Shown here piece by piece: positions 1 through 64,000 of a DNA stretch of 64,000 nucleotides. The stretch covers positions 372,001 to 436,000 of the forward strand of contig NC_018204.1 in assembly GCF_000219625.1 (NCBI RefSeq). The letters are read 5' to 3'. A program made the translations under genes and the position numbers. The stretch comes from Zymoseptoria tritici IPO323. Lineage: Eukaryota > Ascomycota > Dothideomycetes > Mycosphaerellales > Mycosphaerellaceae. Each line of letters starts with the position of its first letter. Positions within the stretch are counted from its first letter, which is position 1. Under the pieces are notes generated by a model. That model had not been told where the DNA came from. It did no database searches and worked only from the letters and a program-made list of their open reading frames with translations.

Positions 1-680
1 ACCAATCGGTGCCCTTCTGAGCGGCGAGCTTGAAAAGTCTCCGCACCTCGTTGAACCTCGATGGGAATGGGGTGGCGGGTGCCGCCTTGGTGATTCGCGC
101 GGGTGCCGGCGATGTCAGGTGGGTGCGAGAGAAAAGAGGATCTGCTGGGTCCTCGAGGCCGAGAGGCGGAGCTTGCGCGGTGCCTTAGATGGGCTTGTTG
201 GCGACGACATGGTGATTGCAGCTTGCGCGGTGCCTTAGATGGGCTTGTTGGCGACGACATGGTGATTGCCGAGGTGGCGAGGACTCAGGACTGGTCTTGA
301 GGGCGTTGGGATAGCGGACAGTGGGATGCTGTAATGGCTTTTGACAGTGAAAGGCGATGGGGTAGAAGGCGAGGAGTGAACGGCAATGGCGTGCAAGGCA
401 AGGAAGATAAGAACATCCATTACCACGCTGGTCTGATATGGATGTGTCTTCGCAGTGATTTACCCCACGCAGCGTCCTTGTACCCATTCCGATGTTGGCC
501 AGCCTTGAATACCTCTGCGCACGACGTACAAGTCCTCCGCTTCTTCACTCGCGACCGAGAGACTCGATGTCCGCTTCGGCTGACAATATACTCGACTCCA
601 GGAACCCTGGCGAGGCTGTAAGCTCTTGCTGGACCAGCGTGAGATCGTGCCGCCAACTTCCGGAAGTCTACAGACGACCA
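1..680. other. GC-rich stretch, no confident gene
   Basis: Apart from the tandem duplication there are only short overlapping frames. A minus-strand frame at 420-656 has a basic Arg/Ser-rich composition and could be the 3' part of the relic that begins at 1189, but no start, intron or stop arrangement decides it. Confidence 0.4.
171..270. repeat. 50-bp tandem duplication
   Basis: Two adjacent 50-bp units (171-220 and 221-270) differ only at their last base (a versus c). Each begins gcttgcgcggtgcc. The length is not a multiple of three, so it would shift any frame crossing it. I see no convincing coding frame here. Confidence 0.9.
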
Positions 681-1189
681 TTACAGACCAGCTGTCGACT
701 CCTCGGAGACAGTCCGAGTGACAATGCTTTTAAGCGTGATTGCAAGTGGGGTGTCGAGTGCCGTGTGCATGCTTCTGGCATGTAACGTGCCCGGTGCCTG
801 TGCGATGACCTCTTGGGTCCAGAGTCGGAGGAAGTGGTTGACCGCTTCTTGCTCGTTATGCACAATCTTTCTTGCGACGTCGTCCACGTAAGAAGAATGA
901 CCAGCAATGACCACTGCGCAATCAGCCACTCTCCCAATTGATGGCGAAAAGTCGGTTGCCGTACGAGCAGTACCGAGCACGGACAACATCCGGAACTCCG
1001 TCGTACACTTGAGACTTCACCTTCTGATTCACGACAACATTGCTCGACTTGTCTATCAGAGTCCGCAATACAGCAGCGTTGCTTATTCAAATCATCCAGA
1101 GTCACATGTGAGTACACAACATTACGCGGAGACGCAACGCGCACAAGACAAGTATCATTTTCTTCCCGACTTCTCAACTTTTTAGACAA
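681..1189 (-). pseudogene. unrecognised gene remnant in two frames
   Basis: Two overlapping minus-strand frames look protein-like in sequence. The first starts at an ATG at 1189 (MSKKLRSREENDTC) and is convincing down to about 970. The second is convincing from about 989 to 681 (it contains DDVARKIVHNEQEAVNHFLR). No standard intron joins them cleanly, so I read a frame change near 970-1000. There are several Cys residues in the first part but no domain I recognise. It could also be two short chance frames. Confidence 0.3.
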
Positions 1190-1872
1190 TCACTACTTCC
1201 ACCACCTCTTCCCGTCGCTCGCAGACCGAAAAAATGGCTTCTCCAGAGCCGTCGGCGGCGAGCAAGAGGCCCCACCACACCACATCTGGAACTTGCGGTT
1301 CTCAAGCTCCCGAGCGCAAGGTATGTCTGAACAACCCACCAATCACTTTTCTGGGGGGAACGGCCTTGGGTTGCTCGAATATCGTATAAGCGCAGGCGCG
1401 AGAGCTGGAGAGTAGGTTTTGTCGTGTGTGGGAAGGATGAAGTTGCCGGCTGTCAGCTGCCTGATGAGAGTCCTCGACGTGATGAGAGCCTCCACCCGTG
1501 CTTATTTCCATTGCAGCTCTTCGCCTCCAAGTCAGTGATCATCCAGCCTAGGATCGATCGATCCTACCCATTCACTACCCACCGGGCACAGCCAAGTTCG
1601 AAGCCAGTCGACAGCATGAGGCAGTGAAATGGGAAGCGGCGAATCCTCGAAACCCTGGCGATGTAACGGTACATTTGTCTGCTCTACCCGAAACAAGGAA
1701 GACAAACATCAAACATTGTCGTTTTCTACGTTTGTCTCCCGTCCCCTGTACAAGACACGCAAACATTGAACAATGCCGCCCCAAATTCATCTATCCCTTT
1801 TAACATGACACTTCTCTCGCTCCCTCTTGCTTCATCCTATCCCCAGCACGATTCCATATCCGTTGTCACATC
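1190..1872. other. intergenic stretch upstream of the zinc-ribbon gene
   Basis: No frame longer than about 70 codons and none that looks coding. It would hold the promoter of the plus-strand gene at 1873; I see no clear TATA or CAAT arrangement. Confidence 0.4.
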
Positions 1873-2453
1873 ATGTCGAAACCAACAGCGTCATCATCAG
1901 GCTCCGATGCCGTCGATGAGGACTCCAAGCTCTGTCCCAAATGCAACTTGGTACAGCCGACGAGTCTGTTTGAGACTCTCTCCAAAAGCCGGAAGGCGAA
2001 CAAGTACTGTCGAGATTGTCAACGTAACTGCGCCCCTTTTACTCCTCATGACGCATGCCCTGCACACGATACGAGTCGAGCTAATTCTTCTCATTGTTAT
2101 TAGCAGCTCCCTCTTCTCGCCGCGTGAGCCGAGACCTGGCTCCGGCTCCTCCTTCACTTCGACATCGCGACCGCTTCGGCGGCGCGCCCGACAACATCCC
2201 AGACGATTTCGTCGACCCGCCGACTGGATGGGATGTCTCGAACATAAGCGTCCGCATCACCGAATTGGTGACGATGGTCTGCGCCCGCACCGCCCTGTGG
2301 GTGACGATGGTCTGCGTCCGCACCGCTGAATGGGTGACGATTCAGATGGGGGAGGACGACGCAGGCGACATGATGGAGATGCTTCAGCATGAGTGGCAGT
2401 GGTATGTGCTCGTGTTGGTCGCAGCGGTGGTCATGGTACTTGTTTGGGGTTGA
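1873..2453 (+). CDS. small Cys4 zinc-ribbon protein, one intron
   Basis: An ATG at 1873 opens exon 1 (1873-2023). An 80-nt intron (2024-2103) has donor GTAACT, a GCTAAT branch-like site and acceptor TTATTAG. Exon 2 (2104-2453) continues in phase to TGA, giving 166 residues. Residues about 20-50 hold CPKC followed after about 25 residues by CRDC, a four-cysteine zinc ribbon. The spacing and the Phe between the pairs resemble the fungal Stc1-type zinc-ribbon fold, which is my inference. The middle is Pro/Asp-rich. Two 11-residue repeats of VTMVCARTALW type follow, and the C-terminus ends in a hydrophobic stretch (VLVLVAAVVMVLVWG) that could be a tail anchor or a frame artefact. It has no in-frame nonsense codon, unlike many neighbours. 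Confidence 0.5.
2265..2330 (+). repeat. 33-bp tandem repeat inside exon 2
   Basis: Units 2265-2297 and 2298-2330 are near identical and in frame, encoding two 11-residue copies (VTMVCARTALW, VTMVCVRTAEW), with a partial third start after them. The unit length preserves the frame. Confidence 0.85.
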
Positions 2454-2513
2454 GATCGAGACGGAACGATGGTCAAGCAAGTCTCAGAGTGGTCTTGCAA
2501 TCAATGAAAGCTT

Positions 2514-3002
2514 TCATGTACCAAAGTATGGATCCCACCAACACAATGCAATGATTAATTGCTCCGTTGCTGCACAACCTGTGAAAGGTTCTTCGGCCTG
2601 AATATGATTAACAAGTCGACTGCATAAGTGAAGAATCTGCCCATCTCGGTCCACGTACGGTCGCCGACTTTGAAGATCGACCAAGTCGGGTCTCAGAAGC
2701 AGACCCCTGGAGTTGTTGAAGCCGCTCTGCTCGAAAGGGTGAGCAGCAGGCTTTGACATGCTTTTGGTATGCCTTGAAACCTCGATAGCGAGGGCTGAGC
2801 GGTCACCGAGGGGTCCCAGAGAGCTTGCAACGTCTTGACTGCACTTGCAGCTGTCGATGATACGAAGTCGTCTAAGCGAATATGGGGCTGTCATTACAAG
2901 GCGACCGTCATCGCGAATAACATCGTAGCTTGCCTCGCGACTTTCCTCGTAGGTGTCCAATTCTTTGCCTTTGATTGACAAGCTCTGACCGGAGGAACTC
3001 AC
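2514..3002 (-). CDS. unrecognised 162-residue protein
   Basis: An uninterrupted minus-strand frame runs from an ATG at 3002 to the stop at 2514. The start reads MSSSGQSLSIKGKELDTYEE and the whole length has balanced composition without low-complexity runs. It has no signal peptide, no membrane segment and no motif I recognise. Seven Cys residues are scattered without an obvious pattern. It converges on the plus-strand zinc-ribbon gene. It could be an exon of a larger gene, because the C-terminal third is less protein-like. Confidence 0.35.
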   Translation of the reverse strand: MSSSGQSLSIKGKELDTYEESREASYDVIRDDGRLVMTAPYSLRRLRIIDSCKCSQDVASSLGPLGDRSALAIEVSRHTKSMSKPAAHPFEQSGFNNSRGLLLRPDLVDLQSRRPYVDRDGQILHLCSRLVNHIQAEEPFTGCAATEQLIIALCWWDPYFGT

Positions 3003-3342
3003 TCTCTCAATCGACCTCGACCTAATACCTGCAGTCCCGGCATAACAGCTCCGATTCCAAAGACAGCCCTTTCCTGATGCCCGTTTGAGTTTGGAGGTAC
3101 TTCAGCTTTGGTTTCAAAAGTCCGTGCGTTTCTGACGACAGCGAGAAGGAAGACGTCGTCTTACCTGCACTTCTGTCGTCGGCTTGCTTGTACGATTTGC
3201 ACCAGCCTGTAGAAGGTGATCGACGTCTCCTTGCGGCTCCGAATCCGCACGATCGCGATCAACACACACAGTTTCCATCTCAACTCGGCAAATGCTGCGA
3301 GGTCGCACCAGCCTCGAGGCCGTCGATTCGGTTCTGCAGCCT

Positions 3343-3779
3343 TCACAGTGCGCGGTCGTGATCAACACGCATGTCTTCCATCTTATCCTGATGTTGTGAA
3401 GTTAGGTCCACCGTCTCGGAATCCGTCTTGCCCTCCCAAGTCTTCCGTGCTTCCTGCTTGGGAGTAGCTCGGACAGCTGGTTGGAAAGATGCATTCCTCT
3501 TCTCGAACAAAGCACGAACTTTGGCTTCCTCCACCGCGTTCTCTCGCACAGCTCGTTCGGCGTACGCATCCTCGAGATAAGCACGATCCCGAGCGACCTT
3601 GGACGCCGTCGCTTCCGCCGCAGCCCTTTTCTCTGCAGCCTTTTGCTCCGCAGCCTCCTTCCTCACCACCTCCCTTACCGCCATTGCCTTCTCCACAGCC
3701 TTCTTCTCCGCCGCCTTCTCCTCCGGCGCCTTCTTCTCCGCCCTTGCATAGCCTGCTTCCCCTTAATCCAAGCCTGCAT
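3343..3779 (-). pseudogene. Ala/Glu/Lys-rich coiled-coil protein, frameshifted
   Basis: From about 3753 down to 3343 one minus-strand frame is dominated by Ala, Glu, Lys and Arg in heptad-like spacing (EKAAEKKAVEKAMAVREVV and more), a long helical coiled coil of about 130 residues with a polar C-terminus ending at TGA. An ATG at 3779 (MQAWIKGKQAMQG) sits in another frame and runs straight into the coiled coil if one base is gained or lost near 3745. In the coiled-coil frame the upstream codon is TAA. I therefore call it a disabled or mis-sequenced gene. The opposite strand reads as Pro/Ser-rich, which is only the shadow of the helix codons. Confidence 0.4.
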
Positions 3780-4009
3780 TTCAATTCGTTAAAACCTGCG
3801 CATACTCCTTCTCAACCTCCCTGTTCTCGTCCTGCTCACGGTCGTCCTTCCCGTCCCCGTTTCCCTCGTTGCACTAGTCAAGGAGGACATCCGCTTCGTG
3901 GTCGGAGCTTGAGCGCGTATTTGCCGAGTCGGGCGCGCGCGCGTTTGCGGGCTAGGAGTTTGTCGATTGTAACATTGGTCTTGCCAAATGCTCGTGGAAT
4001 GATGAATGG

Positions 4010-5490
4010 TTATGAGGGACAGTGAGTATCTTTCTTCGGGTGGATGACCCCCATATCAATCTCCACACTCTCTACACACGCCTGTAAGCAGGGGCGCAGA
4101 CTGCAGAGCTGGTAGATCAGTATCAGAGGAGGGAGTCGGATCTTGGACTTCTTGACCACCGGAACGGTCTTCATCTTTCTGGTCCTGTTAACCTTCCTCT
4201 CCGCGGTGTTCTCGAAAAAGTCAGGCTTGGGTCGAGCCCAGGCGTGAAACTTCGGCTCCAGAGCAGCGGCCTTCTTCTTGAGCGCCTCGGTGGCCGAGTG
4301 GACCTTGAACCAGGACTTGAAGTTGGGGTTGGCGGCGGCATGCTGGAAGGAGGCCTCTTAGTAACTCGTCACATCTATCGAGTCGCCAGTGTACTAGGGA
4401 AAACTTCTTGTCGGCGACGACCGAGGCGAAGAACTTGACCGGCACGCGATTGACAATGAACTGCTCATTAACACCATGGACCATCAAGTCGTTGTTCGAG
4501 ACGGAGAAGGATTAGCCTTGAGGTTGAGTTAGGAGGCCCTATCTCCAATTATCCCCTTCGTATGCAGCCGAATCTAAGATGTTATATCTTAGCTTCGCTG
4601 CCGAAGGGTCTAAGGACAAGCCGGTTACTTCGGACGTTTTGTTCTTACGATTTTTAAACCCTTGTTTTCGATAATGCGACACTTCGTAGAGGGTAAGATA
4701 CGCTATGCAAGAACGATCCTAGTATCGCTTTTATCGAAATGCGTTATCTTCGTACTTTTCTAGCCTCGGAGGGCAAATCGAGCATTCGAAGACCTTGTCT
4801 CCTACCCGTAAAAAGGGATTAGAATCGATAGATACATACAAGGTATACATCTCCGGAACAGCTTTTCTTTATTTAGCCGCATCTGTTATATTTAAAAAGT
4901 TGTTCGCGATAAACCTCGAAATTCGGGCTTTTTCGTAAGACTAAAACAGCCGAAACGAGCGGTTTATCCTTAGCTGCTCTAAACTAAAGCTGTAGACCCT
5001 AAAATTAGAATATAAACCTCAGGCACACACTTTAGTCTTTACGAGCGGTAAGAAGGAGCTAGTAGGAGGCCGCGGCTGCGGCCGCGGCTTCTGGACCATG
5101 CGGAGTCATCCGATGAGGACAAGTAACGCAGCGACTACCCGCCAACCCAGCGAAATGCCCCTCTCCTCCCGTGGTTCGTCTCGTTTGGGCCTCATGGCCA
5201 GTCGGGAGACGTACCGCGTATCTCTCTCGAGGAAATTCAGCTCTAAGAGCGCGGCACGACAATAGGCGGTGAACGCAGTTGAGCATATGCTCTCGGAGCT
5301 GGAGTTGGAGGTCGAGGAGACTATGACGCTTCGCTGTCGTATGGCGGTTGCGGTGATGATCCTGAGGAGGAGGAGGCGGTGGTGGTGGGGGTGATAGTCC
5401 TAGGATCGCGGCGTGGATGTCTACTTCTTCTGCGTCTGCTGCTTCGGAAGGATAGGTAATGAGTGTGTATTTGACATTTCCTTGCATCAT
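4010..5490 (-). pseudogene. unrecognised gene split by a 524-bp insertion
   Basis: The upstream part starts at ATG 5490 (MMQGNVKYTLITYPSEAADA), has a run of nine prolines and a poly-Ala tract, and reaches the insertion at 5063. Below the insertion the frame resumes at about 4530 and reads through NDLMVHGVNEQFIVNRVPVK, then a Lys/Ala-rich stretch (HSATEALKKKAAALEPKFHA) and a basic tail to TAA at 4010-4012. One TAA near the insertion and a TAA and TAG near 4370-4400 are each one C-to-T from a Gln codon, and at least one frame change is needed. I recognise no domain. The gene body below the insertion is more convincing than the segment between 5370 and 5070. Confidence 0.4.
4539..5062. mobile_element. 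AT-rich 524-bp insertion with 9-bp target duplication
   Basis: A sharp drop in GC separates this block from its flanks. The 9-bp word taggaggcc lies immediately outside both ends (4530-4538 and 5063-5071). The ends are weakly inverted (ctatctcc on the left, ctagctcc when the right end is read in reverse complement, offset by one base). No frame is open for long and TAG/CTA words are frequent. A 9-bp duplication is typical of Mutator-like elements, so a non-autonomous or truncated MULE-type element is my inference. Confidence 0.5.
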
Positions 5491-5789
5491 TGAGCTCGCA
5501 GAGTCTCGCCTCGGTCACACGGCATGCGTCGCTTTCCATGACTGAACATCAATCAATCAAGGGTCAGGAAAACGGAAATGTCAATCGACAAAGGTAGAGT
5601 GGTTCTACTTGGCCCATGAAGTTTTGTGCACCAATGCAAAAGAAGAATTTTCAATCACAATGCGACGGAGCAGTCTTCTCTTGATGATGGATGATGAATA
5701 TGATGATGATGCAGCATACTTTACCAGAGAGAGATTGAGTACATGGATGTATATGAATACTGATCAAGGTATGTGGCAATGAAGCCACG

Positions 5790-6782
5790 CTAAGGTATCT
5801 CCGAGTAATTCATGTTCGAGACAGCCGCGTTGGCGTGAGGAGGGGAAGACTGCCGGCATGTCCCGAGGGAGAGTCCGAGCATGAGAATGCTGAGCAAGAC
5901 GTAGGCGATGAAGGGTATTGCAGCAGACGGGTTGGTGGTAGGTGGTAGTGGTTGTCGAGGCTGTCTTTGGAAGATGTGGCATCGGTCTGCAATTTGGCAT
6001 TGGCGAATTGCAGCTGCTTTGCAGCGTCCAAGCTGCTCTGCAAGTTGAGCTCGGATCTCTCGCCCAACGACTGCTACTGTTGCAAGGCCGTGGCGAGTTC
6101 TTGCCGCGCTAAAGTCAACTCGAAAGCCAGTCGATTCTTTTCCAGTTCCAGAGCCGGATTCTCAAGCTCCCGGACCAATAGTGACTTGCTCACGGATGCG
6201 AGTTCGGCTTTCTGCTGCACCGCGGAGCCGACTTCCTGTGACTGACAGTCGATATCGATCCTGCTGTAGCGTAGCAAGCCGATCTTGGGCGGCACTGAGC
6301 TTCTCCCGTACGGAATCGAGTTCGGTCAGGGCACCATTGCACTATTGCCTCGCGACAGTGCCCGTGCGGTCTGTTACTCGCAAGGCGTCTTCCTTTTGTT
6401 TCAGCTCGACGAGGAAGCGCCGACTTTGCGCCTGACGTTGCCTCCGCATCAGTCCGCACAAGCCGTTCGACTCCAACACCTTCTCCCGGAGTGCGTCGGC
6501 TTCCCGAGTCTTGATGCTGGCTTCCTAACGCGCAATAATCTTCCCACCCTTCTGAGCCCGGATCCTATCTCGCTAGACAGTCGTTGTATCCTCCAGAATA
6601 TCGACGGTGGGACAAGAACTCGTACGAGCATGCTCTTGCAAGGTTTCGGGGTAGTCGGGTCGGATTACTCTGGCCGGCACATGACGGCAAGACCGGGTCA
6701 CAGGCCGTGTCGCTGAAGATGTCGTAGGGGTAGTATAGGGAAGGAATGGGGTAGGTAGAGGAGATCTGAGTGGGATGGACAA
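5790..6782 (-). pseudogene. long coiled-coil protein with C-terminal membrane anchor, four TAG codons
   Basis: From ATG 6782 (MSIPLRSPLPTPFLPYTT) a Pro/Thr-rich head leads into a long Glu/Gln/Lys/Leu-rich coiled coil (EADALREKVLESNG, ALTELDSVREKLSAAQDRL, ELENPALELEKNRLAFELTL). It ends in a hydrophobic segment (AAIPFIAYVLLSILMLGLSL) and a stop at 5790. The frame is broken by TAG at 6573-6575, 6525-6527, 6342-6344 and 6074-6076, each where Gln (CAG) fits, and by two frame changes near 6240 and 5970. Intact CAG and CAA codons remain between them. About 330 residues when read through. A membrane-tethered coiled-coil role is inference; the gene cannot make full-length protein under the standard code. 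Confidence 0.5.
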
Positions 6783-7155
6783 TAGATGTGTTACCTGAAC
6801 TGTAAAGCAGAGTCCCTACGCCCGATCTCAGAAGTGATTGAGGCACACATTAGTATTTCGACCTTGCCGTGGCAAAAGCGGAACGCTGCACGTTTTCCTT
6901 GCGTGCACACGCAGCCTCCCTCTTTCCGACAGTCCTCTCCGTCCTTTTCCGGCAAACCCGTTCTTGAAGCCTGAGGACATTTCGACAGTGCCAATCCTCG
7001 ATGATCGCCGCGATGAAATGCTTCATCACTGCAGATTCGATCGGCAGTATCTAGACTGGCTTTGACGGACCATGGCGGAACGATAAATCGCTGTGCGGGA
7101 ATGGGAGACCGATCGCGGAGCAACAGGACATCAGGAGACGATGACGAGTTGGAGG

Positions 7156-7498
7156 CGAAGTGTCTACAAGGAGAACAACAGGATAGAACAATCCGGCTAA
7201 TTGTCTACGGGTAAAAGTAATTACTTCCGCGTAGATTAAATCCCGGCATAGATATCCGGACAAGCGAGCCGAAGTTGCGACATAGCGAGGCGACGAGCGT
7301 TAGCAACGAGGGAAGTAAGTACTAGACCGAGCCTAAAGCGAGGTCGTACGTACAATACCCGAGCGCGTAAGGTATAGGCTCGTTTGAAAGGTTAGCAAAA
7401 CTATTTAGGCGCCGCAGGCTCTATTATAAAGGCTGGTTTTGGTAGGAGTAGCAGTTAGCCGGATGTTCTTTCATTTTGTTCTCCTTGTAGACACTTCG
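7156..7498. mobile_element. 343-bp miniature inverted-repeat element, 8-bp duplication
   Basis: The terminal inverted repeats begin cgaagtgtctacaaggag and match for about 23 bp, then continue as a weaker match into ccggctaa. The 8-bp word gttggagg flanks both ends (7148-7155, 7499-7506). It has no coding capacity. The 8-bp duplication fits the hAT superfamily. The inside holds a GC-rich core (7260-7425) shared with the element at 22836-26665. Confidence 0.8.
7260..7425 (+). repeat. shared core, copy 1 (acaagcgagccgaag...)
   Basis: This block aligns with 22921-23109 over acaagcgagccgaagttg, gaacgagggaagtaagtact-type words, acgatacccgagcgcgtaag-type words and aactatttggc...gaggctcta. The flanks of the two cores, including the terminal inverted repeats, are unrelated. 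Confidence 0.8.
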
Positions 7499-7578
7499 GT
7501 TGGAGGAGAGACTCTGGATCTGGATGTCAAAACCAGAGAATCTTTCATTGATGCCTGAGGCAGGTAATAGAACAACTA

Positions 7579-8287
7579 CTCAGAATTCTCGCCCTTGAGC
7601 TCATCGAAGCACTCCTCGTCACGATCATCGCGCCGACGCCCTCCACCGGCCTGAATTGCCGCCATCGTCCGATGCGAATGGATCACGACGAATGCGGATG
7701 TCTGCCTGCCAGCCGAGGAGGAAAAAGAGCTGTAGCAGAAGAAAATTGCTCGCTGGGTCCATGGACGAAGCAGACCTTGAAGCAATGACACCTATCGATC
7801 GTCGTGGCAGGAGTCGTGTAACCGCAGACCGGTCGGCTGGCATGTCACCTGAAGAATTGAGAGGTGGAGATGAGGAGGAGAAAACACGATGAGGAGGAGC
7901 AGAAGAGCAAAGACGCCGGATACTCCGCTATGAGTCAAGACAGCCTCGAATGTGTACGGCATCTGTTTGTCTACTGCCTCTCACCGGGTTCACACACACG
8001 AAGGGCGGATGGTGAGTATCAAATGGAAGCTTCACACGCTTCGCTTCTCTCTCGATGAGTCCTGTCACAACCCGCACTTCCGCCGCTGACATCCTTTTGC
8101 GCCTCAGCGATTTGCTACATATCGCATCGCCGCCCACGACGACCTGTCACACATCGATCGCACTGCCTACTGGTCTCAACCCACAACGACGTCACCCCAC
8201 GTTCGCCCCAGGCCACACTTCGACTTCCAATCAAGCCCTGTTCTCTCGACTCCGCGCCGCAACCTGCGAAGCGAAGCCCATGGCGCC
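7579..8287. other. GC-rich stretch with short competing frames
   Basis: A minus-strand frame ending at 7576 (RRDDRDEECFDELKGENSE) and another at 7625-7843 with a hydrophobic run (NFLLLQLFFLLGW) look partly protein-like, but neither has a supported start or a clean neighbour. The plus strand at 8055-8552 is a shadow of the relic that follows. Confidence 0.3.
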
Positions 8288-9403
8288 ATGGCCATCATTT
8301 GCGCACAATGCCAATCTAGCATGTCGGTATCCATTTCTGGAGGTCATCAGTCGACGTTGCCGAAATTACTCATCGAGGGAGGGAGTCCTGAAAGTGCGCC
8401 TCAAGCCATGTAGCCCAAGACCAAGCAGCAGCAACCGCAACAAGCTCAGAAGGCTACTAAACCGCGCAAGAACAGACTGCTGTCCAATCTTATCAGCACT
8501 GGAAGGAAGCTCACATCCAGTGTGTTCGCACCAGAGCTCTACCACGGAGTGAGCGGAGTCTACGGACCACGAGACAAAATCCACTTCCTGCAGTCTTGGT
8601 GGACGATCCCGCCGAGATGATCCACCAAACTTGCACGAATTCATCAACATTCTCCACGCCATCGCAACGGTCATTCATGGTTCAAGAATCGTGAACAGCG
8701 TCGGTATGTGCAGCAACATCACTCGACTGCACCTCGAACTAAGCAGCAACCATTTCTTTCGCTTTTCGGAGAGCGATGTCCTCACCTAGCCTGACTCCTC
8801 CGGCGTCGGGACGCATCCTCATCTCTCGAATTTCTTGAGGGACCGAGCAACCGAAGACATTAACATCCCTTCAACCGCCATCTTTGCCGCGGAGATGGAC
8901 CAGTGAAGAGCATACACAAGGCATATATGCGTGTTCGCACCATCGCCCAGTGCCTTTCTCAGACCATCGGCCGGATTATCCAGTATATCTTCGACGTGAG
9001 ACCATTCTACCCACATTGCTTTTGGTCTGCACCTCGCCAGACTCGCAGTCAAGCACCCGCAAAAGCCCTGCCAATGCCCAAGACCAACACCATCAGGCCC
9101 CTGCCCAAGCCTAGAGTGTACACCTAAATCCCGAAGACGAATCCAACAGCCTCCAAGATCACGAAGAAGTATGCGCCCAAGAAATCGCAGCGCAAAGGTG
9201 TGAGACAGACTTAGCGCAAGGGAATCGTGGACTTGGTTGTTGAGTGCCATGTTGTACTCGCTCGGGGAGGAGAGATTGTCATGAAAGCTGTTCAATTTGC
9301 GCTGCAATCAGACAGTCTTCGTCGAAGAAGGAGAAGGAGAAGGTGGCGACGAATGCGCGGACTTAGATTGCTGCAGGCCGTAGAGATTCGATCTTCAAGT
9401 TGA
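8288..9403 (+). pseudogene. unrecognised relic gene with stops and frame changes
   Basis: From ATG 8288 (MAIICAQCQSSMSVSISGG) a convincing frame passes one TAG, then LLSNLISTGRKLTSSVFAPE, to about 8590. It continues in other frames as NLHEFINILHAIATVIHGS (to about 8705), SNFLRDRATEDINIPSTAIF (8770-8905) and IHKAYMRVRTIAQCLSQTIG (8905-9125), then past a TAA and a TAG to a basic Arg tail and TGA at 9401. Stops fall where Gln fits. At least three frame changes are needed. A CxxC near the N-terminus (CAQC) is the only motif. No function can be assigned. Confidence 0.4.
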
Positions 9404-9556
9404 CTTTGACGGTGCGTCTTGATTTTTGTATCTGCAAATGAGAGAGCCGTATAGTACGCTGAAACGCCTGACAATCAAGAGCTTCTACTCTGACATTCAT
9501 CTCACAGCGCTAGATCGGTAAGAGCCTGTCTAGCGACCAGTCCTGCTGATCGAATC

Positions 9557-9880
9557 ATGACCAAACCACGGATCAGCTCACTCAGCTTCAACCACGGAAC
9601 GGCAGAGATAACTTTATTTGCTCTCAGTGCATTTCATCTTACCACCAACTCACTTCCACTCGGCAAATCCGGGGTGGAAAAGCTCACCTGGGAAATTAGT
9701 GCATTCCGGTACGATTTCAACCTCACCCTGGGGCAGCACAATGTCTCCGACCCCGACTATCCAATATTGAAGTGCCAGACGTGAACGAGTCGAACACGCC
9801 CAGCGCCGCCGTCTGGCACGCATACCCGAACTTCTCCGCAGCGCAGGACAAAGCTGATCACTCCAAGAAGTGTTGCTAGC
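9557..9880 (+). pseudogene. unrecognised remnant, frameshifted
   Basis: A frame from ATG 9557 (MTKPRISSLSFNHGTAEITL) is protein-like to about 9770. It hands over, one base out of phase, to a frame reading PDVNESNTPSAAVWHAYPNF and ending in TAG near 9880. Glu-rich sequence follows. There is no domain. Confidence 0.3.
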
Positions 9881-10045
9881 AGAGGAGGAGGAGGAGGAGC
9901 ATTGCGGGTTGACTACATCGTCCGTGCCTGACGATCCCGTTCTGGCCAGGTCCTCGGCGTTTCGACGCAGAGTGAAAGAGAGAGAACAGAACGGAGTCGA
10001 TACATTGCTCCGTTATCTTTTCCTCTGCTCTTCGCCAAAGAAGCC

Positions 10046-10348
10046 GTGCCACCGACCACGGAACTGTACAAACTGAAGACTAAAGAATTCGACTCCTGCG
10101 GACGGTCAACTTATCAGGTTCTTGCCAGAGGCTGTGGAGCATGCTTTCACGGCAGAGCTCTAGACTACAGGAGTGACTTATCCAAATACATCTGCGCAGG
10201 AGCAAGGACTGACTTACCCGAATACATCTGCGCAGGAGCAAGGACTAGTCTTGAAGTATTGTCTCTCCCGAAACGCGAAATGTCCAAGCAAGGGATGGCG
10301 ACAAAAACCGCGACCCGACTGCATGACGCAGGAGAAGTGATGAAGTAG
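10046..10348 (+). CDS. 100-codon open frame with a duplicated 12-residue motif
   Basis: The frame is open from 10046 to the stop at 10348 and is protein-like in composition (CGRSTYQVLARGCGACFHGR). It lacks a supported ATG at its 5' end, so it may be an exon or remnant. Two consecutive 12-residue units, DLSKYICAGART and DLPEYICAGART, are encoded by a 36-bp tandem repeat. Cys residues are frequent (five in the first 70). Function unknown. Confidence 0.3.
   Translation: MPPTTELYKLKTKEFDSCGRSTYQVLARGCGACFHGRALDYRSDLSKYICAGARTDLPEYICAGARTSLEVLSLPKREMSKQGMATKTATRLHDAGEVMK
10175..10246 (+). repeat. 36-bp in-frame tandem repeat
   Basis: Units 10175-10210 and 10211-10246 differ at three positions (atccaa versus acccga) and keep the frame of the surrounding open frame. 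Confidence 0.9.
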
Positions 10349-11095
10349 TGGTATGACCCTCGACGTCACCTGCTCTCCGCTCTTCTGGCATCATCCTGTG
10401 ATCGGTCCACTTAGCCGCCAAACCAGCACCCACGAGCAGCATGCTCGGTCCGCGTCACAAACCTCCGACCAGTTCCGTTGCTACCTCTCGCCTACTCGGA
10501 GAGAGACCGTAGATCGTTGGCTGGCTGTGGTTATGCCACCATACATCCAAAACCTCGATTACGACGTCTCAGGAACCGCCAACATTTGCCTCGTAGCGAT
10601 TGCGACGGCGCGAGAAAGCCTTCGACACGAACATCCAATGGTTCGTCTACTCGTACGGCGGGTGCAACTTCACCGGGAGTCCGGAGTTGTCAAACCAGCT
10701 GCACTCGCGTCAACCCTTACCACACTCCCTCGGGTCTTCGCAGTTTAGAATCTAGCGAGAGAGTCAAAGCCGGCCTAGAGCCAGACAGGTCCTAATGGCA
10801 TCCTGTCTTTCACGAAGTAACGACTCGGATGTACTTATATTCGGGAAGATAGATTGATTATGAGGATGTCAGGACTAGCTCAGAATATGCGTATTGATGA
10901 GAGGCCGGGTGGTGTGAGGAACAAGCGGCTACCAGAAAAGTCAACGTCCCTCGGGTGACAACACGGTGTCAACTTCGGGCATCACAGCCGAATGCTCCAA
11001 GCCCTTGACAACACTGTTCAATGCACAAGATGCGACTGCACAGCCACCAACAACTCCGACATCCTTAATGGTCGACCAAGAAGCTGTCGAGCTAC
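10349..11095. other. gene-like remnants, unresolved
   Basis: A plus-strand frame around 10620-10800 reads AFDTNIQWFVYSYGGCNFTG and is protein-like to a TAG, but its upstream frame has another TAG. 10800-10965 holds nothing I can support. The segment just before 11096 is open in the frame of the next gene (STKKLSSYMKRP) after a TAA, so that gene may begin further upstream. Confidence 0.3.
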
Positions 11096-11761
11096 ATGAA
11101 ACGTCCAGCTCGCATCACCGAGCAATCGCGCATGCCATCACCGAACATCGCTGCAAGACTGGAAACTTATCTTCACGACCTCTCCACGCTGAGCAACACT
11201 GCCCGGAGTGTGGACGAAGTCACACCTACCCGTCGGGCCATGTTCCCTTATGCTCCTGCTGGATTCCCTCTGATCGTTTCTGCAGAGACGGTCGTGTTCC
11301 CGCAGAACGCCGTTCTGGCGAACCGTGCGGATGTTTAGCCGCTAGCCAAGGCTATGCGCGCCACGAAGCAATCTTTACAATTCAACTCCATTGCGAGAGC
11401 TCGTCCGCCCGGAAATCTACGTCCCACTAGCGAAGATTGCTTTGAATTTGCAGCAAAAGCGCGGCCTGAGGACCGATGCGAGGCCGAAGCTGAAGGTCTG
11501 GTGGAGACGATGTTGCAGGAGCGTCATGCGAAGAGAACCGGTGCAGTAGGCCGGTTGGGGACAAAGTGGCGGATGTTTGTCGCGGACAAAGTCGATGGAC
11601 GCAAGCGGCAGCTAACGAGGAGGTTGTTGGGAGGGCTTGCTGATGAGGCGAGCAGAGCGTGGGATGAGCAAGCTGAAGGGATACTGCACAGTCGGCCTCG
11701 GCGACCTCGCATATGGCTCATAGGCAAACAGAAAGCAGAGGTGGTCGGCGTACACTGCTAG
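11096..11761 (+). pseudogene. unrecognised 221-codon gene with one TAG
   Basis: From ATG 11096 (MKRPARITEQSRMPSPNIAA) the frame is protein-like throughout. It is interrupted by TAG at 11336-11338 (where Gln fits) and continues in the same frame (PLAKAMRATKQSLQFNSIAR, later AEAEGLVETMLQERHAKRTG) to the stop at 11759-11761. The second half is Arg/Glu-rich and probably helical. Its 3' end overlaps the tail of the minus-strand relic at 11690-14772. One C-to-T change explains the break. Confidence 0.45.
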
Positions 11762-12186
11762 CATCTGGGAGAAGTTAGCACAGTCGACCTGCATATTTCT
11801 CCAGTTATACACCACAGCCCGTCGCTCGGGAAGGTCTGCGGCTTTTTCGACGATTCTCTTATTAGCAACAGGACTTCCGCGGACGATGCGGTTAAGGGCG
11901 TCGCGGACTACCTTCAGTGTGGCTGACATTCGACCTGCTGCTCTGTTTGTGCGTTATACTGGCCAGCGGCCAGCGACAGCGACGCCGCCTCATCCCTATA
12001 TACGTCGAAGACTACAGATCCATGTCTCATTAGCGCATGTGTCTCTTAGTGGTATTGCTTGTTGCGGGAGCTTTGCGATCACGATGTTCAAATGTCTTGC
12101 TTGGGCTTGTCCGGCGCATCGTCGAGGAGCCTCTGGACCCTTCGCAAGTCATGCTGCCTAAGGTTGCAATTAAAACGGATGTATTA

Positions 12187-14390
12187 GAATACAGGCCTAA
12201 GCTGTGCACGGTCCACGCTGTACACGCTCGAATTTCGAGAACGTCGAAAACTATAGTTTTAACTAAACTTCTACGAATTAATGCACTACAACTATAGCAC
12301 TAATAGACGATGTATTAAAGGAGCTAACAGACGCGAAGGTAAAGAATATTTAGGAAATTGCGACGAAATATTAGGTGCACCGTAGCACTTTATCGAGACA
12401 ATAGCGTAAGCTAACCGATTTACGCGCCTAACGCAACGAGAATAACGCGATTCTCTTATACTAATAAGAATGCACTCTCGTAGCCTATATCGACACCCTT
12501 ATACGTAGAGGCATTCTACCGACTCTAGCAATAGTTCTAACCTTTATTTATAATATTACGAAGGTCCTTCTAGATCGTAAATAGGTACTATAGTTTGTTA
12601 AAAGGTATAAGAAGAATATTAATTCGAGATACCTTAAACTACTAGATAAGAGTAGGAAGAAGGTAGACTCTATAAGGTAGTTTAAGGCGTATTACGACCT
12701 TATTATAAGTAAGATAGAGTAGTATAACATTAAGCCTTATAACACCTATAATATAGACGAGAAGGGCTTCCTAATTAGTATACTTTAAAAGATACGCCGG
12801 ATCTTTACGAAGAAGCACTACCTCTTAGGCTTACTTATTAGTAATATATAAGACGGCAGTCGTAAATAGATTACCCTTATAGCTACAATCTACGCTAATA
12901 GCACTTACCTACCTCCGGTATTAATATATAAGGCCGTAACCGGCAATATCTAGTCTTTATAGCTATAGGACTTCGAGCCGGACAATACTAACTATTATAT
13001 ATTCTTTGCTTCCTTACCGAATAGCTAGACTAACTACAACCTTAGACTTTACTAGCTAAAGAAGGTATTCGAGCCGTTTATAAGAGATAAGGCTAGTAAG
13101 AGAGGCTATAGATTATTAGTTATTAACGGCTATAGCTTATATATAAATATAGTATTCTTATAGTACTATATAGACTATTGTATCTTCGTAGCGGTCTATC
13201 TACCTTATTTAATATACTACTTATAACCTCTTAATATTAGTCTCTTTAGCCTATTAGCTAACCTCTATAGTTCTAAGTTATTACGCTTTATTTACTAGAC
13301 TAAAGGGCTATTAGTAGTAGCTAAGCGTAACTTCTTCTAACTATTTTAGCTAGCCTATAAGATAGCCTTTATACTAGCTAATATCGCTTCTAGCTTCCGT
13401 AAGACTAGACTATATCTATTAGATCTAGTAGTCGTTCTAAAGAAGCTTAAGGAGCTAGTAACTAAGGGTAAATACGTATACTTTAGTAATAGCTCTCGGC
13501 TAGGCACTACTAACAACTTAAGGCTAAGTACTACTAGACCCTCTACTACTAACATAGATACCTCTATTATCTCTAACAACTAGTGTAAGACTCGTACCCT
13601 TATAAGGAGTATATTAAAGAAGCTAGAGAATAAGAAGGAATGTAGGGCGATTTAGAAGCTTACTAATACCTTTATATATATATAGATGTAGAACTAGCTA
13701 CTTAAGAGCGAGTATAATAGCCTACAGCAATTGTTTAAGAATAAGAAGTAGAAGCGATAACGTAGTAAGCCGCTACTTGCTCTACTATAAGGTTAAGTAG
13801 CTTAGTTCTTCTTACTAGCTAAATTATAAGCTAGTAAGATACTAATTAAGGCTAAGGAGGCTAAGAAGGTAGCTAAGAAGAAGCAGAAAGAGCGTAAGGC
13901 TATAAATAAGAAGGTAGATAAGCAATTAATAGTAGATATAAGCTATAGTAGACAAATAGGCTAAGGCGGCTCTAAAGGCTAGATAAAAGGCTACTTAGAG
14001 GGAGACTAAATAGGCTAATTTATAGCTAAAAACTAACCTCTAAGCCTCTACTCGTAAAGCAACACGTTGTCTACTAAGAGCTAGATAGTATAGAGCGGAT
14101 AAGGTAGCTTAAAAGTACTTAATCGTTATGTTAAAGGTGTCCTTATACTAGAGGGGGGGTCTATAGCTAGCTAAATCCTCCTAGCCTCTAATACGTATAA
14201 TATTAAGGCAGAAGTTATAAGCTGCTTAGAGCTAATAGATATAATTAATGCAATAAATTTAAGCTATTAAACACCTTATTGTAACTATTAGTTGTAAAGA
14301 AATTAGCTATTAAAGAGGTGTAAGAAATAAAGCTATGCTCTCGTGTAGAGCGTGCACAGCGTAGACCGTGCATAGCTTGGGCCTGTATTC
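12187..14390 (+). mobile_element. Fot1/pogo-type DNA transposon, RIP-degraded
   Basis: Inverted repeats of about 43 bp with about four transition mismatches start gaatacaggcc at 12187 and end ggcctgtattc at 14390. TA lies directly outside both ends, as in the Tc1/mariner superfamily. Length 2204 bp, close to fungal Fot1-like elements. The inside is AT-rich with CTA/TAG words everywhere. The encoded relic (see transposase) runs in the plus direction. Confidence 0.85.
12300..14150 (+). pseudogene. pogo-family transposase relic
   Basis: Read with many TAG/TAA codons, the plus frame gives the expected order for fungal pogo/Fot1 transposases. A helix-turn-helix region comes first (12300-12700). 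A DEKGF-type motif lies at about 12755, where the family has its first catalytic Asp. A degraded counterpart of the DGHGSH motif, here LLVINGYS at about 13110-13135, has its catalytic Asp replaced by Asn. It is followed by a Pro-rich HTSHLLQPLD-type segment, now LPYLIYYL. A Lys-rich tail ends near 13930. The element is dead: catalytic residues are lost and stops are frequent. Confidence 0.75.
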
Positions 14391-14824
14391 TAGAGGGTCA
14401 TGCTAACCTTCCTCGACGATGGCATGACGTCGGCATGCACAGCCTTAAACGGCGGCAAAGGGGAGAGTGTGGTCGTCGACAGAAGAGTTCTGAGACGCCT
14501 GAGTATTTGAGCTTCAATGCGCTGGCGATCTTGTTCTTGTCGGCTGTGATAGCAACCCATGTGCTCCGTGTGTCTACTTTCACACGGTGCATTAGGACGA
14601 TTCCTGCAGGACTCTCGCACCGTCGACCCTTGAGACTCCTCGGCACGCCATTGCCGACGAGCACGAGTTCATTGCACGAGTCCATGATCTCAGTCGCTGT
14701 CGCTGTCACCAACGGTGGGTCTATCTCTGCGATGGCGAGCTTCGTCGAGGTTTTCCGCGCTCGGCAGTACAAAGCGCTCGCCTGTGTTGTGGGCTGTAGG
14801 CATCGCTAGTCGATCATTCCCGAA

Positions 14825-15413
14825 CTATGATCGACTGCGCGAGAGCACGGTCTCTCTCTCGTCATCGCTCTTATCTTTACCGTCGTCTTCGTCTTCGTGG
14901 GGTGCTTGATTCGGGCGACGTTTGGGAGCGCCATGCTTCGCAACCGTCTTATCCGCTTCGTTCTTGCGGGGCCTTCGGTACACTGGTCTTGTTAGTTCTG
15001 CGCCCTCTGAAGTATCGGTCGTGAACTTACAGCTATAGTCCCAAAAGGCTTGAAGCAGTTCGCGCACCTCGGGACGAAAGAGCTGTTTGACCTGGTCTTC
15101 CTTTTCGAAATAGTACTTCTTCGCCTTGGTGTACTTCTCGCCTGGGTATTGTCAGCTGAAATACATACTCAGGCAATGACCACAGTAACTTACGGAGCTC
15201 CTTGTGGTCCTTTACTAGCTAAGTAACCTCCTCTTTACTTATCTCCTTACTACTCTGCGCCGGCTAAGGTGTGCCGCGCCCCACCTGCTCTGTCTGGTAG
15301 TTTTGCGTCTGTCTATTACGAGACATTATGCCATTGTGCACGCTCTGACGATTGTTCCTATTCGTGCTCCTTCCTGCCGGTTTCTGCGCCGGCATTGGCG
15401 CATAATTCGACAT
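14825..15413 (-). pseudogene. 178-residue basic protein, one intron, one TAG
   Basis: From ATG 15413 (MSNYAPMPAQKPAGRSTNRN) exon 1 reaches 15194. A 52-nt intron (15193-15142) has donor GTAAGT and acceptor CCCAG. Exon 2 reads KAKKYYFEKEDQVKQLFRPE and LLQAFWDYSCKFTTDTSEG, then an acidic/basic tail, to TAG at 14825-14827. The coding length is a multiple of three. TAG at 15264-15266 interrupts exon 1 where Gln fits. A second in-frame Met lies 29 residues in. The helical KKYF...FRP...WDY pattern is familiar to me from repeat-associated fungal genes but I cannot name the family. Confidence 0.5.
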
Positions 15414-15419
15414 TAATGT

Positions 15420-16893
15420 GGAAAAGATTAACTTGTCGAATTAGTCACTCGTCGTGGCAGTCTCGGTATGCGAAGTTTGAACGTGCATACTCGGAGAGCT
15501 TCCTACCCCATATAATCCAAAGGATCGTAGCGACCACCTATAAAAAGACCTTCCTTCCGGACAGCGGCTCGAATGTGGGCATTGCCGTGCAGCGCCGCCG
15601 GCTTCTTCATAACGGATTCGGTCTGCTGGCGCTTCAGGAAGTATTGTCTGCAGCGATGATTCGACGACTCTTCCTCGCCTGGGGAGCGTTCGCCGTCTTC
15701 GATTAATCGATTGGCGTCTTTGCGGACATACCACTAGTCGGCGAACTGGGACAGATGAATGTCTGGAATTAGGGCATAACTGTCGAAGGCGTAACTGTCG
15801 AAGACCTCTGTGCTCCCGGGGTCTAGTGCAGATGGCAGCCAAAGCGTATGCTGCTTCTGCACCGGCTAACGCCAATATGTTTCCCGCATTGCTAGTACGG
15901 ACGGACTCTTTCTCCTCATATACTACTGAGTCTCGGATCCGGAGCAGTCCACGAGATTCAAAAGACAACAAGTCGCCTGCTTCAATGCTAGATCGCAGAT
16001 ATGCACGGGGGAGCCCTTATTGGGCGATTAGAAGAACTGCTTGCCTTGGGCCTTCCAGTCGTGGCAAATAACGGCGTAATTGCCGGACTCGTAGCCGATG
16101 TCAAGTGGTGTCGGAAGGCACTGCCCGAGAAGTTCCGAGCAAACCCAACGGAGTCCTCGCGAATGCTCCGACCGGCCTTCTAGGAAGGGTGCTAGCACCT
16201 GTGTGTCGATGCGGTACTTCTCGATACCTGTGCTCAGGCTGAGGAGTTCCCCAGTATCGACGTCTTCGGGTGCAATAGAGCGTAATAGAGCGTGCGACGG
16301 CCTCCGCGTCTGCTATAGCTTGCGGAGTCTCCGTGCGAATAAACGCAAGAAGACGGCCTAGCGCTCCCTCCCCTTTAAAGGTCAACTAGGCGCTGGTTGC
16401 GGCCGTTGGGTTAATAGCCTATTCGGCAAGAGCATTGCGCGGCGAATACATCGAAAGCACGCTGCTCTATCCTGCTCCCCCTGGAGTATAACAAAGCGCC
16501 ATTTCCGGTTGCGCGCGTACGGGAAGCGATTCCTCTGTCAGCAAGCAGTGCTAAAATCGCGGAGTGTTTGCGTTCGATGCGCAGCGGTTGCTCGATGCCG
16601 CTTACGATTAAAACAAAATCGCACAAGAGTGGTGCGATATCATTAATATCGGCACGAATGCCCAGATCCGGGCCGACGGCGCGGATTTGCTTCCATAGGT
16701 TAAAGACCATCTTCACGGACCTGCTTCGCCGCAGCTGTGCGTCTGCCGAATCGTTAGACTGTTGCCAGAGCTTTGGTTCCGCTTTATGTCGAGGCACCCA
16801 GCCCTTCAGTAACGGCGTAGAAGAATAGATGTAGGCAGATCGTCTTCGGGAACTAGTAGAGGAGAGTCTTCTAAAGAAGCTACACAAGAGCAA
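15420..16893 (-). pseudogene. large unrecognised relic gene
   Basis: Three successive minus-strand frames are strongly protein-like: 16893-16411 (NDIAPLLCDFVLIVSGIEQP, then AILALLADRGIASRTRATG), 16385-15860 (LLSLSTGIEKYRIDTQVLAP, then ESGNYAVICHDWKAQGKQFF) and 15830-15430 (LSQFAD then a basic stretch). TAG codons fall at Gln or Trp positions and the frame changes at least twice. About 450 residues in total. I see no diagnostic motif. It lies directly upstream of, and in the same direction as, the 14825-15413 gene, so the two may belong to one former unit. Confidence 0.4.
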
Positions 16894-17599
16894 TACAGGA
16901 CAATTTAACTACTAGAATTCTAACCTAGCAGGGTTTTATCCTCCAACTAGTCCTAATTCGGCAGGAGCTAGTCTATGTAGAGTGGAGACTAGACTCTCGG
17001 CTAACTTTCCTAATTAGGAAGTGTCTAGACAAGCTATTCTTTTTCGGGCATCGCCTAGACAGTCGCGTCCTTCGATTTCTTCTTTAAATCTAGTAATAAG
17101 GACCTCGCATTTGCTATTATCTCGATCTAAGTCCCGATCGTTATTGTTATACTACGTAATAAGCGCGGTCTAGTTGGATTCGTCGTTTCAGAAAGGTAAT
17201 AGAGTCGTTAGGCATATAGTTGTAGTCTAGACATACCTACTAGAGCTGGCGAAATAGCCTAATAACCTTCTATCGGTGCGAAACATGTCTCTCGCTACTA
17301 GAGGGATCGCAAGTCTAAGACAGAGGCTTAAAGACTGAATAATGTAAGGCTAGACTAACGTGTAAGACTACTATACTTAGGAGTTCGCATAGGAACAGCA
17401 AAGCCCTCAGCGTTGTTCTAAGACAGTATACGAGACAAACAGGATTAACCGCAGGCGATCTACTCTACTAAGGCTTGTCGGCTCGGGAGTAATAATAGAG
17501 AGATATACTAGCATCTCCTGCGAACGATAGATACAACCGAGAGGAAGAAGAAGATAAAGAAAGTATTCATGCTTAAACAAAAAAGGCTCCGGAGATGCA
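16894..17599. other. AT-rich, RIP-like degraded stretch
   Basis: CTA/TAG-rich sequence with no usable frame, between a minus-strand relic and a plus-strand relic. I found no terminal repeats or target duplication. It probably holds the divergent 5' parts of both neighbours or an unrecognised old insertion. Confidence 0.4.
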
Positions 17600-18992
17600 C
17601 AACTTCGTCGCCATGCTCTTACATAAGCAGCTACTCGAGTCTATCTAGCGGAGGAAAGAATTCCAGATCGCCTTACGAGAAGGCCTGCTAAAGCCGTTAA
17701 CGAGAATTTCCTGTATAAGAACGTTTGCTCGCGGATGATCGGAGACACCCGCAGCTGTACTACCCAAGTTATTAACCCAGCTTTTGCGACCTACCTGGTT
17801 GCTGTACGATCGTCGGCCGGCGAGTTACTTATCGACGTGCAATTTTGCCGTGAGATCTAACTAGGAAGTGTCCGTCTCGCTAGCCCTATCCTCTAGTCAG
17901 CTCTGTAAATAGCCCATAAAGGCGCGTACTTCACAACAAAGCCGGCAACGCAGCCGCCGACACTACTTTCGAGTCTGCGTTCGGCACTCCGCGCGGAGAT
18001 CCACACTGTTTGCGAAACACAAAAAGCAAGTTTCTATAGCAGACTCCGCTTTAGAGTCTTCCATGGGCTTGAAAGCCGGGAAATTCGTTGTTTTGCTACA
18101 GAAGAGATAGTGTCTCTACTACAGTCCGAAGCTCAGCTCGCCAGACTTGTAGGAATGATTGTGCGTAAGGTTGTTATCCAAATCGGCCCTCCGACTAGCC
18201 GGGGACTGCACAAAGCTACACAGCGATGCTCTATTTGAATCCTAACTATACCTGCACGACCTTGTAATTAAGATCGAGAATATTGTGACGAAGGCCGTTA
18301 GCGCCGAATTAAGTAAGCACAAGAAGCAGATTAGAGAACAGGTAGCGATTAGGCTACGCCTAAACAATAAGATCGCCTCTATATAGGCGATGCTTAACCG
18401 AATTTTGACAGCGCCGCAACGAGGGATAACTATCCAGATAACCTAGCCACCCTCCAAGCTACTAATGCTGGCGTAGCAGATGGATGTTCTTAAGCTACTG
18501 TACAGCAATGCCGGGATGCGACTGCGCTTCTCGATCATAACCAGCTAATAGGCAGTTTTCAGGAACGACGCAATCGAGCTGTACGACCCGCGTTTCCTGC
18601 AGCAGGGAGTGTTCGTATGCCTCGCCACCGAAACAGCCGTGTCGGTGTTCCCAAATTGGAACCTGAGCTTCACGCAGCTGCAAGATGTGCGGAACGGCCT
18701 GCTAGAACATCGCGGATTTTCTATACAGAACGCCTGCGCCTGCAGCTTCAAGGGTATTATAACGTACCTTGCGGTTCCCGCCGGGAATCTGATAGCCGTC
18801 CGAGAATTTCACACAATCGAGGGAGCACTGTTACAGAAGGAAGATATTGTCCGGGAACTGAAATTGCAATGTGTTGCGTTGTGCTCGCACCTGTCCAGCA
18901 GCAGCGACGAGGTCATTGTGAGTCTCGTAATGTGCCCGAAATCCGAGACCCAGCTTGGTTATAGCTCTTGCCTTTCCTGTTCGGCCAAATAG
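17600..18992 (+). pseudogene. unrecognised relic gene, about 460 codons
   Basis: A single plus frame is coherent over most of this span once stops are read through: MHNFVAMLLHKQLLESI near 17600, HDLVIKIENIVTKAVSAELS near 18260, then SFTQLQDVRNGLLEHRGF and an uninterrupted 128-codon stretch ending at 18992. Nearly all stops are TAG/TAA at Gln positions. A TGA and a frame change lie near 18150. The early part is Lys/Glu/Leu-rich and probably coiled coil. Damage declines from left to right. No domain recognised. Confidence 0.4.
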
Positions 18993-19439
18993 ACCTTCTT
19001 CGCGGAGTCTTCTCCGGAGGGCGCGGATCGGTAGCGCATCGACCTACACGTTCGGCGAGAGCTTTTGGCCGGATGCGGGATCCCTGGTGTAAGGAATGGC
19101 TTCGGCACACAAGCGCCCTCGAGGGTTAGTCGAGCTTGGCTGAGCTGGCGTTGGTGAGATGAGGGAGACAGCGTCAGAAAGAGGTGCCATGTAGACGAGC
19201 GGTGTCGAATGATGGAGGAAGAGCAAGGAACCGTCTGGTGAAGCGTCGAAGGGACGGAGGAGGCGAAGTTGAGGGCGTACTAGACACAGAGACGGAGAGA
19301 TCGTTATATTCTATGGAGGCCGGTACTGTTTGCAAATCCTTATAAGAAGTAGTGTCGTGAGTTGCTGAAGTGGAAGGCGAACAGATACCTTATGTATTCC
19401 AAGTTCTCATGTTCCACCGAACAGATTGCTTCTTATCGT
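18993..19439. other. intergenic stretch
   Basis: Short frames only. Nothing supported. Confidence 0.4.
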
Positions 19440-20174
19440 TTAGCCCGGCGCAAATGTCACTGCTGTCAGATTCCGTACATTAGCTGGAGCATAATGACCG
19501 CGCTGTGAGAATACGGACATTAAACCGTAGGCATTCGCCAGATCATCGGCTATTCGGACTAAGGTGTCCAACTGGTCCTGATTGCGCTGTGCTTCCTCAA
19601 GGTGTCCCGCACGGATCGAAACCTGTGCGCTCTCTGATAGAGCTTGCTCGAGAGGTTGTATTAAGGCCCTCACCGCGCTGGCGATGTTGCCAAACGCATG
19701 TGCTTGAGTTTCCCGGAACAGCCGCTGGTGCACGTTGTTGCGGCTACCGAGAGCTTTGCTGTTGTCCTCCATGCGTACACATGCGGCTTGTTGTTCGTGT
19801 CTGACCTCAGTCTCCATCTTCATGACCTTCTTGAGGTTGTCCAGGCGCTAAATGATATCACTTATCTTATCCTTTCCCTTTTTGGTGCTCCTGCCTGCGC
19901 TAGAATAATCGTTGTCCTTGCTTGGAGGTGCCTCGATGTGCTCGGTAAGCTGTTTGTTGGTGAGCTCGAGGCGTCTGCTCTTGGCTTTGACAAGTGAGAG
20001 CTCCATTCTGGACTTCCAGTTTCGCCGCTCGGAATTGTTCGTCGGTCCACTCAAGGTGCAGCTCCGCAGTTCGCAGGTGATCACTTCTGTGCGCCATGAT
20101 GATGTGTTGGTATGCAGCAGACGGAACTTTTGCGCGCCTTTTGCGAGGCGGGCTTCTCCTTTGTCCGTCTTCAC
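19440..20174 (-). pseudogene. coiled-coil protein with a single TAG
   Basis: One frame runs from ATG 20174 (MKTDKGEARLAKGAQKFRLL) to TAA at 19440, about 244 codons, broken only by TAG at 19848-19850 where Gln fits. A helical segment (MELSLVKAKSRRLELTNKQL) is followed by a Lys-rich linker, a coiled coil (KISDII then RLDNLKKVMKMETEVRHEQQ) and a long helix (ASAVRALIQPLEQALSES, then AQRNQDQLDTLVRIADDLAN). It has neither signal peptide nor membrane segment. The architecture suggests a structural or scaffold-like protein, which is inference. Confidence 0.5.
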
Positions 20175-20349
20175 ATCTCAACACCCCCGCGGCCCTTACA
20201 GCAGCAATGGCCAGAGCAAAGACGAGCCCGGAAGCGATAGCGCGACGTGCGAAGGTGGAGCAGGATCTGTTCGTGTACCCGTGCTATCGATCCTTTTCCG
20301 ATCCTTTTCATTTTGTACCCAGCTGACAAGAGAAAGCGTGAGCAACAGC

Positions 20350-20700
20350 ATGACGAGGGGAGCGTGGGTGCTGGCGGTCCTCATGCGCGTCTTAACAACC
20401 GTGCCAGCCGGTTTTGCATACGCCATCACGACTAATATCCTTCCAAACGGCCTCTGCATCCTCATGCCACAGCTGCTAGACAACCCAACGTCTCACGGAT
20501 TCTGGCCAACCCTGCCGCCACTGATTATCATCCTGCTCATCTATGCCGCCGTTTCCAGCGCGCAAAGCGCGTTCGTCCTATGGGCCTTCCGCCCCTCCTA
20601 CGGACTGCGATTTTGCTTTCATCTGGCACCCACCCTCGCCCGAAACACTACCACCGACTCCGGTGAGGGGAGTCGCTCGCCAGGCATGAGTGCAGGTTGA
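20350..20700 (+). CDS. small two-segment membrane protein
   Basis: ATG 20350 to TGA 20700 gives 116 residues. Residues about 4-30 (GAWVLAVLMRVLTTVPAGFA) and about 50-80 (LPPLIIILLIYAAVSSAQSA) are hydrophobic enough to be membrane helices, with Pro/Asn between and a short polar C-terminus. The first could act as a signal anchor. The frame is open upstream too, so the start is a choice. A competing frame (20208-20324) begins MARAKTSPEAIARRAKVEQD. No family recognised. Confidence 0.35.
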   Translation: MTRGAWVLAVLMRVLTTVPAGFAYAITTNILPNGLCILMPQLLDNPTSHGFWPTLPPLIIILLIYAAVSSAQSAFVLWAFRPSYGLRFCFHLAPTLARNTTTDSGEGSRSPGMSAG

Positions 20701-20929
20701 CGTAGCGCAGGACGAAGAGAGGGAGGAACGCTGTGGGAGCAGTAGATACAGAGTAATTGAGGGCATTGGACGAGCGGGCAGAAGAGGATCATACGATGTG
20801 CAATGGATGTCCGTCATTGGGAGCAGAAGGTACGGAAGAGAGTAGTGCGGAACTAAGTTTGCGAGGAATGACACTGTCCAATCACACCAGAACTGTGGTG
20901 TGTCCCTTGGCTTCTTCTTCTTATGTATC

Positions 20930-21156
20930 TCACGACTTCGCCTCACCTCCAAGCACCTCCGTACGGAGCCGATCTGCGAGTCCCTCCACCTTTCCAGCGC
21001 TGCGCGCAATCTCATCGGCCATATGCGCCAGTCTCGAACGACAGTAGTCATCTGTGTAAAGATCCATAACGCCCTCGACACCGGTCTTCGCGAATGAGAG
21101 TACTTCGCCTTCACAACACTGTCTTCCGAGAGCATAGACGACCACGTCTCCCGAGA
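20930..21156 (-). CDS. terminal exon of an unrecognised gene
   Basis: An open minus-strand frame of about 75 codons, protein-like throughout (SFAKTGVEGVMDLYTDDYCR, then MADEIARSAGKVEGLADRL), ends in TGA at 20930. Directly upstream is ccggtag, a usable splice acceptor followed by the open frame; an internal Met lies at 21145. The C-terminal helix is amphipathic. Upstream exons could not be identified. Confidence 0.25.
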
Positions 21157-22920
21157 GCTACCGGCCCTGGCTTCCTGCTCTCTCGGCGGTCCCTCCCCCC
21201 TCATTTCCTCCACCCGCACTGCCTACTCAAGTTGCGTCAGAGCGGCGAGGAGACCATCCTGCGACATTCAAATCTCACTCATCTTACTTACCCAACCACG
21301 CTGCCTATCTCAAAACATCGTCGTCATCATCATCTTCCTACCTCGTCCTCCCCCTCGACGTCAATCCTCTTACACCTCCTACCCACGAATCCTCACCCTC
21401 ACGGCAGCCATATTCCTCATACTCCCCTCCCTTCTCTTCCCTCTATCTCCCAACGGCTACAATCTCCTCATTAAAACCCTCCTCAGCGCCACTAACCCCG
21501 CCGCGACACAACTCCTCCCGCAAACTGCGAATCGCAAGTCCGATTTTCACGTCCTCGCCTGCATGATGATAGAGGCCGCGGTCGAAGCATGCCGCGTTTC
21601 GCGGCCGAAGGATGGGCCTGTCCGAATATCTGTCCGAATACCTTGCACGCGACCAATGAAAAAGCCACGGGCGGAGATTTGGCGGGTGAACTGTGGTACG
21701 TACTTCTTTGTTTCGTCATGTCATTGCACGTCTTGCTTCTTTTCATTGCACGTCTTCAATCCAAGCACTCACTCACGCTATACTCTAGGAACTTGCTCAC
21801 CCTCCTCAACCGATCTACTACCGTCTCCCAACTCGGCGCCGCAGAGTTAGCGCACACCGCCACTCAGGTCCAGAAATCCGCCCTTCGTTCCGATAAGTGT
21901 CGTTTCCACGCCGTCCCACTCCGCCAGAGTCCAACGTGGATGACGACTTGGAATCTCTGGACGACCGGTTCCTCTCCAGCCTCCACCGGCGGCAACTCGA
22001 TAGCTTTGAATTATGAACTCGACCACTTCGACAATACCCTCTCCTCAATCTTCACATCTCAGGCCGACGCTCTCACTCAACTGGGCAAAGTAGGCAAGTC
22101 CGACGGGAATGCGTGTATTACCGACGACGGTCCGGAGCGCGTGACGTTGGACCGAGGCTTGCTCCGGATGGAGGACGTGAAGCTGGTGTGTGGGCAGTTT
22201 TCCCGTATACCTCAGAGGGGCAACAAGATAGGCCATGCTGCCGCCTGCGGAAGCGCAGGAAATGAGAAAGTGAAAGACCTCATGGAAAAACCATAGAGAA
22301 GCGACTTGAGCTGCGTAGTTGAGAACAGTGCGAAGCGGTGGCATGAGCACGTCGAATGTATGTTGTTGACATGGCAGGAAATGATGACCGAGGAACCTGG
22401 ATCATAAGATTGCGGGGAAAAGCATATCTCCAAGATCGCGGGGTCCTCCTGCGCATTCCTTTCATCTCTAACAAACGCACTAATGTTTCAATAATTGAAG
22501 GCGTATGGCGTGTCTGCATGCATGCAATGGCAGGAGGCGAGGTGCGGTGCGGTGCGATCCGGATCGACTCCTTGCTACTCCCACTCCCTCATCGAAATTT
22601 TCAGGGTCCACGCGAAGCTGGCCTACAAAGGTACACCAACTTCAAACGGCATATGCAAGGGATGTTGTGATATAGGAATGACGCCTAGTCTACCCGCCTT
22701 GCTTGACAATGCATCATTACATGCACCCTTGCACAGATCAGGTCATCCGGAAGTCGCATGCCTTGCTGAGGTATACGTTGCCTACTCAGAAGGGCTGGTA
22801 ACGAACGATGTTGCCAATCAACTGACTGTCTTACTCCTCGCTACTTCCCCGAGCCCCAGCCAGCCCGGTCGAGCCCCACGCTATAGCCAAGTCGGTTAGC
22901 TTTAATCGAATTTGATCAAG

Positions 22921-23109
22921 ACAAGCGAGCCGAAGTTGTAAGCCTTTGCGAGGTGACGAGCAAAGCGAACAACGAGGGAAGTAAGTACTAAGGAGCCCGA
23001 GCTTGCGAGGACAGCGACGGGCGTACGATACCCGAGCGCGTAAGGCATATGCCCCTGCCCGCAGCGGCGAGCGCTTAGGCAGAACTATTTGGCCGCCGGA
23101 GGCTCTAGT
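22921..23109 (+). repeat. shared core, copy 2
   Basis: Partner of 7260-7425. Shared words include acaagcgagccgaagttg, aacgagggaagtaagtacta, acccgagcgcgtaagg and ggaggctcta. The two copies differ by small insertions and substitutions. Confidence 0.8.
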
Positions 23110-26100
23110 CAGGGATCGACCACTGTTCGTATAAACCGTCCGTAACGCACACGTTGGTAACGCACCGTTCCTTGGCGTGTTTTTGGTGTGATCGGTGCGT
23201 TACGTTCGTTACTATTTGGTGCTTTTGGTGTATATCCACCAAAGGTCCAGGGCGCCGTAGGCGCGAAATTTTTAGTATGTTCGTAACGAGCTCGGCGTGC
23301 GCTTTTTAATAGTGTTAGTTTCGTGGTTGTAGGGCAGGAACTAAGAGAGTGGTTAGTTGTTGAAGTAGTAATAGTGTTGCTAGTAGATTCGGTGGAAGTT
23401 TGAAGACTAGCGCGATTTCCATACGTTTAGCGCCGGGAAGCGCCGCCGTGCTTAAAAGTTCGCCTAGCCGGTATAAGAATTAGTTCTACCTTTTCCGGAA
23501 TTTTACCGTCGACATGGAAATTCCTCGGTGTTAAGCCGGAGCTAAAAAGCCAGCCCGGTCTAAACTACTTTAGGCAGGTAGTATAAGCATAACCTAGGCT
23601 GTGCTAAGCAATATCTCTACTAAAATTCCACCTTCGACCTTTTATTAACATTTAAGGAAATTAAAGAAACTGCACTTGCTAGCACGACTGCGTAGATTTG
23701 AAAATAGGGTAAAAAAGTCATAGAATTCCGTCTTTAACCCTAACCCTACAGTTTTAAGAGCTACAAGTGCTATGTTAGAACTTGTATCTAGAGAGGTTTC
23801 TGTATACTTTTTTAATTAGATTGTAGCCCTAAATGCGTGCATATTAGTAGGAAAAGAATTAGCCTTATATCTCTCTAGATGCAACAACTATCGTAGTTTC
23901 TAGTTGTAGAGAAGCTGTTATTCCGAAGTAGTAAGAAGAAGGCTAAGCTTTTTTGTATCCTCTAAGCTTAGTTAAAACTTTACAACACTACAATATAATT
24001 AAACCTTAACATATCTGCAAGACTAAGACTAATATAGAAAGCGCCGAGCAACACCTTTTATATAAAATTAGAATAAACAAAATCTATATAGAACTTCTTA
24101 TGTTATAGACCTTTAAAGTTAATGTAAACATTCGAGGATTTAAGCTTAGCGCGGATTTATAAGCTAAAGTTGCTAGCTCGAGTTCTCTCCTTATAATAAC
24201 AACAACAACATGCCGAAACAGACAGCCACCCTTTTAACGATCTACTTCTAACTAACACTAAGGCTAGGTTATAAGAAGCTATTAGCCTCCTACAAGTACT
24301 GCGGCCATAAGTTCGTCTATAGCAAGTACCGCGCCGAGACTTACTACAACACGTGTGCTTAACGTAAGGCAAAGGATGCTGCAAAGATTACCGGCTAGGG
24401 CACTATTGCCTTTACGAGACTTCTAGTGGATGCTGCGACTAGCAAGACACTCGCGTAGTTAGCAGCGCACATAGTCTATAAGGCCAACCTTCCATTTACG
24501 TTCTTCTAGCATCCGGCCGTCCTCGACTTCCTAAACGCCCTTTGACCGAACTACTACCCTCCGCACAAGAAGCAGATTCGCACTACCCTGCTCGACGAAG
24601 CCTACACTAGCATCTTAGACTGAGTAAAGAGGAGCATAGCCGTAAGCAAGAGCGTGGACATATAGGTTAATAAAAGCACGGATAGCAATAAGGACGGTGT
24701 GACTACTGTGTCGTACGTGGACTCGACAGGCTGCTACACCGTTAGCACGTATGCTATAAAGGATACGAATAAGAAGGCAGATGCTAAGTTTGTATAGCTA
24801 AAGGCGTTCCTTAAAGACCTCTGCGGCGGTAGTCTTTACAAACTTAGCTCTATCGCCTTTAATACATGCTCGACGTAGTTGGCTATCTTCGACATAATTA
24901 AGGGCGACGTAGAGATGGCGCATATTATCTACGTGCCGTGTGATGCTTATAGCATTAATCTTTACATCCGTAACATCTTTAGGCTTCTATTCTTTAAGGC
25001 AGTCTACGACATGTTATAGGCTATAGCTACCGGCTTCTCACACAAGAAGGCGATAAGAGTGCTACTCTATAAACATTAGCGCTAGCTGTATAGAAGGATC
25101 TATGCTATCTTGCTCGGCGGTAACACTCGATAGATATCTATACTAAATATGTTTAATTTATTAAAGCGCTCTAAGGCTGCATTGCTCGCTCTGGCGGATA
25201 ATCCTCGTTGCATACTAAAGGACGAGATTAAGCATACTATTAACAGCCGCGCATACTAGAACAATGTAGACGAGGTCGTCGAGATCCTCGAGCCGATTTA
25301 CGCTAAGGTCGTCGCCGCGCAGCTTAACACTACTACAATAGATAAAGTAGTGCCGCGGTGGTATGTAATAAAGGCGAAACTAATAAGCTAACAGAAGACG
25401 ATGATAAACGCGCCTATTAATAACATCCTTACCGGCGACGCGCACATTTAACAGACTCGCAAAACCAAGGCTACTATCACCGGCATCGACGAACGGATAA
25501 ATCGTTAACTTACGGACGACTATTAGGCCGCGCACTGGCTCGATCTAACGCGCAAGGTAAAGATTAATAAAGAGGTGGACGTAAATGACATATAAGGCAA
25601 GGCTAAGAAGAAGAAGGATGCTACATAATATCGCGTCCTTAACGCTATAAAGCGCTCCGTCGACAACGCCGCTAACCGCGAGCTTATTGAGAGTAACTAC
25701 TACTCCTTTAGACGCAAGGATGGTGTCTTTAGCGCCGACGACGACTGCTAGAAACTCAGCATACTCAACTTCTGGACTAACCGCTAATACGCCGCTCTAT
25801 TGCTCGCTAATTACGCTATTCGCCTTGCGAAGACTCGAGCGAACACTACTACCGCCGAGCGCACCTTTAGCGCCCTTCGACTGCTTTATACACGCCTTCG
25901 CAATCGACTATTACCGGACTAGCTCGACCGACTCCTTACTGTCTACTTTAACAGCCGCGTGCGGCGACAACATGCCAACCGCCTTAAGGGCCTTACTACC
26001 GACCGCAAGAGAAAGAGAGGGCTTGACAAGGCGTTAAAAGTAGTAACAATACGACAGCAAGAGTAGGAATTTATAGACATAACTAAGGCTTACAGCGAGC

Positions 26101-26564
26101 TGCTCTTATTCCTTAAGGACTTGGACAACGTCGGTAACATAATAGCGCAGAAGAACATACAACAGATAATTACGGACTTTATAGACCTTAAGTAGCACGA
26201 GGTGGCAATTAAGGCTATGGACGCTAAGGGCGAATGTGAGGAATAAGCTGGAATGTTAGTAAACAGATGAGGGTTAAATTTCGAACAAAGACAGTTCTTA
26301 GAACGCCTGCGGATATTTGTTACTTGCGCAAACGACTCGCACGGTTTTCAAAGAATCAATTAAGAGCATAATATTACTAGCTAATTAGAGCCCTAGAAAC
26401 TCCTTTAGTTTTTTCCCCGCACTCTGCTCCTTCCTAATCCAGGTATTCCGTCCGGATTAGATGCTAACTAATCCAGCCTTGGCGACCAATATCTATAGTT
26501 ACGACCGAACGCACCAAAACGTTCGTAACGCACACGATAACGAACGGAACGCGGTCGATCCCTG
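23110..26564 (+). mobile_element. hAT transposon, 3455 bp, RIP-degraded
   Basis: Perfect 12-bp inverted ends cagggatcgacc (23110-23121) and ggtcgatccctg (26553-26564) are flanked by the 8-bp duplication gctctagt (23102-23109, 26565-26572). Subterminal cgtaacgcac/gtgcgttacg words recur at both ends, as expected for hAT transposase binding sites. It sits inside core copy 2 of the miniature element. Confidence 0.9.
24160..26246 (+). pseudogene. hAT transposase relic
   Basis: One plus frame with about twenty stops keeps hAT landmarks. There is an N-terminal Cys-containing zinc-finger-like stretch (YKYCGHKFVYSKYRAETYY) and a central CDAYSINLYIRNIF, matching the family's C-x2-H-x-LNL-type motif with His replaced. 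Near 25850-25950 is the C-terminal dimerisation signature ERTFSALRLLYTRLRNRLL followed by YFNSR. Stops arise at Gln, Trp and Arg codons, including TGA for CGA. The Lys-rich tail ends near 26246. Non-functional. Confidence 0.8.
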
Positions 26565-26772
26565 GCTCTAGTGCGAAGAATTGATTGAAATTCATGCACC
26601 GGCATTTGATATTAATTAAGCTGGGGGCTCGGCCGGGCTGGCTGGGGCTCGGGGAAGTAGCCAGGCTGTCTTACTAGGTGCGTTCTGGACCGACACAGCA
26701 TGCTACGAACCAAGCTTGGATATCTGGGCAAGATCAATGCAAGGAGACAAAGGCACCAGTGCTCTGGCTTGA

Positions 26773-27640
26773 GGTTGGGACACTTAGGGCCCAAGAACGA
26801 GACTATCGGGATGACTTTGCTGATCGCCGTCGAGTCCTCTCAGGTTATTCACGCGCCTCCTACCCCATGCCGCAGAGAAGCTATAGTTCTTGATCTTAAA
26901 TGCCTTGCAATTCGGCGGATTGATTGACCCTCTTCTTTTGTGGACGACGTGATTTGTGATGGGAAGGGAATTCCAGCCTATTGGGTCGGCTGTGGCGGTG
27001 TACGTCTTGCATGAATGGAGGTGGGTCGAACCTTGGAATCAAATGTCGATGACTTCTGGGTGACGATCGCCCTCCTGCATGCTCCTCGCATGGCTGTCAT
27101 TTCTTGCCGCACAGCATAATGCATCATGCATTGCCAAAATTTGCAGCTGGAATGGAACGCTTGGACACATCGTGTCCCACAAAAGTCGGAACAGGTTCAC
27201 TGCACTCACTTCCTACGTCCAACTCCTCTCCTCACCAATTCCATCGACCAACAGGTACTCGACAGAACGGTGTCTTCTGGCCGAAAGATCGATCGTCCGG
27301 CCGACAATCGTTCTCTATCGACACCACAGCCCATTCAACTCGCCCAAACCAATAATGCCACCCGAGCTCTATTTCCTACCTGTCCACCACCCGTCCTCTC
27401 AGCCATGCTCTACACCACCACCGTTATCGCCCCTGATGGCCGAAAACCCATTCCTCAACCATGTGGAAGCGGCGTTCCACCTCTCCGAGAACGCAGTCGC
27501 TCCGCGACGCGCAAGCAAGTCACAGGCGAAGGCGGAGGTGCGCGTAAGCGAGTATGGTATCGCGGATGATCGGACGCGAATGTCGATAACAACGGCAGGG
27601 ATGCGAGAACGCGGCCTGCTGTTCAATCACCGTCGTGAGA
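26773..27640. other. gene-like plus-strand stretch, unresolved
   Basis: Two plus frames are partly protein-like: one from ATG 27355 (MPPELYFLPVHHPSSQPC) and one from 27411 (APDGRKPIPQPCGSGVPPLR). Neither has a supported structure. 26773-27080 holds nothing I can support. Confidence 0.3.
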
Positions 27641-28111
27641 ATGCGTTTGCTGGGAGTAGCAACGTTGTTGGTAAAAGAGACGGTGGAAATAGTAGAGATT
27701 GGGGTGCATTGGTCAGTATACGAGAGTGTAGACGAGGCTTCTTGTGAGATCTAAACGAACGTACAGAGTTGCTTCTCCTGCTCCTCCTCCGACGGCGACG
27801 ACGACGGCGACGCCAAGGACGCCGAAACCAACTTCGACACAGATACGAATGGCCATGATAGCCGCGACTTATCAGACGAGCGGGAATACCTCCATCAGCC
27901 CGACTTGTCCGGCGACGACGTGCAAGTGGACCCGCAGATTCGCGACCTCCACCCTCGCTACCGAGACATTGACCTATTACACGACCGTCCTGCACGCCGC
28001 ATTTCCACCCTATCCACCTCGGTCCCTTCTCGGCATCGGCAAGATCCCACTCCATATCCGAGTCGAGCTACGGTACGCACGCTACCGGACGGGCAGTGTG
28101 ACGTTCCCTAG
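27641..28111 (+). CDS. small acidic protein, one 51-nt intron
   Basis: Exon 1 (27641-27715) encodes MRLLGVATLLVKETVEIVEI and five more residues. The intron 27716-27766 has donor GTATAC, a TCTAAAC branch site and acceptor TACAG. Exon 2 (27767-28111) continues in phase to TAG, giving 139 residues. The N-terminus is weakly hydrophobic and could be a short signal or anchor. It is followed by CFSCSSSDGDDDGDA, a strongly acidic segment (DTDTNGHDSRDLSDEREY), and an Arg/Pro-rich tail. No nonsense codons. Function unknown. Confidence 0.45.
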
Positions 28112-28464
28112 GGCATATCTCTGGGATGCTCCCTTTCCTGTTGAGCAGGAGGGACGGTGTAATGAACTGGGGATCTTTCGTGCTTGATGAGATAAAGTTT
28201 GTATCCAAGTGATCGTCATCATTATCGGAGGAGGAGAAGTAACTCTGTAGACGTGAGAAGTGGGAACGGTGGAGAGGTTTCAGGGCATGCATCTAGAAGA
28301 GAGGTCACACAGTATGATGCATGATGCATATCATGTTTGCAATGCCATGTGCAAGACGCGGCACATTGCCTATCTACTACGGAGAAACGACATCGTTGCA
28401 GCTAAGCTACTACCCATCGTATCCGGCAAGTCTATATTGGCTCTTCCTCTACCCGTTGACAGGC

Positions 28465-28824
28465 CTAACTCACGGCATTTTGAAGTGGTCCGAACTTTGC
28501 TTCTGGTCTTTCGACAATAACGACACTTTCTCGAATCGCAATGCGATCCGAGCAGAGATGGAGTCTGTTGGAAGGATCCAAGGAAGAGACGAATACGTCT
28601 CCGACAAGGAAGTCAGAACGAGCAGCAAATACAGAACTGAGAGGAGAACAAGAACCCAGAGCTGAGCCCGCTTCGACGCCGTCGGGAAGGGATGAGAAGA
28701 CTCTCGGCGGACTAATTGTAAAAGGGAATAGCCAGACAAGGGTAGAATCGAACGACAGACCACCATAACTTAGACGAGACAACAAATCGGAAGAAGAGAT
28801 GGGATCGAATATCGTATTCAGCAA
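28465..28824 (-). CDS. 119-codon open frame, opposite a plus-strand candidate
   Basis: Open from ATG 28824 (MLNTIFDPISSSDLLSRLSY) to a stop at 28465, with protein-like composition (FAARSDFLVGDVFVSSLDPS). The plus strand over 28541-28960 is also protein-like (KSERAANTELRGEQEPRAEP, then KSEEEMGSNIVFSKKIKNH, with two TAA at Gln positions). Only one is likely real and I cannot decide which. Confidence 0.3.
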   Translation of the reverse strand: MLNTIFDPISSSDLLSRLSYGGLSFDSTLVWLFPFTISPPRVFSSLPDGVEAGSALGSCSPLSSVFAARSDFLVGDVFVSSLDPSNRLHLCSDRIAIRESVVIVERPEAKFGPLQNAVS

Positions 28825-29191
28825 GAAGATAAAGAATCATTCCTCCGCGATCTGTATAATACCGGAAGAGCGGTACATCGACGAGGCCGCTAGAACATAA
28901 TCCAGCCCGTACATTTCCTTGCTAATACGAGCTCTCGTCTGGTTAGATCAGGCGATGATTCGCCAACTAAAGCAGCCATTCTGGATGGAGTCTTCCTAGT
29001 AACTCGCGGAACTCTGGCAGCGTGTGTCGCTCAATGCTGGCCCAATTCTGCGTTCCTCGTCGGCCGTATATGTCGATGACGTCCATGAACAGTTCCAGCA
29101 CACGTTGCTCGGTGTTAGGATGGACTTGAGCCGTCAATTTGACAGGGTAGCCGGTGAAAATGCTGTGGAGCCATTGTGTAAGGTTATAATA

Positions 29192-29230
29192 GCGTCCTGT
29201 AGGGCAGTTTAGGTCACTACCTTAATTCTC
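29192..29230 (+). repeat. left 39-bp terminal inverted repeat
   Basis: Identical over 39 bp to the reverse complement of 41429-41467. It contains tagggcagtttaggtcac. The perfect match despite heavy RIP inside suggests the ends are too short to be targeted or the element is not very old. Confidence 0.9.
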
Positions 29231-30343
29231 GTTTCTTACAATTACAACACTACCACCACCATTGTCGCTAATTGCTTGTATTGTCACCTATACAGTAGCA
29301 GAGTTACTCTATCGACAATATCGACAATCACATGTAAGTGCGCGCGCGCTAATACGCCGTTTGGTTAGATAAGTGTCATTTTCTTCGACTCTCAAACCTC
29401 TTATTAACACTACCACTTCTACTACCTCTCTTCATCGCTCGTAGCGCGCTCGCCACACAATACACACCGCTCGCAATATTGCACCCTCGCGCGCACGTGA
29501 AAATAGCTGGTTAGATACTACTTAATACGGAACTTAGTAAGGCTCGCGACCCTAATCGCCTACGCGGACTCTCTCTTTCCGACGATAACGACGATAAGCT
29601 AGCGACCACATCTACTATAGCTATCGCTCCTGCTCCTTAGCTACCTGCCGACCTTCTCGTCTACGATAAGCCTGCTACAGCTACCTCTAAAGACTTCTAG
29701 TACATCTCCGACCTCTAATAGAACGATGCCCTCGTTAGAGCATAGAGCAGCAATAAAAACACTAAGAAGAGCGGACGTCAGATGCTTATAAGATACGATT
29801 ATGCACGCAGAGTTATAGAGACGGACGAAGGTAATGTAGCTCGCACGGCTCTTAGTAAGGCTCGTAGGCTAATAATAAATAACAGGCATTCCGGCGGTTA
29901 CTAAGTACGGCTAGTGCGAGGATCGCGGACTCGACTGCAAGACTTCTAAGACTCTCGCTGCCTACGCTTACTGCTACTATAAGGGCAAGCCTCTGTGTTT
30001 TGCTAGAGAGTAGGTAAAGATTAAGGAGGAGCCGGTAGAAAAGAAGTCTGTATTAAAGGAGGCTGTTAGCAGCATGCGAGGTAAGATAAATAAGGCGCAG
30101 GACAAGATCGCTACGTTAGAGTCGGAGGTGTCGGATTTAAAGCGTAAGATTGGCAGTTTGAAGCATAAGATTAGCGGTTTGAAGGGCATAAAAGGTTAGC
30201 TGAAGGAGGAGCTAATTAAGGAGATTATAGACGAGGTTGATAACGTGCAGAGCAAGTCAAAGGCTGCTATTGCTAAGATTAAGCAGTCGGTGTTGTAGTA
30301 TTAGCGTACTGTTAACGAGAAGTTCGGCAGACTAGGCGTAATA

Positions 30344-30558
30344 TGTAAAAGGTGCAGTTAAGAATAGAGTAGCAGTATGAATCACTTTAGAACAGACTCG
30401 ATTCGATACTCTCTCGGAAGGAGGAGATTCTACGTATCCTTATACTACAGGCGCAATCTGGCTTAAACGAGCTTAAAAGGCCCTAGTAGGGGTGCATATG
30501 CCGCTAAGGCAGGGGATTAGATGCCGATTGTCGGTATTCAGCGGAGGCAGATATAACA
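30344..30558 (-). repeat. 3' LTR (relative to gag-pol)
   Basis: 215 bp, starts tgtaaaaggtgcag and ends cagatataaca on the plus strand. About 96% identical to the other LTR; all nine differences are transitions. Confidence 0.9.
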
Positions 30559-30824
30559 TAGCCCCCCTCCTTACGCAGAGCGTCGCGCTCTAAACGGTTT
30601 CACCTCGAGTAAATTCTTTTTGGTGTTTGCCAAGTTTAATAGCCTAAGGCCTTAATTAGGGTCCACTGCGGCTTTAAAACCTAGGCTCGGATCCCTCGAG
30701 TTCTTCTCTTCTTCAACAACCTTATGCAGACTTAGTAAGTGTAACTTAATCCTATCCGATAGCCAAACAGGTCTAAAAGTGCCCCCCTAAGGGGCATTTG
30801 TAGCCTGTATAGTGCTAACATGGC

Positions 30825-31790
30825 GTTTAGTTCCCCTCTAGCCCTATTTTCCACCGGACGACCTCGAATTTCATCGAAAAACCGCTATTCTTACTAACCG
30901 ACCCTATCCGCGACCGAACGAGCCTATTATAACGCAACCCGCCTCTATTACGACCTAACGCAAGCAATTCGCCGCTAACAGCATCTTTAAGGGCAATCTA
31001 TGCGTCAACTGCCTTAACAAGCCCTTAAACAAGGCCGATTTGGCCTAGTTCTGCCTCTTTGCGCGCGAATCGCCGGACAAGTAGGCAACTAATAATAAGG
31101 ACGAATATTACCTAAAGTGTTACAATTGCTCCAACCGCGATTGTTTCTAGGTATGTACATATAGGGTCAAAAGGGGGCTTTCGGGGGCTAATATAGTTAA
31201 AAGATGCCGGAACTGGTTAAAGGCGACATTACGAGGGCTAATAAGCTCCGTAGGGCCGCTATTACCGCCGATGGTACTGGAGCGATAGCTGCAGCGGCTT
31301 GTTCGGCCTACAAGGCGGTCTACGTGCGCATTAAGGGGTATGTGTAGTTAGTTCAGGTCTGTTTGGCTCCGTTAACCCCCTTTTAGGCGCTTCAACTCCT
31401 TCACCGGTGTTAACAGCCTCTATCTGCACTAAGGCAAGGCCGAATTCGACTAGACGGGACCGCTTATGCTTAGAAAGCGCGAGAAGTTGCTCGCCAAGGA
31501 GGCTATAAAGCGAAAGAGGGAGCTTGTAAGTATTTAGGTCCCTTCTTGCCCAAAAGTGCCCTACTAACCCTAACAGGGTAAAGACGTGCCTAACACCCCC
31601 CGCAAGCGACTTATTCTGGCCTAAGGATCTACCGAGGACCGCCTAAGGCGTCGCGTTCGGGCCCTTTTGGCCGCTCTAGACACTGTCTACACCCGTGCAG
31701 GCGCTAAGAAGGGCTCGAAGGCCTCCGTTATAGAGGGAGTGCTCCGTCCGACCAAGTACGACCTCTCTAGGGACCTTAAGCCTAAGGAAT
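30825..31790 (+). pseudogene. spliced gene antisense to pol inside the Gypsy element
   Basis: Three plausible introns with GTATGT, GTATGT and GTAAGT donors and ATAG, TTTTAG and AACAG acceptors (the third preceded by ctactaac) separate four exons. The first exon encodes CVNCLNKPLNKADLA, then a single Cys, then YYLKCYNCSNRDCF, a pattern of CxxC pairs that could bind zinc. Later exons encode a basic helical stretch (LRKREKLLAKEAIKRKREL) and a C-terminal basic/acidic tail ending in TAA near 31790. Stops are TAG/TAA at Gln positions. It lies between the chromodomain end of pol and the 3' LTR on the other strand. Function unknown. Confidence 0.5.
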
Positions 31791-32149
31791 AAGCATATAA
31801 GCGCTTTTTCGTGTTTCTTTTGTCTCTTTTGGCCTCTTTTAGGCTCGTTTTAGGACTAATAGGCGCGGTAACGCCCGGGTTGTTTCTTTTTGCTACGACT
31901 TAGCGACTTATAGATTAGATGGAATTAAAATAACTTTACTATGCTCGATTGTCTCTCGTTGTGTAATAATGTCGTCCTTAGGGGCCCGTTTGGCCCCTGA
32001 TTTCCCCCCCCAGGATTTTATTAGATTAAAATTCTTCTAAGGTAGAGAAAATTTTTAGGTAACTAGGAACCGGACTAAGGAGTTAGTGTAGTGTTAACTA
32101 GTGTCTTTTAGGCCTTAATAGTAACTAATAACGCGTTTGTATATCTATC

Positions 32150-35100
32150 GTACTAGTCTACCGCCCTTAGTACCTCCCATACTTCTATTAAATGCTCTTA
32201 TCGCAGTAGGGCTAATGTAAGTTGCAGGTTCCTAAGTGTTTTTAGACGCGGGCCAGCCCTTCTACGCGATCCTGTACATCTATCTGCCGTGTTGTTTCTT
32301 ACGCTTTAGGATCTTATCTACTACGTAAACGTCGGGTTCCTCTAATCGGATCTCCTTTAGGCTATTCTAGGCCCGTTCAGTAATTTTGGCAGGTTTTTCC
32401 TCCTCTAGTAGGGAGATGTAGAATGTAGGATGGATGTTTATCGTTTCCGGCAGTTCTAGCGCGTACGCGACGTCGTTTACGACTCGCTTAATCCTATATA
32501 GGCTAACATACTTGTGATCGAGCTTTTCCGACGGCCGGATAGACTTTAAATACTAAGTGGAGAGGTATATACGGTCGCTAACCTTATATGTTTTCGCAGT
32601 TTTGCGAGCATTGTAGTATCGTGCGTGTCTCTCCTATAACGCAGCTAGTCTTTTATGTAGCGTTTTCTGTAGGCCGATTACTTTGTGCGCTATTTCCGCC
32701 GCACTAGGCGCTTTGCCCTCTAATTAGGGCAGGTCGGGCTATCTAGCGGCAATTAGATCGTAAACGTTACATGCTTAGAATGGTGTTACCCCTGTTGTCG
32801 CATAAACGCTATCGTTGTAAGAGAATTCGGCTACCGATAGCATTTGTGCCTAGTCGTCCTGTTCGTAGTTGTAGTACACTCGTAGGTATTGCTCTAGCGT
32901 TTGGTTCTAACGTTCCGTCTAACTGTCTATTTGGGGGTAATATGCGGTGCTTAGGCCCCTTCGGACCCTAAGGTGGTAGTAAAGCGTGCTCTAGAACTTG
33001 GATATAAGGATCGGTCCTCTGTTAGACGTAATTAACTTAGGAGTTCCGTAAAGGCGGAAGATTTCTCTTAGGAAGACCTCCGCGAGGGTTTCGGCGTTAA
33101 TGTCCTTCCGTACGGGAATGTAGTAGGCCATTTTGGACCACCTGTCTATAACGACGAGGATTAAGTCGTATGTGTGCTCTATAAACGTACTTAGGGGCAG
33201 ATCGGTAATAAAATCCAATGTTAGGTCCTCCTAGGGCCTGTTTGGTAGAGCTTCCGCACGGAGTTCTCTATATAGGCTATATCGCCGTAGCTTCGCCCTG
33301 TCGTATGTCTAGCAGCTGTTTACGTAGTCCTTAACGTATTTTCTTATGTCTGGCCAGTAGAACGACTGTTGCAACAGCTCTAGGGTCCGTTTAAAACTAA
33401 AGTAGCCAGCTAGGGGATCGTTATAGTACTAGCGGAGAGCTGCTAGGCGTACTAGGCCCGTAGGCACGTACAGTTTCTGTTCGTAGAAGAGGAATTCGCC
33501 TTATATAGCCTACCTTTAGGTCTATTCCGGCGGATCCGGGTTATTTATAGCCAGTTCGACTGTCGATGCTATAGGGTTATATTTCAGGCTTTCGCGTATT
33601 GTATTAATTAGCGGGGAGTCTGATAATTCTTCTATTAGAGTGCTCGCTATTATATACGTTTTGCTGCAGTAGGTCCTAGCGAGCTATAGATAGTAGGTTA
33701 TAACTGCTATTATAGACCGAACAGGGCTGGATTCGGCCGTTATTCCCTCGGACAGACCTAGTTGGTGCCGAAGGGTGTCTAATGCAGGAGCACTGTCGCT
33801 TTCGTTAATCTACCGTCCCGAGTAGTCCCTGTCTTCTAAGTCTAGGCGTCTGCTTACTCCGTCCGCGGCGGCATTAAGCAACCCCGGGTTGTACGTTATG
33901 CGGAAGTCGACGTTTGACAGCTGCTCTGCCTATCTTGCCTGTCTTCGGCTTAGTTGCTTGGTTGTTATAAACTATTTCAGGTTGTAATAGTCTGTTAAGA
34001 CCTTAATTTAGTGCGAAGCGCCCTTAACGTAGTATCTCTAGTGCTTAAAGGCCTCGACTATAGCGAGAAGCTCTTAATCGTGTGTGTTATAGTTCCTTTC
34101 GGCCGCGTTTATCTTGCTAGAGAAGAAGGCTACCGGGTGCTAGTGCATTTTGCCCTCCGTTTTATGCGGTTAGGACAGTACTGCCCCGACGGCGAACCTA
34201 GAGGCATCTGTTACGACGCGGATAGGCAGTTTTAGGTCGAAATGCCGCAAGATAGGCGCTTTAATAAACCTGGTCTTTAACTGCTAGAATGCTTGTACTA
34301 CGTTAGGTAGGAGCTCGAGGGGAACTAATTCCTCCTTTCTCTGTTAGTGTCCTCCTTTAGTACTATTTAGGCCTCTTTCTGTTAAGCGGTTTAGTAGGCT
34401 AGCTATACAGGAGAATCCCTTAATAAACTAGCGGTAGTAGTTTACAAATCCGATAAAGATGCGAATGTCCCTAACTAAGGCCGGAAGGGGCTAGTTAGCA
34501 ATAGCTTGGATCCTTTCTGCCTCTATTTCGACCCCTTTTAGGGTTACTACGAACCTAAGGTAGCCGACTTGCCGCTTAAAGAACTCGCACTTTGACAGTT
34601 TAGCAAAGAGTCGGTGTCTTCTAAGTCTCTCGAGGACTATCTTAACGTGTTTCTTATAGCTTTCGGCGTCTTATAAGTATATTAAGATATCGTCGAGGTA
34701 TACTACAACATAGTGGTCTAGCAGGCCCCGGAGGGCGTAGTTTATGTATCCTTAGAACACTACTGGGGCGTTAGTCAGCCCAAACGGGACTACAGTGTAC
34801 TCAAAGTAGCCATACCTCGTCCGAAAGGCAGTTTTCCACTAGTCACTCTCCTTAATTCGGATGCGATAGTACGCGTCTCGTATATCTAGCTTTATAAAGA
34901 ACTTTGCCGGCGCCAACTAGTCCAGAGATTCCTAGACGAGGGGCAGGGCATGTCTATTCTTAATAGTAACGGCATTAAGGGCCCTATAGTCGACGCACAG
35001 ACGTAGGCCGCCGTCCTTTTTCTTTACAAAGAGGATGCCTGCCCCCGCTAGGGAGGTCGAGGGGCGGATCTACCCCTTCTCTAGGCTGTCGGCAAGGTAG

Positions 35101-36970
35101 TTGCGCAGAGTCTCCAGTTCTGTTATAGAGAGGTTGTACAATAGGCTGTACAGGGCCTCCTTGCCTTCTTCGAGGTCGATACTAAGCTTATTCGGCCCCG
35201 TCTCGGGGAGAAGGGACTCGTTTCCTTCTACGAAAACGTCCGCGAAATCCGAGAATTCGCTTGGAAGTTCCGGTTCTTTTGGCGCGTCGTCTGTACGTTA
35301 AGCGGCAAGGGCCTAAACGCGCCCCGAAGGGATGCCGGAGGCGTCCTTCTAGAACTCTTTAGGTAAGACGAGCCTGACCGGCCTCTATTGTCTACCTTTC
35401 GTCCCCTTCCAGGTAACGCTTTTATAGATAAAGTTCACCCTCGGGTTCTATCGTTCTAGCTAGGGCATGCTAAGGACTAGTTGGAACCTGTAGATTCTTC
35501 CGACTACGAAGGTTTCTATACATCCTCTTATGTGTCCTTAAGTGTCTGTTACTTTAAACGGGACGCGGCATTCTCCCTAAATAGCTATCCTCTAGCTGTT
35601 TAGTACTACGTATTAGGCCGTTTGCCCTAACTCGGGGCTTAGGCCTAGCTCTTTAGCTGCTATGTTGTCTATAAAGTTGCTTTGCGCTCCGCAATCGAGC
35701 AGTGCTCGGAGTGTCTTAGTCCTATTAGGACCCTACATCTCTACTTTAAGGCGTATTAGCCCTTCCCCTGTAGTTCGGGGGATTCCTCCTAGCTCGGCAG
35801 CCTTTCTTTAGGCCTCTAAGTACTAGACTTAACCCGCAGCAATTAGAGGAGATCTACTGCGGGCTCTCCCTTTTCCCGACTAGTCCTTGTTAGGGCATTC
35901 CTAGCGCCGGTAGCCCTCTTTGCTATATGTCTAGTAGGCAGTGGCCGACTTCTCCTTATTAGCCGCCTTCGGGGGGGTTTTAGCCCTTCTTGGCCTACTC
36001 GGGGGCTTGTTATTTTTGTTTAGGCGCCTTCTGTTAGTCTCGTCGACGGAAGTCTTTGCTAAGCGCTTTTTATTAAATTCCTATATCTGTCGGTACGATA
36101 TGTTAGCTCGTTCCTCCGCATCTACGAGGGTCGTAAGGGTAACTTGGCCCTGTTCGAGCCTGTTTCTAACCGCCGGGGTAAGAGCTCCCTTGAATTTATA
36201 GATTATCCTAGGAATGTCGGTACAACCGATCTTATCCTACTGTTCTTTTAGGTAGTTTATTAGCCTAGTTAGGGTCCTGTCGCCCTATTTGGCCTCTTTA
36301 ATGTTGTCTATAGCTCTTTAGGTGCGTTCGTCTTTTGTACCTATAGAATCTAGCATTACGAGCTACATGTTGCTCTATATTAGCCAAACAGGTGCCTTGT
36401 CGAGAAGGTGGCGCTTCTAGTGCTGCTTTTAGGGTCTCGCTATCTATTCTTCAGCGAATTCTATCTTTTCTTCGTTAGTGGCTATACTAGCCTGGTTAAT
36501 TGCTCGGTTAATGTCTTCCTACTACTATTCCTAGTCGGCGCGGTTCTTTCCTTCGAAGATGTAGGGATTCCGGGCCTTTAGGAGCGCGTTCTTAGGGATA
36601 GATAGCCGAACTAGGGCATCGGGCAGGACAGTAGGGATAGATCCGTTCTGTACCTGGGCGATGCGGTCCCTTATAGCCTTATTGCGTACCTAGAGAAGGC
36701 TAAGCTGGAGGAGGCGCTCCTGTCTGGCGGTAGCGGCCTCCTCCTTACGGATTTGTTTATTAATGTCGTCTTCTTCTCCCTTAGGTGGGGTGTCTTCTTC
36801 CTATAGAGGGTTCTCCGGTTCTTCTTCGCCCTCGTTAGCGGCATCCTAGTGCCTAATAGGTTCTTCCAGGTTTTTAGGCCCGCCTTCGGCGTCTTCGTCG
36901 TCGCCAACGGCAGTCTGGGTAGAGGTTTCTATAGTCTCCGGGTCGTTAGCGGGTTCGTTCGCACAGCGAC
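32150..36970 (-). pseudogene. gag-pol polyprotein relic of a chromovirus
   Basis: Read with TAG/TAA at Gln and Trp positions. Gag is at about 36970-35830 with a degraded zinc knuckle near its end. Reverse transcriptase at about 35080-34500 keeps the YLDD active site (34691-34715). RNase H lies around 34230-33900. Integrase has an HHCC-type zinc region relic near 33340 and a catalytic core at 33218-32991 (LILVVIDRWSKMAYYIP), where the second catalytic Asp is now Asn (ITSNRG). A chromodomain (VVDKILKRKKQHGRQMYRI) is at about 32330-32215. The order is Ty3/Gypsy and the C-terminal chromodomain places it with chromoviruses. Confidence 0.85.
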
Positions 36971-37055
36971 GGGTGCTCTTGCTCCCTAATAGGCCGGGAC
37001 GAGACGAAGCTATCTCGGAAGTAATTCGTCGTGCTGTAGGGTAGATCGAATCGTA

Positions 37056-37270
37056 TATAAAAGGTGCAGTTAAGAATAGAGTAGCAGTATGAATTACTTT
37101 AGAACAGACTCGATTCGATACTCTCTCGGAAGGAGGAGATTCTACGTATCCTTATACTACGGGCGCAATCTAGCTCAAACGAGCTTAAAAGGCCCTAGTA
37201 GGGGTGCATATGCCGCTGAGGCAGGGGATTAGATGCCGATTGTCGGTATTCGGCGGAGGCAGATGTGACA
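37056..37270 (-). repeat. 5' LTR (relative to gag-pol)
   Basis: 215 bp, starts tataaaaggtgcag (the terminal TG is now TA) and ends cagatgtgaca on the plus strand. Confidence 0.9.
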
Positions 37271-37603
37271 TAATAGATCAATAGATAGATCGATTTGGCC
37301 TGCGAGCTCTCTACGAGCCTTGCGAGCCTGCACGTTGATACCCAAATGAATGCGTTAGTTACTATATATCTCCTTGAATCCCTCGTTTTCACGCTTGAAT
37401 CCCTCGTTTTCACGCTTACGAGCCAGCCGTTTTGGCCTGCGAGCACGCCGCGAGCTATTTTTAAGGAAGAGAATTAAGATATTAAGCTATTAAGATATAA
37501 GATACACGTTTATCGCTCCTTCCAGCCGCGAGCTAGTCCTTGTAGTCCGCGAGCACGCAACGAGCGAGTCGTCGGTAGCGTGTATTTATTAGATTTGTAT
37601 ATA

Positions 37604-39325
37604 TTAGTCCTTCTGGTTAGCCCTGCCCTTCTCGGTAAGCTTAATATTCCTCTCGCTCCGTCTAGTGCTAACAGCCACTAGCTCGTCGACCTTCTTCTTC
37701 TTCTTCTGCTGCTGCTGAACGACCGGCTTGACGACCTGCTGAACGACCGGCTTAACGACCGGCTCGGCGACCTCCTCCGGCATCTCTAAACCCCCTTGAT
37801 TAGCAGTGCTAGCAGCAGTGCTAGGGGCCTTCGACTTTAACTAAGGCGTTGGCATCGTCGTTGTCGCTGACGAAGAGGGCATCGTCGAGTCCGAACGGAT
37901 CGCTGGCGCTAGCGCACTAGCTGCTGCGGAGGAAATCGTCGAAGGTGCACTATTCTCCTTAGCTCGGTTCGCGGTAGCTTCCTTAGCCCTTGCTATATCG
38001 TCCAAGCTGTCCGTGTTAGGGTCGAGCAGAATGCAGTCGTTAGGCTGGCTTACTAGCGATAATTAAAGGTCGCGGCTAGCAGGGCGTTTAGAGCTAGAGC
38101 GTTGCTAAGGCTAAGGGCTGGAGTCCTGCTGCGAGGAGCTAAGGGCAGTGCGAGCGGAACGCGAACGGCTTGCGAGCCCTGCGGACTAGTCTGCGAGCGT
38201 CTTGCTGTTGCTACCGGACGGACCTGCTATGGCTATTACAAGGTAGCGAGCCTCCGGTGCGAGCTAGCTTGCAAGCAGGTAACTCTTGCCTACGGGGATC
38301 TCCCTACCGTCGACGCTAGTATAGCTGTTAGTCCATATAAACGGATAGTAAATAACGCCGTCCTTGTCCTTAAATACACGCCCGTTAGGGTGCAGGACAG
38401 TGCTATTAGTCTGCACGTTGTAACTAATTACATACTAGAATGTAGGCTCGCTGTTCTTCTTTACGGAGCGTTTTAGGTCTATATACACCTAGCTATCGTC
38501 GTAATTCTTCCAGCCGCTAGAGTAGATAACGTAAGTGATCTAAACGGTCGCCGAGGGAGCCCTGCTAGTTGTCCTTAGATTAAACAGCTATATTATCCTG
38601 ATCGTAGTATTCGCAGCAGCTACGTTGTTAGCGCCGAGCTTAATAGGCTAATTCCTGCTATACTCCCTTGTTAAATAGATGTCGTAGTAGGGCTTCTTGT
38701 CTCGCCGCTACTTCGCAGCTACGCTCTCGTTTAGCAGATACTCTAAGAAGAGCCTTCTACAGTTATGTTTCTTAGCGGCCTTAAGAATAGTGTCTATCTC
38801 GGCAATAACGCCCTAAGCTTGCTATAAGATCTTATTACGTTTGTCGGAGTATACCGGCGTCGCATTATCGTCGGCGTCCTTACTATCTATAGGCTCCGGA
38901 TCTATAAGGGTAACAGTGTGAAGGAAGCACTTAGCAGTAAACAGTAGCAGTAGCTTGTCCTTATTGTCCTAGGCACCGCCCCTCGCACTCTTGTTATTAG
39001 CTAACAGCTCCCTTAAACGCTTAGCCTTCTTAGCCTCCTTTAATAAGTTGGCGGCAGCGTTAGGTAACTTACGGGCCTTTGTCTTAGCCGCCTTCTTTAT
39101 CTTAGTGTTCGTACGGCTCTACAGAATGTATATACCCTCGCGAGCACTAGAGCTAGGAGGGGTAGCCTAGCGCTCGTAGTCGCTCGTAGGCTCGTCGTTG
39201 TTGCTCGCCGGAGCTGCTTGCGAGGGTAGAGGGCAGCTGTAGAAACCACAGTTCTTATCGCCGAGATTAGCATAAGAGGTGTAGGGTAGTGCCGCAGGGT
39301 TGCGGCAGAACTAAGAGGTAGCCAT
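37604..39325 (-). pseudogene. second accessory gene of the 12.3-kb element
   Basis: One frame of 574 codons from ATG 39325 to TAA 37604-37606, with TAG/TAA at Gln positions and one low-quality stretch near 38240-38080 that may be an intron. The N-terminus is short and Cys-containing. A basic helix follows (KIKKAAKTKARKLPNAAANL, then LLKEAKKAKRLRELLA), then CFLHTVTLIDPEPID and a middle domain with YLTREYS and VYIDLKRSVKK. An Ala/Ser/Pro-rich linker precedes a repeated VVKPVVQQ stretch and a poly-Lys C-terminus. DNA- or transposase-binding is a guess from the charge. No family recognised. Confidence 0.55.
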
Positions 39326-39408
39326 AAGACGGCTGTATACACAAGGGACGGTAGTAAGTAAGAGGAAGAGGAAGAGCGAGGACAGGAGGGCATAGCCTTG
39401 TATATCGT

Positions 39409-41313
39409 TTAATCGAATGCAAAGCCGTTAGCACGGAAGAAGTCCCTTATGCGGTTACGCGGCTGCAACTTAGCTCCCTTCGGAGGGGTCTAAAACTCTG
39501 CGAGGTTATTACTAGCAGCAAGATAACAACTAGCAGCATCGCGGAGGTAGAGATATGCATCCACATAGATCTTATCCTTGTTAGCGTCCAGCTCGCAACC
39601 ATCGAGCGTCGCTAGATAGCTACTAGCTACTAGTATCTCGGTAGCCTACAGCAGAGTCGGCGGAGGAAGGTATGCAAGGAGATCTGTAAATAGTTAGCTC
39701 GTTACGGCACGTAAAACGCTCGCAACGCTCGCAACGCTAGCAGGCCAGCAGCAAGCTCTCGATCCCTACACTGCTCCTTAACCCTAGCACGCTCGCAGCA
39801 GCACGCAAGCCGCTCGCGGGGAAATACTAACCGAATTAAGCATACTAATCCGCTATCCGCTAGATACGCGGATGCTCTGCGTTAAGGTATATTCCGCGAT
39901 CCTCTACGCTATTAGGAGGATAGTCGTAGTTGTAAGTAGGAATACTAGGCAAGTGCCCTTCGACTTTAGGCTACTTTCGAATAGCATAGTTATTATAGCT
40001 GTTAATAAACAGCTCGACCGTAAACCGGAGGATTAGAACGTAGACTGCAAGGAACGCCACACGGTCAGCCCTACTATCCTCGCTATAGAGGCCTTTATCG
40101 CGAAGCTAGTAGAAGAAATTACGCCATCGATTCCACCCTACAGCTGCACTAAGACCCTAGAAGCGCTCTATCGTTTAATTGCCCTTGCTCGTTATATACT
40201 AGAAGCTATCGCGGAACTTAATGCTCTAATCCTCCTAAAGTTTATAGCAGAAGAGGTGTATATTAGCTATTAAAGGAGTCTCTACGCTGTAATCCGCCCG
40301 CATAATCTGTGTATAAATAGAGTTAGTAGAGCTGCAGAGCTGCGAGCATAGCACAACCGGTTGCGAGCCTACCTTTAGCGTAAAGCCAAGTTCTCGGACT
40401 GTATCTAAATACTGCTTAGAGACCGAGAAGACCGTCTTAGCTATAGTGCCTATGTAAATCTATATAATCTTCTGTGTGTATATATCGATACAGGTATAAA
40501 AGCAGATGCCGAAGCTCTCGAACTTGTAGTAGGCATCTACCGACCATATATAATTAGGACCCTTAGCCTTTAGACGACTGCGCTTAACATCCTTACAACT
40601 ACCCTTCCGGCAGCGGCAAGCATTAGGACCTACAGGATTAAGGGTATACGAGATGTTAGCTATGCGATCCCTACGAGCAAACGAGCGTTAGCATACGAGC
40701 TAGGCGAAGGAGTTTACGAGCAAGGGAAGCAGCGTAAATTGCAGTTTACGAGCAGACGAATCTAGCCTGCGAGCGTGCTTGCGAGCGTGCTTGCGAGCAT
40801 GCTTGCGAGCGTGTATACAGACCTTCTAATAATGTTGTATTCCTTCCGCAGGTGCCTTGCTAATCGTTTGTATTTATAGTCATCTAATGCACTACCTACA
40901 ATCGTCCCCTCTAACACTATCCGTATAACCTTATCGTGTTCAGGCTAGTTATCTCGTAGGATCCTTCGATACAAGCCTAGCTTCTTCCGGATATCTGCTA
41001 ATTGCTACAGGCTTATCTCGAAGCCGTCCTTCCTTAGGCATCTTAACAGCCTCTTATCCTTTATATCCTACTGCTAGAAGAGCTCCTTAATCCTTGCATA
41101 CAGCAGTGCCTAATAGTCCTTATCTTAAGAGATCCTCGGATGCGTAGAGAGCTGCTAACGAGCTAGTATCTGTCTGAACGTTCGAGGCTTAATAGCTACT
41201 TGCTGCTCTTCCCTTAGCTATTAAACGACGTCGTCGTAGGTCTATTCGGAGACCCTAAGAAGGAGCTCGATCTCGGTTCGAAGGTAGTCGATGTTAAGGG
41301 CGGCGCGTAGCAT
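39409..41313 (-). pseudogene. integrase-core (DDE) transposase relic
   Basis: From ATG 41313 (MLRAALNIDYLRTEIELLLR) an N-terminal helical region leads to LRKDGFEISLQQLADIRKKL, a helix-turn-helix-like stretch. Two introns are visible (about 40812-40667, GTATAC...TGCTAAC...CGTAG; about 39837-39688, GTTAGT...GCTAAC...TACAG). The catalytic core keeps three acidic residues: Asp in NYIWSVDAYYK (near 40545), Asp in RADYSVET, Glu in TIERFQG followed by NRWRNFFYQLRDKGLYSED. This is the integrase-core family often annotated only as 'integrase core domain protein' in fungi. Placement in the IS3EU-like group is a possibility I cannot test. The C-terminus ends NGFAFD, TAA. Confidence 0.7.
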
Positions 41314-41428
41314 GGCGAGAGGGTAGTAAGGGCGTTAAAAAGAAGAAGAACGATGTTGCGAGCAAGAGAGGTAGACGTTGCGAGCGCTTACTAAGCGTTA
41401 AATCGATAAAACGAGGTTTTGAGAAAAT

Positions 41429-41467
41429 GAGAATTAAGGTAGTGACCTAAACTGCCCTACAGGACGC
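41429..41467 (-). repeat. right 39-bp terminal inverted repeat
   Basis: Partner of 29192-29230. Immediately outside is the coding sequence of the interrupted host gene. Confidence 0.9.
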
Positions 41468-41800
41468 CATCTTATCCCAGTGGCGGTTCCCTGGTCCTGA
41501 GCACTGACGAATCCGAAGATTGTTTGCCGACATCGACTGAGTCACCTGCAGCCACTTTCGAGAAAAGTCTAGAAATGGTATGATGTTGTTCTTCTCAACG
41601 ATGATGACGAAAGAGTTCTTCGAGTAGTATATCTCTCGTAGCTCCGTGTTCGTCGGAAAGGCCAACAGCAGTGGCGGCTCCCGGACAGGGTTGGGAATGG
41701 CATCGGACTTTGATAGCTCGTGAGCGAATACCAAATGTCGGAGTTCTGTTGGTAGCTCAAAGGTCGAGAAGGTGACTGGCTTTGATGTGTGTATCCCCAT

Positions 41801-42629
41801 CTCTGATGTGGTCGCTGTTCATTCTCGTGCATCGTTTCTGCTAGGCACTGCAGCAATTTATACATCTGGCAACATGTCTTGAGTTTTCTGTTTGCTGTCT
41901 TGGTACTGATGAGATCTGGAAACGCCGATGATGGAGTTCCCGAAGCTCGCCACATCTAGAACTGCCGACGAATGATCGGATGAAACACATGTCGTTCTCG
42001 TCGATGGTTCTGAGGTAAAGGGTGAAGCACAGGTGGAACTCAGGTGAAGAGTGAGAGTGAAAGTGAAGTCGGGTGAGAGGATTTTCGATATAGATACAGA
42101 GAGAGGCGTTGATCTCAGACCGTCATGACGCATTCTCTCTACAGTGCGGGAACACGGACACCTTTTCCTCTGCGTCTCTCAGTCAAAATCTTCGACATCC
42201 ATGAATCCGAATCCGAACGTCCACCGATATCGAGATCCGTCATCAACAACTACCGAAACCCCTCCAGAGACATGCATAAGTCCGAACGCCTACTCCACTT
42301 GCGACATCGCCTCAATGAGTTGGCGAGAGCCATGTTCCGGGCAAAGGAATGAGAAGGAGCACGTTGCGCAAAGGCCGAGCGGTGGATGAGGAGGATTGAT
42401 ATTGAAATGGTTGAACAATCCCATGCCGAGCACAATACGTCCCGTCTGTTCGTTCACAAGCTGTGGACTCTGCAATTTCCACAGTGACGGACGTTCCGAT
42501 CGCCTGGCTCATGTGCCATGGAACTGTCGTGCCATTGCAGTGCGGGCAGCCAGAGCACATACCGACCGCCAGGCCGACCCTCCAATACAACCCGTTCCTC
42601 CCTCAGAATCCGCTGTCTCCCACACTGGC
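41801..42629. other. gene-like frames on both strands, unresolved
   Basis: Just upstream of the broken F-box-type gene, a minus frame (KTANRKLKTCCQMYKLLQCL) at about 41955-41800 could be its 5' extension, one base out of phase. The plus strand at 42125-42390 has two short protein-like frames. None is decisive. Confidence 0.3.
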
Positions 42630-42983
42630 TCAACATTCTCCCAGACCCCTGTCACACCACTTCCACATCTTCGCTTGGCCGCCGGACTCGGCAATTCCAG
42701 CGGACTCGTCTCCATCATCGTCGCAGCCGAGCGCTTCGGCCGCACGGAGACCAGCAATCCCCGCCCGGACACGAATCGTACACCGTGCCCTTGGCCTTGG
42801 CCTCGAACGCTCATGCTGAGAGTCTCCTGATTGTGGCGCGTTCCCCAAAAACTGCCAAGAGGATCCACGACTGGAATACTGTGAATCTGGAAAACTCACT
42901 CCTTCAGAAGCGGCTTCGTATGAGGAAGCGCCGAATAGTGAAGGTGAAGATTGCACTTCTCCTTTTCCCATCCGTACCTCCAT
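42630..42983 (-). CDS. unrecognised 117-residue frame
   Basis: ATG 42983 (MEVRMGKGEVQSSPSLFGAS) to TGA 42630, uninterrupted, Ser/Gly-rich with an acidic patch (CDDDGDESAG). The opposite strand is open too, so confidence is low. Confidence 0.25.
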   Translation of the reverse strand: MEVRMGKGEVQSSPSLFGASSYEAASEGVSFPDSQYSSRGSSWQFLGNAPQSGDSQHERSRPRPRARCTIRVRAGIAGLRAAEALGCDDDGDESAGIAESGGQAKMWKWCDRGLGEC

Positions 42984-44592
42984 GGATCATCACAGCGGGT
43001 TAAAGCGGGGACCCGAACCGTAAAGACATGTTGAGCGCAAATCCTACCGGTTTGCATTCTTGGAGGCCACCTTCTGATCATACGCCATCCTCGAAAGCAT
43101 AGCAATCCTAGGATGTTATTAGCACAATTCCAGAGCGCAGGCGGATGTTTGACGCACGTTGCTGCCTCTCCATTGAGCCATCGCAGGAGAGTGGGCCGTG
43201 AATCGAACGCCTTCTTATGCTCAACGAACCAATTGGGTTTTCTTGTGGTATCGCTTGCATTGCCCCAGTTCTCGCGATGGAGAGATTATCTTCCGAGCTC
43301 TGACGACGGAAATTCTTCTCAGACTGCTGGAAGAAGCCTACTTTGGCGGCTGCGGACTTGAGGATGCCGGCGGGTAGTGGTGCGAGGACGTCTCTAGCGG
43401 TGCGGTCTTTGCGGTGCGGTCTTTGCGGTGCGGTCTTTGCGGTGCGGTCTCTGCGGTGCGGTCTCTGCGGTCTCTGCGGTGCTTGCGTTGTCTGTCGTTG
43501 TATTTTTTGACCCTGGAGTGTGGTGTGCCTTTCGCTCGTGTCGGTGGAATGTTCTCTTTGCCAGGAGAGTGAGAGTCGGCGTAATGCGTGGACGAATGTC
43601 TTCAAGACAGAACAGCAGGACAGAGTGAAGATGTTAAGTCGAGCGATAAAGAATTCCAGACCCACAAGGTAGGGTTGATGCTGGGCGGGTTCGGGTTGGC
43701 GTAGACGCACCGGTCTCCAAGTTCACAGTAGGAATACCCCTTTCGGACCACGCTTCGAGCCCACGCTGTCATTGGACTGTCTTGTGCGTAACTCATCCCT
43801 CAAAAGGTCCTGTATAGCGGGCGCTCGTGCATCTCGAGCAGCTTCCCGGTCGCGCTTCTCGGCCTCCAGCCGCATTGTTCAGTTTTCTCGGAGCATTTGA
43901 CGACGAGCTTGTCCTGTTCCACATCACGCTTTCTCAGGTTCTCTGCGATTTTCGCGTGATCTGCATCATCGAAAGACTTGAGTCGATCCTTTCAACGTTG
44001 ATGGCTTGATACAGTAATCGTTTTCTGTCACCGGTACTGGCCTCGGAAATGATGAGAGCTTTCTGTAACGTGCGAACCACCGGACGAGATCCAGGCGGCC
44101 TTGAGGTTGCTTCGAGCTGTCGAATCGGTGCCGCGCTGCAAAGCCGATGCGGCAAGGGTGGTTGCCGCTGGAGGGTGGTTGGAAGAGTGTCGCCGTCCGC
44201 CGTCCACCATCTCATTCGCCGAGTAGGGGAGGACGAGATGATGCTGAACCAATCCCCAAGCTCAAACGCAGCAACGGACCCACTCACCCCGTCGGCTTGT
44301 CCTCGTCGCGACTGGTAGTATTGTCGAACAGGATGTGGTCGAGAGGCTTATGTCGACACTGCCATCTGCGAGATGTCATTCATCCGGAGCGAGGAGCAGG
44401 CGCCGTTAGTGCTGTCCGTGTGGCTGTAGAGTGTACCGCAAAGACACATGCACGGCGAGGCGGACATGTAGTACTGGTGCGCGTTGATCGTGCCCGGCGT
44501 AATGCAGAGTTCGAGTATCCCGTCCCGCGGACCAAAGTCTCCCCTCCATTACTGTAAGCCGCCTCGAGCAAGCCCTTGGCACAACAGAAAAT
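42984..44592. other. GC-rich stretch with a minisatellite, no confident gene
   Basis: A minus frame over 43108-43710 is open for 200 codons, but its centre is only the translation of the 14-bp minisatellite. 43820-44560 has short frames on both strands with nothing decisive. Confidence 0.35.
43397..43490. repeat. 14-bp minisatellite
   Basis: About five to six copies of gcggtctttgcggt, later copies with ctctg. The unit is not a multiple of three, so the open frame across it is probably a by-product. Confidence 0.8.
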
Positions 44593-44640
44593 TCAAACAA
44601 AAGCATGGCAGAGGAGGATCCGGCCATTCTTGCCCTTGTA

Positions 44641-47582
44641 CAGTGAGCTTGTTGGATTGGATGGCGTTAGATTCGAGGTTACTTCCAATCCAATCTATTA
44701 AGGATCTAATAGTGCTATTAGATATCTAGTCTAAATAAGGCAATCTAATAAGGATCTAAAGGTGTTGTTAGCTATGTTATAGCCTAAGGTGTATTATATA
44801 GTATTATATACTTGCTATTGCCCTTATTAACTATATAGTTCCTTACTCTAGCTTAAGGAGTCTGCTACCGTTATTAATATAAATAACTGCTAGAATAACT
44901 ACTCTCTTAGCTGCGTTATTATGTTGTTATGTACCTTATCCTTATTATTAAATGCCGGTGTTGTAACTCCTTCTCTTGTCTTAATAGGAGGTCTATATGC
45001 GCTACGAAGGAAGGCATAAGCCTTAATAATGTCGCTACTAAGCTATAAACGGCGGTAGGTAATTATATCTCTGCCGCTACTAAAGGATCGTTCAGGGTTG
45101 TCGCTTATTAAAGGGATCGAGAGGTAGTCGAATACTATGCGTAAGAGATTCGGCTATTGTATCCGGCGTACGTACTACTATATAAGGACGTCGAATAGAG
45201 CGACTACTAGATTATATTTACCGGCGGCGTTATATTAAGGGTCTAGTAGTAGATTAGCTAATAGGTATTTAGTTAGTTTATTAAGAGCGACTCCGGCCGC
45301 TCTATAAGAAGTCTTAAGGCGCTTAAAGTTACGCATACGACTCTGTATACTGTCTTCTACTAGTAGTAGTACTAGAGCTATTATATAAGCCGCTATAAAG
45401 ATGCCCTTATAGTTATTAGTCTAGAGCTTAGTTACTTGCTCGTAAACTATAGAAGCCTAGCTAGCCTAAGACTCCTACGTCTATTAGCCCTTAAACTACT
45501 ACTTCTTAAGGAGCGGATTAAGGTAGACTACGGCAAAGAGGATCGGTGTATTATCGTAGAGGGTGTAGTACTTCTTAATCTTATACTAGGCGTAGTTGTA
45601 GTTGTCTAAGAGATACTAGAAGGACTTGTCGCTAGCCGCTTCTTCGCTAAATTCGATACGGAAGTTGTCTATAGTATCTAAAAGGAAGCTAATAGTCGGA
45701 TACTAGTTATAGAGCGAGCGCTAATTGCCTTACGAGTCGATTGTAGCTACCTCGAAGGTAGCTAGAGCATCGTAAATTCGATTTAGTTGCTTCTAGTATT
45801 GTGCCTTTATCCGGTTATCCTTTAAACTTGCCTCGCCCTTGTGTTCCTTTAGCTAGCCCTTTATAAACCGCTTAATCCTCTCTTACAGCTCGAGAGCTCT
45901 CGTAATTATATAGTAGGTCGAGTTCTAGCGTATGTCGTTGTCTTAGATAAGCTAGTAGAAGAAGGAAGGTGTTAGTAAGGGCTATAAGAAATAAGGTTAA
46001 AGATTAAGGGGTCGGCGGGAGCGCGGCAGCGAAAAGTCCCTTACGCGGGCCGCGTACGGGGGCTAATTATAAATTCGGAAATTAGCTAGTATAGACCTAC
46101 TTTAGAAACTTACCTTTAGCTTGTCGAATTGCTCTAAAACTCTACTAACAATAATACCTACGAATCGCTTAATCCTCTACGGCGATCCTCGAATAAACCG
46201 TACTATGTTATAGAGCATGCTAACCGGCCCTCTCGTAGCCTAGAAAGCGTCTATAGCGTCTACCGCTCCCTTCTTTACCTTAGCCTCTAGCGCCGCTAAC
46301 GCCTTGCTAGCTCTAGCGCTAAGCAACAACGCCCTCGCACATAGATTCGTAACATAGCTAAGGTAGCGTAGTCTACGTAACAGCCGCTACTTCGTAGTCT
46401 AGTATAGGTAGAGCTCCTTTAGGATTAGGTCTACGACGGCTGTGTTAGTACTAATGTTGTCGCATATAAAGTATCCGATGTTCCGCTAGAGGTTGTATTT
46501 GCTAATTACCTCTATAAGAGCCGTAGCCTCGTTCTTAGTAGACTTCGTACTATACGTCCTTCTAAATGCTAATAGCCGAGTCCTTCGAGTCCCTCTACTA
46601 TCGACGAAGTAAGCGAATACGCTAAGGATCGAGTAGTTGTTAGGGCTAGTCTAGCTATTAAAGGACAGGTATATCTTGCTAATAGAGTCTCTTAGTTCTC
46701 GCTACACCGCAACCTTCTTATTCGTATACGCTTCTATTATCTACCCTCGAATCGTCGATGCCGTACGCGGTAGAAACCCCCCTATTAAAGAGCTAAGGAA
46801 TGTAATAAGATCGCGGAAGTATTAGTTCTTAACTATCCGGAAGGTAATATAGCAATACACTATCTAGCGTACGAGAAGGCTCTTAAATTCGTTTATACTG
46901 TAGTCCTTAGTAAGCTGCTAGTATACTACACTACTAGCGAACGAGCTCTTAATGCTTCTACCTCCGACAATTAGCTTACTAGTAATCCGGTTAAGCTAGT
47001 GTTTAGTCTCTAAATAATTAAGAGCAGGGCTGTTGCTATTATTATATGTTAGAAGTACTTGCTCTGTACTAGCTACCTTATAGTAGTAGCAATAGTAGTA
47101 CTTCCTTAAGTCCTTTGCATATAACAACGCCTTACCGGACCTCTAGATTAGTAACTTGCCCTTGCGAGTCTTGTTGCATAGCGTAGCAATAACAGCATAG
47201 CGTGTGTATTTACTACTCCGGATCTAGAAGGTTTCCTTACGAAGAGCTAGATCGAATCGAGGGCTCGTCTTATAGAGCGTAACATAGTCGGTAACCTTGC
47301 TACTCGGTCTAAACAACGAGAATAGAAGCATTGTAAGAGCATAAGGATAATAATAGCGATAATAGATACAGAGATAACTACACCTTTAAGGTCGCAGAGT
47401 CTTTAACATGCCGTGCAACAACAACCCCTGCAGCCCTACACTATTGGCAATCTAATTAGCAATAGATTAGCAGTAAACAACACCTCTAATCTATCTAATA
47501 ACGACGACATAGTAATCCAACACCGCTAAATCAATCTATTGCCAATCCAATCCAACAAGGATCCAATCCAACAAGCTCACTG
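44641..47582 (-). mobile_element. hAT transposon, 2942 bp, RIP-degraded
   Basis: Inverted ends cagtgagcttgttggattgg (22 bp perfect) at 44641 and 47582, flanked by the 8-bp duplication cccttgta (44633-44640, 47583-47590). Subterminal aatccaatc/ggatctaat words are repeated many times at both ends. The transposase lies on the minus strand. Confidence 0.9.
44950..47330 (-). pseudogene. hAT transposase relic
   Basis: Minus-strand frames with frequent TAG give hAT landmarks. Near 46650-46430 is SILSVFAYFVDSRGTRRTRL with a following LLAFRR and an IGYFICDN-type motif. Near 45140-45030 is the dimerisation signature SDNPERSFSSGRDIITYRRL. An N-terminal Lys/Arg/Tyr-rich BED-like stretch lies around 47280-47100 (SSKYTRYAVIATLCNKTRKG). 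Inactive. Confidence 0.75.
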
Positions 47583-48193
47583 CCCTTGTATCTCACACAA
47601 CTGCGTCGCTGCTGGTCCACGTTGTGAGTTGCAGTGAAGAATTTGGCCATCCTATTGCTCCAGTAGTGCCGTCGTCCAGAGATTTGGCAGCGGTAGTAAG
47701 ATGAAGAGGCCGCGAATATTTCGTCCATAGGAGAGGCTTTGGTCGTGTAGTTGTAACAATCGAAATGCGTAGCGTTTGGAGGACGACGGGCGTCCAGGTC
47801 GATTGGGATGGCTCTCAACTCCCAGCCTAAGTCGTCGAGTATGAGGTTATTCTTTATCTTCAGCTTGAGAGCACCCATCCGACCGCGTCCTGCTTGAGGT
47901 ATAAGTCGGACTCCCAGCTGCTGAACGACTCTTGGCTTCGGTCGTGAACGGCAGTCCCTCTGGTCGCCATTCGGGTGGTCGCCATTCGGATTAGAAGCCA
48001 CGGTGGCAATGATGGCAGCTGCGGCAAAGATAGCACGTCTTGTCGTGTGGCAGATCTTGTTCGTGCGGTGATGTAGCTAGTTCTGGAACCACAGCACTAC
48101 CGAGCCTCTCAGAGGCGTCAATCGGTTCGCGCCGCCGTTGAGGACCAAAGATGGGTCGTATGGGCCGAGAACAGCTTTTCGGTGCGGCATCAT

Positions 48194-48725
48194 CGTGACT
48201 CTATGTCCGCCCGATCTCGCGTTGCCTTCCTCATAGGACCCTTATGCCTCGAGTCTTTGCTTGCTGAATGATTTCGAGCTCCGGCTGAGCTTCCGTTCTC
48301 CTCGACCAATGCGGCGTCTAGTCCACAGGACAGGGAAGATTCTCCAGCATACTTGCGCGTTTCCAGGTGACGACGGCTGGCGCGGGGACGCAACGTTAGG
48401 CATATCTGGAAAGTAAAGGCTGCCGCAGTCGTCGGGCATCAGCATCCTTCTCGTCTCCGGATCCTTCGCATTCTTCCGAGTCGGAAGTCTCGTTTTCGAA
48501 GCTGGCGTGGCGACACGTGTTCATGCATTCATCGAAGCGGATTTGGGCAGCATAGCGGCGACCTTTCCATCGTGGACAGGTACATGACGAGGTTGTTCGC
48601 ATTTGCCGTGAGACATAAGCAAGCAGTCCGGGGATGCCAGTTCTTATAGCATTAATGGACAGACCCCAAAATGATCTACGGCCGCGCTGCCCTTGCGGAC
48701 ATGATTCTTTTCTCTCGTCTGGCGG
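48194..48725 (-). other. minus-strand gene-like frames, unresolved
   Basis: A frame from ATG 48602 (MRTTSSCTCPRWKGRRYAAQ) with CxCP and CMNTC motifs and an acidic stretch (ENETSDSEECEGSGDEKDAD) is protein-like to about 48420. A second frame to 48190 may be its continuation out of phase. No structure supports joining them. Confidence 0.3.
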
Positions 48726-49375
48726 TCATTTAAAAATGCGACTGTCTCTATCGTCGTCGTCATTCTCGGTGACGGCTTCTGCTAGAGCGGCCAGGGGTCG
48801 TTGGAGGTAATCTCGGCGCCAGTAGGAGAGGAGTATCTCCTCACCCACTGCACCTTTTGGTGTCGGGAAGGTATCTCTTGGCCAACTTCTCGCGCAAGTC
48901 AGCCTCCTTTGGACAACCTCCTGCGCGGGTGGTGGAGAGGCGGAGTGATAACGCAGGTTTGGTGGGTGCTGGGGTTGGGTGGTGAAGAGGTCGAGGTGGT
49001 GACGGGGTTTGATGGGTACCGGAAGAGATTCGGTGGCTGGAGGGTCCATACTGGAAGGAAGCTTGCTCTTCCGAGGATTTGTCGATGTTCGTGATGAGCG
49101 CCTTGTTTTCTCTGTGGCATTTGGAGCTTTAGAAAGACCCCCGAGAAGACTTTGTCGTCGGTCTCCGATGATCGAGTGCGAGGGATTTGAGTCGGAGAAA
49201 TTGCTTGTTCTTCTGCTGCTGAGGATTTGTTGCTGTCTTTGGATTCTTGGATTTTTGGAGCCTTTGCGAAGGCCTTTAAGAAGAGGCTGTTGTTGGAAGT
49301 CTGATCATCGAGCCGTTCGATCTCCTTGCCTAGCTTATCGTTGTCGTCCGACGGCAGCTCGATAATATCGGGCAA
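48726..49375 (-). pseudogene. unrecognised gene with one frame change
   Basis: ATG 49375 (MPDIIELPSDDNDKLGKEIE) begins an acidic, Ser/Lys-rich region protein-like to about 49130. From there the protein-like frame is one base over (TRRSSRTSTNPRKSKLPSSM), then Pro-rich (LFTTQPQHPPNLRYHSASPP) and a C-terminal helix (LSYWRRDYLQRPLAALAEAV, then an acidic run) to the stop at 48726. A run of five G near 49134 is a likely indel site. About 215 residues. No C-to-T nonsense. Probably a nuclear or disordered protein; function unknown. Confidence 0.4.
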
Positions 49376-49893
49376 GGGCGGAGGTCGATGATTCCATGTG
49401 GTGGCCCTTCGCCGAGCGATATAGCTTCTGACACTTCGCCTGCATCACCTAGACTGCTCTTCTGCTGCCTTCATTCGAACACCCAGGCCAAGGCCAGCAT
49501 CCTCAGAGCTGTCGTCCTCATCCTCATGCTCATCACTCGCTCTAGATCATGTCCAATTAACAAATTAATGGTACAGGAGCTATCATCGCTACAGGAGGCT
49601 GGGGTCGAAGAACGGATCTCTTCGGCATCGCTCGATATTTCTCGATGTGCGAATGATCGCATCTGAACTGAGAGCGCGCTGCGCTCCGGCTCCGGCTGCA
49701 AGGTCCGCACTCCCGTCTCTTGCCGATCAAACAGCTCAAGGAGCACAGCAGAACCACAAGTAGGCAGGGCCCCGTGATGGTATTCGACAGCCGCCGCACC
49801 TGCATCAGCATCGCCCCGCGTGTTGGAGATATTCCGACGGTCAGCATCTTCTCCGTAGTCCTTCAGTGATAGCAGCTTTTCCTCCATGCGTGC
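49376..49893 (-). other. open minus-strand frame of uncertain status
   Basis: A frame from ATG 49887 (MEEKLLSLKDYGEDADRRNI) to 49471 is open for 138 codons and protein-like in its first half. A frame with a signal-like hydrophobic stretch (ITLSITLFLLLLQITSEAIV) at 50072-49863 overlaps it. I cannot decide between them. Confidence 0.3.
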
Positions 49894-50442
49894 CTATGTA
49901 CCGCTATCCTCTCTTGACTTGATGAGGCCTTGCAGCTGATCGTGGTGGCCGCGGAAACGATGGCCTCGGAGGTGATCTGCAGTAGGAGGAGGAAGAGGGT
50001 AATGCTCAGGGTGATGTGGTTCGGAGGACCAGAAGAGGCGTGTCGGAGAGTGGCCGACTGGAAAGACGTCATATAGACTGGTCGGCGTCGAGAGATTTGT
50101 GTTGGAGGTGATGTGACTTAGCGTGTCTGGCACTGGCGCGCTCTTATCGTGCCTTATCTTTGTGATCATCTTGGCCTTGCTCCAAACCGCTCGAAGTCTT
50201 TGTCCTTCGAAGTCCAGAGCCCTTGCTATTCCGGCTTCTCTCACGTCAATTTCTTGTCGAGCAAGCGAGAGTGGACAAAAGTGCTGTGCGGCGCAGGTCG
50301 GGAATGATGGAAAATCTGGAAGGCAGGTTTGGATCATCGTGGATGCAGCGGCAACTATGATCAAATGCGGTTCATAGCGAGGTGTCCTCAGGCGCGGGCC
50401 ATGCTGGGTGAGACAGGTCTTGACACGGCAGCGCCTCCCCAT
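49894..50442 (-). CDS. unrecognised 182-codon frame
   Basis: Open from ATG 50442 (MGRRCRVKTCLTQHGPRLRT) to the stop at 49894. The central part is protein-like (QEIDVREAGIARALDFEGQR, LYDVFPVGHSPTRLFW). The N-terminal 40 residues are less so, and the real start may be an internal Met or an upstream exon. His/Pro-rich C-terminal third. No motif. Confidence 0.3.
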   Translation of the reverse strand: MGRRCRVKTCLTQHGPRLRTPRYEPHLIIVAAASTMIQTCLPDFPSFPTCAAQHFCPLSLARQEIDVREAGIARALDFEGQRLRAVWSKAKMITKIRHDKSAPVPDTLSHITSNTNLSTPTSLYDVFPVGHSPTRLFWSSEPHHPEHYPLPPPTADHLRGHRFRGHHDQLQGLIKSREDSGT

Positions 50443-50756
50443 CGGTTGGATCAGCCATGTCAGTATCCCAAGCTTGTTGCTCGCAGGATCTGCTTTTGTT
50501 CGGCTCTGTATGAGATGAAGGCGGAGGGATCGCAGATACCCGTCGCCTACGAGGGAGGAACAACTGCTTCCTTAAGCAAGTGTTGAGTGAAACATGTTTT
50601 CGTTGGCTTTGCCCGGCGTAGCACTAATTTTGTCGGTCGCTCAATCCCCTCCTTCGTTTCTTTCCCCTTTCTGTCGACTCTCACGTTGACGGTCGGAGGA
50701 AGGTCATCCTTGACGACCGGCGGCGAAGACATTTGTTTCGACTCCGCTCCTGCGTT

Positions 50757-51203
50757 TCAGCCCCGGCAGCACTCCGTCTTGTCATCTTGCTCCACATTTC
50801 CTTGTTGCCATTTCCGTTGCACAAGACCATCTTGGCCTTGTGCGCTTGGTCTTTCGGAGTTCGTGTGAGAGAGGTTGATAAGCAGTTCCGGTGCGGGTCG
50901 TTTGCTCTGCTCCGCGTTTAGTGGCCAGGCGGTGCGCCATAAGTTGGCTTGGGTGATTGCATGGCGTCTTCGTATGACTTCTTCGTGGATGACGGGTTGA
51001 GACGCCCAGTGATCTGTCATGTGCTGTCCTGTTAACTTGATGTTCCTGATCAGGTGATCAAAGCTTGAAGCCGAAAGCTGAAGTCCGTGTAATAGAAGAA
51101 GGTCTGCGGGGTTGCAAGCAGAATGATCAACGCGTACACCCTCACCTCCTTGCACCTTCGCCACAATGCAATCATGCTCCGCCTCTCCCTTCGATCGAGG
51201 CAT
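50757..51203 (-). CDS. unrecognised 148-residue protein
   Basis: ATG 51203 (MPRSKGEAEHDCIVAKVQGG) to TGA 50757, uninterrupted and protein-like throughout (LQLSASSFDHLIRNIKLTGQ, VIHEEVIRRRHAITQANLWR). It ends in a Gln/Lys-rich tail with two Cys. No signal peptide, no membrane helix, no recognised domain. Confidence 0.38.
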   Translation of the reverse strand: MPRSKGEAEHDCIVAKVQGGEGVRVDHSACNPADLLLLHGLQLSASSFDHLIRNIKLTGQHMTDHWASQPVIHEEVIRRRHAITQANLWRTAWPLNAEQSKRPAPELLINLSHTNSERPSAQGQDGLVQRKWQQGNVEQDDKTECCRG

Positions 51204-51347
51204 GCAAAATTGCTACCTTTCAAACTTCACCACCACGCCAGCTGCGTCAACCTTCCATCTCAGTGGCAGCACCGCCCCGTCCTCATACTCCTTGCCGTCT
51301 TGCCCGCCCTCCCTTTCCTCCGCATCCACCATACTCCCGCTCGAGCT

Positions 51348-51956
51348 TCACAGCCGACCACTCTTCCTCCCATTGCTCTGGGACAGCTTGTAACTATCAC
51401 GGGAGAGTCGGCGAAGGAGTGTAATACGATCCAGCATGACCATCTTTTCCAAAGTCATCCTTGGCCGTGCTTTCACACCACACTGTCGAGTCGCGTCGAG
51501 CTCTCGTTCCCGGCCGCCGCCGCTGCCATAGGTGTACGGCTTCGATTTAATCGGAGGCTGTTTGGTCCTTTCCCCGGCACTCCGCCTTTTCGACGTCAAC
51601 TTCCGTACACCGCCCGCGTCCCAGGGCGGACATTTGTCATATCTGTCCAGTTCGGCTCGGTGTCTTGAAAGCCAAGGTGTTTCCTTTGACCGAATCTGTG
51701 TCAACTCCGCGAGCTGTCGTTGCGTTGAAGATGTGATGCATTTCGCTATACAGATCGGACGTACTTCGCACCTCGCAGGTGAGACCGAATGTTGCACGTC
51801 AAAGACGCTGCTGCTGTGGATATGAGCGTATGCCACGCTCTCGGCAACCATGTCTGTGGATCGTGGTACTCCTGTGTATGGCAATAAACGGCTGATGTTG
51901 CAACTACTACGACCAGCGCTCCAGATCAATGTCCCTCTTCTGCAACCGCACCACAC
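51348..51956 (-). CDS. unrecognised 202-residue protein
   Basis: ATG 51956 (MWCGCRRGTLIWSAGRSSCN) to the stop at 51348. The frame is open and protein-like over its length (SVAYAHIHSSSVFDVQHSVS, CIAKCITSSTQRQLAELTQI), with a Lys/Arg-rich C-terminal third (LTSKRRSAGERTKQPPIKSK, LEKMVMLDRITLLRRLSRDS). Seven Cys in the first 85 residues. Could be nuclear by charge. No domain recognised. Same strand as the next three candidate genes. Confidence 0.42.
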   Translation of the reverse strand: MWCGCRRGTLIWSAGRSSCNISRLLPYTGVPRSTDMVAESVAYAHIHSSSVFDVQHSVSPARCEVRPICIAKCITSSTQRQLAELTQIRSKETPWLSRHRAELDRYDKCPPWDAGGVRKLTSKRRSAGERTKQPPIKSKPYTYGSGGGRERELDATRQCGVKARPRMTLEKMVMLDRITLLRRLSRDSYKLSQSNGRKSGRL

Positions 51957-51996
51957 TCGGCCACTTCTTTTCGCGGTAGTCCTTCGTCTTTCTTCG

Positions 51997-52314
51997 CTAT
52001 CGCCGAGCCATCAGTGGGTTCGGGGAGATCGAGGTCACTGCGAAGGGTCTGTCCGCTGTTGGCGTAGCTTGCGGAGGACTCGAGACGGTGGTTGGAATCC
52101 GATGTTGGCCGTGCTGTGTGTGAGTCAACTCATTGTGATCTAGAGTCTGAAAGTCGACGATGTTCGGCGTTTTGTGTGACCGGGGTTCGATAAGGTTGTC
52201 GTCGTCTTGCAGGGTAATCTGTTTGTCTTCGAGCTCTGGAGCTGTTTGATTAATGTTGTCGTCGTCATGTGTGCGGACAAGCGGAGCAGGCGGAGGTGTT
52301 CTACGGTGGACCAT
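51997..52314 (-). CDS. small Asp/Pro/Thr-rich protein
   Basis: ATG 52314 (MVHRRTPPPAPLVRTHDDDN) to the stop at 51997, 105 residues, uninterrupted. Composition suggests a disordered protein (ELEDKQITLQDDDNLIEPRS). No domain. It lies 40 bp upstream of the 51348-51956 gene on the same strand; they could be exons of one gene. Confidence 0.35.
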   Translation of the reverse strand: MVHRRTPPPAPLVRTHDDDNINQTAPELEDKQITLQDDDNLIEPRSHKTPNIVDFQTLDHNELTHTQHGQHRIPTTVSSPPQATPTADRPFAVTSISPNPLMARR

Positions 52315-52609
52315 TTCAAAGTAGTACGGAGGGCCATTTCAAAGTATTACAGAGAAGAGAGCCATCAAGGTCTTGCGGAGGACGATGTCAATCTTTTCAT
52401 TCTGTACGACGAGACCTCCTTGAGGCGGCCACCAAACCGCTCTGGTCGAAATTGATGTGCATGGCCTTGCTCCCGCCGGAGCCGAATCCGCCGTCTACCG
52501 ACAGAATAAGGTATCGACGTTTCAAGCGGCATTGTCCGTCCGGTGCACCGCAGTACGAGCAGCAGCCGGCACAGTGAAATGCATCATGCGCGGCGCTCGC
52601 AATCGCTGT

Positions 52610-53110
52610 TCACGACAGGCATGGAGGCAGGACCTTTCGCCCGGCCGACTGCAGGCAACTGACCGAAGTCCGCCCTCGAAGCTCTGGTCTCTTCACCTTC
52701 GGCGATCCCTGCAGCGACCCACGATCCACAGCCTGTAGAAGAACCAATCTCGGAAGAGGACAGACTGATGGATCGGAGAGGGCGTGAGGAGAAAGACAAG
52801 GACGTTTCGGAGAGCCAACATGTGTAAGAGATCGAGAGGGCAGTATAGATGACAATTGTGCCTGGTACTGACACAGTTGCCTTGCTCTGGAGATGGTGCG
52901 GACAGGCTCGCCACTGCTGTCGCTCAGCAAGACCGCCAGCGAAGGCGAAGTACCGGTGAGTGGGTCGATGTTGTCTTGTGACCCATTCAAGTCGTTGCCG
53001 ACGGTTGCCCGGTCGTCGAGGATGTTGCGGTGGTCTTTCAATCTTTTGTTCAAAGGTGGTTGTTGATGGGATTGGGGGCCGGACTGTGCAGGACTTCTTC
53101 ACGAACAACT
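52610..53110 (-). CDS. unrecognised frame, about 147 codons
   Basis: The protein-like frame reads RLKDHRNILDDRATVGNDLN, GTSPSLAVLLSDSSGEPVRT and ISRARQLCQYQAQL to a stop at 52610. It lacks an ATG at its 5' end; in frame it extends upstream through a Gln/Pro stretch to a TGA that is one change from CGA. A short frame at 53340-53119 (RDIASRWEETEVMDDGSAEE) on the same strand may be an upstream exon. Confidence 0.33.
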
Positions 53111-53315
53111 CCGGTACTTCACTTCATCACCACTACGCTGCAGAGGATCGTCGTCTCTTCGTTTGCCGTGGAGTCTTTTGGCCTTCGCTTCGACTTCGAC
53201 TTCATCCCGATCAGCCTGGATTCTTCAGCTGAGCCATCATCCATCACTTCAGTCTCCTCCCATCGTGACGCAATGTCCCTGGGAAAGCTCCTCAACCGCC
53301 GTTCCGCCGTCGTGG

Positions 53316-54288
53316 TCACGCTAGAGGCAGCTGGAAACAACGCGCCCGCTCAGCATGAATGAACCAAGGCTCTGCTTTTACCTTCGCCCTGGTGATGGTC
53401 TTGATCGGCATCGGCATCGGCATCAGCGACCCGGTCGTGCGCAAAGGTCGGGAGTATACCATTGTAGCGTGGCAGATGTCAAGAATGTCAATGTCGCCAT
53501 CAAGTCTTCCCATCGTGTCGATGTGTTTGATGATCCGGCGAAGGCTTTCGTTTATTGCAACTTCGTGGTCGATGCCTCGGACGCGAAGCAGTGGTTCAAT
53601 GAATACCCGAGGTGTTCCTTGACGCAGGAGAATACTTGGAGAAGTCGAGGGGGCGTTGTTCAAGTAGTGTAGGGCCGCCAAGAATTGGTCCAGGATAATG
53701 GGGTCGCCGATGGTCTGGAGGGAACTTGGCGCAGTCGGAACGCTGGGCTTGACAGTGGTGAGGAAATGGTAGGTGTCTGATTGATGAGGAACGTGGCTTC
53801 CGTAAAAGTCGACCTTGAACGGACAGATCTCCTCAACACGGCGCATTAATAGTCACTCGGTATGGCGTGCGTACCTCAATGTGCTGGTGCTCATACCGGA
53901 GAAAACGGAAGGGCCGAGCGCTCACAAGAGCTGATCGAAGCGTTATTTCTTGCGAGAGTGCGCCATGCGCATAAACGGGACTCAGCGTCTGGAAGTCGCC
54001 GGACGAATTCCGGCGGCGCTGGCGGAGTGGCGGTGTGAGGGCCTGTGAGGGCCTGTGAGCCGCCCTTCGTGAGCCTGCGGGGGTGGTGGAGGTAGAGAAT
54101 CTCCGAGCAACTAGTGCGGCGTATTCGCGTTGGGAGATGAAGTCGTCTGGGTCCAATGCGGCGAGCGACGAGCGGAGGAAGCTCATATCCTCGCCATTCC
54201 GCGCACTCGACCTCGAAAGTGTGTTGCAGCCGTGTACAAGAGGTCTGTGCCAGAGCATTCCGCCGTCGAAGGCATTGCTAGACGGCAC
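53316..54288 (-). CDS. 309-residue protein, one 43-nt intron
   Basis: Exon 1 from ATG 54288 to 53875 (138 codons), intron 53874-53832 (donor GTACGC, acceptor GTTGAG), exon 2 53831-53316 to TGA; both exons are in phase. Exon 1 holds SFLRSSLAALDPDDFISQRE and a Ser/Arg-rich stretch. Exon 2 reads FKVDFYGSHVPHQSDTYHFL, DQFLAALHYLNNAPSTSPS, then VAINESLRRIIKHIDTMGRL and DIDILDICHATMVYSRPLR, which look like a folded domain. A Met at residue 35 is an alternative start. The intron is very short, so an exon-2-only gene starting at 53846 is possible. Family unknown. Confidence 0.42.
53402..53428. repeat. ggcatc microsatellite
   Basis: Four imperfect copies of a 6-bp unit, encoding an alternating Met-Pro run in the C-terminal part of the minus-strand gene. 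Confidence 0.7.
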
Positions 54289-54855
54289 CGCGCTTCCTGC
54301 CGTAGCTGGATTATATTGTCTTCAGCGCTGTTCTGATGTGGAATAGGTTTGTAGACGCACGGCGAGACATGTTGACAAAGGTAAGATGGGATAGCAAAAG
54401 CGAACTGTGCCCTCGGTGACGAATACACGTTTCGTTCGCACTCTCCATTCATCAAAACGATGCCAATCATCTCCATGCTCTTGAAGTCCGAAAGATCGCA
54501 ATTCTTAGTGCGGCGCCGGTGAGGGCGTGTGAACCGTGAAGTATGTTGACGCTAAATTGGTGCTTTCGAACGGAAGCGAGGACCAACCACTGACGTATGG
54601 TGTTGCTTCTAATGCTCATAGTGGTGCTTGCTGTCGCTGCGTTTCGGTCGATGGAGATGCTGTCGATGGAGTGGCCTTTAAGCCTACGGTGATACCCAGC
54701 CAGATGCGATCGAAGCCCTTGGACGCGTACGTTTGACTGCCTGTCGCTCGTCGCACTGATTGAGCATATCAGTCGCACGTTCCGTGATGATACTCAAAGC
54801 TTCAACCGGGTTGTCCAGTGCGCTTTGCAACCCTTCGCAAAGTAGAGAAACAGCA
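54289..54855. other. short frames only
   Basis: A minus-strand frame at 54830-54690 (DAVSLLCEGLQSALDNPVEA) is helical and protein-like and lies directly after the 54856-55365 coiled coil, one frame over. It may be that gene's 3' continuation. Confidence 0.3.
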
Positions 54856-55400
54856 TCAACGACCATCCTTGTTGAGCTGCTCGCGTATATTCTCCAACTT
54901 TTGTCGAAAGGCAGCATCCGCCTCCATCTGTTCAACAGCATCCGACTCCAGTTGACGTTGGAGTCTGGTGATCATGGCGTTGAACGAATTGGCGAGCGTG
55001 CGCGCAATTGCGGGTTCGTCGTGAGTGGAATCCAGCACCTTCTGTCGCAGAACGTTGAGTTCCCGAAAGTCGTCCTTGGATTTGTCCGGCTCGTTGTCTG
55101 GCTCTCTGCGCTGTTCCTCGAGAACCCTGCTCTCCTCCCTAGGATTCACAAGCTCTCTCTGGTGATAATTGTTCTGCTGCCCCACAGACTCGGACCTTCC
55201 CTCCACACCCCTATGCATAGTCAAAGGCTCTGCCTCCGGGGAGGTTGTAGTCCGCGTCGTCCCACAGGTCGTCGAAAAGCATTCTCTCGTCCGAAACCTC
55301 TGCCTCGGGGAGATTGTAGTCCATGCCGGCGAAGAGGTCGTCGAAAGGACTGTCGCGATCGCCATCCCGGATGCTGATCGATCGAGGCGGCTGGGGTGTG
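54856..55400 (-). CDS. coiled-coil protein with duplicated acidic motif upstream
   Basis: The open frame 55365-54856 is strongly protein-like from about 55210 (GQQNNYHQRELVNPREESRV, KDDFRELNVLRQKVLDSTHD, ANSFNAMITRLQRQLESDA), a charged coiled coil ending in TGA. Upstream the better frame is another one and encodes two related acidic units, FDDLFAGMDYNLP and FDDLWDDADYNLP (about 55350-55225), produced by an imperfect 60-70-bp duplication. Joining the two needs a frame change near 55215. A further helical segment may follow at 54830. Function unknown. Confidence 0.38.
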
Positions 55401-55543
55401 AAACTGCGAGAGCGTGTGTTAGTAACTACAAGTTGTCAAAGCGACGGGAGGTTCCACTTGCAGGTTCGCCGCCATGTCGTCTGCCACTCTTGCACTGCTT
55501 GTTGGTCTGTTCGTGAATGCGCGGTCAAGGATAAGAGTGAGAT

Positions 55544-55546
<3 letters not shown>

Positions 55547-55590
<44 letters not shown>

Positions 55591-55600
55591 GAAAGAGAGA
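55547..55600. repeat. (GA)n microsatellite
   Basis: About 25 dinucleotide units with a few interruptions (gaca, gaaa). Confidence 0.95.
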
Positions 55601-55843
55601 GGAAGAGGTAAGGAAATCCTAAGAAGTTTCGTACTGTCCCCCTCTGGGCGCTGATTAGTCCATGTGCCGCGACCGTGTGATCGCGACCATTTTCAAGGAA
55701 GGCGCACGGCACGATCGATGTGGCAGGGGCGCCGAGCAGAGCTGTCCCGCTGATGAGGATGTGGTGCGTGAAGTCCGTCTCAGCTGACGTGTTGGTATGA
55801 GATTTAATGCCTGAGGCACAACTGGAATACGTCTGCCCAAAAG

Positions 55844-56353
55844 TTGAAGAAAGATCATGGGCGAACTCTTGGTGCTCCCGTCTTGCCGTCCCGTCTTGCT
55901 GAGCCGTTCAAGGACGTTCCATTCCTTGAACAGCACCACACCAAGTCCACCGACCTCGACCTTGGATCCCCCTCACCCTCCCCTCCTGTCATCACGCCTT
56001 GCTGGCCCTCATACATCGCTTCTGGACTTGGATGTGAACCATACTGGGCGTCGTCGCCGGCATAAAGTCTCTCACCATCGCGATTCCTTCGTGTGCGCGC
56101 ATTTGCTGCCAGGCTGTATCACCACCTTCTCTCGGCACTGGAACAGACTGATGGACATCCTCTTGCTGTCTCTCACGTCGCAAGAGCATGGAAGCTGCCG
56201 CCAACGGAGTGGCTAGCGCAGGGGCAGATGCATGCCGAAGAATGGAAGAATGATGTACAAAGTGGCTATGACGAAGGCGCAGTGAGGCGAGATCCTGCAG
56301 CAGGGAGGGTTGATCCCGGGTTGAATGGCATGGAGGAACACATATTCGTGTGA
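55844..56353 (+). pseudogene. unrecognised 169-codon gene with one TAA
   Basis: ATG 55844 (MKKDHGRTLGAPVLPSRLAE) opens a frame that reads EPFKDVPFLEQHHTKSTDLD and a Pro-rich stretch, meets TAA at 56063-56065 (one change from CAA) and continues in the same frame as RVRAFAARLYHHLLSALEQT and VARAWKLPPTEWLAQGQMHA, ending GMEEHIFV at 56353. The second half is protein-like and probably helical. The opposite strand (56420-55992) is also open for 142 codons but lower in quality. No domain recognised. Confidence 0.42.
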
Positions 56354-57590
56354 GATGCTTGCCTGCGCAGGATGGTCGCCAGCCATCACGTCTCCTGGAG
56401 TCTTGCGTGTTACCTGACATCTGGTGCTACAACCTCTTTCAAGCGACGAGCTGGGTGCTCACTTCCGGATCTCGATTGCCTAATGAACAGTTGTGGGGCA
56501 CAGGTACTTAGTTTATTGATATACGTCGTTGCCAGCATACCGCCTAGAATAGTTCTACCGCCACGCGAGTCATGACCGCTGACATGATCTTGCAGCACAC
56601 AGGTGCTTTGACTCCGGCCACCGCAGCATCACGACCACCGCCGACAATCTCATCCAGCTACGACACCCTCCACGTTCTCTCGATCATCAGCATACCTCGG
56701 CCATCAGCATATCTCGACCATGCACCATCTCATACGACACTCCGCACCTCCTCTGACCCGCGAATACCCGATCAATGACCATTGGCGCGCATTGAGATGG
56801 GCTCCGGAAGCGCCTTGGGATGCGTACAGCACTCGCGAACCTGAAGATCCCTTCGATGAGTCGAGGAGTCGGAAAAGTACACGCTAGGAGTGGGAGAAGC
56901 CGATGGAAGCAAAGACCGAGAGTCTCAGAGGGATTGCAGACGGGACATTGGCATGAGCAGAGTGAAGGTGAGAGAGAGCCTGAGAGTGGGTCTGGCGTTG
57001 TGGCAGAGATGAATGGGTGACATGCCAGACTGGAGACATCGAGGTACTCCTCCTCTTGACAACAGCCATGAGGACGGTGCGATTTGTTCAGTGCGCCAGC
57101 TATAATTCTTTGGGATTCAGTTTGTGAATGCTCATGTACGGCAACATCTCCAGACGGCTTGCATCATGTCGCCCGCACCACTGATCGTTGTGTCAGATTC
57201 CAGGTGTTCGACAATCTCACCGTCCCGTAAGACATCGATCTTTCCATACCGTCGCCCTCCTGCAGCAGTGGCTCGAGGGCCGCCAGCGACACAAAGGCCT
57301 GGCCCAGCATCTTCTTTTACATGCTACCGCGTTCTCACACCTGATCATTTCCTTGCGCCAGCCAACCCCAGTGGCATGGCGCAATGCTGATCTCGCACCT
57401 CACCAACTCAGGTTATTCGCATCGTCTTGTACGCCCTTTTCGTGCGCCGTTCCAAACATCCGCGGCTCCCAACCGAACACTCGCGTCAAATCTCTTCCTC
57501 GAATGGGTTGGTAGGAGACAGTTGTGAGGGTACAACGAGTGCTGCCAGTCAGACTGCGACGCCTGCGTACTCTCGAGTGTGGGCTTGTCT
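56354..57590. other. GC-rich stretch, competing short frames
   Basis: Plus frames at 57124-57390 and 57188-57514 (FHTVALLQQWLEGRQRHKGL) are partly protein-like but overlap each other. 56354-57120 holds nothing I can support. Confidence 0.3.
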
Positions 57591-57910
57591 TCAGGGACTG
57601 TCACCGTCTGCGGATCGTGAGGCAGTCACCAGTCGGGTGGAGACGCGGCTGGCGGAAGGGCTGGAATGGAGGTCCTCCTCGAGGGATTTGGGTGACCTGA
57701 ACACAGGGTAAGTAGGAACATCCTGCTCATTGAGTCCGGAGCTGTTGGCCAGTCCTTTCGCCGGCGTCGAGGTGCCTCCGGCTGTGATCTCTGTTGACGT
57801 CTGCCGTGAGGTACTGGAGTGTCGGGATGTCGCCGGCCTTGCTGCCGACATGGGTAATGGGATCGAAGCCATTCGGCCGTTGCTGGCGGTCTGTGCTGTC
57901 TGGGTGGACT
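57591..57910 (-). CDS. small Ser/Thr-rich protein fragment
   Basis: A minus frame with ATG 57872 (MASIPLPMSAARPATSRHSS) to TGA 57591, 93 residues, open upstream too. It is protein-like (GLANSSGLNEQDVPTYPVFR, then SPKSLEEDLHSSPSAS) and probably disordered. The plus strand over 57427-57711 is open as well, which limits confidence. Confidence 0.27.
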
Positions 57911-58047
57911 GACTCTTTCGTCTTCATCATATGTAGACACCATCATATGCAGGACCGGCGGAGTTGCAGGGCTGTAGAACCTATTGATCATGCGGAGCAT
58001 TTTTGCACGTGACGTGGAAGCAATTAGGTTTTGACTTGACTCGCAGT

Positions 58048-58119
58048 GACATCTCGACATCTTGACATCTTGACATCTTGACATCTCGACATCTCGACAT
58101 TCTGACATCTCGACATCGA
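58048..58119. repeat. 8-bp satellite (gacatctc/gacatctt)
   Basis: Nine tandem units of gacatcty type, with one shifted unit (gacattct). Not coding. Confidence 0.9.
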
Positions 58120-58624
58120 CCCATCGAATCGACAGAGCTGGCCGCACGACTCTCACCTTCACGTTGATCAACTATTATTGTTCGAGGCCTTCACACACCG
58201 CGAGAGGTCTGCCGCGAAAGTGGCTGTCTTCCTCGTAGCCAAGCCACTCAAGAGCCGAAGCAACAACGACCAGACGATGATGATGGCTTGCACAATCTTG
58301 AGCATGCTCGCCTGAATGCCTCGATGAATGATTCGCATCCAAGATTGGGACCCACAATGTCACTAGGGAGATCGGAGTCAGATTGGACGGAGAAGCAAGG
58401 AAATTGAAGGAACACAGACTTCCAGAAGACCACGCGGATGGGACACCACAACATCGCAAGCCTAGAACGTCTGCTGGTGATCATCCACCCTCCTCTCGGG
58501 AAGTGGCATGGCTCCAGCGTCTAAGCTGCCTCAAACTGCGGCTTCTCCTTCCCGTCCGTGAACCGGTTTCATTGTGCAAACGACGCCCGCCCGCGGATCC
58601 ATATGCGAACTATGCATGCACCAC
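58120..58624. other. no confident gene
   Basis: Two overlapping minus frames (58459-58175, 58484-58248) are short and weakly protein-like. Confidence 0.3.
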
Positions 58625-59152
58625 TCACCCGGGGAATGGCAAGTGCAACCAGTTCATGCAGGCGAGATGGTAGTAGCTCTCGGTGACAGCCATCTCCGCA
58701 TCAGCCTGGCATGTCCTTCCATCACTTTGACTCCGACTTTCCCGTTGCTCGCAAAAGTCGTTGATTGGCCTAGCAGCTATACAGATCATGAACATCCACC
58801 CGCTATCGCAATCCTGCAAACGCTGGAGTAGCAGATTGAGACCAAGCTCCCGGCAGCCTGGCTGCGCCCTGTGCGCCCACCCTCCCGGCACGCTACAAGG
58901 ACAGCCGTATGCAAACTGCTTCGCGCGCTCGCGTCCGTGAAGAACATTGGCAATCGACATCGAATGCGAGTACATCCGTATTCCCAATATTTGCTCCAGC
59001 GTCTGCGAATCAACCCGCGGCACGAAACCATGTGAACGTCTGTACTCCAAGGCTGCGTCGATGGCCTACCTTGAGTTGATGAGCTCCTCATGCGGGATTT
59101 CATCAACACGATGATTCAATGCCAACGGTGTGGAAGACACTCTACGCTTCAT
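58625..59152 (-). pseudogene. 175-residue protein gene with one TAG
   Basis: ATG 59152 (MKRRVSSTPLALNHRVDEIP) opens a frame that meets TAG at 59066-59068 (Gln fits) and then runs unbroken: LEYRRSHGFVPRVDSQTLEQ, LGIRMYSHSMSIANVLHGRE, RAKQFAYGCPCSVPGGWAHR, LNLLLQRLQDCDSG, a hydrophobic patch, and a C-terminal region ending LHLPFPG at 58625. The body looks like a compact folded domain with a CPC motif. One C-to-T change is the only visible damage. Family unknown to me. Confidence 0.5.
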
Positions 59153-59763
59153 CTTTCCTTTTCTGTCGTCATTTCTCCACACAGCCGCTCATGACTGTGT
59201 TTCGTACTGTGTCGATAGCGACAATACCCGTATCGGCTGCAGCCTCCCGCACGTTCATTCTGTCATGCAGCTTTTTGAGGCGCCGTCTTGTCTCTGCTAT
59301 GGAAACATCCCTGTATTCTTCGAGGAAGCATTGGCAAAAGCAATGCTGCTAAGTACTGAGGAAACCGTCTCAGAAGCAATGCTGCTGAGCACTGCTGGCC
59401 TGTCCAATCATTCGATTGCTCAGTGTTCAAGTGTCCAATATTTAGTCATTGCATCTTCCTCATTCTTGCGTCTTTCTACCTTCAGGCTTCTTCACTGCGG
59501 ATTTGTACCGCATACCTGTCTTTTCAGCAAAGTGCTTTCATCGACAACTGGATCATCGGCTCTTCTCATTCATTTGTAATTTCATCAATCTTCCCGTCTG
59601 TCCCATCTCGCTCGACTTCGATTGACCCTGCCCGTGGGCAGCGCCACGCCTTGGATCATACCGATCAGATCGGTTCGATTACGACATCCGACCAATTCCT
59701 GGATTTTCGCCAAAAACCTCAAGGACCCAACTACATCGATATACGCCATTACCCATCAATACT
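59153..59763. other. intergenic stretch between divergent genes
   Basis: It separates the minus-strand relic from the plus-strand 59764 gene and would hold both promoters. It contains a direct near-repeat of caatgctgct(a/g)a...actg (about 59340-59400). Plus frames are open but overlap and do not look coding. Confidence 0.35.
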
Positions 59764-60771
59764 ATGCCGCCTTTCTTCATGGCACCCATCGACGTTCACT
59801 TCTACTATGGCGGCGAGTTGGGCGTTTTGGGTTCTTTGAGCAACACCAAAGCTCTCGCCTGCCCCGTCGCTGTATACTCCAGAGGCAGTTTTGTTTCCTG
59901 TCAAGGTGCGCTTGGTCTCACCCGGACCAATCGCATTACCCACCTGCTCGAAGATCTGCACTTCCACAAGTCTCAGATGGATGGAGGTTCGAACAGAATC
60001 GTCAATGCGTGCATTGCCCGCGTTGCCATGTTGATTGTTGAGAACACCTTCTGCTCCAAGCACGATCCACACAAGCACAAAGTCGATTTTGACAGCCGGC
60101 TCGAGAGCGTCTTCGATAAAGCCTTGAAGTGTCCGATCTTTCCCGATGCCACTGACGGCCAAGATTATGCCTTCAGGCGCGTTTTTACGCAGATGCAACA
60201 CACAATCAACCCTCGAACTCCTCACAACTCCAAACGTTCTCGCGAGGAAGAAGACAACGACACGCTCCAGCCACCAGCACCAAAGCGGGTTCATCCCCTC
60301 CACGACGATTCTGTCCTGCAGTGGAGCGACACAATCTATCAAGATACTTGGCCACCATCACATTCCGATATCGCAGGCGAAGCGAATGACGGTGATTCGA
60401 GCGTCTTCACGACGAACACGTCGCCTGTGGACAACAACACGGATTTTCCATGGCTCTCCCGCGACGACCCCTTGTGGTCTTCTATCACTCTTCAGCAAAC
60501 AGAGGGCATCATAGCTGGACTCTCTCCCTACCATTCCGACGGTCCACCTCCATCTCCATCGGCGGAGAAGTTGACTCGCAACAACAACATCAACAACACC
60601 ATCACCTACAACGAGCACTTCGAGCCAAGGAACAGTGCGAGCTGTTCGCCGCAAGCATCGCAGTCACTGCAGCCATCTCATTCATTGCCTTCACCACAGT
60701 CGTCGCAGTCGTCGCAGATATCTCCTTCCGAGGACATCGATCAGTGGATCAACGAACTTTTCGAATCATGA
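59764..60771 (+). CDS. 335-residue protein with nuclear-type C-terminus
   Basis: The longest intact complete frame here, ATG 59764 (MPPFFMAPIDVHFYYGGELG) to TGA 60771. Residues 1-150 look folded (THLLEDLHFHKSQMDGGSNR, NACIARVAMLIVENTFCSKH, FDSRLESVFDKALKCPIFPD). Residues about 155-180 hold two basic clusters (NSKRSREEEDND, PPAPKRVHP) that could form a nuclear localisation signal. The rest is Ser/Asn/Pro/Gln-rich with acidic-aromatic motifs (QWSDTIYQDTW, DFPWLSRDDPLW) and ends SEDIDQWINELFES, like a transcription activation tail. A transcription-regulator role is inference; I see no DNA-binding domain. A second Met lies at residue 6. Confidence 0.6.
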   Translation: MPPFFMAPIDVHFYYGGELGVLGSLSNTKALACPVAVYSRGSFVSCQGALGLTRTNRITHLLEDLHFHKSQMDGGSNRIVNACIARVAMLIVENTFCSKHDPHKHKVDFDSRLESVFDKALKCPIFPDATDGQDYAFRRVFTQMQHTINPRTPHNSKRSREEEDNDTLQPPAPKRVHPLHDDSVLQWSDTIYQDTWPPSHSDIAGEANDGDSSVFTTNTSPVDNNTDFPWLSRDDPLWSSITLQQTEGIIAGLSPYHSDGPPPSPSAEKLTRNNNINNTITYNEHFEPRNSASCSPQASQSLQPSHSLPSPQSSQSSQISPSEDIDQWINELFES

Positions 60772-60842
60772 GTCGAGGCCAGTATGGGAAGAGGACAAGG
60801 GGAAGTCTGGTGCCAACAATGCGATGGAAGATGGAGTGTGTC

Positions 60843-61037
60843 GGGTGATCGCTCGGGATGTAGGATAGTGAAGATGGAGGAGGCGATGTATGATCAGTGC
60901 ATGTTCGGTGTGATCGCTCAGGATGTATGTTAGTGAAGATGGAGGAGGCGATGTATGATCAGTGCATGTTCGGTGTGAACGCTCGGATTGTAGGATAGTG
61001 AAGATGGAGGAGGCGATGTATAATCAGTGCATGTTCG
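60843..61037. repeat. 65-bp tandem repeat, three copies
   Basis: Units 60843-60907, 60908-60972 and 60973-61037, about 92-95% identical, begin gtgtgatcgctcgg and end gatcagtgcatgttcg. They start about 70 bp after the stop codon of the 335-residue gene. Confidence 0.92.
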
Positions 61038-61546
61038 GTCGAGTGACGTCCGAACTGACACTCCATTACCGCTGAGATTTCATAGTGGTGCCACTCCATT
61101 ACAAGGAGGATGTAAATTAATAAAGACTGTTCGGCATCTCCTCGAACACACATTGCGGTTTTCTCTTCCGCCTCAATCGTGGCTCCGACATCAGCGCTTC
61201 GGAACTCTGGCTGCGGCGATCCACCACCTTGAGAATCTGCTCTTACAAGGTCTCAGCAATCTTACCCACTTGCATGAGGTTTTGGCTGGGACATCTTTCG
61301 ATGGATAATTCTACCAACACGTATTCCGCATGCTACAGGTGGATTGGTGGCTTTGAATTGTTCACCGCACCAAACAAAGCAAGACAGCCCGCTTCACCGC
61401 CCCCTCCGAACTGACATCGCTTCGCAGAGACATCGATGCAAACTCTGGCCTCAATCCTCCGCCACATCAAGGTTCATTCTGCGGAAGGTCCATGCGGAAG
61501 TGTCAGGGCCACGGCTTCAAACTCTGCCTTTCAAAGCAGCTAGCTC

Positions 61547-62074
61547 ATGAACAGGCCGGCCCAATCCTGCTCGGAAGATCACGCACCGAATACGCAAAGC
61601 GTCGTTCCTAAACGTGTCCATCCTACGTTGGCCGGACTTACCGAGCGACGGATTTTTACCGCTGCAAAGCCTCTGCGCCGGCCAGCGAAGTCTGTAAGCG
61701 CGAGCGATGCAGCATGCCATCTTACCGAGCGATGTTTCGTATCAGTCAAAGGAACGTGTTGCCGCCGTTCGAGGTTCAGCGCAAGGCTTTGCAACGCCGA
61801 CAAGTCTCGCGCGACGCTTCATGCTGCGCCTCTCAACCAAAACACAAGAAAGAAAAGAAAAAGACATGAACGCTCTCAGCGTGAAGAAAGGAAAGGAAAC
61901 AGGCTTGGACATCGCGGAGACCTGCATGTTATTACGGAGCATGTTGCCAAAACATTCATCGCGCGAGCTCCCACGCCTGTTCAAAAGGCGGGCATGCCTC
62001 ATCTTCGCTCGCGTCTGTCTTCACCTCGTCCTCGCCTAAAGAATGACGGTTGTCTGGAAACGAGGAGTGGTTAG
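61547..62074 (+). CDS. basic 175-codon open frame of uncertain status
   Basis: ATG 61547 (MNRPAQSCSEDHAPNTQSVV) to the stop at 62074, uninterrupted, very Arg/Lys-rich (QNTRKKRKRHERSQREERKG). Its last 120 bp lie opposite the better minus-strand frame ending at 61956, and a second plus frame overlaps it. Low confidence. Confidence 0.27.
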   Translation: MNRPAQSCSEDHAPNTQSVVPKRVHPTLAGLTERRIFTAAKPLRRPAKSVSASDAACHLTERCFVSVKGTCCRRSRFSARLCNADKSRATLHAAPLNQNTRKKRKRHERSQREERKGNRLGHRGDLHVITEHVAKTFIARAPTPVQKAGMPHLRSRLSSPRPRLKNDGCLETRSG

Positions 62075-64000
62075 TGATGTTTGCGACTGAAAAGTCACCG
62101 AATCCACCGTCGGGCGTGATTCCGATCATGTTTGAAAACATCGTCATTTGTCTCGCTATCATCCGTCGCCGACTTGCCCTGACCAAGCTTCCTCTTCTGG
62201 GGCCGTGTTCCAAGCGATGCGGCTTTCATGCAAAGAGGTGATTTGAGCTGCAGTGATTCATCGCCACTCGAGGTTTTCGCAAACCCAAGACGCATGCAAC
62301 TCGCCTTTGTCCATGATTCTTGCTGCGCCTGCAAGCATTGCGTCGACTTGGTCGACGCAATCATTGCAATTCTATAGCAAACAACCCAGTGTCTGGTCGT
62401 GTGCAAAGCTGCTACAACTCCATCCTCCCAAGTTCTTCCATGCACAAACCAGGTGTTGACCAAAGTCGTGCTCCATCCTCAAACCCTTTCGGCCTTCGAT
62501 TTGTAGTCGTCTTCCCAACTCAACCTGACGTCCTCTCCGTCTTCTCTGGGAATCATTTGATATCGACGATTCTCCGCCACCTCGTCTACCCCCAGACCGC
62601 CCAGATCGAGGCCGGCGAAGAGAAGGGCCTTTTCGATTCGTCTCTTTGAATCGACTAGACCATGTGAAGACGGGCCGGATCCTTCCCAGTGCCAGCTTGC
62701 TGCACCGGTGTTGGGGTCAGTCCAGACGAGGTGATGGAGTCGTCTGGAAACACGGGCGAGCTTGTGGGAATACGGTGTGCTCGAAAATGGAAGTCGCACT
62801 ATGCTGGAAGATCTTATCCTTGAGAAGATGGTCGTGCTGGATTTTATGGGCGAATATCCGAGGCACTGGTTGGAGCTGGACTGATCCTTCTTGAGGTCGA
62901 GAGTACGCGTCCTCTTCCATTCTTTTGCGAAGCTTCGGATGGTCTGCACGTTGAGGTGTTTCTCCCTGATAACCACGTCCAAATCGTGCATCGAGGGCAG
63001 ACCCGTCGCCACGGTCAGCGTGCGGCTTCGTTGATCGAGTGGACCGGTAGCAGAAATTTGGTCCTTCAAGCTCTCCAGCTGGGCTCTCAGACCGAGGATC
63101 TTCTCCCTGCGCTCTCGCATTGCAGGCTGCAGAGCATATGAGAGGAGTGACAAAAACGTGAGGACACCGTACTCCTCCCGTGCAAGCGCAATGTGGGTCT
63201 TCTCCGAGTCTGAGAGCAAGGCAATGGGCGACGGTGCTCTCCAAGAAAATACTGGCAATATGGAGTCGGATCGGCGTTCAGCGGCTTTGACTGTGATTGT
63301 ACGAATTTCCTTGTTGACTGTATCGATCTGCGCTTCCGAGAGGCCCTGCAGGCTAGCCATCGCGTCCAGATAAAACTCCAAGGTCTCAAGCTCTGCCGGC
63401 AGGTGATTGAGAACGTCGTCCACCAGCTTGCCCAGATTCTTCATCCTTGTGGGATTCGCCGATTGTAGCGTCCTGCAGGCAGAGCGTCCATCTGGATGCG
63501 GCAAGAGAGCATCCGCAACGCTTGCGAATTGGTGTTTTATCCAAGCCGAGTCCTTCATTTCCATACCTCGTTGGCTGCACCTCTCCACTCTCTCCACCCA
63601 ATCGGCGTTCTCTGCCAGGTCTTTAGCCCACGACTGCCTCTTTCCTTTGCGTTTCTTCTCTCTCTTTTGGTAGGAAGCGCCGAGCTCCCGCAGCTCGAGA
63701 AGCTGATACTGCACCGTTCCCGGCTCGTTTGCGCCGTCCTGTTGCCACCAATGTGACATGCCAAGAGGCGGTTCGTTAATCCACTCCATCCATCTTGCCG
63801 GGAGGTTGAAGCCTATCTTGGCCAATGCTTTGAAGTCGCTAGGTCGGATCGTTGGGACAAGATCTTGGTCGTACTCGAAGTGCACCACCTGGTTTTGTCC
63901 CGGGCAGAGTGCCACCGTCCAGGCCAGGACCACGAGGCAGATTGCAGCGAAAGGGACTGCGACTCGAAGTATAGTCCATTTCAGTGCGCTCGACCTCGTT
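61956..64000 (-). pseudogene. long membrane-anchored protein, 5' end beyond the window
   Basis: The frame is open from the window edge: a hydrophobic anchor (FAAICLVVLAWTVALC), then GFNLPARWMEWINEPPLGMS, a long helical region (DDVLNHLPAELETLEFYLDA, AQIDTVNKEIRTITVKAAER), a hydrophobic patch (YGVLTFLSLLSYALQP) and a coiled coil, to TGA at 62479-62481. The same frame continues (GWSTTLVNTWFVHGRTWEDG) to about 62130, then one base over (MIGITPDGGFGDFSVANITN) to TGA at 61956. The TGA is one change from CGA. Between about 62900 and 62720 another frame is better (VPRIFAHKIQHDHLLKDKIF), implying a compensating pair of frame changes. Over 650 residues in the window. Family not recognised. Confidence 0.5.

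Follow-up and report, generated by a model that had tools for sequence, protein, structure and literature searches.

A RIP-degraded three-gene DNA transposon of Zymoseptoria tritici with phased motif arrays in its non-coding DNA

Results

The window analyzed here is a 64,000-bp stretch of Zymoseptoria tritici IPO323 (NC_018204.1, positions 372,001 to 436,000; all positions below are those of the window). It contains a DNA transposon of 12,284 bp (29188-41471), about 5.35 kb without an inserted retrotransposon, in which a transposase gene and gene B lie on the minus strand and gene A lies at the opposite end on the plus strand. A sequence-only reading had proposed a multi-gene element of about 5.3 kb, in which two companion genes accompany a transposase with an integrase core. 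Both its size and its gene content are borne out, and the layout is repeated in relatives. The same reading took perfect 39-bp inverted ends as the element's bounds. These repeats are present (29192-29230 and 41429-41467), but other copies show that the element extends 4 bp beyond them on either side, to 29188 and 41471. The terminal inverted repeats (TIRs) are therefore 43 bp long (left, 29188..29230, plus strand; right, 41429..41471, minus strand) and match each other at 41 of 43 bp, the outer GATG of the left one having become AATA by two G-to-A changes of the RIP type.

The element is flanked by a TTAT target-site duplication (TSD) at 29184..29187 and 41472..41475, and across the empty site (right TSD) a minus-strand host open reading frame reads open and in frame. 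The 39-bp boundary had implied a TSD of 0 or 2 bp, a reading abandoned once other copies revealed the four extra TIR bases. The target duplication, which the sequence-only reading had suggested taking from other copies, is an exact 4-bp TSD in 16 of the 19 copies with both ends located and matches at three of four positions in another; the two misfits are copies with swapped halves. These 19 copies have GAT..ATC termini, except for a RIP-type AAT at one end in the window copy and in L032; one end of L037 was read by eye as GAC. The LTR retrotransposon (30344..37270, minus strand) has TG..CA ends and a 5-bp TSD, TAATA (30339-30343 and 37271-37275), all read by eye. It is not part of the family, as the element halves join without it in 15/15 fetched stretches of family 1 (L009-L023), the family of the window element.

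The transposase is of the DDE type with an integrase core and retains all of D-D-E, as had been claimed, but it has three introns rather than two. The introns were placed by homology to P0001, an open predicted transposase relative from a sister family. Exon 1 (40823..41313) encodes the N-terminal region, which is Clr5-like in P0001; exon 2 (40373..40670) carries the first D and exon 3 (39832..40306) the second D and the E, followed by exon 4 (39409..39683), all on the minus strand. The introns between them lie at 40671..40822 (152 bp), 40307..40372 (66 bp) and 39684..39831. P0001 matched rva_4 (8.5e-18) and Clr5 (8.8e-5) above cut-off, and gave weak matches below cut-off to HTH_21 (7e-4) and NCBIfam IS3 (1e-5, far below the curated value). 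A PDB sequence search with the transposase gave no useful match.

Gene B (37604..39325, minus strand) has 573 codons plus stop, agreeing with the 574 codons reported earlier, and carries no known domain; AlphaFold from two sequences gave no usable model (pLDDT 33). Gene A, divergent in sequence, answers to the earlier description of a Cys-rich coiled-coil gene: exon 1 (29535..29830, start approximate) encodes a module ending in ..SGRQ.L.RY..A.RV.ETDEG, and, after a 55-bp intron (29831..29885), exon 2 (29886..30338, end approximate) encodes a Cys cluster, with some Cys lost in the window copy, and then a coiled coil, which is the sole firm part of a single-sequence model. This arrangement, a Cys cluster plus a long coiled coil, is one expected of dimeric DNA-binding proteins. 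Pfam and NCBIfam searches provided no name for gene A or gene B, and Pfam gave no zinc-cluster match.

The window element is a dead, RIP-degraded copy with no intact gene. There are 23 stops in the transposase reading and 18 internal stops in gene B; gene A, read as two pieces that extend into the intron, has 11 and 6, respectively. By dinucleotide counts, the TA/AT ratio is 1.79-1.88 in the element and its insert, versus 0.99 in the left flank, 0.65 in the right flank and 0.43 in 48000-64000, and this difference indicates that both element and insert were affected by RIP.

In the host genome, 65 transposase places were found after merging by hand. At 42 of them, genes B and A are nearby and arranged as in the window element, with order and orientation preserved; at another 16 they lie at longer range, and five of these 16 share partner genes with a neighboring place. 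One place has B only, one has a far A only, and five, which form a distant clade, have neither detectable A nor B. This survey of layouts was the check on the refuting condition named in the sequence-only reading, relatives bounding only a subset of the genes, and its outcome supports that reading. A partner on the wrong strand or the wrong side was seen at 0-1 of the 65 places. The A/B layout is kept in sister families whose transposases are only about 50% identical, and open predicted sister-family proteins, A and B included, occur in isolate 1A5. Open proteins were found for sister families only, none for family 1. Relatives of gene A also exist un-RIPed, away from any transposase.

Family-1 elements carry 24-34 copies of the motif TRCGAGC, mostly in introns and intergenic DNA. 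The count exceeded the maximum of 60 dinucleotide shuffles in 10/10 elements, the motifs having been chosen by enrichment in the same sequences as tested. In the window element, 24 sites fall in 1251 non-coding bp versus 7 in 4010 coding bp (Fisher, 4e-10); of the seven coding sites among the 31, six are in the gene B frame and the seventh in an exon of the transposase. All four introns bear sites, in both orientations: eight in transposase intron 1 (40672-40804), two in intron 2, three in intron 3, and two, 21 bp apart, in the gene A intron. Five more lie between genes A and B (37301..37444, plus strand). Upstream of the transposase there is a pair spaced 22 bp (41357..41385, plus strand), and upstream of gene A a pair spaced 32 bp (29437..29475, minus strand). 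The TIRs contain no TRCGAGC site, and of the 31 sites just four are found less than about 300 bp away.

Motif spacing in family-1 elements approximates multiples of about 10.6 bp. In the window, 12/12 non-tandem neighbors deviate from a multiple of 10.5 bp by no more than 1.5 bp (P = 2.4e-6), and the best period was 10.5-10.8 bp in 9/9 elements tested, although these nine are not independent because they share descent.

A sister family has a different motif, TCTYRGTG, which occupies the first two transposase introns and the DNA separating B from A. Its enrichment is weaker, with 8 sites in 1144 non-coding bp versus 6 in 4193 coding bp (P = 0.004). Three family-1 elements (L015, L018 and L020) slightly exceed their shuffles for this sister motif as well, and the count of L031 for its own motif was not above its shuffles. 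For P0003, an open gene A protein of a sister family, the own-family motif is TCTYRGTG and CTAAGATC. In a third subfamily (L033-L035, L037), the density of TRCGAGC is 0.87-1.29 per kb; GAGATTA, the motif particular to this subfamily, is enriched but not closely spaced. Simple repeats (CTACTAC and similar) also ranked high in k-mer counts and were disregarded as low-complexity sequence. The motif arrays, the true ends, the 4-bp TSD and one transposase intron are features beyond the sequence-only account.

Discussion

We lean towards the view that the window element descends from an autonomous three-gene cut-and-paste transposon, since killed by RIP, in which gene A, perhaps together with gene B, recognizes the element's own motif arrays and counteracts silencing. 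We propose that: the 43-bp ends would be bound by the transposase of integrase DDE type; insertion would occur with a 4-bp stagger, the duplications being observed and the chemistry presumed; and the gene A protein, perhaps with that of gene B, would bind the element-specific motif (TRCGAGC here), whose 24-34 repeats on one helix face would serve as putative binding sites. Such a DNA-binding cofactor might coat the element's non-coding DNA and keep its genes active, and the outcome would be self-recognition. The arrays and their phasing are observed directly; the binding protein and its purpose we infer.

The model for this proposal is VANDAL21 of Arabidopsis, a plant Mutator-like element. Its description names three genes, the VANA transposase, VANB and VANC, and reports many copies of a short, element-specific motif, all pointing the same way, within introns and upstream regions, with other motifs in a sister family; VANC binding and demethylation were established there by experiment (PMC5735166). 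Our element is similar in its three genes and in a dense element-specific motif in non-coding DNA (family 1; weaker in the sister family). Motif binding by A or B is predicted, and the likeness drawn here is one of gene number and motif layout. We can only tentatively go further and suggest a fungal VANC counterpart, in which proteins and family-specific phased motifs diverged together so that each family de-silences or mobilizes only itself, with gene A drawn from, or given to, a small host gene family.

As to classification, the element could be a divergent IS3EU member close to Styx of the same genus, a possibility we regard as real but doubtful. The integrase-core match and the weak IS3 matches favor it, as does Styx itself, a class II element with an integrase-type transposase that was assigned to IS3EU (PMC10853768). 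Styx, at 7927 bp, has four ORFs including DUF3577, a 36-bp TIR and a 6-bp TSD; its companions, like those proposed here, are putatively DNA-binding (GATA, CCHC), and it has been linked to chromosomal rearrangements (PMC10853768). In the TET-bearing IS3EU families that have been described, the companions are TET/JBP and alpha-kinase genes (PMC12730594). Our element resembles IS3EU and GingerRoot in an integrase core that may be IS3-like, and fungal members of that superfamily can likewise have additional genes (PMC10045372, PMC12730594). Multi-gene elements are already known from fungi, which qualifies the earlier impression that such a gene set is unusual. However, IS3EU has TA..TA termini and usually a 6-bp TSD (PMC10045372), and our element, with about 5.35 kb, three genes, 43-bp TIRs starting with GAT and a 4-bp TSD, fits neither Styx nor canonical IS3EU as described. 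A genome search with PF12101 (DUF3577) gave no match, and the controls gave none either. Ginger1 shares an integrase-like DDE transposase and a 4-bp TSD, and it is a separate lineage in the published tree (PMC10045372).

Subterminal repeats are known from CACTA elements, and by analogy the arrays might be assembly sites for transposition, where A and/or B bend or compact the element and join its ends with no anti-silencing role. Helical phasing would suit cooperative assembly, as would the coiled coil of gene A. We nevertheless consider this unlikely, as the sites are spread over the whole element, with none in the TIRs and few near them. Less likely still is a role for the motifs as promoters, enhancers or splicing signals of the transposon's genes to which host factors bind, with A and B acting otherwise: their presence in all four introns and upstream of the transposase and gene A agrees with such a role, but a single host factor would not be expected to have different motifs in sister families of the same genome, and both orientations within introns argue against splicing signals. 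It is very improbable that A and B are host genes carried along as passengers without a part in transposition, since, despite the gene A relatives that have no transposase nearby and the distant clade with neither partner, the order and orientation of the two are fixed across transposases only about half identical and open predicted proteins for both are present among the sister families of 1A5.

TIRs had been published for Styx and some other families (PMC10853768), and both TIRs and TSD are given here for the group of 65 transposase places. What the extra genes of multi-gene fungal transposons do is a general question, and the arrays reduce it to one of protein versus motif. The un-RIPed gene A relatives bear on gene capture or domestication. 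The regularly spaced motifs hint that the element may recognize its own DNA via an extra protein, and they suggest that fungal elements, and not only those of plants, may have evolved self-recognition based on motifs scattered through introns.

Target site and host locus

The sequence-only reading had described an element with 39-bp inverted ends, three genes and a retrotransposon insert, and these ends are present. The insert spans 30344-37270. Comparison of copies put the true start of the terminal inverted repeats (TIRs) 4 bases further out, at 29188 and 41471, the outermost bases being GATG/GATC in the window element's family (family 1) and GATA/GATG in the sister family. The target site duplication (TSD) of the window element is TTAT. 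It was also proposed to read the duplication from other copies: an exact 4-bp TSD was found in 16 of the 19 copies with both ends located, namely the window element and 18 of 35 stretches fetched from the same genome (L009-L043), those that were cut or nested, or in which an end was not located, being left out. L015 carries CTTA/CTTG, a RIP-type change, and L037, outside the 19 counted, has GTAG on both sides by eye.

The TSD was absent in L009 and L012 (2 of the 19), which lie inverted to each other on one contig (G000:C6:1114631-1120053 and 1185223-1190645) and are flanked by GTTT and CACA, and by AAAC and TGTG, respectively. These are exactly the flanks expected from an inversion through recombination of one copy with the other, and the swapped TSD halves are the footprint of such an inversion, spanning about 65-76 kb.

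On the minus strand, a host ORF continues in frame through the empty site (..RNRHWDNLTQWLHSIF..); neither half was named by Pfam. Contig 15 is presumably an accessory chromosome. Beside the element, 43383-43480 is a tandem array with a 14-bp unit (GCGGTGCGGTCTTT). Within the retrotransposon, about 1.4 kb adjoining the left LTR (30560-32000) may contain an additional gene or insertion. Elsewhere in the window, 12000-14500 is strongly RIP-like (TA/AT 1.94, GC 34-39% at 12001-14000).

The three genes

The RIP-degraded transposase comprises four exons within 41313-39409 (512 codons, 23 stops) rather than the two-intron gene read previously, and all three acidic positions are kept as claimed, at codons 209, 268 and 310 (D-58-D-41-E). 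Four open relatives were found in the protein collection (P0001-P0004), all from Z. tritici ST99CH_1A5, with P0001 and P0003 listed on equally long contigs, and likewise P0002 and P0004. The transposase P0001 (511 aa) has the same D-D-E spacing and matches the profiles rva_4 (8.5e-18) and Clr5 (8.8e-5), with HTH_21 and an IS3-family profile sub-threshold. Gene B has 573 codons and 18 stops in the window element; its relative P0002 (584 aa) gave no match in a domain search, and structure prediction yielded no usable model. Gene A carries a conserved module (..SGRQTLNRY.HAGR.QETDEG..) and a Cys cluster, followed by a coiled coil, modelled from a single sequence as helices 178-250 and 255-281. 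The six Cys of P0003 (C-x2-C-x6-C-x12-C-x2-C-x7-C) fit the Zn2Cys6 consensus, yet Pfam did not report this domain, and in P0004 one of the six is missing.

Identity to the queries from L024, a sister-family element, is 89% for P0001 and 93% for P0003, which are therefore members of that family. For P0002, the closest of the matches listed belongs to the third subfamily (C3:1147100, 86%). The search of the protein collection, run with L024 queries and based on shared 5-residue words, yielded no open family-1 protein.

Family size and gene layout

In the same genome (39,686,251 bp, 21 contigs), window queries matched at least 97 transposase, 51 gene B and 53 gene A sequences, and P0001, P0002 and P0003 matched at least 146, 79 and 86, these being lower bounds because the search scored the best candidates only. 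Merging by hand left at least 65, 58 and 59 places, respectively, which were paired by script. Relatives with all three genes in the window's layout, which the earlier reading had suggested seeking, are common: 42 of the 65 listed transposase places have a gene B no more than 2.6 kb away in the same orientation and a gene A no more than 6 kb away on the opposite strand. Another 16 are paired more loosely, eight with B near and A far and eight with both far. Five of these (C2:231.7k, C12:757.6k, C1:2450.2k, C2:969.6k and one of C5:975/983k) may be fragments, because their partner gene is also used by a neighbouring place. Of the others, one has just B, one just a far A, and five neither; a gene on the wrong strand or side was seen in 0-1 of the 65. 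Unpaired were 3 of 58 listed B and 5 of 59 listed A places. B and A occur together without a paired transposase at G000:C6:802-804k and G000:C1:3408-3409k, and exon 1 of gene A stands alone at G000:C13:50303-50665; these are possibly truncated or non-autonomous copies.

Among the own-genome matches listed, sister families are about 46-55% identical to the window element in the transposase and 26-33% in B and A. Matched pieces of the transposases of the more distant L040-L043 show about 26-39% identity to P0001; these elements have a motif of their own, CGTTCGYA, and neither A nor B was detected in them.

Gene A relatives also occur in two stretches that gave no match to P0001 or P0002: L044 (G000:C7:1748200-1752600) has two tandem frames of 319 and 274 codons, and L045 (G000:C3:468600-471200) one of 577 codons. 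They share the module and Cys cluster with element gene A (40-54% identity), are un-RIPed (TA/AT 0.45-0.52) and have no intron at the position of the element gene A intron. An ATG precedes the module in the 319-codon frame alone; the remaining frames would need an upstream exon or may be broken, and the 274-codon frame has one TAG within the match. The tandem pair adjoins an ORF resembling, by eye, lipoate-protein ligase. Such relatives may reflect either capture or domestication.

Motif arrays and their phasing

A k-mer count singled out TGCGAGC and its RIP form TACGAGC (together TRCGAGC), with 31 sites in the window element and 24-34 in nine other family-1 elements, all above the highest count in 60 dinucleotide shuffles. 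Site density in the remainder of the window is 0.27 per kb; the retrotransposon insert has two sites (shuffle mean 2.0), and eight sister elements have 0-3 each. TCTYRGTG, the sister motif, is above its shuffles in seven of those eight (L031 being the exception) and, slightly, in family-1 L015, L018 and L020 (2-3 sites). When five motifs were compared in four clades, a different one was most frequent in each, the motifs having been chosen after the fact; they are not exclusive, as TRCGAGC reaches 0.87-1.29 per kb in the third subfamily.

In the window element, introns and intergenic DNA (1251 bp) hold 24 TRCGAGC sites, with some in each of the four introns, versus 7 in the 4010 coding bp (gene A bounds being approximate). 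L024 has 8 sites of its motif in 1144 non-coding versus 6 in 4193 coding bp; transposase introns 1 and 2 and the DNA separating B from A hold sites at a 12-bp spacing. The window element has 18 pairs of consecutive same-strand sites no more than 60 bp apart. Six were excluded as tandem copies (9, 9, 10, 12, 12 and 12 bp); all 12 remaining spacings are 11, 21, 22 or 32 bp, none deviating by more than 1.5 bp from a multiple of 10.5 bp (null 0.34, P 2.4e-6). The best period in nine related elements is 10.5-10.8 bp. Since the motifs are phased with unlike sequence between them, the pattern argues for a protein bound repeatedly on one helix face.

Known systems and proposed working

Literature searches found no description of the family in print, and it may be present unnamed in published TE libraries. 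Styx (PMC10853768) and IS3EU (PMC10045372, PMC12730594) both differ from it in ends, TSD and genes. PMC5735166 describes VANDAL21 as having VANA, VANB and VANC genes and motif arrays in the same orientation, in introns and upstream DNA, that are bound by VANC21; VANC6 has other motifs. For a family with the ends, TSD, gene set, layout, RIP and phased motif arrays observed here, the DDE transposase would carry out cut-and-paste transposition, and the product of gene A (or B) might bind the motif, a binding that could serve a VANC-like role in anti-silencing or self-recognition.
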